Assembly (NCBI RefSeq): GCF_032854445.1
Contig: NC_088304.1
Coordinates: 36,350,108 to 36,414,107 of the forward strand
Origin: Liolophura sinensis
Taxonomy: Eukaryota; Mollusca; Polyplacophora; Chitonida; Chitonidae
Direction of reading: 5' to 3'
Length of the DNA stretch: 64,000 nt
Position numbers and translations under genes: made by a program. The notes beneath the pieces are model-generated. The model worked only from the letters and a program-made list of their open reading frames with translations. It did not search any database and had not been told where the DNA came from. This document shows positions 1 through 64,000 of the stretch, in pieces; positions within the stretch are counted from its first letter, which is position 1, and the number at the start of each line of letters is the position of its first letter.

Positions 1-464
1 TGACAGAAGACCCTTTGAATTCACAAAACACCACGGCTAGATAGACGTCAGACAAATATCAGTTTGCCGGATTATTTATTTAGTATTATTGATGGACATG
101 ATATAACATGGGACAAGTTCACGCCGGAATCACGTCTGATAAACTCAACCCCAACTATCAATTCAATCTAAACACGAAAAACAGATTTCTGGCCACAGAT
201 GTTACGAAGTGTAGGCCTATATGCGGGACTCGACAATTGTGCAATCACACGCAAACAACAGAACCCGGTCATTGTACCATTGACTGTGATGTAGTATGAC
301 GAGATGTGCCACTTCTACGGAGACTGCTGTCCTTGTCTGTTGTTTCGTGATTTTCCACACATTCCGTCTACTCCGTTTCCTTACTTGTCATGTTCATCGA
401 TACTAACCGAGACAAGAAAAACCTGATTATGTATTCAGCCTGTGGCATTTCATGCTGAAGTCAC
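1..464. other. No recognisable gene
   Basis: No open frame with coding character and no repeat was recognised. The stretch may hold upstream remains of the GPCR-like relic, but nothing in it can be aligned to transmembrane helices by eye. Confidence 0.4.
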
Positions 465-857
465 GGAGAAGAAATCGGGTATGGCGGCGCAACTTGCTTT
501 CTGAACAGTCCCTTTGCTATTGGCGTTTCCTTGGTCGGGCATTGTCTGTTATTCTTGTCGTGAACACTATATTTTTCACCAATACAATTCTTGTCTGACA
601 CGAAGGAAGCTTCCAACAAATCTAAAAAGCACGTCCTTGTCTACATCAAACTGTCCCTGTTTTTTGGCTTTACTTGGATATTCGGGATTCTGGCAGCCAT
701 TTTACAATCAACAGTGTTACAGTACGTGTTTACAGTTCTGACGAGGAGTCAATGTGTGATGCTACTTTTGGCTTACTGTGTCAAAGAAAGTACCTGGGAG
801 GAATTAAAGGCGAGAATATATGGTAACGATAAATCTTCCGCCTCTGAGCTCCAATAA
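465..857 (+). pseudogene. Adhesion/secretin-like GPCR fragment (ECL2 to C-terminus), in-frame stop
   Basis: One frame from about 465 to the TAA at 855-857 reads like the end of a family B / adhesion GPCR. An ECL2-type IGYGGATCFLNSP stretch lies near 474, followed by a TM5-like stretch, a KEASNKSKKH loop, a TM6 with KLSLFFGFTWIFGILAAI, and a TM7-like segment ending in LLLAYCVKESTWEEL. The order and the GFTW motif fit TM5-TM7 of that family. A TGA at 561-563 interrupts the TM5 part in the same frame, and no open frame or convincing exon for earlier helices lies to the left. It is therefore probably a pseudogene or gene relic. A live last exon starting after the stop is less likely but possible. 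The subfamily cannot be assigned. Confidence 0.55.
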
Positions 858-1396
858 CAAATACGCAATGCTCACGGATACGAGAGATACCCAGTGTAAA
901 AACTGACATTTGATATGAATATGACATTTGTGTACATGTCGTTTTCAAACATAACAATGACCCAAACGTAAATGTACTGATATTTGACGTCACCTATCTC
1001 GTGAAAACTATTAGTGACGGCTGTGTGTACATTTAACATTTAACTGGAATTTACTGTCACAAAAAACCGCTAGAAAGCTAGTTTTCCAAAACGTTGTGTT
1101 CACAGCCATTTGAGCAACAACAGGGTTCGAGTGACGTAACCAGAACCAGTTGCTTTTACAGAAATAACCTGAGCCTGAATAAACTTGATAACATGCCAGA
1201 GCTTTTGATTGTCTCAAAGTCCGCGCTTTTGATTAATTTGAACTGATATTAGTTGTGCTACATCACAAAACCAAAAGATATGTATCCCAAATGTGTGAGA
1301 TACTTTATTGATGTATACATATGTTTGTTCTAGAATTGTCTTCTCCTTTAAACATTAGCAAACTGTCACCATACAATGTACCAAGACACAAGGGGA

Positions 1397-1730
1397 GTGA
1401 GTGAGTGAGTGCTTGGGGTTTAACGTCGTTCTCAACAATTTTTCAGTCATATGACAACGAGGGAATCATTGGGGTGCATGTACGTGTAATGTGCCTCCTT
1501 GTTGCAGGACGGATTTCCACCGCTCTTTTATTTAGTGCTGCCTCACTGAGACGACTTACCGAAGGCAAGCAAGCCGCCCAGCCCGAGCCATTATACTGAT
1601 ACGGGTCAACCAGTCGTTGCACTATCCCCTTCATGCTGAACGCCAAGCGAAGTTACAACTTCCTCTTTTTTAAAGTCTTAGGTGTGACTCGATCAAGGAT
1701 TGATCCTGGATCTACCGGTCCCGAAGCGGG
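1397..1730 (-). mobile_element. tRNA-derived SINE, family A, 5'-truncated
   Basis: This copy matches the element at about 39907-40271 over most of its length, including GCTTGGGGTTTAACGTCG and the part with GGATTGATCC (minus-strand B-box GGATCAATCC). It is bounded by an 11-bp target-site duplication, ACACAAGGGGA, at 1386-1396 and 1731-1741. On the minus strand it stops inside the tRNA-like head, so box A is missing. That is expected for a 5'-truncated insertion made by LINE-type reverse transcription. Confidence 0.8.
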
Positions 1731-1769
1731 ACACAAGGGGAGGGGCAGGTGTTAAATTTTGACAAAATT

Positions 1770-3695
1770 AAGCCCGGTCAAACACAGGCGACAAGGCATC
1801 AACAACAGTCTGATGACTTGCATCTGGTCACACACAGCCGGCAAAGTAGTGGCGACAGTCTGATGACTTACATCTGATCACACAGCCGGCAAAGCAGCGC
1901 CGACAGTCTGATAGCTTGCATCTGGTCACATACAGCCGGCAAAGCAGCGCCGACAGTCTGATAACTTGCACCTGGTCACACACAGCCGGCAAAGCAGTGG
2001 CGACAGTCTGATGAGTTACATCTGATCATACACAGCCGGCAAAGCAGCGCCGACAGTCTGATAACTTGCACCTGGTCACACACAGGCGGCAAAGTAGTGA
2101 CAACAGTCTGATGACTTACATCTGATCACATACAGCCGGCAAAGCAGCGCCGACAGTCTGATAACTTGCACCTGGTCACATACAGCCGGCAAAGCAGCGC
2201 GGACAGTCTGATAACTTGCACCTGGTCACACACAGCCGGCAAAGCAGTGGCGACAGTCTGATGACTTACATCTGATCATACACAGCCGACAAAGCAGCGC
2301 CGACAGTCTGATACCTTGCATCTGGTCACATACATCCGGCAACGCTGTGGCGACAGTCTGATAACCTGCACCTGGTCACACACAGGCGGCAAAGCAGCCC
2401 GGACAATCTGATAACTTGCACCTGGTCACACACAGGCGGCAAAGCAGCGCCGAAAGTCTGATAACTTGCACCTGGTCACACACAGCCGGCAAAGCAGCGC
2501 CGACAGTCTGATAACCTGCACCTGGTCACATACAGCCGGCAAAGCAGCGCGGACGATCTGATAACTTGTATTTGGTCACACACAGGCTGCAAAGCAGCGC
2601 CGACAGTTTGATAACTTGCACCTGGTCACACACAGGCGGCAAAGCAGCGCCGAAAGTCTGATAACTTGCACCTGGTCACACACAGGCGGCAAAGCAGCGC
2701 CGACAGTCTGATAACTTGCACCTGGTCACACACAGGCGGCAAAGCAGCGCCGACAGTCTGATAACTTGCACCTGGTCAAACACAGGCGGCAAAGCAGCGC
2801 CGACAGTCTGATAACTTGCACCTGGTCACACACAGGCGGTAAAGCAGCGCCGAAAGTCTGATAACTTGCACCTGGTCACACACAGGCGGCAAAGCAGCGC
2901 CGAAAGTCTGATAACTTGCACCTGGTCACACACAGGCGGCAAAGCAGCGCCGACAGTCTGATAACTTACACCTGGTCACACACAGGCGGCAAAGCAGCGC
3001 CGACAGTCTGATAACTTGCACCTGGTCACACACAGGCGGCAAAGCAGCGCCGACAGTCTGATAACCTGCACCTGGTCACATACAACCGGCAAAGCAGCGA
3101 CGACAGTCTGAGAGCTTGCATTTGGTCACACACAGGCGGCAAAGCAGCGCCCAAAGTCTGATAACTTGCACCTGGTCACATACAGCCGGCAAAGAAACGC
3201 GGACAGACTGATAGCTTGCATTTGGTCACCCACAGGCGGCAAAGCACCGCCGACAGTCTGATCACTTGCACCTGGTCACACACAGGCGGCAAAGCAGTGA
3301 CAACAGTCTGATGACTTGCATCTGGTCACAAAGAAACGCGGACAGACTGGTAGCTTGCATTTGGTCACACACAGCCGGCAAAGCAGCGCCGGCTGTGTGT
3401 TCACTTGCACCTGGTCACACACAGGCGGCAAAGCAGTGACAACAGTCTGATGACTTGCATCTGGTCACATACAGCCGGCAAAGCAGCGCCGGCAGTCTGA
3501 TAACTTGCATCTGGTCACATACAGCCGGCAAAGAAACGCGGACAGTCTGATAGCTTGCATTTGGTCACACACAGGCGGCAAAGCAGCGCCGAAAGTCTGA
3601 TAACTTGCACCTGGTCACACACAGGCGGCAAAGCAGTGACAACAGTCTGATGACTTACATCTGATCACATAGAGCCGACAAAGCAGCGCCGACTT
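1770..3695. repeat. Minisatellite, 50-bp unit, about 38 copies
   Basis: The unit is 50 bp, as shown by CGACAGTCTG recurring at 2701 and 2751. It holds the core CAGCGCCGACAGTCTGATAA and a CCTGGTCACACACAG stretch. Copies differ at a few positions (AACTTGCACC or GACTTGCATC types), and a few are shortened near 3320-3410. The unit length is not divisible by three and no long frame results. Confidence 0.95.
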
Positions 3696-3704
3696 GGCAG
3701 CATA

Positions 3705-4215
3705 CTTCTGTTTTTTGCAAAAGAAAATCAACCGAAAAATTTGTCACCAAATTAATTCATGAATTGAATTTATTTAAATGTCGAAATCATTTACACGTGT
3801 ATCGTCCTTGACAAATGTGTTGTTGTTTAGCCGAGATGAGGCCGTTTGAAATGAAAGTAAGTGGATTATTTTCATTAGAAAATTGCGAAAATCAGCTAAA
3901 AGCCCCAGAAAAATCTGATGGCAGATTTTGTATACCGTTTGTATTTTTTCTTAAGTAAATAAATTTGTCGCCAAAAACATTCGCACTTTTTCAAATTTTA
4001 TCGCCATTTCAAAAAAATTCCGAAGTGCTAAATTTGCGACAATGGCGAGTGCCAGCAAAAGCCCTGATTATGGGAGAATTATCAGCGAGCTCCCGATATG
4101 CAGACTCGGCGGTCAGCAGACAATATTTAAGTTCGGGACAAACTAAGATTTTCAAGAAGTTTCCACGAGTATTTGTCTTTTTTACGGGCTTTCAAATACT
4201 TGAACGAATGAATGA
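3705..4215 (+). repeat. Dispersed repeat, copy 1 (with conserved short frame)
   Basis: This stretch is similar, in the same order and strand, to 6325-7110. Shared blocks include TGAGGCCGTTTGA, AAGTAAGTGGATTATTTTCA and CCTGATTATGGGAGAATTAT. Each copy has a short frame starting after GCGACA; here the ATG is near 4042. It encodes a peptide with SPDYGRIISELPICRLGGQQ and ends within about 35 codons. The family is unknown to me; a non-autonomous transposon or an exon of a multicopy gene are both possible. Confidence 0.7.
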
Positions 4216-6324
4216 TTTTGTCTTAACGCCACATCGGCAATATTTCAGCCATATCGTGGCGATCAAATACTGCGCACCCTGTAGCACAAGCAATCAAGAT
4301 ATCGACTGGTACGTGACATGTACCGTCAAGGTCCTCAAAATAGCGCAAGCGCATTCGACAATCTTTCGTGACACGAAACTAAACGAATAATAAATTAAAG
4401 CACGACTCCAAACATAATTAAATTTTTTCTATGCATTATCATAACATATAAATGTTAGGAATGCCGTCAAATAAATTGAATACAAAATCGGCTGTGTAGA
4501 AACAGTCAACAGGGATATGTTTTGGCCAGGCTAAAATCTATATATTTTATACGGCAACAGTTATTCTGTAGTATTCTTACTACACTGGATAAACAGAATT
4601 TCACGTTGAATAACAGAATGAATTTGAACATCAATCAAACAAAAGGCTTTCTGTTAAAATTAACAGGTAATATTTTGAGTGTATACGGGGTAACAGTGGA
4701 AGATTTGAAAACCAAGCCACGAACTGCAAGGTTTGTTGAAAATTAAAAATACCATCAAGCAGATTTTGAGGAAGGCTGTAGACTTGCCAGTAGCAGAGAT
4801 ATAAATACACCTACCAACCCATGAACTCGAAACACTGACTTCATTCATTTCACATGTACCTAAACGACTTCAAACAACCACATTACAACCGCAAACGTCA
4901 GGGAATGTCGCCATCTACATGCATCATTTGAAAATGTCCCCCCAAGGATCAGTGAACATTATGCAGATACAAACAAGTATGTAACAAATATGAAAACTGT
5001 TCTTCAGAATAAATAATTAATTTGACTTAAAATGACTTAAAGTTCAATAGTTTTATCCAACATGATATGAAAACAGAAACGTTGAACACACGTTGGAACG
5101 CATTTCGCACCAGTCTGAGAGTCGAGAATGAATGTGGGTCTGGGTAAAGGGTTTAGATATAGGACAATTGGTTTTTCTGATTGATTCCCGTGGGACTGAA
5201 AGACAGATGACATATTCTTTGGAAAAAAACAGGCAGGTTTTGTATGTACGAGTATGTGCCTTCATTTATTTATTTGTTTGTTTGATCGGAGTTTACGCCG
5301 TACCAAGAACTTTTTCGTGGTGGTAGGAAACAGGTAAGAGCCCTAAGAAATCCAAGACCACCCACAGGTTGATGTTAGACATTCCCGCGTACGACAGGAG
5401 AGGAAACCTGCACCACCACATACAGAGAAAGTGTTTGACGGCGCACTATATGTCTACTCTGTAGCATGTTTAGACTGAGAGATAAAGTGGATAGAACTGA
5501 TTCTGGAAGAGTTTAAATATTGGCCCATGACACGAAACATTGGTACATGTAGCACAGATGGAATATTGCGGTATGACATCAAATATTGGCCCATGACACA
5601 TGAAATAATGGCACAGGACACATCAAATATTGGCTAATAACGTTAAAAACTGGCCCGTGGAACACAAAGGTTTCAGTAGGCCTATAACATGACTGGGTGA
5701 TAGGTCATGTCTTGGACATGTCGAGGTTTCAAACCTTAAAGTCATGCCTCAAGGCACATGTACATGTAACCACAAATGAAACTCACACCCGATTTTGCCC
5801 TATACTACCGTACCGAGCTGGTCAGCTTCCAGGGTTTGTACAGGTATATGAAAATAAAATTCATGTTTTCCAGGCGTTTTTTTTTCTTTTGATCATTTTC
5901 AAGGTTATTTTACACATACCACGGTGCAAATTATTGACTATATTTTAAGTCTGAATTATAGATGCTTTGATTTACATGCCTGTATATTGAATAGTACGCT
6001 TGCTTTTGCAAGAAATATTTGCTCGTCACCTCTGTAATGCGACACATTCTTTGACCCGGCCTTGGCTAAGTCAAAAAAAAAATCAACGCCATATATAACC
6101 ATACAGGGCTTCCTCTGGGTCAGTATTTTTTTAGCCAGTCACTTTAGCCGCTCATCAGATTTTATAGTGAATACTATTTTTCCTTAGCCACACTTCCTTA
6201 GCGGCCAGGACTCGTTTTAATCTGCCATGGTGTAGCTGCTAGAATCAGTTTGGTCTCTTCCAACTACATCTGGAGTTTGTCAAACGTTACTTTAGAACAA
6301 TTGCCCTCAAAGTAATGGACCAAT
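4216..6324. other. Non-coding spacer with old SINE pieces
   Basis: No gene is recognised. At 4205-4265 there is a fragment of the dispersed motif GCCACATCGGCAATATTTCA, also found at 46440. At about 5255-5420 there is a decayed minus-strand SINE of family B, with a TTTATTTATTTG tail followed by GATCGGAGTTTACGCCGTAC. The rest is AT-rich sequence. Confidence 0.5.
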
Positions 6325-7140
6325 GCTTGGCAGCATGATTTTGTTTTTTGAGAAAAAAAATCCACCTTTTTTTTAACCTATCTGTAGGATCCTAGTAAAA
6401 TTTAATTTCCACTATCAGAAAAATTTGTTACGAAATCAATTTATAAATTCAGTTTATTTAAATGCATCATTATGATCAGTACATTGGAGTAACACCGTCT
6501 ACAGGAGAAAACCAGACGACGTACACACTTATGTAGCAGCACATATTCTGAAACATTTAATTTACTTCGGATCCAAAAAAGAAATAGTTTATTAAGTGGA
6601 AAAGTTTAAATATTTCATGGGAGGTAACTTCGTTTACAGGTGTAACTCTACCTTGCTTTACTTCCGTTTTTTTTTGTATTTTTTATTTTTTTTTTTACAA
6701 TTGGCGATGAAAGGCATCCTCCAAACTGCCATGATTCTCATTCGTTATTTAACAAAAATGATTTCAAGCGTTATTTAATGTAAGTCAACTTGCATCAATG
6801 CTGAACCCCCTTTGTGGATTTCTGTCAAGTAATCGCCATACAGCTGTGTTGTTTTTGTTTCGCCGATGTGAGGCCGTTTGACATGAAAGTAAGTGGATTA
6901 TTTTCAAGTAAATAAATTTGTTGCCAAAAACATTCGCATTTTTCAAAATTGTTCAAAATTTGCGACAATGATGAGCGCAAGTGAAGGCCCTGATTATGGG
7001 AGAATTATCAGCGAGCTCCCGATATACAGACTCAGCGGTCAACAGACAATATTTTCAAGGAGTTCACAGGAGTATTTGTCTATTTCAAGGACTTTCAAGT
7101 ACTTGAAAATGTTCAAAATTGCCTTAGCTAACACTGGCAT
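6325..7140 (+). repeat. Dispersed repeat, copy 2
   Basis: This is the second copy of the element at 3705-4215, with indels between the conserved blocks. The short conserved frame here starts at two ATGs near 6968 and contains GPDYGRIISELPIYRLSGQQ. It stays open further than in copy 1, to a stop at 7265-7267. Conservation of the peptide between copies could reflect recent duplication only. Confidence 0.7.
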
Positions 7141-8329
7141 GAAGTCACATCATATATTTTTTACTTTATCAAAACTCGGTAACCAATACAGTTTTACAGA
7201 AATCACATCGAACAGTAGCATATTTAGTTTATACATAATATACTCTTACATATTATTTCTGGGCTAAGTATAAAACTAAGGACATGGCTTAAAGTTAAAG
7301 CTGGTATTCGGTAGTAAATTTAAGCGTCGAGTCCGACATTTATATACCATTCGTAGTCCATAAAAGGCGTTCCAAGTCGATAATCGCAAGATCCATTTCC
7401 AAAACAACGTTTAACACTAACTCCCAAAGACAAAGGTATGTAAGAAATTATACAAATAAGAAATAAAGTCGGTAACACACAAGAGAGAAGCGGTCATCAG
7501 CTTTCAATGATGCCGGGCAGACAATGAATATTCCAGGCATGAATTCCATATCAAAGTTCAAATTCGTAGTCCGTGAATGAGTTCCATGTCAAATAACAAT
7601 TAAACACGTATCTCAGTCGCGCTTTAATTGCAACTGTTCATAAAGGCATCGTGCTGATGTAATGAGCATGAGACAGTTTTAAACAACGGAGGCCTGGCGC
7701 AGACACGAATTTTCTTTGCATATCCAGAAAGCTTATGACGTTTCAAACCACCACGTCAAGTGATTGCTGGAACAGAAGCAAATAGCGATCAACCCGACGA
7801 TATGAAGGCAACTCGTGCGCGTAAATTGTTGGATCTTGTCCTACACTGGTGTAACGTCAGTGCGTTCTTGTTTTGAAGCCTACCTTAACGGGCGTTGTGT
7901 GTTCATACACACGTAGGAACCAGTTATAAGCAGGTTATTAAACAGATTTTATTGTTTTGCGGCTGATAGCCACAGATCTTTTGGAAATATTGTTGAATGA
8001 CACAAATCAGTGTGATCTATGCATCGTTTAACCAGTTAATGAGTCACATTTGTGCGCCAGGGATGAACGACTTGAACACCCTAGCGAACTGACTACAAAT
8101 ATGACAGTCGTCTGTACTGGCTTTCTTCAGAGGCATGTACAGGCGGTTAGGCTTTGTGGTAACTAATCAATTACCGAACAATTAAATATCTATCTACCTG
8201 TACAGTATGTACATAAATGCTTATATTTACAGTCTATGGGATTGATGACGTAGGCCGTTTTTAACAAATGACACGTGTATACATGCATACAAACACTAGA
8301 CTATGTCAGAAGGAAGTTTACAGTAAGTT
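7141..8329. other. Downstream flank and probable 3' UTR of GPN1
   Basis: No gene was recognised. The part next to 8330 should hold the minus-strand GPN1 3' untranslated region. Confidence 0.5.
7948..7953 (-). terminator. Candidate polyadenylation signal for GPN1
   Basis: TTTATT on the plus strand reads AATAAA on the minus strand, about 380 bases beyond the GPN1 stop codon at 8330-8332. I saw no nearer AATAAA. The assignment rests on the motif and its spacing only. Confidence 0.4.
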
Positions 8330-8421
8330 TCAGCTGTTGGGTTTCTGCTTGTCCTTTTGATGTTGTTTCTGGTTTTCCAGAAATCTCTTGAAAGATTCAT
8401 ACTCCTTCTTTTCATCGGGAT
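8330..8421 (-). CDS. GPN1: GPN1 exon 12 (C-terminus)
   Basis: Begins after tgtttacag and encodes [20 protein letters not shown] then [10 protein letters not shown], ending in TGA at 8330-8332. It corresponds to the conserved C-terminal helix (human ...FQNFMQESMAQYW). The phase agrees with exon 11 across a 3.1-kb intron made mostly of minisatellite. Confidence 0.88.
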
Positions 8422-11400
8422 CTGTAAACAAACAAACAAAAAAAAAACAAGATACTTCAGAGAAATGCTGTTTCATGAACACTGATATGCGCCTTTTTGT
8501 TATTTCTTTGCTTGATTTCCATTTTGCAAATTTATTCCAAAGTCTCGAGCATAATGTCATATAACCCTATAAAACCCTCATAAAAGACTAAGAGAACAAA
8601 GCCAGATCGAGTTAAACCTGTCATGCCTGTGGTGCTTGACCCCACATGTTTCTGCCTGCTTTGTGTGCCCTTTCCTTCTGTTTAGCCTATATGTCGTTCC
8701 TGTCTGACTAGTGTCAACTTGTGCACTGATGCTGCTTAGCCTAGATGTCGTTTCTATCTAATTACAATCAACTTGTGTACTGATGCTGTTTAGCCTAGAT
8801 GTCGTTTCTGTTTGACTAGTGTCAACTTGTGCATTGATGCTGTTTAGCCTAGACGTCATTTCTGTCTGACTGGAGTCAACTTGTGTGCTGATGCTGTTTA
8901 GCCTAGATGTCGTTTCTGTTTGACTAGTGTCAACTTGTGCACTGATGCTGTTTAGCCTAGATGTCGTTTCTGATTGACTAGTGTCGACTTGTGCACTGAT
9001 GCTGTTTAGCCTAGACGTCGTTTCTGTTTGACTAGTGTCAACTTGTGCACTGATGCTGTTTAGCTTAGATGTTGTCTCTGTCTGACTAGAGTCAACTTGT
9101 GCACTGATGCTGTTTAGCCTAGATGTCGTTTCTGTTTGACTAGAGTCAACTTGTGCACTGATGCTGTTTAGCCTAGATGTCGTTTCTGTTTGACTAGTGT
9201 CAACTTGTGCACAGATGCTGTTTAGCTTAGATGTCGTTTCTGTTTGACTAGTGTCAACTTGTGCACTGATGCTGTTTAGCCTGGATGTCGTTTCTGTATG
9301 ACTAGTGTCAACTTGTGCATTGATGCTGTTTAGCCTGGATGTCGTTTCTGTATGACTAGTGTCATCTTGTGCACTGATGCTGTCTTAACCCAGACTTCGT
9401 TTTTGTCTGACTATTGTCATCTTGCCCACTGATGCTTTTTAGCCTAGATGTCATTTCTGTTTGACTAGAGTCAACTTGAGAACTGATACTGTTTAGCTTA
9501 GATACTGTTTCTGTCTGACTAGTGTCAACTTGTGCACTGATGTTGTTTAGCCCAGATGTTGTTTCTGCCTGCATAATTTCAACCTTTGGTGATGTCTAGC
9601 TAGCCTAGATGTTGTTTCTGTCTGGACAGTGTCTTTACTGTTTGTCTTTACTGCCTGTGTAGTGTCAGTCTGTGCTGTTTCCTGCTGTTTAGCCTTGATG
9701 TTGTTTTTGTCTGCACAGTGTCAGACTATGCTGTTCACTGCTGTTTAGCCCCGATGTTGTTTCTGTCTGCACTGTGCCAGACTTTACTGTTTACTGCTGT
9801 TTAGCCTAGATGTTGTTTCTGTCTGCACTGTGCCAGCCTTTACTGTTTACTGCTGTTTAGCCTAGATATTGTTTCTGTCTGCACTGTGCCAGCCTTTCCT
9901 GTTTGTATTTACTGCCTGTGTAATGTCAGTCCGTGCTGTTTACTGCTGTTTAGCCTAGATGTTGTTTCCACCTGCTTAACGTCAACTTTTGCTGCTGTTT
10001 AAGCTAGATGTTGTTTCTGTCTGCACAGTGCCAGCCTTTGCTGTTTATCTTTACTGCCTGTGTAGCATCAGTCTGTGTTGTTTACTGTTGTTTAGAGTAG
10101 ATGTTGTTTCTGTCTGCACAGTGTCAGCCTTTGCTGTTTGTCTTTACTGCCTGTGTAGTGTCAGCCTGTGTTGTTTACTGCTGTTTAGCCTAGATGTTGT
10201 TTCTGTCTGGACAGTGCCAGCCTTTACTGTTTGTCTTTACCGCCTGTGTAGCGTCAGTCCATGCTGTTTACTGCTGTTTAGCCTACATGTTGTTTCTTTC
10301 TGCAAAGTGTCAGCCTTTGCTCTTTGCCTTTACTGCCTGTGAAGTGTCAGTCTGTGCTGTTTACTGCTATTAACCTAGATGTTGTTTCTGTTTGGACAGT
10401 GCCAGCCTTTACTGTTTGTCTTTATTGCCTGTGTAGCGTCAGTCTGTACTGTTCACTGCTGTTTAGCCTAGATGTTGTTTCTTTCTGCACAGTGTCAGCT
10501 TTTGCTGTTTGTCTTTACTGCCTGTGCAGTGTCAGCCTCTGCTGTTTACTACTGTTTAGCCTGGATGTTGTTTGTGTCTGCACAGTGCCAGACTTTGCTG
10601 TTTACTGCTGTTTATCTAGATGTTGTTTCTGTTTGGACAGTGCCAGCCTTTACTGTTTGTCTTTACTGCCTGTGTAGTGTCAGTCTGTGCTGTTTACTGC
10701 TGTTTAGCCTAGATGTTGTTTCTTGCTGCACAGTGCCAGACTTTGCTGTTTACTGCTGTTTAGCCTAGATGTTGTTTCTGTCTGCAAAGTGTCAGCCTTT
10801 GCTGTTTGCCTTTACTGCCTGTGTAGTGTCAGTCTGTGCTGTTTACTGCTGTTTAGCCTAGATGTTGTTTCTTTCTGCACAGTGTCAGCCTTTGCTGTTT
10901 GTCTTTACTGCTTGTGGAGTGTGTCTGTGCTGTTTGCTGCTGTTTAGCCTAGATGCTGTTTGTGTCTGCACAGTCCCAGCGTTTGCTGTCTTAACTGCTT
11001 GTGTAGTGTCAGTCTGTGCTGGTTGGTGCTGTTTAGCCTAGATGCTGTTTGTTTCTTTACTGTTTGTCTTTATTGCCTGTGTAGCGTCAGTCTGTACTGT
11101 TCACTGCTGTTTAGCCTAGGTGTTGTTTCTTTCTGCACAGTGTCAGCCTTTGCTGTTTGTCTTTACTGCCTGTGCAGTGTCAGCCTCTGCTGTTTACTAC
11201 TGTTTAGCCTGGATGTTGTTTGTGTCTGCACAGTGCCAGACTTTGCTGTTTACTGCTGTTAACCTAGATGTTGTTTCTGTTTGGACAGTGCCAGCCTTTG
11301 CTGTTTGCCTTTACTGCCTGTGTAGTGTCAGTCTGTGCTGTTTACTGCTGTTTAGCCTAGATGTTGTTTCTTTCTGCACAGTGTCAGCCTTTGTTGTTTG

Positions 11401-14400
11401 TCTTTACTGCCTGTGCAGTGTCAGCCTCTGCTGTTCACTGCTGTTTAGCCTAGATGCTGTTTGTGTCTGGACAGTGCCAGGGTTTGCTGTTTGTCTTTAC
11501 TGCTTGTGTAGTGATAGATAGTCTGTGCTGTTTGCTGCTCTTTCGCCTCACCATCCTCGGGCTGACCAGGTTGTATGAAGTCCTCATCAGAATCGTCCTC
11601 CTCGCCTCCAGCCTGAATCACCATCGCCGACTGCTTGGACAAATTGTCCGCAGCTACAACAAACAAACAACTTGTAACCACAACACCACCACGGTATAAA
11701 TCAAACAGCTATATGTCTGCATAAGTATTCAAACACAATTCTAATAAACTTAGATCTGTTGCAGGAAGACTAGTTGCCCTGAAACCGTGAGGTGCAGGTT
11801 CAAATCCAGTTTGTGTTGTTTCAGCTGTGTCTTGACGTAAGGAGTTTTGTCATTCTGTGATGATGATTTCACGCTGCTCACAATGTTCCCACAAAATTAT
11901 TTATTTATTTTTTTATTTGATTGGTGTTTTACGCCATACTCAAGAATATTTCACTTGTACGACGGCGGCCAGCATTAAGGTGGGTGTTAACCGGGCACAG
12001 GCTGGGGAAACCCACGACCATCCGTAGGTTGCTAGCAGACCTTCCCACATACATCTGGAGAGGAAGCATGAGCTGGTCTTGAACTCACAGCAACTGCATT
12101 GGCGAGACACTTCTGGGTTATTATGCTGCATTGGCGCACTAACAAAATGAGCCGTGGAGGCTCCCTCCCACAAAATTAAAGCTACCCCCAAATGAAGGAG
12201 TATATGTATATACATGTACTGTATTTCACCCAGTTTGGTATGTACAAATACACTCACAGACACGGTATGTACAAACACACTTACAGACACAGTATGTACA
12301 AATACACTTACAGACACGGGATGTGCAAATACACTTACAGACACGGGATGTACAAATACACTTACAGACACGGGATGTACAAATACACTTACAGACACGG
12401 GATGTACAAATACACTTACAGACACGGTATGTACAAATACACTTACAGACACGGTATGTACTAATACACTTACAGACACGGGATGTACAAATACACTTAC
12501 AGACACGGTATGTACAAACACACTTACAGACACGGTATGTACAAATACACTTACAGACACGGGATGTGTAAATACACTTACAGACACGGTATGTACAAAT
12601 ACACTTACAGACATGGGATGTACAAATACACTCACAGACACGGGATGTACAAACACACTTACAGACACGGGATGTACAAATACACTTACAGACACGGTAT
12701 GTACAAATACACTTACAGACACGGTATGTACAAATACACTTACAGACACGGTATGTACAAATACACTTACAGACACGGGATGTACAAATACACTTACAGA
12801 CACGGGATGTACACATACACTTACAGACACGGGATGTACAAATACACTCACAGACACGGTATGTACAAATACACTCACAGACACCGGATGTACAAATACA
12901 CTTACAGACACGGGATGTACAAATACACTTACAGACACGGGATGTACAAATACACTCACAGACAAGGTATGTACAAATACACTCACAGACACGGGATGTA
13001 CAAATACACTCACAGACACGTTATGTGCAAATACACTTACAGACACGGGATGTACAAATACACTTACAGACACGGGATGTACAAATACACTTACAGACAT
13101 GGGATGTACAAATACACTTACAGAAACGGTATGTACAAATACACTTACAGACATGGTATGTACAAATACACTTACAAACACGGTATGTACAAATACACTC
13201 ACAGACACGGTATGTACAAATACACTTACAGACACGGTATGTACAAATACACTCACAGGCACGGTATGTACAAATACACTTACAGACACGGGATGTACAA
13301 ATACACTCACAGACACGGTATGTACAAATACACTTACAGATACGGTATGTACAAATACACTTACAGACACGGTATGTACAAATACACTTACAGACACGGG
13401 ATGTACAAATACGGGATGTACAAATACACTTACAGACACGGTATGTACAAATACACTCACAGACACGGTATGTACAAATACACTCACAGACACAGGATGT
13501 ACAAATACACTTACAGACACGAGATGTACAAATACACTTACAGACACGGTATGTACAAATACACTTACAGACACATGTAAATGCCTTAAAATGATACCAA
13601 CACTTAAGTTTTTGTAATAACAAATTAATCTAACTTCACAAAACACTCTTAAGTGGCCCTATATGGTGTATCAATTGATCAGAATCACGCAAGATTTGTC
13701 ACATGACAAGTTATCATACCGATTTGTTCCAGTGTTCCAGAACCAGCAGATTTTTTGTCCCTCTGCAACCGCTCTAAATCCTCTCTCTGAACGGCCTCTG
13801 CTCTCTTCTCCTTGTCTGACTTCAACTTCTCATACATCGGACGGAACTCTCTGTAACCAGACAAAAATTATTTGAATGCAGTTATGAACTTGGTACACTC
13901 TTTGCATTTCTGGCAGGAATACAGAAACTCACCTTTCATATTCTTCAGCTGCTTCTGCAACTGCTTTGAAGAACTCTGGAATCCCAGCGCCAGTGACAGC
14001 AGAGACACCTACAGTCTGAAAACAAGGGGAGGGAATTACAGTACATGTGATGACATCACCCGTTCAGCTGCAGATACGCGGGGTATTGTAATGTTCTACG
14101 TGTACATAATGTTCCTTTGCATTCTTCTTCATTTCTCGGAATTAAACAGTAGATGGAAATGAAAATAATTGTATCTGTTGGTATTACTATTTGATTGTCT
14201 GGCATTTTGAAATCTATTTCCTCACTCCTTGAGACTGATTTCTTTACAAAAGCTGAATCTTAACGTTTTTCCTGTTTCAAATGACTGCAATGCTGACAAC
14301 AGAGCCTAGCTTTTTATTTCTCTTAATAGATGTTTTTTCTGCCCTGAAAATTCAAAAATGCAGTCTACAAAACATTCTGGATATAACCATTTACATTCAT

Positions 14401-17400
14401 AAACAGACAGATGTTGTGACATTTCATCATTCCAGAATAACAAACTATTTATTAGGCCTTCAAATGCTGGTTGCCATTGTATAAGTGAAATATTCTTGAG
14501 TACAGCATAAAACACAAATCAAATAGATAAATACATACAGTTATATCATCCTTGAAACTAAATGCCTTTGGATAATTTTGTACATTCTTGAGTATGGCAA
14601 GTGTAAAAGCACATAAATAAGTGAGCAAATCGTTACCCTGAGGTCGTTATAGAATTCGTCCAGCACCAGACTCATCGACCTCGTCAAATTGGAGACGTAG
14701 GAAGTCTCATGCTCGAGAGCTTCCTGAAAACTCTCAAAGTCTGTCATCCACTCCACGGCAAAACTGTGGTCAACTATGTCATTCTGTGGCAAAACAGTTA
14801 AACCCTTTATCCATATTCCATTTGTTTAAAGAATTTATCCAGAGCACAGGCCATGTCTGTAAAGATTAGATACATGTACTTTCCAAATTGTAAACCCTGG
14901 CTTTAGGATAACTTTTCAAGCCATCCATAAAGTTATTGACAAGCAGTTGATAGAAGTCCACTGCTTACAGTTGCTAAATCAACAAGTTTTGAAACTGCAC
15001 CACTTCAAAGAAAAAGCTAAACATGTACAATTAGATCTTTAGTTCATTGGCCAGTGAGAAGATAAAAGTTCCAGTGATGTTCTACATAAATGGTTGTACA
15101 CACAAATTACACAGTGCCCTCTGTTAGACCACATGGGCAATATACACAGAAAGCAAGGAAAATTTCAGTATAAAGGCTATACAATACTACCGCCAAGTCC
15201 TGATGAGTTCAACCGAACACCAGTCAAATAAATAAATAAATCTAACTATATGGTTGACTTGAATAGTTTAGGCTAAAATAGCAGCAGCACTGTTTTCAGA
15301 TTTTTGCTATGTTCAGGGGACAGTTATTGACTTACAAAACGTGATTAGATATCATGGACATGATCAACTGAACCCTTCAAAATTCTCATTTCAACATCAG
15401 TCAGATTTTTTATTTTTTTTAGAAAAGGCCAGAAAAAAGCCAAAAAATATGACAAGAACAGTCTTGAAGTTGTTTAATTTGACAGTTTCTGTCTGTACAG
15501 CATATGAATCCCTTTATACAGTTTACATGCACACGACTATTTCCATATGTATCATTACACATATACTTATTTGTTCTGACCCTGCACATAATACTAAACT
15601 GCCACAAAAGACGCTTTGGCAGATAGCTAAAGTGAAGCATAAGGTCAATTTACATGTTACAAAATTCAAGGTGATGTTTGGACAAATATACTTCCAGTAA
15701 ACGTTTTCAAGTATAAAGTATTACTGCAAATCTTCCAACTTTTTTCGACCTCACACTTTTTTCAGTGGAACTGATGCATTCAATTATTATGAAAATGACA
15801 CAACAATTATTTCGGTCACTAAAGAAGCAAGCTCCATAAAACCGTGCCAATTCTTCTCTACATTCCATTTTTTCTCTCAGAATGTTTCCAAATATTGGTC
15901 GCAGTGGTGGTTAAAAATGTTGAAGAATTGGAGTACTCACCTTATTGAGCGCAATGATAAATGGGAGTTTGGTTTTGTACAGGATGCTGCAGGCATACAG
16001 CATGTTGGACATGAAGGTGACAGGGTTCACACTGCGGGCAGTGTCCATCACATAGACAACCACAGTAGGGAAGGAAGACGCCTGGAACAATATTAAAAGG
16101 AACTTTTGTCACTCCCATCGGCATAATGAACACACATGAACGTTCACATAACAAATGGTTTTCACATTTGCAAATACAAAATACATCACCACTAGTATAA
16201 AATGCTACATGAACATGCTGGCAACCGTGCGACATATCTGGGTATCCTTTTGATTTGCACAGATGTCAGTTTTACTATTTTTGTATACGCAAATAACACA
16301 GAAACACAAGAAAAGAAAATGTTATCCATTGGGATCATAAACTTATGACCCCAAACCCCTTTTGTCAAAGTCTTCTGTCAGGCTCTAAGTTCATATGTAG
16401 AAGACTACTTAAGACTGACCAATCAGCTCCACAATGTACACATAAACTTTGACCGAGGTCAGTAATTACATGCATAAGGCTTTGATGAACAGGCTGGTTC
16501 ACAAAAGAAAATCAAGCAGTATGTTACTTTCCTAAAGGGAAAACACAAACACTATGGTGCTGAAATTTGACTGTACAGTTACTTACAAATGCTGGCATGC
16601 TTGCTCATTACAAATATCAGACCGTTATTACTGATGTTGTTCGAATGATCAATGTTTCAATCCAGTTCTTGCTGTTTTGGCTGAAGCTCAAGAGGTTTGT
16701 CAGTTGATCGAGAGGGGTTTGTGGTTTAATTCCTGCCAATTCAAAAATTCTTTACAATGCTTAACTTTGGGTACTGAATGATGACATTTGGACACATTTG
16801 TCTGGAGATAACATTGATGAGGATGACAACATTTCGATTTCTAAAATCCAGAAAAAAGCCTTTAGACTTTAAGTCAAAATTGGCTTTGTGGCATTAGCTG
16901 AAGATACCTGACAGGAAGTCTTACAATTTTGCTGACTTCATACTATATTCCAACTACTTGTACAATGTAGCACAGATGCATTTAAGCCTACAACATCATT
17001 GTTCACGGCCTAATCGACTGCAACTATAACAACACTATAGCTGTTAGCCAGCTAAGTCCACATAAGTCTCTTAAGCTTGGTTAACAATAAAAAAAAAAAA
17101 CCACTGACCAGAGCTTCTGTGATGATACTTCCAGAGGCTGACCAGGTAAACACTTCAATCTGACCAGGTGTGTCTAGGATTACATATCTATCCAAAGCAA
17201 CAAAACAGGATATATGTATTTATTTATTTGCTTTTGAATATTTCACTTACAGAACATGTACATATGACAACAACCAGCTTTACGGTGAGAAGAAACCAGG
17301 AGGAGCATGCAACAACAAAAAAAAATGAAGAGAGGGTGGAATTACATGTACATGTAGTTATTTGATCGACTTTTTAGGCTGTGGTCAAGAAAATTTTATT

Positions 17401-20400
17401 TATCTGATGTTTATGTAGGGGTGGGAACCTGCTAAAATATTACAAGCTGTAGATCAACCAGGTCAAGCCTGGAAATGAGCAGTAAGAGAAGGAAAATGTC
17501 CTACAATGCTGCATCAAATAGTATTTTGACAGGGGCCAGCTGTTTTGTAGTGTCATTACTACAAAATACATGTTCCAGTTTGGGGTGGATTTAAACATGT
17601 ACACTTGTAGATGTACAGCTCCATTTCTCACTCAGCCAATCAGTCATAGAGAGCAATGGTTATAGGACTTCATCTCTGGGTCACTTTGGGATCACACCTG
17701 GATTTGAACTCTGATCTCCATATTCAGCCCAGCAGCCCCCAAACTGCAGTGATATATTCCATGTATAACATTGTTTTGTCTTTTACTTTAGCAAGAGATA
17801 TGTCAAAATAGAGGCTGTCTATTTGACAGACAGACACCGATTAATGGAGCTGACTGTTACCATTAACATTTTTATTATATTTTATATACTTGCGATGATA
17901 TACTAATATTTTATTATCTAAGACTCACTTGCAGTCCTTCCCTCTTTTGTCAATGAATTTCATCACCTATCAATACAATAAAAAAGAGTGAATGCAAAAT
18001 GACTGGGGCAAACTCATCCATGTATACCGGCGTCCACCTCTGTTTTTATACAAATGTTATATTGGGGAATACCAGTGATGTTAGGCAAAACCAGATGTTA
18101 TTTTTTCACAACTGTTCATCTGTTACACGTACTTTAATGACAAAAACATATACCTGGATGAGAAGGAACATTTTTTCTTATATTTGTAGAAAAGTACACA
18201 TTTTCAAATTTCGAAAGCTAAATGTAAGCTTGTGGAATATACTAGTAAATTCTTTAACTAAAACCAGGACATCATACAGAAAACTGACATGGAAGGCAAT
18301 TGAACTGCATATAGAAATTCATACAACCAATCAAAAGCCTGTCTAATTTGCTGCAAAGATGGCTTCACAGACAACTGTGCCTACGAGGGTCTTTAATTCT
18401 GATTGCAGACTGAATAGCAGGTGATGTCTCTGGAAAGAGTACTTCCCCAATTTTGCCAATGGACAACCTTTCGATTTTATCTTTAATTTTCAAGACAAGA
18501 ATAGACGTAGCACCCCACAAATCAATTTTCATGACTGATCAATTTTCATGACTGATCAAATGGAAACAGAACAGCACTCTTTGTACCATTGGTCAGACTT
18601 GACTAAACTTGAATGACCCTATCATATGTTACAATTTTCTCCGACTGGGCACAAATTTCAAATTTCTGACTTTGGCTCTGAAGAAGATAATTCTTTAGTA
18701 AAGTACAGAGATTTGAAAGAGGACCAATCCTGTGTTCATAAAAATCTACATCACTACCAAATTCTATCTGCATGCACAAAGCATCTGACAGATTTACTGA
18801 CTTTAAACTGCAGTGAGAGTTGTATTTGAGCCTGCCACGCAACTGGCCGCAAAGTCCCAGACCAACCTTTTGTAAAGAGAATTACTGTTTGAGCTACTCA
18901 GCCAAAATGTTTACATAACTGACAAACCTGATCAAATCTTGTAGCAAACAAGTTAAGTGATGTGACGATGCCTCCATTGGGTCCTAGAGAGTATCTGGAC
19001 AGAGTCAAGGTGGAGATGTAAACACATGTACACCAGCCAAGTAACGCTGTCCTGACCGCATGCATATACACTGATTCAGCTACACATTTATTTATTGTGG
19101 CTTTAAGCCATAATCATTCATTCATTCATTCATTCATTCATTCATTCAAAGATCTCCGGGTCAAGGATACTGCTTCATCACCTCTTTGTAGTTAACTGTA
19201 TCTCGAATATCTAAAAAGCAAGATACCAAAAAATTTAGTTATTCTTGAGTAGGCCATGTGAAATTTAGGGTGCCAGCAACTTTTGAGACATTTTCAAGAC
19301 ACCTCTTGGCAGTCTTTTTATTTTGTGTCTTCAAGACTTAGTATTCCTCTCACCATTACGACTATACAGTATACTCATGTAGATAAAAGAAAATCTGTAT
19401 GCCACCATATTTACATGTATGTATTTAAATTAATAAATAACAACATTTGGATAAATGATTAATTTATATCGACAGTGTCATGCTCCTACGTATACATATA
19501 CTAAGTTCATGTAGGTGCTGTATACAGCCTTGTGAATAACAACAATTGAGACTCCTAACATGTGTGTTAAACATTATACAGATATTGCATTCTGTGGGAA
19601 GGACATCAGGAACTGTCAGCTAGAAGTGATATTCAACGAGGGCGAAGCTTTTTGAGTTGTCGTCCGTCCGGTTGTTTACTTTATGAACAAGCTGACGCTA
19701 GAGAGCTCTCAAAGGGAGATAACTGCTGTGAAATGTGCATGTGATCGCTGGACATTAGCATGAGATCGTTGAATATTGCCTCATGGATGTGGGATAATAC
19801 TTTGTGAGCATGACGTTGCATTTCTTGGCGTGTATGATCATTGAACATCATGTTTTGCGGAATATCATGTGACCTTCTCTTTACTAACGGAAACCGAGAA
19901 TTACCCTATGAGATATAGCAACATGCATTAGCAGTAAAAGTGTACTTACCTCTAATGCACATAAAAGGGCATAAAGCATCATGGAAATCAGCAATCATTG
20001 AAAGAGTTTCATTAGTAATTTAGTGATCTGGTTATTACCACATACTAAAGAACTAATAATAATGGCACACTAACCAATATTAGCTGGGTATGGGACTTCA
20101 TGAACAGCAGGGTCCAAGTTTAACACATAAGGGGGGCATTTCTGTGCGTGAAGATGAGCCGTGATTCTCTGCACAATAAAAAGGAAAAAAACGTTTTCTA
20201 CCATAAGCTGTGTGTGGTTTTCAAACACATCTCGCTACAATATGGCTGAAAAAGTTTCTGACTTATGGAGATGCTTCCACAGGCAGAACTATAAAAGCAC
20301 GGAGGCATGATGATGATGTGAATTTCTAAATCCACATTTCTGTCATTGTGAGATGGGCCACCACGGTGGCGTAGCCCCAGGTGGTTATTTCAGTCTTCTC

Positions 20401-22338
20401 TTTATACTGGGCCGGTGCATTTATCATAGCCACAGTGGCCACCAATGGTATTAAACGGTACAGTTTGTGCCATTTCATGTTGAGTCTGATATGTCCCTGG
20501 AGTTTCTAGATGACATCTACAGAACAGGCATCTTCTGTGGCTCTTACCTCCCAGCCAGCCCGCATAAATATTCTACCTGGTAAGGCCACAGTCATGTAAG
20601 CCAGCAAATAAATTCTTGACTTGACACGGGAAACTACTTCTAAAAAACTGGCCATTGGGTGTTTCTTTCCAGGTTTAACACATGTGGCATCATGGAAGGA
20701 GAACTCTGTGAAGACCCATAACTGTGGTTAAGGTAAAATGGCTGTAGCTTGAGCAATGGCATTATCAAGTAGAATATATGGGTTATGTTGTGTGTGCTGG
20801 CAAGCTAAGAGGTAACAGCAAGTTGACACCTGTTTTGTACTGCAGGCTGAGATTTGGTGTGTAACATGGCCTGAGACTATGTGAAGTCCATTGGTCACTG
20901 CTGTGGACATGATGCTCTGCCAATCCATGATGCTCTGCCAATCCATTACATAATGCATCTGCCAATCCATTACATAATGAGAGGAGGGCTATAAAACAGA
21001 CTGCCAATGCCTCTCGTCCGGTATGTTATTCCAGTCTTTTAGGCCGACTGTGAGAGCTAGGAGATAAATTAATTCAGCAAGTTAAATGATCTCCCTCCTT
21101 ATTTAACATTCTGACATTTATCTTGTTGGTTGACTGACAGAATAAATGTCAGAAATATAAAATATGGAGGTAGTTTGTTTAAAGCTATTGAATTAAAGTT
21201 CAAGTAGTCAAATGGGGCTGGTGGTGATGGTCCTTGGGGCATGTGGTTCAAGACTGATCTGACCCTAGCTTAGGCAACATTTTGTTCAGTCCAGGATGAC
21301 CTTTAATGTCAGAGCACAGGCCACTCAAAAACCTGGGCTTGGTGCAGGAGTTTACAATAATTCAAGACCACTTCTTTTCCACCATCATGAACAGCTCATC
21401 TCATTATGCATAAGAACAATAGGCCAACCAGACCACTCACTGAAATGAAATGAAAGCAATCTACGATATACCGAAATGTGGCTGTAGGCTGTACTTCTAT
21501 GATGTCAGGTCCAAAAGACTCCAACTCCTTTTCTTATAATCACCCAAAGTCACTGGAATTTTGACACTAACAGTGTTAATTTTGAGCCCAACGAATGTCT
21601 GGACCGATTGTCTTTGTTATCCACAAAAGCCTTGTGCAAATAAAAGATATCACCCTACTGACCAACACCATATGCCTCTGCTCACTTCAGAATAGATGTA
21701 TTACAGCCAGGAAGGCTTCCGTGGAACACACTCGTCAGTCGTTGCTGCCATCTTCCCACTGCTCCATGATGAAGTAGAACAAGCTCTACACAGCTCAAGA
21801 TGGCGGGAGCGACCGAGGAGTGTATTCCATGGAAGCCTTCATGCCTTTAATATGATTATCTACAACATCTATTCTATCTATAACAGATCAACGTTGTGCT
21901 TACAATAAATCGACAGACGAAAAGATAAAGGAACATAAGTGTTCAACAATTTAAGGCCGTGGTCACATCCTTGATAGATGATTTTTGTCTTCGGCGCTGA
22001 CACACTGCCACGGCAACTGCATCGGGTTTTTAAACAGAGGGCGCTCTGACACTGGTTTGCGCCCATCCTTGGCAGAACTCCATTTTGCCAAACCTAACGC
22101 CAGAGCTATCTCGGACTTGATCAGTGTATGTACTGTACTGAAGCCCTGTTGGCCGCCTATGTTTCATTTACTTAAATTACAGAGTCACCTGAACGAATGT
22201 TGTTTTTCCTGACCCCGCCATCCCCAAAACGATCACACAGACCGGCTTGTGACTGCTGGATGAGTCGCCAGCATCTGTCTGCATCTTTGATTCCTCTTGT
22301 GATGAGCTACCAACGTCTATCTCTGCTGCCGATGCCAT
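8330..22338 (-). CDS. GPN1: GPN-loop GTPase 1, whole gene (12 coding exons)
   Basis: This is a complete GPN1 (XAB1) gene. Its twelve exons run 22189-22338, 20075-20168, 19171-19210, 18928-18994, 17929-17966, 17109-17187, 15941-16081, 14637-14783, 13933-14015, 13720-13850, 11552-11653 and 8330-8421, all read leftwards. All joins use GT-AG and keep phase, giving 1164 nt or 387 residues (the human protein is about 374). Motifs seen are the P-loop [10 protein letters not shown], the family-defining GPN loop at residues 99-101, DTPGQ at 135-139, NKND at 202-205, and VSAV (G5-like) near 256. The C-terminal part is charged and acidic ([11 protein letters not shown]), as in the family. GPN1 family proteins act with GPN3 in assembly and nuclear import of RNA polymerase II. 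The gene is head to head with STK36. Confidence 0.96.
8640..9580 (-). repeat. Minisatellite, 54-bp unit, about 17 copies, in GPN1 intron 11
   Basis: The 54-bp unit contains CTAGTGTCAACTTGTGCACT and TGTTTAGCCTAGATGTCG. Since 54 is divisible by three, the minus strand, which is the sense strand of GPN1, holds a nearly stop-free frame repeating [18 protein letters not shown]. One base insertion near 9390 shifts that frame, after which it reopens. No splice sites that would join it to GPN1 exons were established. Confidence 0.92.
9590..11541. repeat. Minisatellite, about 93-bp unit, in GPN1 intron 11
   Basis: Units of about 93 bp (some shorter) carry TTTAGCCTAGATGTTGTTTC, TGCACAGTGTCAGCCTTTGC and GTCTTTACTGCCTGTG. 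The TTTAGCCTAGATGT core is shared with the 54-bp array to the left, so both come from one family. The array ends about 10 bp from the exon 11 donor. Plus-strand frames rich in Cys, Leu and Val are by-products of the repeat. Confidence 0.92.
11552..11653 (-). CDS. GPN1: GPN1 exon 11 (acidic tail)
   Basis: Encodes [20 protein letters not shown] then [13 protein letters not shown]. The donor GATG|gtgagg joins in phase to exon 12. The frame stays open past the donor into the adjoining minisatellite for 36 more codons, to a TAA at 11445, so reading through would give a repeat-derived tail. Confidence 0.9.
11900..12165 (-). mobile_element. tRNA-derived SINE, family B
   Basis: A nearly full element on the minus strand. 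The tail is TTATTTATTT, followed by the family body GATTGGTGTTTTACGCCATA and CGGCGGCCAGCATTA. A 13-bp target duplication, TCCCACAAAATTA, lies at 12166-12178, with the matching copy at about 11887-11899. The tRNA-like head is decayed. Confidence 0.85.
12240..13575. repeat. Minisatellite, 27-bp unit, about 49 copies, in GPN1 intron 10
   Basis: The unit is TGTACAAATACACTTACAG followed by ACACGG(T/G)A, 27 bp. Variation sits at a few positions (GGTATG or GGGATG, ACTTACA or ACTCACA), and one unit near 13405 is shortened. Because 27 is divisible by three, several frames on both strands stay open for up to 568 codons. These are repeat artefacts, not genes. Confidence 0.96.
13720..13850 (-). CDS. GPN1: GPN1 exon 10
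   Basis: Encodes [36 protein letters not shown] and the following residues, matching the charged helix after the G domain. Donor gtatga, phase 1. The 27-bp minisatellite fills the intron that follows on this strand. Confidence 0.93.
13933..14015 (-). CDS. GPN1: GPN1 exon 9 (G5 region)
   Basis: Encodes [19 protein letters not shown] then [14 protein letters not shown] is the G5-like loop. 83 nt, donor gtgagt, phase 2. Confidence 0.95.
14453..14535 (+). mobile_element. 3' fragment of SINE family B
   Basis: Carries the 3' body AAGTGAAATATTCTTGAGTA and CAGCATAAAACACAAATCAA followed by an A-rich tail. The 5' end is lost. It lies in GPN1 intron 8, antisense to the gene. Confidence 0.65.
14637..14783 (-). 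CDS. GPN1: GPN1 exon 8
   Basis: 49 codons, starting [19 protein letters not shown] and ending [15 protein letters not shown]. It is close to the human sequence through its whole length. It completes the G4 motif as NKND where human has NKTD, a harmless-looking change at the variable position. Confidence 0.96.
14784..15940. other. GPN1 intron 7, no recognised feature
   Basis: AT-rich sequence with a short SINE-tail remnant at 15215-15242 (ACCAGTCAAATAAATAAATA). A plus-strand frame at 15341-15700 has no recognisable domain and looks like chance. Confidence 0.5.
15941..16081 (-). CDS. GPN1: GPN1 exon 7
   Basis: 47 codons, from [17 protein letters not shown] to [17 protein letters not shown]. 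The last two residues start the NKxD base-recognition motif, which is completed across the splice by exon 8. Confidence 0.96.
16082..17108. other. GPN1 intron 6, no recognised feature
   Basis: Nothing recognisable beyond short A runs. No repeat array and no SINE body was seen. Confidence 0.5.
17109..17187 (-). CDS. GPN1: GPN1 exon 6 (G3 motif)
   Basis: Encodes [20 protein letters not shown] then IITEAL. DTPGQ is the G3 switch that contacts magnesium and gamma-phosphate in this family. Donor gtcagt. Confidence 0.95.
17929..17966 (-). CDS. GPN1: GPN1 exon 5
   Basis: A 38-nt exon encoding [12 protein letters not shown] plus two bases of a Lys codon. It corresponds to the human VMKFIEKAQN segment. 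Acceptor gatag, donor gtgagt. Confidence 0.9.
18928..18994 (-). CDS. GPN1: GPN1 exon 4 (GPN loop)
   Basis: Encodes [20 protein letters not shown] then DQ. This carries the Gly-Pro-Asn loop that defines the family and completes the active site across the dimer. 67 nt, ending in phase 0. Confidence 0.96.
19171..19210 (-). CDS. GPN1: GPN1 exon 3
   Basis: A 40-nt exon encoding [14 protein letters not shown]. The phases fit exons 2 and 4. The donor is CA|gtatcc. It lies just beside an ATTC-rich simple repeat at 19110-19150. Confidence 0.93.
20075..20168 (-). CDS. GPN1: GPN1 exon 2
   Basis: Encodes [20 protein letters not shown] and [11 protein letters not shown]. The NLDPA...PYPANIDIRDT stretch is a strong GPN-family signature. 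The acceptor is tgtgcag and the donor gttagt; it ends in phase 1. Confidence 0.95.
20169..22188. other. GPN1 intron 1
   Basis: The first intron of GPN1, about 2.0 kb. It contains the inverted repeat at 21711-21840 and small direct repeats near 20915-20985 (TGCCAATCCAT). No exon or gene was recognised on either strand. Confidence 0.55.
21711..21840. repeat. Imperfect 45-bp inverted repeat (hairpin)
   Basis: The left arm, from GAAGGCTTCCGTGGAACACA (21711) to about 21755, is matched by the reverse complement of 21796-21840, which ends ATGGAAGCCTTC. A loop of about 40 bases separates them. The arms differ at only a few positions. It may be a small foldback transposon. Confidence 0.75.
22189..22338 (-). 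CDS. GPN1: GPN1 exon 1
   Basis: Residues 1-50. The start is the ATG at 22336-22338, where the MASAAE N-terminus begins. An upstream in-frame ATG at 22383 would add 15 residues (MCGLTVGTIV...) and is less likely. A Ser/Gln-rich leader precedes [18 protein letters not shown], the beta-1 strand and P-loop. It ends CAG|gtgact in phase 0. Confidence 0.93.
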
Positions 22339-22620
22339 GCTGTGTTGTTGTTGCACGATGGTACCGACTGTTAAGCCGCACACTCGTAGCTCATTTTACA
22401 AACTTATTTTATCAAGTCAGCAGTTAAATGTGGAATTTATCATTTGATCACAGAAAAACTACTTATTTAGAGGAAATACGAGTAATATGAAGACTAGCTT
22501 TTTTCCTAAGCGTTCAGATCCTACGAAACGATGTATCGAAACTAGCTTTCACATTTTTTGACATGGCGACTCGACGCGTAAACAACAGCGTTGTGCAGGT
22601 GTTTTTTTCACCTTTTTAGC
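22339..22620. promoter_or_regulatory. Possible shared promoter and STK36 non-coding first exon
   Basis: This lies immediately 5' of the GPN1 start codon. At 22563 on the plus strand there is ATGGCGACTCGACGCG, followed at about 22605 by TGCAG|gtgttt, a possible donor. Joined to the acceptor at 25322-25323 it would form an untranslated leader for STK36 with short upstream reading frames. Head-to-head genes often share a promoter, but no TATA box or other element was established here. Confidence 0.3.
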
Positions 22621-23844
22621 GAATTATTGGTTTGAAAACTGTTCAGGTTTTGCTGATATGAAATTCGGTGGATACTTTTATGTCATGTAGGCAACCCTGA
22701 GTCCAAACCAATTGCTGTCTTACAATATATGTAGATATATGCGGATTTTATCCTTTGCGTGAATGGGACGTACGGTGCTGCATGTTACTTGTGAGTGTAT
22801 CAGATACCACCCTCTTTCCAACCATCATTGTCAACTGGTCAAGGCATGTAATCCACATCCGCTCCATGATGGACATGGAGTGTATATATGCCTTGAACCT
22901 GTGATGACAAAAGACGGTTGTATTGCTGATGATGCTGCCAGTTGTTATAGTCATTGACCCTCTTCCTAAATGTGCATTGTGTCAAGCAGTTTTGTCAGTC
23001 AGCTGAAGTCATAATGTTTGCCACTTGATGTAAACCCCTATCTAACAAATCTGCAAACCACTACTGCATAATGCTGACAGTGGTATAAGTGAAATATTTG
23101 TGACAGAAGAGCACACACATGTAGATATGGTAGAGGCTGAAAAAAAAAAGGAATAGTCGTTTATAATCCGGCCTGTTGTCAAGTTACCTCAGTTAGGGTT
23201 TAATTGTAACTGTTCATGCATATCCTTAAAAGTAGCAACTTGCATGCCACATAGCATAAAATACCAATCAAATAAATGAATTCTAAGCCATGTCAGGAAT
23301 TTTCAGCTGTGCTGGCTGTTTCAGCAAAACAAGAATGTAATTTGCCAGAAAAAAAAAATAGTATGGAGGGGAATGGTTTAAAGGGAGAAACTCTGAAAAT
23401 TAACCAAATAAAATGCAGGTATTGGCATAGCAAAAATGTAACTGTTAGTGTATTTGAGACTGAGCAAATTCAGGCACTTCACTTGATTGTCACAGTAGTT
23501 AACTGACTGATGTAAAGATAACATGAGAATGTACCCAGAAATGAGCAACCATGAATGATATTCTGAGAGCTGTTTGTGTGTCTATATAACATCTCAGAAT
23601 TATACCATATTGGACAAAAGACTATTCTGCATAGCATACACACAGTATGTAAATTGTGAATTTCAAGAAAGTCATGGATAAATGTCACCTTTAAAAAGGG
23701 TTCACTGGCAATATTTTCACTTTATTTGTGAGCGATTAAAGCTTATGGGCGCAAGTAAATTGGCAAGTGATCCATTGTGAGTACTTAGACTTGAATAAGT
23801 TTGTGAGAACTGGTTGTAATGTACATCTTTTGTGTTAAAGGGTT

Positions 23845-24825
23845 ACAGAATTGATACTGATTGGCTGGTGTGATAGATAAACAATACAGAATTGATACTG
23901 ATTGGCTGGTGTGATAGATAAACAATACAGAATTGATACTGATTGGCTGGTGTGATAGATAAACAATACAGAATTGATACTGAATGGCTGGTGTGATAGA
24001 TAAACAATACAGAATTGATACTGATTGGCTGGTGTGATAGATAAACAATTCAGAATTGATACTGAATGGCGGGTGTGACAGATAAACAATACAGAATTGA
24101 TACTGATGGGCTGGTGTGATAGATAAACAATACAGAATTGATACTGATTGGCTGGTGTGATAGATAAACAATACAGAATTGATACTGATTGGCTGGTGTG
24201 ATAGATAAACAATACAGAATTGATACTGAATGGATGGTGTGATAGGTAAACAATACAGAATTGATACTGAATGGCTGGTGTGATAGATTAACAATACAGA
24301 ATTGATACTGATTGGCTGGTGTGATAGATAAACAATACAGAATTGATACTGATGGGCTGGTGTGATAGATAAACAATACAGAATTGATACTGATTGGCTG
24401 GTGTGATAGATAAACAATACAGAATTGATACTGAATGGCTGGTGTGATAGATAAACAATACAGAATTGATACTGATGGGCTGGTGTGATAGATAAACAAT
24501 ACAGAATTGATATTGATTGGCTGGTGTGATAGATAAACGATACATAATTGATACTGATTGGCTGGTGTGATAGATTAACAATACAGAATTGATACTGAAT
24601 GGCTGGTGTGATAGATAAACAATACAGAATTGATACTGATTGGCTGGTGTGATAGATAAACAATACAGAATTGATACTGAATGGCTGGTGTGATAGATAA
24701 ACAATACAGAATTGATACTGAATGGCTGGTGTGTAAGATAAACAATACAGAATTGATACTGATTGGCTGGTGTGATAGATAAACAATACAGAATTGATAC
24801 TGATGGGCTGGTGTGATAGATAAAC
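23845..24825. repeat. Minisatellite, 41-bp unit, about 24 copies
   Basis: The unit ACAGAATTGATACTGATTGG plus CTGGTGTGATAGATAAACAAT is 41 bp; copies start at 23845 and 23886. Variants read GATTGG, GAATGG or GATGGG at one position. The minus strand stays open over the whole array because no frame of the unit contains a stop, giving a 41-residue super-repeat. It lies between GPN1 and STK36. Confidence 0.96.
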
Positions 24826-24964
24826 AAGTCCAGGCCCTGCCTTGCCTAATCTGTTATGGCACATTTATTCAAGCATGACCCAGGCTGGAAGATTTAACTC
24901 GGGAAAGCAAGTGTCCACTGTCAACCAATCAGCATTGATTCAATTACCCTTTGTGTTTTGTGTT

Positions 24965-25190
24965 ACTGTAATTCTTCAGCTATTTCACATGTTTTGCAAG
25001 CTGTTTATTCAAGCATATTCTGAAAGCATTATTCTGTATTGAATGATAAAACCATACTTTTTGTGAAGCCTTGAAACCTGTCAGTTCAGCCAATATATAT
25101 TAGTCTCCAAAATCAAAGTAAAAATGTGCATGAATTGCACTGAAAGTTTCTGTTTCATATGCAAAAAGCTTGAGGAATTAGGGTGATGCT
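24965..25190 (+). repeat. Dispersed repeat, copy 1
   Basis: Similar along about 220 bp, same strand, to 50905-51125. Shared blocks include TATTCTGAAAGCATTATTCT, TCTCCAAAATCAAA and GAGGAATTAGGGT. It sits just upstream of the STK36 start. The origin is unknown. Confidence 0.75.
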
Positions 25191-25323
25191 TGGTTTGGGG
25201 GAAAAGCTATATTGTAGGGAGCAAAGAGGACGTGTAAATGTGAATCTTTCGTGGTTAATCATAAGTCATGCCATGTCTAAACCTAGGTGTTTTCAAGCTG
25301 GAGGGATATTATTTTTCTTTCAG

Positions 25324-25412
25324 AACACATTTCCATGACAGATGGTAAGAGTAAGAAGGGATAACAACTATTCAAAAGCCGACAGAAGACCGCACAGGTT
25401 AAACCTGTTGTC
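25324..25412 (+). promoter_or_regulatory. Probable 5' leader of the first STK36 coding exon
   Basis: A good acceptor, tttttctttcag, ends at 25323, so the coding exon probably has a spliced 5' leader. It contains a 9-codon upstream frame (ATG 25335, TAA 25362-25364) in phase with, but stopped before, the main ATG. A GATG|gtaaga at 25344 could be an alternative donor. Confidence 0.45.
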
Positions 25413-25496
25413 ATGGAAAACTACCACGTATTGGAGCTTATAGGAGAGGGCTCGTTTGGGAAGGTGTATAAAGGCAGGAAGAAATACACGGGACAG
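25413..25496 (+). CDS. STK36: STK36 exon 1 (glycine-rich loop)
   Basis: 28 codons starting [20 protein letters not shown]. This is the kinase N-terminus almost exactly as in the family, which fixes the start. Context is GTTGTCATGG. Donor CAG|gtgaac, phase 0. Confidence 0.96.
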
Positions 25497-28400
25497 GTGA
25501 ACAATCCATGCCATGATTTGAGTCAAAATTGATATATTGATGTTTTATTATTATTGTTTTTTGTGATTATTTTTTTTTATTTGCTGACAATTGTTTTTTT
25601 TTTTTGTAATTTAATAGTGAATGCAGTCTTATGTATAACTGACAAGTTTATACATGTAGTACAGTATTAGCAGTAGTTGTAATTCCTGTGTTAATTTGTG
25701 TAGGTTTTACATGTACCTGTGTTAAAGTGAAACAGGTGTATCATGATCCCTTATGTCAAGAAGATAAGAAATCAGTGCTCTTTCTATGTCTCTAGCTGTC
25801 TTGCAGTATTTCTTCACTTTCTGACCATCTTTCCCTTTTATTGTCTGCTTTCAGGTAGTGGCCTTAAAGTTCATCCCCAAAACAGGAAAAGCAGAGAAGG
25901 AACTGCGAAGTCTACGTAGAGAAATTGAGATCATGAGAGGGCTTCATCACGAAAACATCATTGAGATGTTGGACCATTTTGAGACTGATAAGGAAGTGAG
26001 TAGTGGACATAAATTTGTTAGAATTTTACTTTTTATCCAAGCTGAATTTTACCTCTTTAAACTGTGTTAAAGCTACTGAGTTAGGCTTCATCCTCATAAC
26101 TTCATGTATTGTAGTATTTCTTTACTGTCATCAAGGAGATATATGTATATATACTTTTGCGAATTTTAAAAGCTTAAGATTTAAATCCCACAGTTAAAAG
26201 TTGTGTTACATGTACTTGTCAAGCCCATCCAAACAAATAAGCAATAAACTGTATCTGTTGTGATATGTCGGAAATACAATGCACTGTTTTAAGTGATTTT
26301 AAATCACATGGACTGAGACAAGCAAGCAAACATACACAACAAAGACCATCTTGTCTTATTTTTACACAATAATCATGATATGAAGTTTTCAGTTGTTATG
26401 GCAAAGTGTATTTGTGATTATGTTACAGGTGGTTGTTGTGACTGATTATGCTGAAGGCGAATTATTTCAGATTTTGGAAGACGATGGTAGTTTACCCGAA
26501 GAGCAGGTGTGTGAACGGAAGTTCTTGGGGTTCTCTAAGAGTTCATCTTAAACCTATTTACAGGGTACCATTCACAAACTGTCACTAAGGGAAAGGGCCT
26601 ATGAACTCATGATTGGGAAAACCTTAATGCAAAACTGCATATTTTCGAAAAAAAAGTACTGTGTACTTGACAGCCAATCTAGTATTTAAGCTAGACACAT
26701 TCCTTGAATAATGAAAAAACTTGTGAATGCAGATATGTACAGTATGCGCTGTATCTTACACTGCTGAAAGTGATATATCCTGAATAAACCTCAAATTAAA
26801 CGAAGAAATAAATCTGCTTGTTTATTGCCATGAGCACAGGTGAGGTCTATTGCCTGTCAGTTGGTCTCAGCCCTCTTCTACCTGCACTCACACCGTATCC
26901 TCCACCGGGACATGAAGCCGCAGAACATTCTCCTTGGGAAGGGTGGAACTGTCAAACTCTGCGACTTTGGCTTTGCTCGATCTATGAGCTGCAACACCCT
27001 TGTGCTTACCTCTATCAAGGTACTAATAAGTCACCTTTCAGGTATATAGAATCTCCATCCTGACATAATTAAACTTTCTAAAGCAAATCTATTTTATTAG
27101 ATCCTGATACTCATCTGTTATTGCTTGGGACTTACATTTATATACACATTCTGATGCTTGTTAAACCATGGGACTGTTAAGAAATTTATTTATTTATTTG
27201 ATTGGTGTTTTACACCGTACTCAAGCATAGTTCACTTATACAAGGACGGCCAGCATTATGGTGGAGGGAAACCAAGCAGAGCCTGGGGGAAACCCACGAC
27301 CATCCGCAGGTTGGTGGCAGACCTCCCCACGTACGACTGTTAATAAAGCATAAGACTGTCAGAATACTGTGTGAAATCAGGCTGTCCTGATAAGGTTTGG
27401 GACTGTCCTTGTAAAGCCAAGAAATGTCTAGTTAAGGCCTCGGCCTTTGTAACAAAGCGTTGGATTTGGATTTTAATTCTTTTGATTGCTTGTAAAGTCC
27501 CTCATTCTTCAGTCTTGTCACTCACTGGTGTCCTGAGAGGATGTTTATATTAATATCGTTGTTACTTCATGATTGCATTGTGGAAGTGATAAAAATAGGT
27601 AAATCACAGTATTCAATTTTCTGCCTAAATAAATTTCTGTTCCATTTATTATTATTTACAGAGTTTAAACTTGCATTTAGATTTACATTATTTATTGCCT
27701 GTGTAATTAACGGATGTGCATCTTATCTGGCGCCACTCATGACATGTATGTTTTGCTGCAGGGTACACCTCTGTATATGTCCCCTGAGTTGGTGGAGGAG
27801 AAACCTTACGACCACACAGCTGATTTGTGGTAAGATGGACATAATGTTGTCAAAGCTGACTTATTCATTAGTATTTAGGCCGGTTCATACCAGAGACTTT
27901 AAAAACGGAACTTGATGCTTGGCACTCAGCACTGAGGGTTTAGAGCAAGGAAACAGGACTGTTTGACATGGTGTCAGTACAATGTGACTGGGTGGGGTGT
28001 CATGTCTGGTGTGTTTGCATGACACTTCAGTGGCGACATGGACTTGCCCTGCCTCAAGAAGACACAGTATATATACATACATACACCTTATAACTCTTCA
28101 CGTTGCTATATGACTAAACCATTGTTAATAACGACGTTAAAGCCTAAGCATACCTGTACGTACATACATACGTTATACATCAGTTTTTAGATATACATGA
28201 CTGTTGGGTTGGCCTGAAGACAAGAATAAAACAATGAAGGAGGAAAGTGCAGGCATGGGAATTTTCAATCAATCGATTTCAGACTTTTTTGTTTAAAACT
28301 TGAGAAACCAAGGGCAACTGGTTTCATCAAAACAGGTTAATGTATTTTGGAGGTATGGTAAGGTATTTTCAGATTTTCTTGAGAAACTTTTTCATGACCT

Positions 28401-31400
28401 TCAGTTCCCATGCCTGCATGTGTTACTACATATAAGTGACTGTAACACACAAATTAGTGCATGAACGTCTGTTAAAAGTAACAAATGTATTAAAAAATGA
28501 CACTGTTGTCATGCTATGCAGGAATATATTGGATGTTTATATACAGAGAAATCAGGTCTTCATATATTTCTTGGGCCTGACTGAAGAAAATGTGAATGCA
28601 ATTGCTCTACTGAAGATCCATGTTGAATGAGTCAAGTAATAAAGCACCACCAAGTTACCTCCCTTGTGGTCACTGACTCCTTTAAAAATTGCGATATTAG
28701 GATTAAGGCGTGGTTAGATGGGACCTCAGAAAATGGCTAGTGGCAAGTTTCTGAGTTAAAGCCACATTAGCTAGTTGATAACCTAGCTTTAAGGCAGATA
28801 TTAATTTTGTAAATTTATTTGGAAAGCTCAGGATGATATTTTTTTAATCCATTCGAAGGTAATTTCCTAATTCTGGTCCTGGTCCTGGTCCTAATTAAAT
28901 GTAACAGACAACTTCTTGAGCTGAAAACATCAAATTAATTGACGATCTCTCTACATTTCTATGACTCTCAAAGGCTGATATCATGTTTTATTACATTCTG
29001 TTGCCTACAAAATATTTGTCACTGTTGTCATATAACCTACATACTGCATTCTGTAATATGCGAGGTCCTACTTCTCTTAGTTTCACACCTCAGAAACTAA
29101 TCTTGTGTAACAAGGGATATCATCCAGAGCAGGCCTGTTAGTTGGTAGGGCAAACTGGGAAGATAACCTATTAAAATGGCATCTGAAGCCAGCAGTTGTG
29201 GTTACGCATATGTTTATTACTGTCATTAACAGTATCCTCTCAATGGTCAAACTGTTCCACATGTTTTAGGGCTGGGGGATGTTTCCTGTATGAGTTGTAC
29301 ATGGTCACTCACCAATTCTGCACTCAAAGCATCTTCTCATTGACCACACCGTTGTACCACATGTTTTAGGGCTGTGGGGTGTATCCTGTATGAGTGGTAC
29401 ACCGGCACTCCCCCATTCTACACTCAGAACATCTTTCCACTGACCACATACATGTACATGTAGCTGTACCACATGTTTTAGGGCTGCGGGGTGTATCCTG
29501 TATGAGTGGTACACCGGCACTCCCCCATTCTATGCTCAGAACATCTTTCCACTGACCACATACATGTACATGTAGCTGTACCACATGTTTTAGGGCTGTG
29601 GGGTGTATCCTGTGTGAGTGGTACACCGGCACTTCCCCATTCTATGCTCAGAACATCTTTCCACTGACCACATTGTTGTACCACATGTTTTAGGGCTGTG
29701 GGGTGTATCCTGTGTGAGTGGTACACCGGCACTTCCCCATTCTATGCTCAGAACATCTTTCCACTGACCACATACATGTACATGTAGCTGTACCACATGT
29801 TTTAGGACTGTGGGGTGTATCCTGTGTGAGTGGTACACCGGCACTCCCCCATTCTACACTCAGAACATCTTTCCACTGACCACATACATGTACATGTAGC
29901 TGTACCACATGTTTTAGGGCTGTGGGGTGTATCTTGTGTGAGTGGTACACCGGCACTCCCCCATTCTATGCTCAGAACATCTTTCCACTGACCACATACA
30001 TGTACATGTAGCTGTACCACATGTTTTAGGGCTGTGGGGTGTGTCCTGTATGAGTGGTACACCGGCACTGCCCCATTCTACACTCAGAACATCTTTCCAC
30101 TGACCACATACATGTACATGTAGCTGTACCACATGTTATAGGGCTGTGGGGTGTATCCTGTGTGAGTGGTACACCGGCACTCCCCCATTCTATGCTCAGA
30201 ACATCTTTCCACTGACCACATACATGTACATGTAGCTGTACCACATGTTTTAGGGCTGTGGGGTGTATCCTGTGTGAGTGGTACACCGGCACTCCCCCAT
30301 TCTACACTCAGAACATCTTTCCACTGACCACATACATGTACATGTAGCTGTACCACTTGTTTTAGGCCTGTGGGGTGTATCCTGTGTGAGTGGTACACCG
30401 GCACTCCCCCATTCTACACTCAGAACATCTTTCCACTGACCACATACATGTACATGTAGCTGTACCACATGTTATAGGGCTGTGGGGTGTATCCTGTGTG
30501 AGTGGTACACCGGCACTCCCCCATTCTACGCTCAGAACATCTTTCCACTGACCACATACATGTACATGTAGCTGTACCACATGTTTTAGGCCTGTGGGGT
30601 GTATCCTGTGTGAGTGGTACACCGGCACTCCCCCATTCTATGCTCAGAACATCTTTCCACTGACCACATACATGTACATGTAGCTGTACCACATGTTTAG
30701 GGCTGTGGGGTGTATCCTGTGTGAGTGGTACACCGGCACTTCCCCATTCTATGCTCAGAACATCTTTCCACTGACCACATACATGTACATGTAGCTGTAC
30801 CACATGTTTTAGGGCTGTGGGGTGTGTCCTGTATGAGTGGTACACCGGCACTGCCCCATTCTACACTCAGAACATGTTCTCACTAACCATACAGCTGTAC
30901 CACATGTTTAGGGGCTGTGGGGTGTATCCTGTATGAGTGGTACACCGGCACTCCTCCATTCTATGCTCAGAACATCTTTTCACTAACCACACAGCTATAC
31001 CACTTGTTTCAGGGCTGTGGGGTGTACACTGTATGAGTTGTACTCTGGCACTGCCCCATTCTATGCTCAAAGCATCTTCTCACTGATCACTCTGTTTTTA
31101 CCAAATGTTTCAGGGCTGTGCGGTGTATCCTGTATGAGTTGTTCACTGGCACCCCACCCCCATTCTACACTCCTCCATTCTACGCTCAAAGCTTCTTCTT
31201 ACTGACCACACTGTTTTTATCACGTTTCAGGGCTGTGGGGTGTAACCTGTATGAGTTGTACATGTGCACACTCTCATTCTACACCAACAGCATCTTCTCT
31301 CTGACCACACTGTTGTACCACATGTTTCAGGGCTGTGGGGTGTATCCTGTATGAGTTGAACACGGGCACTCCCCCATTCTACACTCTCCCCATTCTACAC

Positions 31401-34400
31401 TCCCCCCATTCTACACTACCCCATTGTACACTAACAACATCTTCTCACTGATCAAACTGTTGTACCACATGTTCCAGGGCTGTGGGCTGTATCCTGTATG
31501 AGTTGTACACGGGCACTCCCCCATTCTACACTAACAGCATCTTCCAGCTGGTTAGTCTGATCATCAAGGACCCTGTTAAGTGGCCTAAGACGATGACTCC
31601 TGCCTTTAAGGATTTCCTACAGGGTCTCCTCACCAAGGACAACAGGCACAGACTGGCATGGCCTGACCTTCTCCACCATCCTTTTGTATCAGAAGGTGTC
31701 AAAGGTTAGTGAGGCAAGATTGAGGTACTGAGTTACACTTATGGGGCTGTTTCACAAAGCAGCCGTAACGTTACACTGGTCGGAAGTATATGTACCAAGG
31801 TTGCGTATTAATATGCAAAGTTGTTGTGATGAGAACCTGCGGATGGTCGTGGGTTTCCCCCGGGCTCTGCCCGGTTTCCTCCCACCATAATGCTGGCCGC
31901 CGTTGTATAAGTGAAATATTCTTTAGTTCGGCATAAAACACCAGTCAGATAAATAAATAAATAAATGTTGTGATGGCATGTACGCTGGCATAACATTATG
32001 ACGCCTTTGAGGAAGACGCCCCAGTTTTCTAATTTGATATACAGCTGTTATCAGCTTTAATTTCCATGCACGTCTGTGAAGGGTGATGCTACACAAGGAA
32101 TATATCACCTTAATATTTCAATTCCATTGTGAGTATTGGGCAAAATGCCATTCAGATAAATAAATGTATTTGGATTGTGTTTTGGACACGATTCCCAGAA
32201 CCAAATCCAGGTTTTTTGCTTCTTTAGATGTAACTCTAAGTCAGAATTTCTGTCAGGTACAAGTTTGACTAACTCACTATCCAAATAAGGAAATGTCAGT
32301 CGTTTAGGCAGGGAAATGTAAAGTACAGTATGTACTAGGATGATGGGCCATGGTTTACTGTGGAGGTTCTTGTGATCTCCATTAAGCCACCAACAGCTGT
32401 AATTTTAAAAAATATTTAAAAATTCCTGAATTTTGCATTGAACACCAAGAAATAAATGAAAACAGGTAAGCCGATGAGAATGTGGTCACGTTAATACATG
32501 TATTGGAGTGAGATGGGAAGTTTTGTTGGGTGTTTACTGTGTATTTTTGCAAAAATTATATTGAAATACACCTTTGTGGGGAAGTGCTGAGGCATAGGAC
32601 TGTATCCAGTCAGACAGTTTCCTTCACTTCCACCCTGATGAAAGGATATGTGAAAAGAAATGCTAAAACAAAGATTATTGTTATTTGGGAAATTAACAAA
32701 ATTACACAAAAATTTTTGAATTTTTGTAATTTATGTCTCAAAATTACACCTGTATAAATTTATTTGTTGGAGAAATATTTTCTATTAGTTATCGAAAGTC
32801 TTCACAGATGATATGAACAGTAATCTGAATGGCTTTATTGCGTGACTAGCTTAGCATCCTCTTTTCATACACCCTCACCACTAGACTCACATTTGTCCAT
32901 TTTTGTGGTTGTCATGGTAACTTGATAGCCATTTTACTTATATATACTATATACATACATGTAGGTATGATTTTGTCTCTGGGCTATAACTCCAACCCTT
33001 TTTTGCATAGACTTTAATTTTTGGTGGATATGTAGATACATATATGACGATGTGTCGCGACTCACAATTGTCCATTAGGGCTATAACCCTAACTGGTGTT
33101 TCATGTACAGTTTTAATATTTGATGGATACGTACATACACAGATGACGATGTGTCGCAACTCACAGTTGTCCATTAGGGCTATAACCCTAACTGGTGTTT
33201 TATGTACAGTTTTAATATTTGGTGGATACATAAATACACAGATGACGATGTGTCATGACTCACAGTTGTCCATTAGGGCTATAACCCTAACTGGTGTTTT
33301 ATGTACAGTTTTAATATTTGGTGGATACATAAATACACAGATGATGATGTGTCGCGACTCACAATTGTCCATTAGGGCTATGACCTTAACTGGTGTTTTA
33401 TGTACAGTTTTAATATTTGGTGGATACATACAGACACAGATGACGATGTGTCACGATTCACATTTGTCTATTAGGGCTATGACTCTAACTGGTGTTTTAT
33501 ATACAGTTTTAATATTTGGTGGATACATACAGACACAGATGACGATGTGTCACGACTCACATTTGTCTATTAGGGCTATAACCCTAACTGGTGTTTTATG
33601 TACAGTTTTAATACTTGATGGATACATACAGACACAGATGACGATGTGTCGTGACTCACAATTGTCCATTAGGGCTATAACCCTAACTGGTGTTTCATGT
33701 ACAGTTTTAATATTTGATGGATACGTACATACACAGATGACGATGTGTCGCAACTCACAGTTGTCCATTAGGGCTATAGCCCTAACTGGTGTTTTATGTA
33801 CAGTTTTAATATTTGGTGGATACATAAATACACAGATGATGATGTGTCGCGACTCACAATTGTCCATTAGGGCTATGACCCTAACTGGTGTTTTATGTAC
33901 AGTTTTAATATTTGGTGGATACATACAGACACAGATGACGATGTGTCACGACTCACAGTTGTCCATTAGGGCTATAACCCTAACTGGTGTTTTATATACA
34001 GTTTTAATACTTGATGGATACATACAGACACAGATGACGATGTGTCGTGACTCACAGTTGTCCATTAGGGCTATAACCCTAACTGGTGTTTTATGTACAG
34101 TTTTAATATTTGGTGGATACATAAATACACAGATGATGATGTGTCGTGACTCACAATTGTCCATTAGGGCTATGACCCTAACTGGTGTTTTATGTACAGT
34201 TTTAATATTTGGTGGATACATACAGACACAGATGACGATGTGTCACGACTCACATTTGTCTATTAGGGCTATGACTCTAACTGGTGTTTTATGTACAGTT
34301 TTAATATTTGGTGGATACATACATACACAGATGACGATGTGTCACGACTCACATTTGTCTATTAGGCCTATAACCCTAACTGGTGTTTTATATACAGTTT

Positions 34401-37400
34401 TAATACTTGATGGATACATACAGACACAGATGACGATGTGTCGTGACTCACAGTTGTCCATTAGGGCTATAACCCTAACTGGTGTTTTATGTACAGTTTT
34501 AATTTTTGGTGGATATGTAGATACATATATGACGATGTGTCGCGACTCACAATTGTCCATTAGGGCTATGACCCTAACTGGTGTTTTATATACAGTTTTA
34601 ATACTTGATGGATACATACAGACACAGATGACGATGTGTCGTGACTCACAATTGTCCATTAGGGCTATAACCCTAACTGGTGTTTCATGTACAGTTTTAA
34701 TATTTGATGGATACGTACATACACAGATGACGATGTGTCGCAACTCACAGTTGTCCATTAGGGCTATAACCCTAACTGGTGTTTTATGTACAGTTTTAAT
34801 ATTTGGTGGATACATAAATACACAGATGATGATGTGTCGTGACTCACAATTGTCCATTAGGGCTATGACCCTAACTGGTGTTTTATGTACAGTTTTAATA
34901 TTTGGTGGATACATACAGACACAGATGACGATGTGTCACGACTCACAGTTGTCCATTAGGGCTATAACCCTAACTGGTGTTTTATATACAGTTTTAATAC
35001 TTGATGGATACATACAGACACAGATGACGATGTGTCGTGACTCACAGTTGTCCATTAGGGCTATAGCCCTAACTGGTGTTTTATGTACAGTTTTAATATT
35101 TGGTGGATACATAAATACACAGATGATGATGTGTCGCGACTCACAATTGTCCATTAGGGCTATGACCCTAACTGGTGTTTTATGTACAGTTTTAATATTT
35201 GGTGGATACATACAGACACAGATGACAATGTGTCACGACTCACATTTGTCTATTAGGGCTATGACTCTAACTGGTGTTTTATATACAGTTTTAATATTTG
35301 GTGGATACATACAGACACAGATGACGATGTGTCACGACTCACATTTGTCTACTAGGGCTATAACCCTAACTGGTGTTTTATATACAGTTTTAATATTTGA
35401 TGGATACATACAGACACAGATGACGATGTGTCGTGACTCACAGTTGTCCATTAGGGCTATAACCCTAACTGGTGTTTTATGTACAGTTTTAATATTTGGT
35501 GGATACATAAATACACAGATGATGATGTGTCGCGACTCACAATTGTCCATTAGGGCTATGACCCTAACTGGTGTTTTATGTACAGTTTTAATATTTGGTG
35601 GATACATACAGACACAGATGACGATGTGTCACGACTCACAGTTGTCCATTAGGGCTATAACCCTAACTGGTGTTTTATATACAGTTTTAATACTTGATGG
35701 ATACATACAGACACAGATGACGATGTGTCGTGACTCACAGTTGTCCATTAGGGCTATAACCCTAACTGGTGTTTTATGTACAGTTTTAATATTTGGTGGA
35801 TACATAAATACACAGATGATGATGTGTCGTGACTCACAATTGTCCATTAGGGCTATGACCCTAACTGGTGTTTTATGTACAGTTTTAATATTTGGTGGAT
35901 ACATACAGACACAGATGACGATGTGTCACGACTCACATTTGTCTATTAGGGCTATGACTCTAACTGGTGTTTTATGTACAGTTTTAATATTTGGTGGATA
36001 CATACATACACAGATGACGATGTGTCACGACTCACATTTGTCTATTAGGCCTATAACCCTAACTGGTGTTTTATATACAGTTTTAATACTTGATGGATAC
36101 ATACAGACACAGATGACGATGTGTCGTGACTCACAGTTGTCCATTAGGGCTATAACCCTAACTGGTGTTTTATGTACAGTTTTAATTTTTGGTGGATATG
36201 TAGATACATATATGACGATGTGTCGCGACTCACAATTGTCCATTAGGGCTATGACCCTAACTGGTGTTTTATATACAGTTTTAATACTTGATGGATACAT
36301 ACAGACACAGATGACGATGTGTCGTGACTCACAATTGTCCATTAGGGCTATAACCCTAACTGGTGTTTCATGTACAGTTTTAATATTTGATGGATACGTA
36401 CATACACAGATGACGATGTGTCGCAACTCACAGTTGTCCATTAGGGCTATAACCCTAACTGGTGTTTTATGTACAGTTTTAATATTTGGTGGATACATAA
36501 ATACACAGATGATGATGTGTCGTGACTCACAATTGTCCATTAGGGCTATGACCCTAACTGGTGTTTTATGTACAGTTTTAATATTTGGTGGATACATACA
36601 GACACAGATGACGATGTGTCACGACTCACAGTTGTCCATTAGGGCTATAACCCTAACTGGTGTTTTATATACAGTTTTAATACTTGATGGATACATACAG
36701 ACACAGATGACGATGTGTCGTGACTCACAGTTGTCCATTAGGGCTATAGCCCTAACTGGTGTTTTATGTACAGTTTTAATATTTGGTGGATACATAAATA
36801 CACAGATGATGATGTGTCGCGACTCACAATTGTCCATTAGGGCTATGACCCTAACTGGTGTTTTATGTACAGTTTTAATATTTGGTGGATACATACAGAC
36901 ACAGATGACAATGTGTCACGACTCACATTTGTCTATTAGGGCTATGACTCTAACTGATGTTTTATATACAGTTTTAATATTTGGTGGATACATACAGACA
37001 CAGATGACGATGTGTCACGACTCACATTTGTCTACTAGGGCTATAACCCTAACTGGTGTTTTATATACAGTTTTAATATTTGATGGATACATACAGACAC
37101 AGATGACGATGTGTCGTGACTCACAGTTGTCCATTAGGGCTATAACCCTAACTGGTGTTTTATGTACAGTTTTAATATTTGGTGGATACATAAATACACA
37201 GATGATGATGTGTCGCGACTCACAATTGTCCATTAGGGCTATGACCCTAACTGGTGTTTTATGTACAGTTTTAATATTTGGTGGATACATACAGACACAG
37301 ATGACGATGTGTCACAACTCACATTTGTCTATTAGGGCTATGACTCTAACTGGTGTTTTATATACAGTTTTAATATTTGGTGGATACATACATACACAGA

Positions 37401-40400
37401 TGACGATGTGTCACGACTCACATTTGTCTATTAGGGCTATAACCCTAACTGGTGTTTTATATACAGTTTTAATACTTGATGGATACATACAGACACAGAT
37501 GACGATGTGTCATGACTCACAGTTGTCCATTAGGGCTATAACCCTAACTGGTGTTTTATGTACAGTTTTAATTTTTGGTGGATATGTAGATACATATATG
37601 ACGATGTGTCGCGACTCACAATTGTCCATTAGGGCTATGACCCTAACTGGTGTTTTATGTACAGTTTTAATATTTGATGGATACATACAGACACAGATGA
37701 CGATGTGTCACGACTCACATTTGTCTATTAGGGCTATGACTCTAACTGGTGTTTTATATACAGTTTTAATATTTGATGGATACATACATACACAGATGAC
37801 GATGTGTCACGACTCACATTTGTCTATTAGGGCTATAACCCTAACTGGTGTTTTATGTACAGTTTTAATACTTGATGGATACATACATACACAGATTACG
37901 ATGTGTCGTGACTCACAATTGTCCATTAGGGCTATAACCCTAACTGGTGTTTTATGTACGGTTTTAATACTTAATGGATACATACAGACACAGATGACGA
38001 TGTGTCGTGACTCACAGTTGTCCATTAGGGCTATAACCCTAACTGGGGTTTTATGTACAGTTTTTATATTTGGTGGATACATACATACACAGATGATGAT
38101 GTGTCATGACTCACATTTCTCCATTGCCGCTGATGTCATGGTTACCAGATTGCCATTTCTCTATGTATACTTTATAAATAAATATGATTTTGTGTCTGGG
38201 CTGTTAATCCTACTGTTTTCGACATCGAGTTTTAATTTTTGGTGGATACATGTATACACAGAGGACTGTGTGTCACGACTTACATTCAGTCCATTTCCCA
38301 CGGTTGTCACGGGGTCGCTGCTTTCATTATATACACTATGTAAATAGAAATAATTTTGTGACTACAACTCCAACTGTTTTAGGAATTTTTTTTCATTTGT
38401 GGCGGACACATTTGTCCACTTGCGCAGTTGTCATAGTAACCACACACCTGTCATCAACACCCATGAGGATATTCCTCAGGGAATATGCTCAGCACAATGC
38501 TGCTGACATTCGTTATTACATTTATTCTACATTTCAAACAAATCCATTTGTTCTGTTTACCTGAACTCTTTTTGGACTCTTGCCTCAGCAAATTTGTTTG
38601 ATAGTTATCATACACAGTTGTTGTCATGCAGACTACTTAATTTCCAGACTGACCACTGCGGTCAGTAAAAGTGTTGTTTTTAATCCAGTTTTACTCAGCG
38701 AGAAAAAAGCTGAGAAAGTTTTTCTACTTTTATATGTAAGGAGACATCCTCAACTTTGTCTTAAGATATAAAACCATTTGGAGGCCTCTGTGGCAGAAGT
38801 GGTTAGCATGCAGGATGGCGCAATGACCCAGGAGCCTTCCACCAGTGTGTTCACTGTGAGGTCAAGTCCAGTTCATGCTGGTTTCCTCTCTGACTTTAGG
38901 TGGGACAGTCTGTCAGCAACCTGCAGATGGTCATGGGTTTCTCCCAGGCTCTGCACCAAATTGCTGGCCACCGGATTGCAAGTGAAGTATTCTTGAGTAA
39001 GGCATAAAACAGCAATCAGATAAATGAATAGGTAGATAAACCATTTGTGTCATTTATTTTTTAATCCACGTGTATGATTGTCCTTTTACACTTTCAGTGT
39101 CAGAGCGAGATCTCCAGTCAGACAGCCCCTTTACCCGTGCTCTGACCGAATCACTCTGTGTACAGAAAGAGGAGCAGACAAAGAGAAAAACTAACCCTCC
39201 AGGGACTTCCAAAATACTCACTAAGGCTCTGAAGAAAGCCAAACAGGAAGAGAAGACAAAGGTAAGAAAACCAAGTCACTTCTTTTCTGTGTCTTTTGTT
39301 AGATAGAAAGAAAACATAAAAGGTGATATAAGCATGACTAAAAAGACAACTAGAAATTGTATCTGAAAGTTTGGCCTGTAGAAATTCTTTAAGGAGTACA
39401 TTAAAGGCATTAAGATGGTACTTTTAGTGCCAAGTTTTACAACTAAGGTATTAATCATACTTCGCAAAAAATGTGGATAAACCAACAATATGGATAATTC
39501 AAGCCTAGATAACCCTAGAATATAATAAATCAACCCCAGAATATGGATAAATCAACCCTAGATAACCCTAGAATATGGATAAATCAACCCTAGATAACCC
39601 TAGAATATGGGTAAATCAACCCTAGATAACCCTAGAACATGGATGTCAGCTGTAGAATATGGATAAATCAAGTGTAGAATATGGATAAATCAACCCTAGA
39701 TAACCCTAGAATATGGATAAATCAAGTGTAGAATATGGATAAATCAAACCTGGATAACCCTAGAATATGGATAAATCAACTGTAGAATATGGATAAATCA
39801 ACCCTAGAATATGGATAAACCAACCATAGAATAAGGATAAATCAACCGTAGATAACCCTAGAATATGGATAAATCAGCTGTAGATTATGGATAAATCAAC
39901 CCCGGAGTGATTGAGTGAGTGCTTGGGGTTTAACATCGTACTCAACAATTTTTCAGTCATATGACGACGAAGGAATCATTAGGGTGCATGCACGTGTAAT
40001 GTGCCTCCTTGTTGCAGGACAGATTTCCACCGCTCTTTTATTTAGTGCTGCTTCACTGAGACGACTTACCGAAGGCAAGTAAGGCGCCCCGCCGAGCCAT
40101 TATACTGATACGGGTCAACCAGTTGTTGCACTATCCCCTTCATGCTGAACGTCAAACGAGGAAGTTACAACTTCCTCTTTCAAAGTCTTAGGTGTGACTC
40201 GATCAAGGATTGATCCTGGATCTACCGGTCCCGAAGCGGACGCTCTACCAACTGTGCTATCTGGGCCAGTTATCAACCCTGGAATATGGATAAATCAACC
40301 CTAGATAACCCTAGAATACAGATAAATCAGCCGTAGAATATGGATAAATCAAGTGTAGAATATGGATAAATCAACCCTAGAATATGGATAAATCAACCCT

Positions 40401-43400
40401 AGAATATGAATAAATCAATCCTAGATAACCCTAGAATATGGATAAATCAACCCTAGAATATGGATAAACCAACCATAGAATATGGATAAATCAACCTGAT
40501 AACCCTAGAATATGGATAAATCAGCCGTAGGCTATGGATAAATCAACCTAGAATATGGATAAATCAATCCTAGATAACCATAGAATATGGATAAATCAAC
40601 CCTAGATAACCCTAGAATATGGATAAATCAACTTTAGAATATGGATAAATCAACTGTAGAATATGGATAAATCAACTGTAGAATATGGATAAATCAAGCG
40701 TAGAATATGGATAAATCAACCGAAATGAAGTATCCTCAGTTACACTGCACAGACTTCTCTTGCCCTAACACATGTATTTTGTATCAGATTGGCTTTGACT
40801 TGCACAAACACATGTTACATGTACATGCGCATGTTAAAGTTTTAAGAGTTTTATTCAGAGCTGAACAGAAAAATTGTATCGCATCATCCGTGCATTATTG
40901 TGTGGGCCATTCAGGGCTTTCTGGAAGACAGATACATGTGCCTTATCAACCAATGGGTAGGTATATTTTGGATCAAATTATCATTTGGTTGTTGCGGTTT
41001 CAAAAATTTATATCATGTTAGAATTCTAACTCCTCCTGTTCCTCACATATTTTAAATCAGTAGGTTTAGAGTAGGGTTGGTTTTTTCACTCATTGGGTTT
41101 TCACTCATTATTCGGTTATAGCATCATACATGTACACTGTTATCCACAATTTCGTGGTTATATGGTCTGTCTGGCCAAGAAAAGGCACTAGTGCAGCGTA
41201 GCCAGTGGACGCATGGTGGAGGGGTTTAATCCCCGGGAATCTGGCTAGTTCCACCCATAAACCTCACCAACCTCTTATTAGTGAATTATGCTTAAGTAGT
41301 ATGAAAACTAGCATGGACTATATTTTATTGTTGCTGCAGGACCCAGGGGGAGGTGGAGAGATGGTGGAGGCCTGGGGTCCACAGGCTAATCACCCCACAA
41401 AGACTGAGGTCCCTAATCACCCCCTGATAGACCCCACACAGAGCAGTGGGAAAAGACCGGGGTCAGTCAGGTGAGCAGAAAAGTAACATGTTACACTGTA
41501 AACTACCATACATTACACTGTAAACTAACATACATTACACTGTAAACTAACGCATATTACACTGTAAACTAACATATATTACTCTATTAAAACTACAAAC
41601 ATAACACTGTAAACTAACATGCATTACACTGTAAACTAAATTTGGGAAGGTCTGCCAACAACGGGTGATGGCTGTGAGTTTCCCCTGGGCTATGCTCTGG
41701 TTTTCTTCCCACCATAATGCTGGCCACTGTCATGTAAACATACATTGTACTGTAAATTAACATACATTTTACTGTAAACTAACATACATTACATTGTAAA
41801 TTAACATATATCACATTGTAAACTAACCTACATTACTCTGTAGACTACCATACAATACACTGTAGACTACCATATATTACACAGTAGACTAATGTACATT
41901 ACACTGTAGACTAACCTACATTACACTGTAGACTACCATGCATTACACTGTAGAATACCATGCATTACACTGTAGCTACAACTACCATACAGTGTATTGA
42001 ATTCAGGGCCCTCACACACCTTCCCGAAAAAGAGAAAACAGAAAATATAAAAAACCTTTTAAAAAACAGGTGTGTGTAGTTTCTGATATAGTTTTCACTG
42101 TTCTTTCTCATGCTTTAATACTTCTGTTGACTTTTGATTCTTCACTATATGTCATGTTTGCTTTATGATTTTGATGTGACTAATCCAGATAACTCCTAAC
42201 ACACACTGTTTTTCTGTTTGTGATTTCACAGGGGCACATGGAGGCACAGGTAATAACACATCCTAACCTGGTGGTTTTCTTAGTCAAACTCTTCATCAGG
42301 TCCACCTGGATAATATGTTGTCATTCTTAATCCCATTTTTGACTATTGAACCAATTTTTTTTTTTGACACGTGCCCGTGTAAAAATCTATCTTGTCTGTT
42401 CATTGAAGTCTTAATTTTGTACTTACCCTCAGCATGGAGGATATACAGTGTTTATATGTCTTATTACATGTATACATGTACAGACATGTTAGAACATTCT
42501 TTTGTCTTTTAGGGGCCTCTGTAGCTCAGTCGGTTAGCGACGCGGCGCAGCGTAATGACCAGGAGCCTCTCACCAATGCGGTCGCTGTGAGTTCAAGTCA
42601 AGCTCTTTCTGGCTTCTGCACAGGCCGTAAGTGGGAAGGCCTCCCGGTTTCCCTCCCACCAAAATGCTGGCCGCCATCATATAAGTGAAATATTCTTGAG
42701 TACGGCATGAAACACTAATCAAATCAAATTAAATCGTTTGTCTTTAGGGCAAAATTCACCAGTTTATCGTATTATATTGTCATATGCACATCATCGTGTC
42801 ATGGCAGATGAAATCTGTGAGTCACATTCAGGGAGGTTTTCTTTTGCCAAAGACTGCTCAGGTGTCCCCATTCAACGCCTGGAGACTTGGGGTCAGGTCG
42901 TGCCAAAGACTGCTCAGGTGTCACCCCTCAGAGTCTGGAGACTTGGGTCAGGTATACCAAAGACTTTAAAAATGGTACTTGTTGTTTGCCTCACTTGAAG
43001 CCAAGCACTTGGACTTTAGAGCAAGGAAACAGGACTGGTTGCCCCCATGTCAGTTAGATGTGACTGGCTGAGGTGTCTTTAGCCAAATAATTCAGTGGCA
43101 GCAGTATTTTGGCGGCTTTGAACTCACCCTGCCTTGAAGACACCAATACCTAATGACTCCTCGTCGTCATATGACAAGCAAAATTGTTAGTTGTTAAAAC
43201 CCAGATCATATATTCTGTTGCTGGTGTTCTGCAGCTGTGCAGTCTTTTCAAGGTATTCTTATGTTTTTGCCACCCCTAGTTGGTGGAGCCTACCCCACGC
43301 CCGGATCGGATCAGTAAAGACTACCACAAGGAGTACCCTAGTATAGAGATAGAGGGTCGGCGTACAAGTGAGGAAGAGTGGAGACAGACAGAGAAAACAT

Positions 43401-46400
43401 AACATGGAGACTGTTAAGCTGGAGAACAGGTTAGGCGTAAAACACTAATCAAATCAATAAATCAAATACAGCACACAATGTAATATTGATTTGGGTTTGG
43501 TGCCTTATTAAAGCATATTTGACTTCAGTAATGACGGTCTAATTTAATTAGTGTATAGCCAAACACAACACACTTAAACTACATGTACTGTAAATCTTGT
43601 ACCTTTTCAATCATCAAACCACCAAATGGATATTATGCATACAAATATTATGAAAAGACTGCTAAAAATCATTTTGTTTGTGTCACTTAAGATGCAAGCT
43701 TCATATAAAGGTGAAAATTATTTCTGTATGCCCATCTCTACTACTTGTACAAGTAGCAATCAAGTTATATATGTATGTACTCAACCCAGTCAGCAGAAGC
43801 TTGACTTGAACATGCAGTCTTGCAGGTCCTCATGCGAATCAAGAACAGTGTCTGAGAGGACTGATGAAGAGAAAGCATATGCTATGGTAGAAATAAGACC
43901 CATAAGTCAGGCGGCCAGTAGGGCCAGTTGACCTTAAAATGACTTGGCCCGTCCATAACTTTACATGCCTTTTTGATTTAGAATTTAGTAATGAAATTTA
44001 ACATTGCAGTTTGTCTTCATAGTACATGTATTTTATCTTTGTAAAGAGACTGTGACAGACTGATCAAGACTTGTACGCTTTTAGGCAGTTTAGGTGCTAG
44101 AATATTGTAGCCAAGAAATCAGGTGTGAACTTACATTATTGGTTAAGGTGTAAAGGATGGTCAGCGGTGCTTGAATCGAAATTCAGCAGGTCGAGATTCT
44201 GTCATACATGTATTTAAATTACTTTTTGGTCCTTAACATCAGTGGTTTGTCACCTTTATATGACAATAAACGTTCATTTTATAGTTACTTTTCACTAATC
44301 CTTTAAAAGCATGTTCATTGTTCTGACACATACATGCAACCCTGCACGTACATTTGTATAGTTGCCTGCCACACATGCTGGAGCTGGCCACCATTTTAGA
44401 AGTGAAATATTCTTGATTACAGCATAAAGCACCAATCCTATAAATAAATAAATAACACATACTGGAGGTGATGTATTCCTGAGTTTGTCATCTTTCAGAC
44501 TTTGACATTGGCGAACTATAAACTTATTGTCTTGAATCATTTTCTTGTTACATGTATATCTAATGGTTGATTTTTCACGTTTTACCTCTGGTAGTTTCTT
44601 TGATCAGTGAAATGTTCAGAGCAGCATTAACCACTAATCATGTATGCGAAATCATAACTTATCTACATTGTTCTGACCATTATGTATGCAGGAAGTTGAC
44701 AGTGAAGATGAGTGGGAGGGGCTTATCGATGCCACTGACACGGAGGCAGATCCTGACTCCGCCCTGCTGCTCCTGCAGGACAGTAACTTCAGGAAAAAGC
44801 TTATGACACGGATGGAAACAAGCTCCAAGCAGGTGTTAGAGTGTATGTTACAAGGGGCTTCCAGGGTGAGGACTGCCCTGAGGGTCATCACTAATCTGGT
44901 CACGCTCAAATGGTGAGTGGTGTGCCCAGGGTGGGGTTGAATGTTATCCAACATGTAAATCCTTATGGCCATTAAAATGTGCAAATTGCAACTGAACATA
45001 AATATGAGCTTACATGTACATGTATGGTAGGATTCACCTGCTGGGCCAGTTTAAATGTAACCAAACTGTCATGGAAGCCTGATTCTCAGTTTATTGTGTA
45101 GAAATTTAAATACCCTAAATGACGGGTTTCCGTGGTTAGCGCGCTAGCACAGCATAATTACCCAGGAGCTCTGGCCGTACCTGGGAAGGTCTGGCCAACA
45201 ACCCCAGGGTTTTCTCCAGGCTTCCTCCCACTATACTGGTGGTCGCCATCTTATAAGTGAAATATTCTTCAGTATGGCATAAACACCAGTCAAATAAATG
45301 AATAAATAAATAAATAAATTTATACTAAATGACCGTACATTTCATCCATGGCTAACTTGCCAATTTTTCCTGATTGTGAGAGTCTTATTGATTTTAGGAA
45401 GGTGTTTTGAGGTTTGCTTGAACTGCGGGATTATATATTGGAAAATTGTAAGTTTCAGTGCCAAAACTAACATTTTGTGACATTTGTTTGCCTCTAAAAA
45501 TGCACTTTTGTGGGCGAGATCATTTAAGATACATATGACCTGTTTATCCTTACATATAGCATAAATGGAAATGGATTTTACAGAAAATGTAAACATGTAC
45601 ATGTACATCTAACTGGCATCAAACAAGAACTTAGCACCTTTCATTATCAACATTATCAAATCTAAAGTTTGTACATGCCTTATGAAGAACATACCATGTA
45701 AATAAAATACATCTATGCATTTCTAGGTACTTTTTCACATGTACATCTACTGTAGTTATTTGAGAAGAGAACTACAGATAAAGTTGAGGCTTTTAAGTAT
45801 TATACCAGCCCTGTCTGGTCCCTGCGAATGATGTACCACAAGTATTTGTGCTTCAGCCATTTGTCAAGCTTTACTCCATCTCTAGCTAGGTCGGGCTGAT
45901 AATATTAGTTATGATTTTTGACATGGCTGAGTACAACATTTAGTAAGTAAATCAGGTAAATTAATAAACCAGTACAAAAGTCCTAACACTGACTTGAACA
46001 AACTGGTTCCAAGGCCCACAATGCTGTATGTTGGATGGTTATAGGAGAATAAGATGGGTTTGTTCGCGTAGTAACATATACTAGTGTGATACCAGTGTTT
46101 TCCATCTCCCTGTTTCAGTGATGTCTGCTTGATAGTGAACTTTGTGGAGACGGTTGGCCTGCCTGCCTCTGTACTGAGTCTGCTGAAGGCTATTCTGGAC
46201 ACGCCTGCCTGTCATGGAGGTCAGGAAAGTACACACACTTTGGCAGGGTATTCTGCACATGTCTGTCGTATAAATCGATAGTGCGATTTTAAACAGGTTC
46301 ATATATTTGGCTGCAAAAGTGTTTGATTTTGCTAGTAACACTTGTTCAGAATTATTATCAGTTATTGTTATGAGGCTGCTTACTGGCCAATGGGCGTTAA

Positions 46401-49400
46401 ATCCTTAGGTTCAGACTAGAATGAATGATTATGGCTTAACGCCACATCGGCAATATTTCAGCCATAATCGTGGCACATGGTTCAGACTAGAATATTTCAG
46501 CCATATCGTGGCGATGGTTCAGACTAGAATATTTCAGCCATATCGTGGCGATGGTTCAGACTAGAATATTTCAGCCATATCGTGGCGATGGTTCAGACTA
46601 GAATATTTCAGCCATATCGTGGCGATGGTTCAGACTAAATATTTCAGCCATATCGTGGCGATGGTTCAGACTAGAAGCGTGCCACTCATCAGATGAATGT
46701 ATTAAGGTATGAATAAAGCCTCTAGGGCCATTTAACCCATATATTAAGTGAAAACTTCTTGTGTATGGTGTAATTTAGAACAGCCCTGAACAACAATCAA
46801 AACAACAATCAAATAATGTATAGTATTATTTGATTGTTGTTTAGAGCTGTTCTCAAGAAGTTAATAATTATTAAGTTAATAATTAGTAAGGTGAGTTTTA
46901 TAGATGGAGGAAACCACTGACTGAAATCCCAGACTGCAGTCAATCACTTATGTGACCACAGCCTAGCAAGTGATGAGAGTGGAACAATGGAAAAATTCCC
47001 TGTCCAAGGATTGCTCCTGCACTTAATGCACCTCACCACTGAACCACACCTCACCACTGATCCAAACCTCACCACTGAGCCACACCTCACCACTGAACCA
47101 CACCTCACCACTGAGCCACACCTCGCCACTGAGCCACACCTCACCACTGAATCACACCTCACCACTGAACCACACCTCACCACTGAGCCAAACCTCACCA
47201 CTGAACCACACCTCACCACTGAGCCACACCTCACCACTGAACCACACCTCTCTCCCTCCACTGGCTATAGTGTACACATTCAACCCTGTATGTTTTGCAT
47301 ATTTTCTTTCAAGGGACCGTCCACATAATTTGTGTGCCATTGTGTTGTTTTGATTTACGCAACAAGATTATTTGAAATAGAACTTTAGTTTTTATAACAG
47401 AGCAAGCCAAAAGTACTCTTTTAATGCAGCAAGTGAAAATAAAAGTGGAAAATAACAACACTTGTCACAGCTGCACCTTGAATGCAAAGACTCTGCCTGT
47501 CTTGGATGTTTGGGTGAAGGAGAGAGCAAGAAAATGTGCAACCATTGCCTTGCCTAAATATAATATTATGTGATGAAAAACCATATTTCACTTCTGTATT
47601 TTCATAACACATGGTTTACTTTCCTTTTTAGGGATTTACCTCCCTTGATGGAAAGTACTTGTCATTGATTTCAGTATTAAAGCATATGGGACTATGGAGA
47701 GTATTGTCGTTCACTTAGTCATCTTCCTTTTCCACTGTTCGTAGCAACCCTGGTGTCAGCAGATTCTCATTGACCTGGTGATCGCTGTCAATGCTTACTT
47801 TGCCAGTGAGATCAGCTGGACACAGCGTGTGGACAAACACTGGTAAGAGTCTCTCACAATAAGACATGATGAGAAATATTCAAAAATGGTGTACTACAGG
47901 GCAAAAATCTGTGTGGTAAACCATGGTTTTAATCTTCAGTTTTTGTCAATGAACACTGTCACAGTTTCGCCTGAAAACAAGGGCCATTTAAAGTTTCAGT
48001 ACTAGTTTGCATTTTGGCTGGTGTCTACATGTAATATTTGGTGATATTATAATTATATGTAGTATGATTGGGTCTGCGTGCATGGAATCTGTGACTTATT
48101 GATTTCATCGCTCTTTTAACACCCTACTCTAGAATTCTTCTCATACTGGTATACTTTTATATATATGTGCTCAGTTTTAGGGGTAAAGGAAATCTAAGTG
48201 CCTGGTTTAAACCACTGACCATTGCCACATTACTGACAAACTTTCTTTCATGTGACGTGTGTGTTCGTGTGCAGATATGCACAACAAATATTTGATTGTG
48301 TCATATGATCACCATCGACCACTTATTGTCACCAAGGCCCCATGAACAGTGTGAGCAGGAAAATGCACAAATCTGTCCATTTTCTGGGATTTTTGTGAAC
48401 CCATGAAATTGGCCGACTAAAATCTAATTTAAATAGGTGCATAAAATGCGCTGGAAGTTGCACTTTAATAAGTGAATATGTTGACAATTTGGGACAATGT
48501 ACAGTGGGGATGGCTGGAGTTTCACCAGTTTCCTCCTACCACAATGCTGGTCACTGTTATATAAATGAAATATTCTTGAATATGGCGTAAAACAGCAATC
48601 AAATAAGAAAATAAATGTCTACATACCTGTACCTGTGTTTTTGCAGCTCTGATGTTTACCTGGGTGCATGTGTGGAGTTCATAAGCCTGTTGCCACAGCT
48701 GTTACTACAGAAGGTGGATGTGGATATCAGACTGAGAGAGCAAACTCTATTGGTAATGGGTAATCATGAGACGATTACTAAGTGCATGTGTACTATACAA
48801 GCTAGGTTAATAGTTTTCTCCCATATACTCTATAGCAAGCCACTGGCCTACTAGTGGTTTGGCTGTAACTTTGTTGTGGAATGATTGTAGAATGTTCAGT
48901 GGTGTCTGGTCACCATATATAAATGTGGTTATGATATCATCCGTGATCCCAAACCGCGCTAAAACTGTTATCAGTGTTAGATATTCATGTGGTTCATTTC
49001 GTCATTTACTTCAAACCATTATGTTATTGGCTTAAACATTGTGAAATACTTCAGTGCTAAAACTTCAGTGGGGCCTCCGTAGCTCAGTCGGTTAGCGTGC
49101 TAGCGCAGCGTAATGACCCAGGAGCCTCTCACCAATGCGGTCGCTGTGAGTTCAAGTCCAGCTCATGCTGGCTTCCTCTTCAGCCATAAGTGGGAAGGTC
49201 TGCCAGCAACCTGTGGATTGTCGTGGGTTTCCCCCAGGTTGTGCCCGGTTTCCACCCACCATAATGCTGGCCGCCGTCGTATAAGTGAAATATTCTTGAG
49301 TACGGCGTAAAACACCAGTCAAATAAATAAATAAATAAATAAAACTTCAGTAGTAGCTTGTGTAATGGAATTTTGTTTATTTGATCAGAACAAAACATGC

Positions 49401-52400
49401 TTTTTTTAAATTAGTTTTTCAATCAAGTTTTGTGAATTTGTTCCAAATTATCATCCCTGGAAATACACTGTAAATAAATGAATAAATTTGTATGAAATGC
49501 AGAAACAAATATGTACTACTTTTCCCTGCAGTGTGTGGTTTACATGTGTGAAGTGATGGAGAGAGACAAACATGAGAATGCCTCACAGTTCTTCTCTACA
49601 GTGGCCAGCAAACAGACAGCAGCTCTGAACGCTCTCCTCCATTGCATTCCTAATGATACTACACAGCTCAAGAAAATGATAGGTTTGTGGCACTGGACTC
49701 ACTCAAAATTGTGTAGCAGCTTCCAGGTACCTTAATGTCCAGATTACAAGTACAACAACCAAAAATGTATATATGCACATGCCTTTGTATGTGGGTATGT
49801 TCACAGCATTAAACGATACATAAAAAGGTACTATAAAACAAGTAGTATAGTTTTACGGAAAATGAGGACAGATATGCCAAAAAAGTGAGAGAAAAACAGA
49901 CTTTCTTTTTAAAGGTATATTTTATATCTCTTAATAACTCCTGTATTTTATGTATGTGTGTCATCAGTTTTTCCGGCATATTCGGAAATGACATCATCAG
50001 TAAATATACTGGGGATGTGGGACCAGCCAAAGTCTATCATTGTTGATGTCATCACAGCAAGTTACTTATTTTTCTGAGACCTTAAGAAAACTGTAGTTTA
50101 AAGCCAATTTCATGCTCCAAGAATAAAGCTGAAAGCTTTTTTGCACTTTTATATGTTACACTTCTCCCTATGCTCCATGTTAAGAAATAAAAGCCGATCA
50201 TGTCATGTATCCTTTTAACAAGGTAAATACCTCACTGACATGTACGTATGTTCCAGATTTAACTAGCGTTTTAAGAAGTGTACTTGGAAAACTCTCTCAT
50301 ATTAAAGTTTTCTTGCACATAAAAACTTAAGGTTCAAACACTGGGTATTGGAAGAGATGTTTTCCGGTACGAATAAATAGTTTCATTAGATAATATGTAA
50401 TGTACGTGTAAATTATTTGCTTACATTTCAAGCCATGGCTCGATGAGTGGTTGCCTTTGCTGATCGTGTTGCTTAAGCGTTTAGTAAACCTTGTTCATTT
50501 CTTCTTGCTTTTTTTTCACCAGTTATAAATGGTTATTTGTTTTGCTTTTAAATGGCGTCTTAGCAGGAATCTTCAGAGCCATATATTTTTTTATTCAGAG
50601 TTATTTGAGGGGGATGTGGAACAAGCTGAACAGAGGCAAGCAGGGGTCACACATCAGCTGATTGGAGCATTAGCAGCATTGACTTACCTCCCTTTAAATC
50701 CTGAATCCGGTCTTAATGGCAAAAGAAAGGTGGGACATTTGAAAATACAAGTACTTGGCACAGTTTTGATAAAACCACAGGAAATTTCCGTTAGAACAGT
50801 GTAGGAAAGAAGTAATGCAGATGTCAGTATCATGAAAGTATACTTGTAAATATTAGAAATATATTACTGAATTCTTCTAAGAGAAAAATATTCATTAGAC
50901 ATACTGTAATTCTTGAACCTTTTCACATGTTTGGCAAGGTGTTTGTTCAAGTATATTCTGAAGGCATTATTCTGTGATGACTGATAAAATCATATTTTTT
51001 GTTTAGCCCTGAAACTTGGCAATCCTACCAGTAAAGTTGTCTCCAAAATCAAATCAAAAATGTGCATAAATTGCACTGAAAGTTGATCTTTCACATGTGA
51101 AAATGTTGAGGAATTAGGGTAAGGCAAGATTTTGACTATCAAAATTTGATATAAGGGCCGTATGTGTGAACATGTACTTTCACGTATGTGTATATTGCCT
51201 GTGTTGTTTTTTTTTTTTGTGTTTTTTTTTTTGGTGTTTTTTTTAAGCAGAAGGGTGTTCCACTCCTGCAGTAAATATCCTGAATTGTGCTGAAATATTA
51301 AGGACGTGTGTTTCAGGTGGCCAAGTATTTGGGAGATGAGATGGCACTAAGCACTAATGACGCTATCACAGATGCCTTCCTTATGTGCCTGCGGTTTCCA
51401 TCAAGCTGTGGAAATTCTCTTAAGGTTCGTGTAGATATCATATGAGAGTGTGAGTAGAGATGCGATTGAGCATCGAGTGTGTCAGAGGCTTGGCTGTGAC
51501 ATTGTTCAAGCTGTTAAGGCTGTGATGTTCTTTCTCTAAAGTTAAATATCTATATAAATGAGTAAGTGAAAAAGGGAAATCAGGAAAGCTAGTTTATTTT
51601 CATTTCATTGGTATTTTTTGCTATACTCATGCACATATGACATACATGTACATCTATCTACACATTGTACATGCACATGTAAGTTGGCTGTGAGGAGGAA
51701 AGTCCACGGTTAATACCTCATGCCTAACACACCTGCCCACAATGCTACAACTGATCGTCCAGTGGGAGCTAGTGTAATTCACTCTGCAGCTTCATACGCA
51801 CAGGTAGTGTATTCCATAGTGTTTTAGAACCCACACCCTGCTGTATAAAACAGTCAACATGTTCGTACCAACAGATACTGTATTCCATTTAAGTTATTAA
51901 AGGAAGGCAATAAGTAATATATGTGTAAGCTTAGTTATTCAGAAGAGGGGTTGGTGTTAAGCCATAATCATTCATTTATTCAAAAGAGAGGGTGGCGTAA
52001 AGCCATAATCATTCATTTGTTCAAAAGAGGTTTGGCGTTAATCCATAATCATTCATTTATTCAAAAGAGGGGTTGGCATTAAGCCATAATCATGCATTTA
52101 TTCAAAAGAGGGGGTGGCGTAAAGCCATAATCATTCATTTATTCAAAAGAGGGTTGGCGTTAAGCCATAATCATTCATTTATTCAAAACAGGGGTTGGCG
52201 TTAAGCCATAATCATTCATTTATTCAAAAGAGGGGGTGGCGTAAAGCCATAATCATTCATTTATTCAAAAGAGGATTGGTGTTAAGCCATAATCATTCAT
52301 TTATGCAAAAGAGGGGTTGGCGTTAAGCCATAATCATTCATTTATGCAAAAGAGGGGTTGGCGTTAAGCCATAATCATTCATTTATTCAAAAGAGGGTTG

Positions 52401-55400
52401 GCGTTAAGCCATAGTCATTCATTCATTCAAAAGAGTGCTGAAAACAGATGTAAATGGCCCTGGCCATTTTTGGCTGTTTTGTTTGGTAGTTCAATAAATT
52501 AGTGTTTCCTCTGGAATTCTTAAAATGGAAAATGCCATGTTAGGCCAACCAGAAACACGATTTCGCGTCACTCTGTTCCCAGTGTTAAAGGTAAATGGGC
52601 GTTAAGGTGATGTATGTGGAAGCAGCTGCATTCTCAGATTATAGAGATAACTCATGCCTGATTTATTCAAATTGATAACGTGGCAGCACTTTGTTTCAGT
52701 GTCTGCGACTTTGCTTGGCTATGTAACATAATAAAGACAAAAAGTTCTGCCTTTTAAACTTCATGTGGTTTACTTTACGGATGCATATAAACGTTTTACC
52801 TGGTGTTTTCTTTCTATTAAGTAATCCGTGACTGTATGTTCGTCCACACAGATAGTGTATTCCTGCTGTCAGATGTCCAGTACTCTGTGTGCCTACATCG
52901 CTGACCATGACAAACACACAGAGACTCTGCTCGACATTCTACTGGGCAAGGTATGAGACTCCTAATTTATACATACATTCTACCTAAATGATAGTACTAT
53001 GAAGTCAGTAATGTTATAGCCTTTACACTGTATATACCCTGCATTAAATACACGAACACGAAGGTTATATCAAGAGTTTTCACTTGGTTTAATACTGGTT
53101 GTGTTTGTAGGATGTTTACAGTTGTTGGAAAGGCTGGTGTCGTCAGCTTTTGTGGACCAATTCAAGAGGAAATATCATATGATGATGAATTACGTGATAG
53201 GTCATGCTAGACTGACTGCAGTGTTTCTACACTACAGATAACACCCTATGTTGATGGACTGTTTCGGTGGCCTTAGAGTATTCGCCTCGAAGTCAGGAGA
53301 TCCTGGGATCAAACCTGAGTTGTGTCATACCAAAGACTTTAAAAATGGTTCTTGCTGCTGCCTCGCTTGGCGCTCAACAATGTTAAAGAGGTTAGAGCAA
53401 GGAAGCATGACTGGTTGGCCCGGCATTAGTATATTGTGACTGGGTGGTTTGTCATGTCTGGCATCTTTGGCATGATATTTCAGTGTCTGCATCACTTTGG
53501 CAGCATGGACTCACCACATGAAGACACATTATGTGTACACTGCACACACACCTGATGACTCCTCGTCATCATATGACTTGACGAATTGTTAAGTGCCAAA
53601 TTAAACATTTGAGTTGATTTGAGTTGAGTTGAGTTGATTTGAGTTGTGGTTTATGCCATACTCAAGAATATTTCACTTACTGTATATGCCTTATATGACG
53701 GGAGGAAACCAGGCACTGCCTGGGGGAAACCCACGACCATCTGTAGGTTGCTGGCACACCTTTTCACTTACGGCTGGAGAGGAAGTTTGCATGAGCTGGA
53801 CTTGAAATCGCAGAGACCTCATTGGCAAGAGGCTCCTGGGTCATACATACATGTCATATGTCAGACATGGAGGTGAACTCTGTGATTGTGACTGTATTAC
53901 TGGTTGTCGCCTTTCAGGTGATGTTGTGAGGCATGGAAGTGAACTCTGTGATTGTGACTGTATTACTGGTTGTCGCCTTTCAGGTGATGGTGTCAGACAT
54001 GGAAGTGAACTCTGTGATTGTGACTGTATTACTGGTTGTCGCCTTTCAGTTGATGGTGTCAGACATGGAGGTGAACTCTGTGATTGTGACTGTATTACTG
54101 GTTGTCGCCTTTCAGGTGATGTTGTCAGGCATGGAAGTGAACTCTGTGATTGTGACTGTATTACTGGTTGTCGTGTTTCAGGTGATGGTGTCAGACATGG
54201 AAGTGAAATCTGTGATTGTGACTGTATTACTGGTTGTCGTGTTTCAGGTGATGGTGTCAGACATGGAAGTGAACTCTGTGATTGTGACTGTATTACTGGT
54301 TGTCGTGTTTCATGTGATGTTGTCAGGCATGGAGGTGAACTCTGTGATTGTGACTGTATTACTGGTTGTTGCCTTTCAGGTGATGGTTTCAGACATGGAA
54401 GTGAACTCTGTGATTGTGACTGTATTACTTGTTGTCGTGTTTCATGTGATGTTGTCAGGCATGGAAGTGAACTCTGTGATTGTGACTGTATTACTGGTTG
54501 TCGCCTTTCAGGTGATGGTGTCAGACATGGAAGTGAACTCTGTGATTGTGACTGTATTACTGGTTGTCGTGTTTCATGTGATGTTGTCAGGCATGGAAGT
54601 GAACTCTGTGATTGTGACTGTATTACTGGTTGTCGTGTTTCATGTGATGTTGTCAGGCCTGGAAGCGAACTCTGTGATTGTGACTGTATTACTGGTTGTC
54701 GTGTTTCATGTGATGTTGTCAGGCATGGAAGCGAACTCTGTGATTGTGACTGTATTACTGGTTGTCGTGTTTCATGTGATGTTGTCAGGCATGGAGGTGA
54801 ACTCTGTGATTGTGACTGTATTACTGGTTGTCGCCTTTCAGGTGATGGTGTCAGACATGGAAGTGAACTCTGTGATTGTGACTGTATTACTGGTTGTTGT
54901 GTTTCATGTGATGTTGTCAGGCATGGAAGCGAACTCTGTGATTGTGACTGTATTACTGGTTGTCGTGTTTCATGTGATGTTGTCAGACATGGAGGTGAAC
55001 TCTGTGATTGTGACTGTATTACTGGTTGTCGCCTTTCAGGTGATGGTGTCAGACATGGAAGTGAACTCTGTGATTGTGACTGTATTACTGGTTGTCGTGT
55101 TTCATGTGATGTTGTCAGGCATGGAAGCGAACTCTGTGATTGTGACTGTATTACTGGTTGTCGTGTTTCATGTGATGTTGTCAGGCATGGAAGTGAACTC
55201 TGTGATTGTGACTGTATTACTGGTTGTCGCCTTTCAGGTGATGGTGTCAGACATGGAAGTGAACTCTGTGATTGTGACTGTATTACTTGTTGTCGTGTTT
55301 CATGTGATGTTGTCAGGCATGGAAGTGAACTCTGTGATTGTGACTGTATTACTGGTTGTCGCCTTTCAGGTGATGGTGTCAGACATGGAAGTGAACTCTG

Positions 55401-58400
55401 TGATTGTGACTGTATTACTTGTTGTCGTGTTCCAGGTGGTGGTGTCAGACATGGAAGTGAACTCTGTGATTGTGACTGTATTACTGGTTGTTGCTATTAA
55501 GGTGATGTTGTCAGACATGGAAGTGAACTCTGTGATTGTGACTGTATTACTGGTTGTCATGTTTCATGTGATGGTGTCAGACATGGAGGTGAACTCTGTG
55601 ATTGTGACTGTATTACTGGTTGTCGTGTTTCAGGTGATGTTGTCAGACATGGAAGTGAACTCTGTGATTGTGACTGTATTACTGGTTGTCATGTTTCAGG
55701 TGATGGTGTCAGACATGGAGGTGAACTCTGTGATTGTGACTGTATTACTTGTTGTCGTGTTTCAGGTGATGGTGTCAGACATGGAAGTGAACTCTGTGAT
55801 TGTGACTGTATTACTGGTTGTCATGTTTCAGGTGATGGTGTCAGACATGGAGGTGAACTCTGTGATTGTGACTGTATTACTGGTTGTCGTGTTTCATGTG
55901 ATGTTGTCAGGCATGGAGGTAAACTCTGTGATTGTGACTGTATTACTGGTTGTCATGTTTCAGGTGATGGTGTCAGACATGGAAGTGAACTCTGTGATTG
56001 TGACTGTATTACTGGTTGTCATGTTTCATGTGGTGGTGTCAGACATGGAGGTGAACTCTGTGATTGTGACTGTATTACTGGTAGTCATGTTTCAGGTGAT
56101 GGTGTCAGACATGGAAGTGAACTCTGTGATTGTGACTGTATTACTGGTTGTCATGTTTCAGGTGATGGTGTCAGACATGGAAGTGAACTCTGTGATTGTG
56201 ACTGTATTACTGGTTGTCATGTTTCAGGTGATGGTGTCAGACATGGAAGTGAACTCTGTGATTGTGACTGTATTACTGGTTGTCATGTTTCAGGTGATGG
56301 TGTCAGACATGGAAGTGAACTCTGTGATTGTGACTGTATTACTTGTTGTCGTGTTTCAGGTGATGGTATCAGACATGGAAGTGAACTCTGTGATTGTGAC
56401 TGTATTACTGGTTGTCATGTTTCAGGTGATGGTGTCAGACATGGAGGTGAACTCTGTGATTGTGACTGTATTACTGGTTGTCGTGTTTCATGTGATGTTG
56501 TCAGGCATGGAGGTGAACTCTGTGATTGTGACTGTATTACTGGTTGTTGCCTTTCAGGTGATGGTGTCAGACATGGAAGTGAACTCTGTGATTGTGACTG
56601 TATTACTGGTTGTCATGTTTCAGGTGATGGTGTCAGACATGGAAGTGAACTCTGTGATTGTGACTGTATTACTGGTTGTCATGTTTCAGGTGATGGTGTC
56701 AGACACGGAGGTGAACTCTGTGATTGTGACTGTATTACTGGTTGTCATGTTTCAGGTGATGGTGTCAGACATGGAGGTGAACTCTGTGATTGTGACTGTA
56801 TTACTGGTTGTCATGTTTCAGGTGATGGTGTCAGACATGGAAGTGAACTCCGTGATTGAGATCACACTACATATACTGAGCACATTAGTTATTCAGCTAC
56901 AGAGGATACCTGCTGTGTGAGTATATGGACTGTCCAGACAATCAGTAAATATCATCACAGTGGTCCAGCAGGGTCTATAGATGTCAGACAAAATGCTTAC
57001 TTGTATAACCAATAGGCTGAGTTGGCATCTCAGTAGTTTCGCCAATTCACGCAGGTTTGGGCAAGACAGGTGTCGGCTCATCGGCGCTGTTAGCATCTCT
57101 CGCAAAATCATGGCTTTTAGCTGCTTCAGCTTGCGAGAGGCCCCACTCTGTCTTTTCCAAATCTTTGTAAACTAGAGACAGTTTTAACATGCCGACTAGA
57201 TTTATATCAAGGACATTTAAATACATGTACGGGGGTCTGTCATAAGAACACAGAGTTCAGACTTGTCTACTCTACAGTCAACTATAATAATTCTGTGTTC
57301 ATTTACCCCAGCTCAGGTAAATATAACAATACTTGGTTGCAATTTGAACTCACCGATTAAGTAACAGGTACAAAACTTCCTAAGTTCATTTCACCAAATT
57401 CTGGAGTCAACCTTGTGATCAGTTCACTAATTTTGGGGTACAGTAAACAATACTTTTCAACAACTTAGACCTTTTCCTTGTGGTTTTAGTGAACAGAATA
57501 CTTCAATAACGTTGAAAAAATAATTTTGTCCTTGACAGCCACCAGGTGTGTTCTGTGTGGTAGTTGACTCTTTATGGTAGTTGACCCTTTATTTTAGTTA
57601 TTTGCCACAATTAAACATGTAAAGATATTGTTTAAGGACTACAGTTACATGTGTTGTGAATATTCTTGAGTATAGCATAAAACACCAATCAAATAAATAA
57701 ATAAATAAATACATGTGTTGTGATTTTCAAATTTGGCCTATTTTTGTTTGTTTTAGCTGGTTTCAGAAGCGTTAGTGTCCTGCTTCCTGATTTTATATGA
57801 TATCATTTTCATATACTTGTATGTTCTTGTCAGAATAGGACTGAAATACTGGCAGTATGCCAAGGAATTCTGATCATTCATTCAACAACCAAATAACAAT
57901 TAATTAAATGAGTCAAAAATCACTTAAATAAACCACTGAACCTCTCATGAACTCAATCTCTTTGCCTAAAGACTAGTGTACGGATTTATTTATTTCTATG
58001 GTGTTTTATGTTGTACTCAAAAATAGTTTTGTACGCCGGCGGCCAGCATCATGGTGGAGGGAATAGCGGCAATCATCACATCTTCCTCCTTACAACCTGA
58101 GAGCCTAAGGGCTAGTGGTCTGAACTGAAGCAATTGTAAGCTGGCGGCCAGCATTATGGTGGAGGGGATAGCGGCAACCATCACACTATCCTCCTTACAA
58201 CCGAAGAGCCTAAGGGCTAGTGGTCTGACCTGAGCAATTGTACGCTGGTAGCCAGCATTATGGTGGAGGGGATAGCGGCAACCATCACACTTTCCTCCTT
58301 ACAGCAGGAGAGCCTAAGAGCTAGTGGTCTGAACTGAAGCAATTGTACGCCGGCGGCCAGCATTATGGTGGAGGGGATAGCGGCGACCATCACACCTTCC

Positions 58401-61400
58401 TCCTTACAGCCGAAGAGCCTAAGGGCTAGTGGTCTGAACTGAAGCAATTGTACGCTGGCGGCCAGCATTATGATGGAGGGGACAGCGGCGACCATCGCAC
58501 TTTTCTCCTTACAACCAAAGAGCCTAAGGGCTAGTGGTCTGAAGTGAAGAAATTGCACGCCGGCAGCCAGCATTATGGTGGAGGGGATAGTGGCAACCAT
58601 TACACCTTCCTCCTTACAACCGGAGAGCCTAAGGGCTAGTGGTCTGAAGTGAAGTAACGTTGCATGCAGTACAATTACATGGTATACAACATGTACCATT
58701 GAACAAGGTGATAAAAAATTTGTTCCTGTTTACAGGCTGGGTGATAAGAGTTCGCTGGTGATCAGTGTATTTGTGGAGTCTCAAATCGCCAGTCACACAG
58801 TAAGTCAGAGGGATTGAATCCAGTCTTCAGCTCTCATATCTTCAGACTTGTTGAGAATAAAGTCATGTGGAACTTTGTGGAGTGTCTACAGCACTCTTAA
58901 GGCAGTCCAAGCCAAGGGTATTCATAATTCAAACTGTACTGTAACAAGAATGTGCAAGTAGCTTGTGTGTGAAGAAAATTGTAGATAAAATAGGGATTGT
59001 TCACATTTCTTGAGGATTGTAATGATATGTAGACTAAAATTACACTTGACCTCAGATATAGTTTGCACTGCTACTAATGACATACATTTTTGTATATTTA
59101 TTTGCATGCAGCTGCTCCTATGTATGTATGTATTAGCAGACAGCTACATCTGTGCTCGCATTTCTGTTCCTATTTGCAAACAGCTATACATGTATGTATG
59201 CGTTTATTTGCAGCCAGCTACACCCGTATATTTTATTTGCAGGCTGCAGCAGCCTTGCTCTTCAGTCAGATGGTATACTCTGGTTCCAGCGTAGAGGTAC
59301 AGCCTGAAGACATGTTGTCAGCCTGCTTGTCTGTCTTCACTGATCTAGCTGAGGTAGGAGTAGAGCTTGGTGGTGTCAGCAGCAAACACACTGCTGAGCT
59401 GGGGGGGGGGGGGGGGGCTGGGGGAGGGCAGGGGGGGCAGGGGGGAACGTAGCCAAGAATTAAAGTGTAACAAAAATGTGTACTAAACTTAACAGATGTA
59501 AAGTTATAATACAAGTGCATAGATTGACATGTATGATAAGTGCAAAAAATAAGTCCAAAACTTGACACAACACAGTGTCTACATTGCAACAGTGTAACAC
59601 TTTCTACGGTAATGTCATTCTGTCTTTAATGTGATGTTATTAATATGAGCTGGAAAAGTTACATCTGACATCAGTAAAATGTTAAGCGTTTGACAGGTCT
59701 CCATTTCATAAATTTCACCCGTCAAATTCTTCTACTTGTACCTTTAGCTGTGTATTTTAGTGTGTATTTGTTTTGCCTTGGTGACCAGATTTGTGAACGC
59801 TGCCCGTTTGACTATGGGGTGATGGATGGTCTTCTGCTCTTGCTCTGTGAGCTCTTGGCTCAGGTATTCACTCTTATCTCACTTATAGGTCATGGCTACT
59901 AGGTCAGCCAGCCAATCCTCACAATCACAACAACTACATGTACAAAGCACAGTATTATTTGAGCGCCCCATTCCTTGACACATGGCAAGCATGTGATGGC
60001 TGTTATCTTTAATTATATTTTAGGTAATGTAACTCCTTCCTGAAAATGATGTAATTTGCATATCATAATTTGTATGCATAAATCAAACTTTATAATATAC
60101 CTGTACACCTACATTCACTGATATGGTTTTCGTTTCTCGCGTACCATGTACAGGGAAAGCAAGGTTAATTTTTGCATGTTAAACGCACCTGGCAGTAAAT
60201 TTCTTTTACACAATACACATTTAGAAAAAACTGTCAGTAAGTAAAATACTAAATTATTGACTTAGTGTGGATTAGAATCAATACCAATATACAATTAGAA
60301 AAAACTACCAATAAGTTTCTTACTTATAATTGTAATTGGTTATTGGGTAATTAGTTTGTTTTTTGTTTTTTTTGTTACCATCAAATAATAAGTTTACTTC
60401 TATATATTCTTCACTGTTTACCTTATGCTGTACCCTGAGTGTCGGTGTCCAATAATAGGGAAAGCAGTGTTAAACAAAATGTTAAGGGTGGTATCTTAAG
60501 TGTTGCGTGTATTAAACTGAGGGTTTGCACATATGTGGAGCACAATAATCTGAGGAGGATCTTCCACGGTTGATACAGTGTGTGCATATTAAATGCTGCA
60601 AATTACCAAATTCCTGATTTAGTGTACTGGGGATTAGAATCAAGGTTTAACAACATGTTAGGGGTGGTATCTCAGCATATCACAGCATGCATTGACGTGA
60701 AATTTGACATGCATATAAAGCACAAGGACATAACACAGATATTTTGCCACTGATGCTCTGTGTGCATATTAATTAGTGTAAATTACAAAATTCACGATTT
60801 CAGTACTTAAAGGAGAAGAAAACATAAACATGATGACAAAATCAGATGAAAGAACATCAAAACTTCTTTGCCAATATGACCTTTAATATTTTGGGGATAT
60901 TTTTTTCAAGAGAAAAGTGTATTTGAAAATATTTTTGTATGGTGGGTATTTGGGACCAACTTTTGGTATTTATCATTGTTGCATAATAATGTTCTAAATA
61001 AGGATATGATGCTTGTCTAATAAATTTATTTGAATGTAAATTTGTTGTTTATATCAAAACATATGCATTTAACCTAAATTTTGATAATATTTATGAACAT
61101 ATTCAAAATATAAATATGATCCAAATTGAGGTTTAATACATTTGTTAGCTGAACAAATAAAAAGAACAAATTCTAGTGCAGAAATATTTATTAAAGCTGT
61201 GTTACACCCTCATTTATGACATTATTAAACAAAGACTATAAGTACCAAAAGGTGGTCCCAAATACCCAACGTACAATTATTTTCAAGTGTCTTTTTCTCC
61301 TTAAGGAAAAATCGGGAAAAAATATTGAAGACCACATTTAGGAATAACTTTTCGCTCTCTTCCGTCTGAACTTTGTCATTTTTATGTTTTCTCCACCTTT

Positions 61401-63261
61401 AATGTATTCAGCTGAAGTTTTGCTTTCATGTGTCAGCCACAGCTGAACTCTTTGGTTGCCTTGCTACAAAGTCCAAGTTGACTACATATTTAATGTGGCT
61501 TTTACTACAATATGTTGTATTTGTATGATATGTATTGTATACCTGAATTGTGAGGTAATGTAAGACATGTTCATGCAAACCACGGTGAAGCATTGGGCTA
61601 TTAAAGTTTAGCACAGCTTCTAAGAATAATCCTGTGTTTTTCATCCCCCCTCCCCTAGTGTGATGTACCTGTGGCCCAGATGTACATACAGACTGGGATA
61701 TGGAGCACCATGTGGCAGAGGATTGCCCAGGCCCTACACATTCGTAACGCAGAGATGGACATGCCCGTGGAGGACATGGAGACGGAAGGGGAGAGTACTG
61801 TGCCATTTGAACCCCCAGACTGGGCCCTCATGTCCCCACAAGGGCTGATGGCTGTCCTGCAGATGTCAGTCTCTGTCTTCTCTAAGGTAAGGTAAAACCA
61901 TGTGAGCAAAATTGTGTTCCAAATGTGTGATTTTTTACTGTATCATGTTTTAGGAGTGATTACTTTTTCTTTTTGTTTTTTGAGCCAGTGACAATAAACA
62001 TAAATATGTTGACCCTTGTTTAGTAAATGGAACATATTTTGGTAATTGTCTCTTCAAATCAATGTTTGCTGAAGGATTTTAATCCTCTAAACTTGAGAAG
62101 TCATTTGTATCCAGAAACATCTCTGATAATTTGACTTACAACAGACTTTATCTGCGGTATACATGTAAGCTTCCCATTCTTATTACTTTTATTTTTGCTT
62201 TTTTTTTTTTTTTGTACAGATGGTTTTAGATGCTGTATTTACATGTATACTTTTTATGATAAATCCTACCTTTGCATACCTGGTGTTTATAGGCTCACTA
62301 TTAATTACAGATCACATGTATGGTATTGTGTGGAACTTTGTGGTGTCGCCACAATATCTACAGAACTACTTCATGTAGATTTTCACATTTCTTAACTTTT
62401 TTCTTAGAGATTTGGAGCAGCAGCCCATATCAAACCAGTTGCGTCTCTTTAACATTAATGCATCATTGTTTGATATATTGGTTTTTCACTGGTAGTGAAG
62501 GATTGCATCACTTAAGAGGATGAAACAGCCTAATGGCACTGTCTCCCTTTAGCCCGACTCCTGTATGTGAGGGAGGACTACAGGTTTGCACCCTGTCAGT
62601 CCAGCTGTCTGTCACACTAGTTAACCCTGTCATGTGTAATATTGAAGTTCTAAAACTGATGTAAGTGTTTAGTCCACCAAATGAATTTGTGATGTTAATG
62701 CTTAGTCCATCAAATTAATTTGTGAACTGATGTTAATGTTTAGTTCATCATTTTTAATTTGTGAACTGATGTTAATGTTTAGTCCATCAAATTAATTTGT
62801 GAACTGATGTTAATGCTTAGTCCATCAAATTAATTTGTTAACTAATGCTAGCATTTAGTCCATCAAATTAATTTGTGGTCTGATTTTATCATTTAGTCCA
62901 TTAACTTAATTTGTGATCTGATGTTAGTGTTAAGTCCATCAAATTAATTTGTGAACTGATGTTAATGTTTAGTCCATCAAATTAATTTGTGAACTGATGT
63001 TAATGCTTAGTCCATCAAATTAATTTGTTAACTAATGCTAGCATTTAGTCCATCAAATTAATTTGTGGTCTGATTTTATCATTTAGTCCATTAACTTAAT
63101 TTGTGATCTGATGTTAGTGTTAAGTCTATCAAATTAATTTGTGAACTGATGTTGCAGGAAACATTCCAATGTATTCCCAACCTTGCTGCCGGGGATAGTG
63201 TGGTAATGCTAACATTAGTGCATCTGATGAGAGAGGAGTTTTTGGAGCAGACTGCTAACAG
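25413..63261 (+). CDS. STK36: Serine/threonine kinase 36 (Fused family), 5' part of gene
   Basis: Twenty-three coding exons were placed by GT-AG sites, phase and similarity along the whole of STK36. The kinase domain is complete: GEGSFGKV at residues 11-18, ALKF with catalytic Lys33, HRDMKPQN with Asp125, DFG at 143-145, and [10 protein letters not shown] basic linker, an acidic [11 protein letters not shown] segment and long alpha-helical repeats follow. The family is known as Fused in insect Hedgehog signalling and for ciliary central-pair assembly in vertebrates; which role holds here is inference. The gene is cut by the window edge: roughly the last 270 residues of the human protein have no counterpart here. 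Joins E8-E9-E10 and E11-E12 are out of phase as read. Confidence 0.93.
25855..25995 (+). CDS. STK36: STK36 exon 2 (catalytic Lys, helix C)
   Basis: 47 codons beginning [20 protein letters not shown]. It carries the ATP-binding Lys33 and the helix C segment [14 protein letters not shown]. Ends ETDKE|gtgagt in phase 0. Confidence 0.96.
26429..26506 (+). CDS. STK36: STK36 exon 3 (hinge)
   Basis: 26 codons, [20 protein letters not shown] then [21 protein letters not shown] is diagnostic of Fused-family kinases. Phase 0 at both ends. Confidence 0.96.
26840..27019 (+). CDS. STK36: STK36 exon 4 (catalytic loop and DFG)
   Basis: 60 codons with [18 protein letters not shown] and [13 protein letters not shown]. 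All catalytic residues are present, so the enzyme should be active. Acceptor gagcacag, donor gtacta. Confidence 0.97.
27186..27342 (-). mobile_element. SINE family B, 5'-truncated, minus strand
   Basis: TTTATTTATTTGATTGGTGT, then the ACACCGTACTCAAGCATAG and GGCCAGCATTATGGTGGAGG blocks of the family. It ends near CAGACCTCCCCACGTACGAC, well short of the tRNA-like head. It lies in STK36 intron 5. Confidence 0.8.
27762..27829 (+). CDS. STK36: STK36 exon 5 (activation segment end)
   Basis: [20 protein letters not shown] then DL plus two bases of a Trp codon. It holds the SPE (APE-type) motif. Donor gtaaga, phase 2. The next genuine exon is 3.65 kb away, beyond the 112-bp array. Confidence 0.95.
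27880..28170 (+). mobile_element. SINE family C copy, decayed
   Basis: Shares ACCAGAGACTTTAAAAACGG, TTTAGAGCAAGGAAACAGGA and CTCAAGAAGACACA, in the same order, with copies at about 42870-43205 and 53248-53620. The head is missing. Confidence 0.65.
29270..31477 (+). repeat. 112-bp tandem array derived from STK36 exon 6
   Basis: About 20 units. Each starts with a tttag or ttcag acceptor, then about 67 bases matching the first part of exon 6 (GGCTGTGGGGTGTATCCTGT ... CCCCCATTCTA), then about 45 bases of intron with CATACATGTACATGTAGC. The unit is 112 bp in the middle; the flanking copies at 29270-29400 and 30860-31470 are more diverged. The genuine exon at 31478 closes the array. In the exon 5 reading frame the central units read [17 protein letters not shown] and stop after about 30 codons at a TAG. 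Confidence 0.95.
31478..31704 (+). CDS. STK36: STK36 exon 6 (C-lobe of kinase)
   Basis: Completes W184, then [20 protein letters not shown] and [17 protein letters not shown], ending [10 protein letters not shown]. It is the only member of a run of about 20 related copies that continues into the rest of the C-lobe and has a donor (G|gttagt). It is therefore taken as the genuine exon. Length 227 nt, phase 2 in, phase 1 out. Confidence 0.95.
31832..31965 (+). mobile_element. SINE family B, 5'-truncated, with target duplication
   Basis: The 3' half of family B (CTGCGGATGGTCGTGGGTTT to AAATAAATAAATAAA), flanked by TGTTGTGATG at 31822-31831 and 31966-31975. Loss of the 5' end with an intact target duplication fits reverse transcription that stopped early. 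It lies just downstream of exon 6. Confidence 0.85.
33005..38105 (+). repeat. 99-bp minisatellite, about 51 units, in STK36 intron 6
   Basis: The unit is 99 bp, with ACGATGTGTCGCGACTCACA, TTAGGGCTATAACCCTAA and TGGTGTTTTATGTACAG. Since 99 is divisible by three and the unit lacks stops, a plus-strand frame of 1767 codons (33044-38347) appears, as do minus-strand ones. A higher-order duplication is visible: blocks at 33946, 34342, 34936 and 35332 recur at a constant offset of 1683 bp (17 units). The flanks at 32890-33030 and 38108-38400 hold longer relatives of the unit. Confidence 0.96.
38781..39037 (+). mobile_element. SINE family B with target duplication
   Basis: Family B from GAGGCCTCTGTGGCAGAAG, a decayed tRNA-like head, to TCAGATAAATGAATAGG. 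It is flanked by AAACCATTTG at 38771-38780 and 39038-39047. It lies about 60 bases upstream of exon 7. Confidence 0.85.
39098..39261 (+). CDS. STK36: STK36 exon 7 (linker)
   Basis: Begins [20 protein letters not shown] and ends [18 protein letters not shown]. It fits the human linker ...SRILTQAYKRMAEEA. The phase agrees with exon 6 across a 7.4-kb intron that is mostly 99-bp repeat. Donor AAG|gtaaga. Confidence 0.88.
39490..40720 (+). repeat. Minisatellite of 22- and 32-bp subunits, split by a SINE
   Basis: Alternating subunits of about 22 bp (GAATATGGATAAATCAA + GTGTA) and about 32 bp (the same plus CCCTAGATAACCCTA). The array is interrupted by the family A SINE at 39907-40271. It lies in STK36 intron 7. 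Confidence 0.9.
39907..40271 (-). mobile_element. tRNA-derived SINE, family A, full length
   Basis: On the minus strand the element begins with a tRNA-like head: GGCCCAGATAGCACAGTTGG, TAGAGCG (box A, 40241-40260 region) and GGATCAATCC (box B, 40208-40217). The same body as the copy at 1397-1730 follows. ATCAACCCCGGA (39895-39906) and ATCAACCCTGGA (40272-40283) look like target duplications, although the host array itself repeats ATCAACCCT. Confidence 0.85.
41340..41470 (+). CDS. STK36: STK36 exon 8 (linker, low conservation)
   Basis: Acceptor ttgctgcag, then [20 protein letters not shown] ... [10 protein letters not shown] and donor AG|gtgagc. Both splice sites are good, but the protein is Gly/Pro-rich and not recognisable on its own. 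Its exit phase (2) does not fit the frame of the next exon. An 18-nt candidate micro-exon at 42232-42249 does not repair this. Confidence 0.65.
41480..41995 (+). repeat. About 20-bp tandem repeat with SINE fragment inside
   Basis: Units of about 20 bp, CATTACACTGTAAACTAA, in two runs separated by a piece of SINE family B at about 41640-41742 (GGGAAGGTCTGCCAACAACG to AATGCTGGCCACTGTCATG). It lies directly after the exon 8 donor. Confidence 0.88.
42513..42736 (+). mobile_element. SINE family B with tRNA-like head
   Basis: GGGCCTCTGTAGCTCAGTCG, GTTAGCG (box A type) and GTGAGTTCAAGTC (box B type), then the family body and AATCAAATCAAATTAAAT tail. TTTGTCTTTTAG before and TTTGTCTTTAGG after are probable target duplications. 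Confidence 0.88.
42870..43205 (+). mobile_element. SINE family C copy
   Basis: Contains ATACCAAAGACTTTAAAAAT, TTTAGAGCAAGGAAACAGGA and ATGACTCCTCGTCGTCATAT, shared with 53248-53620. A short direct repeat, TGCCAAAGACTGCTCAGGTG-like, lies at its left end (42846 and 42901). Confidence 0.7.
43280..43429 (+). CDS. STK36: STK36 exon 9 (probable; frame broken)
   Basis: After ccacccctag, one frame reads [20 protein letters not shown] then [19 protein letters not shown] and meets TAA at 43400-43402. A second frame then gives METVKLEN (43404 onward), which resembles the human ...DLENEEPDSDNEW just before the next conserved exon. One base in the AAAA at about 43394-43397 would reconcile the two frames. 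The end (CAG|gttagg) runs straight into a SINE-B tail at about 43430. The region is coding-like but not intact as read. Confidence 0.55.
43430..43470 (+). mobile_element. SINE-B 3' tail abutting STK36 exon 9
   Basis: TTAGGCGTAAAACACTAATC then AAATCAATAAATC is the end of family B. It starts at the putative donor of exon 9, so the insertion may have supplied or replaced the splice site. Confidence 0.6.
44350..44456 (+). mobile_element. SINE family B 3' fragment
   Basis: GGCCACCATTTTAGAAGTGA, AATATTCTTGATTACAGCAT and a (AAAT)n tail. No head. It lies in STK36 intron 9. Confidence 0.7.
44692..44912 (+). CDS. STK36: STK36 exon 10
   Basis: Starts [20 protein letters not shown] and continues through FRKKLMTRM to [20 protein letters not shown]. 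It aligns with human EPDSDNEWQHLLETTE ... ILEGASHILPAFRVL. Phase 0 in, TG|gtgagt phase 2 out. Confidence 0.92.
45124..45320 (+). mobile_element. SINE family B, diverged
   Basis: From a GTTTCCGTGGTTAGCGCGCT head remnant through GGGAAGGTCTGGCCAACAAC to an (AAAT)n tail. CTAAATGAC occurs on both sides (45114-45122 and about 45325-45333) and is a likely target duplication. Confidence 0.78.
46119..46219 (+). CDS. STK36: STK36 exon 11
   Basis: Completes Cys and reads [20 protein letters not shown] then [27 protein letters not shown] fits human GLPGLLLSLLRH. Best donor is G|gtcagg (phase 1), which does not match the phase-0 start of exon 12. The frame beyond the donor (GQES) also resembles the human sequence, so the true donor may be elsewhere. 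Confidence 0.82.
46425..46680 (+). repeat. 37-bp tandem array from a dispersed repeat
   Basis: It begins with GAATGATTATGGCTTAACGC and CACATCGGCAATATTTCAGC, as at 4205-4265. About six copies of ATATTTCAGCCATATCGTGG then CGATGGTTCAGACTAGA follow. The array seems to have grown from the 3' part of that element. It lies in STK36 intron 11. Confidence 0.88.
47023..47250. repeat. 18-bp minisatellite, about 12 copies
   Basis: Unit CACCTCACCACTGAACCA, 18 bp, with GAGCCA/GAACCA/GATCCA variants. Both strands stay open (TEPHLT on plus, VVRCGS on minus) because 18 is divisible by three. It lies in STK36 intron 11. Confidence 0.93.
47745..47842 (+). CDS. STK36: STK36 exon 12
   Basis: After gttcgtag, reads [20 protein letters not shown] then [12 protein letters not shown], aligning with human SWYGTFLQDLMAVIQAYFA. 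Donor TG|gtaaga, phase 2, correct for exon 13. Confidence 0.86.
48500..48613 (+). mobile_element. SINE family B 3' fragment
   Basis: CCAGTTTCCTCCTACCACAA, TGCTGGTCACTGTTATATAA and GAATATGGCGTAAAACAGCA with a short A-rich tail. It ends about 30 bases before exon 13. Confidence 0.75.
48647..48752 (+). CDS. STK36: STK36 exon 13
   Basis: Reads [20 protein letters not shown] then [15 protein letters not shown]; a helical stretch matching LFLDLLGKLLAQ of human. Acceptor tttttgcag, donor gtaatg, phase 0 out. Confidence 0.87.
49070..49340 (+). mobile_element. SINE family B, full length and recent-looking
   Basis: The best copy here. Head GGGGCCTCCGTAGCTCAGTC with GGTTAGCGTGC (box A type), GTGAGTTCAAGTCC (box B type, about 49147-49160), the body TAATGCTGGCCGCCGTCGTA, and (AAAT)n. 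Perfect target duplication AAAACTTCAGT at 49059-49069 and 49341-49351. The head would be a pol III promoter in this class; it is not a tRNA gene. Confidence 0.93.
49532..49682 (+). CDS. STK36: STK36 exon 14
   Basis: Reads [20 protein letters not shown] then [20 protein letters not shown]. It matches human [20 protein letters not shown]. Donor G|gtttgt, phase 1. Confidence 0.9.
50599..50729 (+). CDS. STK36: STK36 exon 15
   Basis: Reads [20 protein letters not shown] then [20 protein letters not shown]. Conservation is low, but the GAxAALtxlPL pattern fits the human ISSALAAICTAPVG region and both phases are right. Donor AAG|gtggga. Confidence 0.83.
50905..51125 (+). repeat. Dispersed repeat, copy 2
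   Basis: Matches 24965-25190 in order and strand (TATTCTGAAGGCATTATTCT, TCTCCAAAATCAAA, GAGGAATTAGGGT). It lies in STK36 intron 15. Confidence 0.75.
51317..51424 (+). CDS. STK36: STK36 exon 16
   Basis: 36 codons, [20 protein letters not shown] then [16 protein letters not shown]. Acceptor gtgtttcag, donor gttcgt; phase 0 at both ends. Confidence 0.85.
51950..52435. repeat. About 40-bp minisatellite, 12 units
   Basis: Units TTGGCGTTAAGCCATAATCA + TTCATTTATTCAAAAGAGGGG. The TTAAGCCATAATCATTCATT core is the reverse complement of the GAATGATTATGGCTTAA end seen at 46425 and 4205, and occurs again at about 19096. It lies in STK36 intron 16. Confidence 0.92.
52852..52950 (+). CDS. STK36: STK36 exon 17
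   Basis: 33 codons, [20 protein letters not shown] then [25 protein letters not shown] aligns with human VLYSCCLVSEGLC. Donor AAG|gtatga, phase 0. Confidence 0.92.
53248..53620 (+). mobile_element. SINE family C with tRNA-like head
   Basis: GTTTCGGTGGCCTTAGAGTA, TTCGCCTCGAAGTC and GGGATCAAACC (box B type, 53305-53315) form a tRNA-like head. The body shares blocks with 27880-28170 and 42870-43205. The end is GTTAAGTGCCAAATTAAAC. It lies in STK36 intron 17. Confidence 0.72.
53645..53845 (-). mobile_element. SINE family B, minus strand
   Basis: GTGGTTTATGCCATACTCAA, GAATATTTCACTTACTG, GGGGGAAACCCACGACCATC and AGAGGCTCCTGGGTCAT, in family order. The outer head is missing. The 66-bp array begins right after it. 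Confidence 0.82.
53860..56821 (+). repeat. 66-bp tandem array derived from STK36 exon 18
   Basis: About 45 units of 66 bp: GTGATGGTGTCAGACATGGA, AGTGAACTCTGTGATTGTGA, CTGTATTACTGGTTGTC and (A/G)TGTTTCAG. Most units end in TTTCAG|GTGATG, a copy of the exon 18 acceptor; others have TTTCATGTG and lack it. One frame stays open from 53933 through exon 18 to 56920, repeating [14 protein letters not shown] and a short polar part. A second frame (53851-55500) is Cys-rich. Neither is a separate gene. Confidence 0.96.
56822..56916 (+). CDS. STK36: STK36 exon 18 (last member of 66-bp array)
   Basis: Begins [20 protein letters not shown] and continues [11 protein letters not shown]. The second half fits human [20 protein letters not shown]. 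The first half ([12 protein letters not shown]) is the repeat unit of the preceding array, and human VKVVDWEESTEV shows it is the ancestral exon start. Donor GT|gtgagt, phase 2, correct for exon 19. Confidence 0.88.
57655..57715 (+). mobile_element. SINE family B tail
   Basis: GAATATTCTTGAGTATAGCA then TAAAACACCAATCAAATAAA and an (AAAT)n tail. Only about 60 bases remain. ACATGTGTTGTGA recurs on its two sides (about 57646 and 57711), a likely target duplication. Confidence 0.72.
57985..58655 (-). repeat. About 105-bp array grown from a SINE-B fragment
   Basis: A minus-strand SINE-B end at 57985-58060 (TTTATTTCTATGGTGTTTTA ... CGGCGGCCAGCATCATGGTG) runs into about six units. Each holds GCCGGCGGCCAGCATTATGG, GATAGCGGCAACCATCACAC and GAGCCTAAGGGCTAGTGGTC. 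The first part of the unit is SINE body. It lies in STK36 intron 18. Confidence 0.9.
58736..58799 (+). CDS. STK36: STK36 exon 19
   Basis: After tgtttacag, reads [20 protein letters not shown] then T, matching human KLGSDVATLFTHSHVVS. 64 nt, donor gtaagt, phase 0. Confidence 0.88.
59243..59353 (+). CDS. STK36: STK36 exon 20
   Basis: 37 codons, [20 protein letters not shown] then [17 protein letters not shown], in line with human VSAAACLLGQLGQQG ... LQPMEW. Donor gtagga. A long G run begins 47 bases further on. Confidence 0.88.
59401..59447 (+). repeat. G-rich run (G18 and further G tracts)
   Basis: Eighteen G in a row, then G5, G3, G7 and G6 tracts separated by one to three bases, on the sense strand of STK36 intron 20, 47 bases after the donor. 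It could form G-quadruplex structure in DNA or in the pre-mRNA. Run length is error-prone in sequencing. Confidence 0.85.
59789..59863 (+). CDS. STK36: STK36 exon 21
   Basis: 25 codons, [20 protein letters not shown] then ELLAQ, matching human GFYDGLLILLLQLLTEQ. Acceptor ggtgaccag, donor gtattc. Confidence 0.9.
60805..61405. mobile_element. Foldback/MITE-like element, about 170-bp inverted ends
   Basis: The left end, 60805-60975 (AAAGGAGAAGAAAACATAAA ... GTGGGTATTTGGGACCAACT), is matched by the reverse complement of 61240-61405 (ATTAAAGGTGGAGAAAACAT ... GGGTATTTGGGACCACCTTT). The middle is AT-rich with no coding frame. It lies in STK36 intron 21. Likely a non-autonomous DNA transposon; TTAA-like flanks are suggestive only. 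Confidence 0.78.
61659..61886 (+). CDS. STK36: STK36 exon 22
   Basis: 76 codons starting [20 protein letters not shown] and ending [20 protein letters not shown] plus SVFSK. It is close to human [23 protein letters not shown]. Acceptor tcccctag, donor gtaagg. Confidence 0.95.
62640..63150 (+). repeat. 38-bp minisatellite with 190-bp higher-order repeat
   Basis: Unit TTAGTCCATCAAATTAATTT plus GTGAACTGATGTTAATGC, 38 bp. A block of five variant units recurs at an offset of 190 bp, for example TTAACTAATGCTAGC at about 62838 and 63028. The last unit runs to the exon 23 acceptor. Confidence 0.92.
63158..63261 (+). CDS. STK36: STK36 exon 23 (last in window)
   Basis: [20 protein letters not shown] then [14 protein letters not shown], matching human [20 protein letters not shown]. 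Donor AG|gtttgc in phase 2, so the gene continues to the right. The acceptor directly follows a unit of the 38-bp array. Confidence 0.87.
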
Positions 63262-63399
63262 GTTTGCATTCACTTTTACGTTCACTTCACATCTTATTAT
63301 TTGACCACAAGATTTGAGGGAGATTTTCCTAGCTCAGGCATTTCACAACTTGGTTTTCCGTTTCAGTTTTCTAATAGTATTATTCCATCTAATTGGAGA

Positions 63400-64000
63400 G
63401 GAATTCCTGGATTACAGTGATCAGTGTTCTCAGACTGTACATGTAGCTTTAAATTAGATAGTTTTCCTGGATTACAGTAATCAGTGTTCTCAGACTGTAC
63501 ATGTAGCTTTAAATTAGATAGTTTTCCTGGATTACAGTAATCAGTGTTCTCAGAGTGTACATGTACTTGTAGCTTTAAATTAGATAGTTTTCCTGGATTA
63601 CAGTAATCAGTGTTCTCAGAGTGTACATGTACTTGTAGCTTTAAATTAGACAGTTTCCCTGGATTACAGTAATCAGTGTTCTCAGAGTGTACATGTACTT
63701 GTAGCTTTAAATTAGATGGTTTCCCTGGATTACAGTAAAGAGTGTTCTCAGAGTGTACATGTACTTGTAGCTTTAAATTAGACAGTTTCCCTGGATTACA
63801 GTAACCAGTGTTCTCAGAGTATACATGTACATGTAGCTTTAAATTAGATGGTTTCCCTGGATTACAGTAATCAGTGTTCTCAGAGTATACATGTACATGT
63901 AGCTTTAAATTAGACAGTTTCCCTGGATTACAGTAACCAGTGTTCTCAGAGTATACATGTACATGTAGCTTTAAATTAGACAGTTTCCCTGGATTACAGT
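63400..64000 (+). repeat. 60- to 66-bp minisatellite, running off the window
   Basis: Units CCTGGATTACAGTAATCAGT, GTTCTCAGAGTGTACATGTA and CTTGTAGCTTTAAATTAGA. Early units lack the ACTTGT insert. It lies in the STK36 intron after exon 23; the right end is not seen. Confidence 0.93.

What the first reader, a model, noticed from the sequence alone, without database searches (positions are those of the whole stretch)
53860..56920. STK36 exon 18 has multiplied into about 45 in-frame, acceptor-bearing copies
Each 66-bp unit reproduces the exon 18 acceptor (TTTCAG) and its first ~60 bases, and the genuine exon is the last unit. 66 is divisible by three, exon 17 ends in phase 0, and the frame is open from 53933 through exon 18. 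Any upstream acceptor could therefore be used without a frameshift, adding n x 22 residues with the hydrophobic core [10 protein letters not shown]. This would be a length-variable, possibly membrane-seeking insert in a Hedgehog/cilia kinase. About half the units have lost the AG (TTTCATG). That the array is transcribed as intron is near certain; that it is translated is inference.
Basis: partly seen in the sequence, partly recalled or inferred. Interest (0 to 1): 0.85.

Follow-up and report, generated by a model that had tools for sequence, protein, structure and literature searches.

The report
Splice-junction minisatellites in a chiton gene
In a kinase gene of a chiton, a short piece of DNA spanning the start of an exon has been copied about 45 times into the neighbouring intron; similar arrays sit at other exon edges in this animal, and most likely the cell ignores the copies and splices to the real exon, which makes them a natural test of how splice sites are chosen.

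Summary
The array is real: 45.5 units of 66 bp at 53859-56858. Each unit is about 38-40 bp of exon start plus 26-28 bp of intron end. 29 of 44 decoy units keep AG, and 28 of those would stay in frame. A translated, length-variable insert is possible but not favoured. Four more exon edges of this gene carry such arrays, as do 8 of 142 exon matches sampled elsewhere. Outside the reported array, 110 of 130 decoys keep AG or GT, yet only 4 of those 110 could be used without frameshift or stop, which points to routine use of the exon-proximal site. Open frames are cheap in arrays whose period is a multiple of three. Placement matches chance (8 seen, 8.0 expected). The assembly matches the chiton Liolophura sinensis. 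The kind is known from amphioxus as 'mirages', where splicing is reported undisturbed (PMC3087553 passages). New within my searches: the mollusc, the frequency, the 45-unit in-frame array, the chance-placement result. Left open: variants are clustered, and a 23-bp stretch of every unit, where a branch point could lie, is invariant. No RNA was examined.

The parts
53859..56858 (+). 66-bp minisatellite spanning the 3' splice junction: 44 full decoy units (53918-56821), a partial first unit, and the start of the genuine exon as last unit; 29 of 44 decoys keep AG
   Evidence: reading frame continuous with E18 and E20
52852..52950 (+). preceding exon (E18 of my model), ends in phase 0 before GTATGA
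56783..56805 (+). last decoy's copy of the 23-bp stretch (-39 to -17 before the next unit's exon start) that is invariant in all 44 decoy units; where a branch point could lie (inference)
   Evidence: run test P 0.0003, 0.0002
29270..31477 (+). second junction array of the gene: units mostly 100-112 bp apart that copy acceptor and the first 55-82 bp of the kinase exon E6; 18 of 19 decoys keep AG, none of the 18 is in frame and open
31478..31704 (+). kinase-domain exon E6 ([19 protein letters not shown]...), source of the array upstream of it
25413..25496 (+). first coding exon of the kinase gene; the gene continues past the window to L003 position 9521, with further junction arrays at L003:4424-5379 (donor side), 6302-7572 (acceptor side) and 8279-8445 (acceptor side, short)

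Best explanation
The feature is a minisatellite born by tandem duplication of a short segment that happened to span an intron-exon junction, then amplified by slippage or unequal exchange. It is the kind called a 'mirage' in amphioxus. Such a duplication leaves a complete exon next to its own junction, so all extra copies lie on the intron side. They stay neutral as long as the spliceosome keeps pairing the exon-proximal acceptor with the exon's donor (exon definition). Shown: geometry, copy number, intact decoy sites, consequences for the frame, recurrence in a sample of the genome, chance-like placement. Inferred: the mode of birth and amplification, and that most transcripts join 52950 to 56822 and remove the array as intron; leakage of some 66-nt extensions is possible.
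For: Copies begin at exon position 1-3 in 20 of 21 hits at E6, 44 of 45 at E19 and 9 of 9 at E30, and end at the exon end in 12 of 13 at E28. In 10 of 10 arrays scanned on both sides, all decoys found lie on the intron side. Intact decoys usable without frameshift or stop: E19 28 of 29; the 12 other arrays together 4 of 110 (E28 2 of 13, L070 2 of 28, the rest 0). Yet 110 of their 130 decoys keep AG or GT (summed), 18 of 19 at the kinase exon, so decoy sites are not purged where use would be harmful. Elsewhere 8 of 142 sampled exon matches have such an array against 8.01 expected from random array placement (95% range 3-13, P 0.58); in this gene 3 of 18 arrays by TRF coordinates against 2.03 (P 0.32). 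4 of 13 periods are multiples of three. Amphioxus mirages are reported not to disturb splicing (PMC3087553 passages; PMC3902484 passage).
Against: No RNA was examined. 13 of 29 intact decoys score at least as high as the genuine acceptor, so site strength does not explain proximal choice. Distinct variants in the units lean weakly to synonymous (10 against 6.35 expected, P 0.06; nonsynonymous 13 against 17.0, P 0.05), the direction expected if the frame mattered. A 23-bp block is invariant, and invariant runs also cover the decoy splice sites of L020 (25 bp, P 0.00005, 6 units) and E28 (20 bp, P 0.02, 13 units); recent spread or conversion could cause this, but so could constraint. AG is kept more often in the exon-proximal half of E19 (18 of 22 against 11 of 22).
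Confidence: 0.85

Rival explanations
1. One reading: upstream acceptors are used regularly, so the protein carries n x 22 hydrophobic residues, variable between transcripts and individuals. (The rivals are not strictly exclusive of each other.)
For: 28 of 29 intact decoys in frame and open; 13 of 29 at least as strong as the real site by a small PWM; weak synonymous lean; in human paralogs repeats at exon-intron boundaries do change splicing (PMC2812944 passages).
Against: The same gene carries intact decoys at other exons that would destroy the protein; 3n periods are not over-represented (4 of 13); open frames are common in 3n arrays; AG lost in 15 of 44; amphioxus precedent reports undisturbed splicing.
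Confidence: 0.09
2. Stepwise or recursive splicing: intact units are an acceptor fused to a donor (CAG|GTGATGGT), i.e. also a 66-nt mini-intron, so the array is removed in pieces or ratcheted, whatever acceptor is tried first.
For: The seam CAGGTGATGGT scores 7.8 as a donor, above 11 of 29 true donors of the gene, at 24 of 45 seams, the genuine one included; the invariant block sits where a branch point could lie; a new intron by duplication across an intron-exon boundary is described in potato (PMC4974935 abstract and passages).
Against: No RNA evidence; 66 nt is short for an animal intron (recalled); the fusion follows simply from this exon beginning with GTG; invariant runs occur at other places in other arrays.
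Confidence: 0.06
3. Assembly artefact: the array is a collapsed or inflated construct.
For: 14x HiFi only, mean read 8.3 kb (PMC11068029 passages).
Against: Reads of that length can span 3 kb; units differ in a structured way, with a lower difference at lag 2 than between neighbours (3.45 against 4.12); arrays of the same kind at 12 other junctions. Reads themselves were not seen.
Confidence: 0.02

Closest known systems
[quoted passage not shown] also PGBD5, troponin C)
   Same: Tandem units spanning the boundary, at 5' or 3' junctions, genuine exon adjoining, many but not all units with AG/GT; units 10-160 bp (abstract and passages of PMC3087553, passage of PMC3902484)
   Different: Here in a mollusc; 45 units against 6 and 3 reported for the two BflGb6 haplotypes; 13 junction arrays found in a small sample; in-frame extension at this one; splicing and length instability not tested here
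Variable internal tandem repeats at exon-intron boundaries of human genes in segmental duplications
   Same: Minisatellite expansion at an exon-intron boundary (PMC2812944 passages)
   Different: There repeats are said to form novel introns in recent paralogs, with units of on average 30 bp repeated 4 times; here a large intronic array in a gene whose preceding exon occurs once in the genome
[quoted passage not shown] potato RdRp; ATP2A1)
   Same: Duplicated segment holds AGGT at the seam; the potato case crosses an intron-exon boundary (PMC4974935 abstract and passages)
   Different: No evidence of a new intron here

Membership tests
mirage (amphioxus-type junction minisatellite) | tandem units that span an intron-exon boundary | tested here: met
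mirage (amphioxus-type junction minisatellite) | both 5' and 3' junctions can be affected in the genome | tested here: met
   8 acceptor-side and 5 donor-side arrays
mirage (amphioxus-type junction minisatellite) | many but not all units keep AG/GT | tested here: met
   29 of 44
mirage (amphioxus-type junction minisatellite) | regular mRNA splicing not disturbed | not testable with these tools
   no RNA data; indirect argument from frames
mirage (amphioxus-type junction minisatellite) | length instability between alleles or somatic cells | not testable with these tools
   one assembled haplotype; the stretch around E18 is found once
intron gain by tandem duplication | duplicated segment contains AGGT | tested here: met
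intron gain by tandem duplication | a new intron is spliced between duplicates | not testable with these tools
   no RNA data
STK36/Fused kinase | N-terminal protein kinase domain and C-terminal HEAT/ARM-like repeats (recalled as the architecture) | tested here: met
   Pkinase 1e-77, HEAT 2e-12
STK36/Fused kinase | orthology to STK36 rather than another kinase with such repeats | tested here: inconclusive

The most novel reading that the evidence does not exclude
In this chiton, junction minisatellites are a genome-wide layer of splice-site decoys in very many genes, and the in-frame ones are functional: here a branch-point-like block is held invariant in all 44 decoy units and many seams are both acceptor and donor, so the array is spliced recursively or yields a graded set of kinase isoforms that differ by 22-residue hydrophobic blocks, with unit number varying between individuals.
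Probability: 0.08. Interest if true: 0.88.

Novelty: new member of a known kind. Interest (0 to 1): 0.52.

Why it matters
If exon-proximal choice holds, this gene puts 29 AG-bearing decoys, 13 of them scoring at least as high as the real site, beside one acceptor, and 13 decoy donors with the same score beside another exon. That is a natural titration of exon definition against site strength. That such arrays occur at the number random placement predicts suggests that mirages need no special mechanism, only many minisatellites and a spliceosome that ignores intron-side copies. The chiton would be a second animal lineage, far from amphioxus, in which to test intron gain by tandem duplication. 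For annotators it warns that homology-based models can place false exons in such arrays: the kinesin profile matched inside one (L072).

Tried and rejected
Considered and rejected: the open frame as evidence of coding (other 3n arrays are open too; 21% by chance); a special attraction of arrays to junctions (placement tests); selection for 3n periods (4 of 13); retrocopies or a second haplotype that would show the spliced form (the stretch around E18 occurs once; the downstream flank gives only partial matches of 70-81% elsewhere); a solved structure to fix the name (none named STK36 among the 60 shown of 2,803). I first took the invariant 23-bp block as a mark of branch-point constraint; invariant runs at other places in L020 and E28 make that less specific. 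Structure prediction was not run: a spliced protein is not a direct translation of the window, and a lone array translation would say little. The original Adh3 mirage paper (PMC117041) is not held; I know it only through two later papers.

Limits: the splice-site PWM rests on 26 acceptors and 29 donors of one gene. Survey exons are profile matches whose ends only approximate exon ends. The kinase sample used 66 of 140 matches (near-complete or intronless matches, this gene and others were left out by hand before any array was seen) and the kinesin sample 77 of 137 (chosen for clustering in genes). One kinesin match lying inside an array was dropped before the placement test, leaving 142. In the placement test of this gene 18 of the 19 merged arrays were used (the short one at 31367-31432, next to E6, was dropped), and the junction arrays E6 and E32 do not count as overlaps because TRF stops short of their exons. 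Decoy counts depend on the identity cut and window, which differ between calls: 62% over 50 bases (and L072 in 57), 70% over 27 bases for L070, 62% over 36 bases for L073 (70% gives 3 intact of 4). E32 (one decoy found, AG lost) and L018 (two found) are undercounted; L070, L072 and L073 were scanned on the intron side only.
Full report
WHAT IS THERE. Tandem Repeats Finder reports 45.5 copies of a 66-bp unit at 53859-56858, 93% matches. In register with the exon start at 56822, 44 full units (53918-56821) precede the genuine one; they differ from their consensus by 1-6 bases. Each unit is the first 38-40 bases of the exon followed by 26-28 bases of intron end with the acceptor. The exon goes on with other sequence, so fewer than half of its 95 bases are copied. 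AG before the unit start is kept in 29 of 44 decoys; the 15 lost ones read AT.

THE GENE. I read 31 exons by eye and joined them in a script. Phases agree except at two places in the middle of the gene, which are unresolved. The gene starts at 25413 and ends in the adjoining DNA at L003 position 9521. The protein has a kinase domain (Pkinase E 1e-77) and C-terminal HEAT-like repeats (E 2e-12). The name STK36 fits that architecture as I recall it but was not tested by a tree; none of the 60 relatives shown, of 2,803 found in solved structures, is called STK36.

NOT ONE ARRAY BUT FIVE IN THIS GENE. Exon-versus-gene blastn found intron-side copies of four exons: E6 (kinase domain; 21 hits, mostly 100-112 bp apart), E19 (45 hits), E28 (13 hits, at its donor end, 66 bp), E30 (9 hits, 128 bp). 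E32 has a short 52-bp array whose unit also spans its acceptor, seen by TRF and by eye and with one decoy in the scan. For E6 the direction is clear: the copied sequence encodes a conserved stretch of the kinase domain, so the exon is the source.

CONTROL FROM OTHER GENES. I took 66 exon-level matches of the kinase profile in 56 stretches (of 140 matches) and 77 of the kinesin profile in 20 stretches (of 137). Junction arrays were found at 5 kinase exons (L018, L020, L030, L038, L052) and 3 kinesin exons (L070, L072, L073): 8 of 142 after dropping one kinesin match that lies inside an array. Arrays cover 5.5% of the kinase stretches, 13.9% of the kinesin stretches and 38.5% of this gene, so this gene is rich in arrays.

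IS IT MORE THAN CHANCE? Placing the 47 sampled arrays at random in their stretches, without covering an exon match and with at most 100 bases of overlap, gives 8.01 junction arrays on average (95% range 3-13) against 8 seen (P 0.58). In this gene 3 of 18 arrays overlap a junction by TRF coordinates against 2.03 expected (P 0.32). So no special attraction to junctions is needed: many minisatellites, with exon interiors protected, give this number.

WOULD THE DECOYS BE READABLE? For each decoy with intact AG or GT I asked whether using it keeps frame and avoids stops. E19: 28 of 29. E28: 2 of 13. L070: 2 of 28. The others 0: E6 0 of 18, E30 0 of 3, L020 0 of 6, L018 0 of 2, L030 0 of 5, L038 0 of 4, L052 0 of 1, L072 0 of 24, L073 0 of 6; E32 has none intact. 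So outside E19, 4 of 110. Periods are 112, 66, 66, 128, 52, 37, 80, 67, 65, 76, 27, 73 and 27; four of 13 are multiples of three. I see no sign of selection for readable arrays. Outside E19, 110 of 130 decoys keep AG or GT; at the kinase exon it is 18 of 19, though using any of the 18 would break the reading frame or meet a stop, and at E28 13 of 13 decoy donors score the same as the real one. E30 is the exception, with 3 of 9. The simplest account is that the exon-proximal site is used and the rest is intron.

THE OPEN FRAME. The array is open for 996 codons in the exon frame, but also 564 and 452 codons in another forward frame and 550 in a reverse frame. Other 3n arrays in the window are open as well, up to 1,778 codons at 33011-38347. 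A shuffled unit of this composition is open in a given frame in 21% of trials. One stop was seen among 24 distinct variants against 0.63 expected.

RESULTS THAT DO NOT FIT EASILY. (a) Synonymous variants are somewhat in excess (10 against 6.35, P 0.06) and nonsynonymous somewhat short (13 against 17.0, P 0.05). (b) Twenty-three consecutive unit positions, -39 to -17 before the exon start, carry no variant in 44 units (P 0.0003 and 0.0002 by random placement of the 24 variants; profile). That block could hold the branch point. But variants are clustered in other arrays too, at other places: L020 has a 25-bp invariant run over its acceptor (P 0.00005, 6 units) and E28 a 20-bp run over its donor (P 0.02, 13 units), while E6, E30 and L070 show nothing notable (P 0.06, 0.24, 0.43). 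Recent spread or conversion between units could cause such runs, and so could constraint on splice signals. (c) 13 of 29 intact decoys score at least as high as the genuine acceptor. (d) The seam CAG|GTGATGGT, at 24 of 45 seams with the genuine one included, scores as a fair donor (7.8, above 11 of 29 true donors), so units could act as mini-introns. (e) AG is kept in 18 of 22 exon-proximal but 11 of 22 exon-distal units.

ORGANISM. The published assembly of the chiton first named Liolophura japonica has 632 scaffolds, longest 96,433,062 bp, N50 37,343,639 bp, and scaffolds of 32,819,725, 31,077,156, 28,395,274, 27,489,247, 25,057,479 and 19,479,325 bp (passages of PMC11068029). These equal contig lengths returned here. 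The total differs slightly (609,464,459 here; 609,495,693 there) and so does one contig (30,099,635 against 30,102,928). The species was corrected to Liolophura sinensis (PMC12441733, whole text).

WHAT IS KNOWN. Tandem repeats spanning exon-intron boundaries are described in amphioxus as 'mirages': in Adh3, in globin genes at 5' and 3' boundaries, and in other genes. Units are 10-160 bp, 6 and 3 units in the two BflGb6 haplotypes, many but not all with AG/GT; the data, RT-PCR among them, are said to suggest that regular splicing is not disturbed, and intron gain is proposed as an outcome (abstract and passages of PMC3087553; passage of PMC3902484). Human repeats at exon-intron boundaries are reported to form introns (passages of PMC2812944), and a duplication across an intron-exon boundary made a potato intron (abstract and passages of PMC4974935). 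In searches of an open-licence library I saw no listed report of such arrays in a mollusc; I opened only the papers named here. One of them, on earthworm metallothionein genes (PMC12783039), mentions exon duplications absent from the transcript and intronic minisatellites, and no junction array in the passages I saw.

VERDICT. The best explanation is a mirage that is removed with the intron. Translation of a few units is possible and would be settled by existing RNA reads. The wider finding, junction arrays at about 1 in 18 sampled exon matches of a chiton, the number that chance placement gives, is more interesting than the single array.

Noticed in passing
window 33013-38125: 51.6 copies of a 99-bp unit, open for 1,778 codons on the gene's strand inside an intron; its two flanks look alike, as if it grew from a dispersed repeat rather than an exon (by eye). 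A good control against reading open arrays as genes.
   Followed up: partly
L072:2288-4360: Kinesin exon with a donor-side array of 73-bp units; inside it lies a second, 129-bp, 100% identical copy of the exon's end, which the kinesin profile takes for a separate exon.
   Followed up: partly
window 62654-63157: A 38-bp array ends four bases before the start of exon E24 (63158), so the array itself supplies the region where that intron's branch point would lie.
   Followed up: no
window 53918-56821, unit positions 28-50; L020 around 1216; L003:4424-5379: Long invariant runs inside the units of three junction arrays: 23 bp upstream of the acceptor here, 25 bp over the acceptor in L020, 20 bp over the donor at E28.
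   Followed up: partly
L003:8279-8468: In the small array before exon E32 the units read TTTCAT where the real junction has TTTCAG, the same G to T loss as in 15 units of the 66-bp array.
   Followed up: no
window 41340-44692 and 46219-47745: Exon phases do not join across these two stretches; one or more small exons or an unusual donor are missing from my gene model.
   Followed up: no
window 47029-47250: 12.3 copies of an 18-bp unit with an open frame of TTEPHL repeats on the gene's strand, probably intronic.
   Followed up: no
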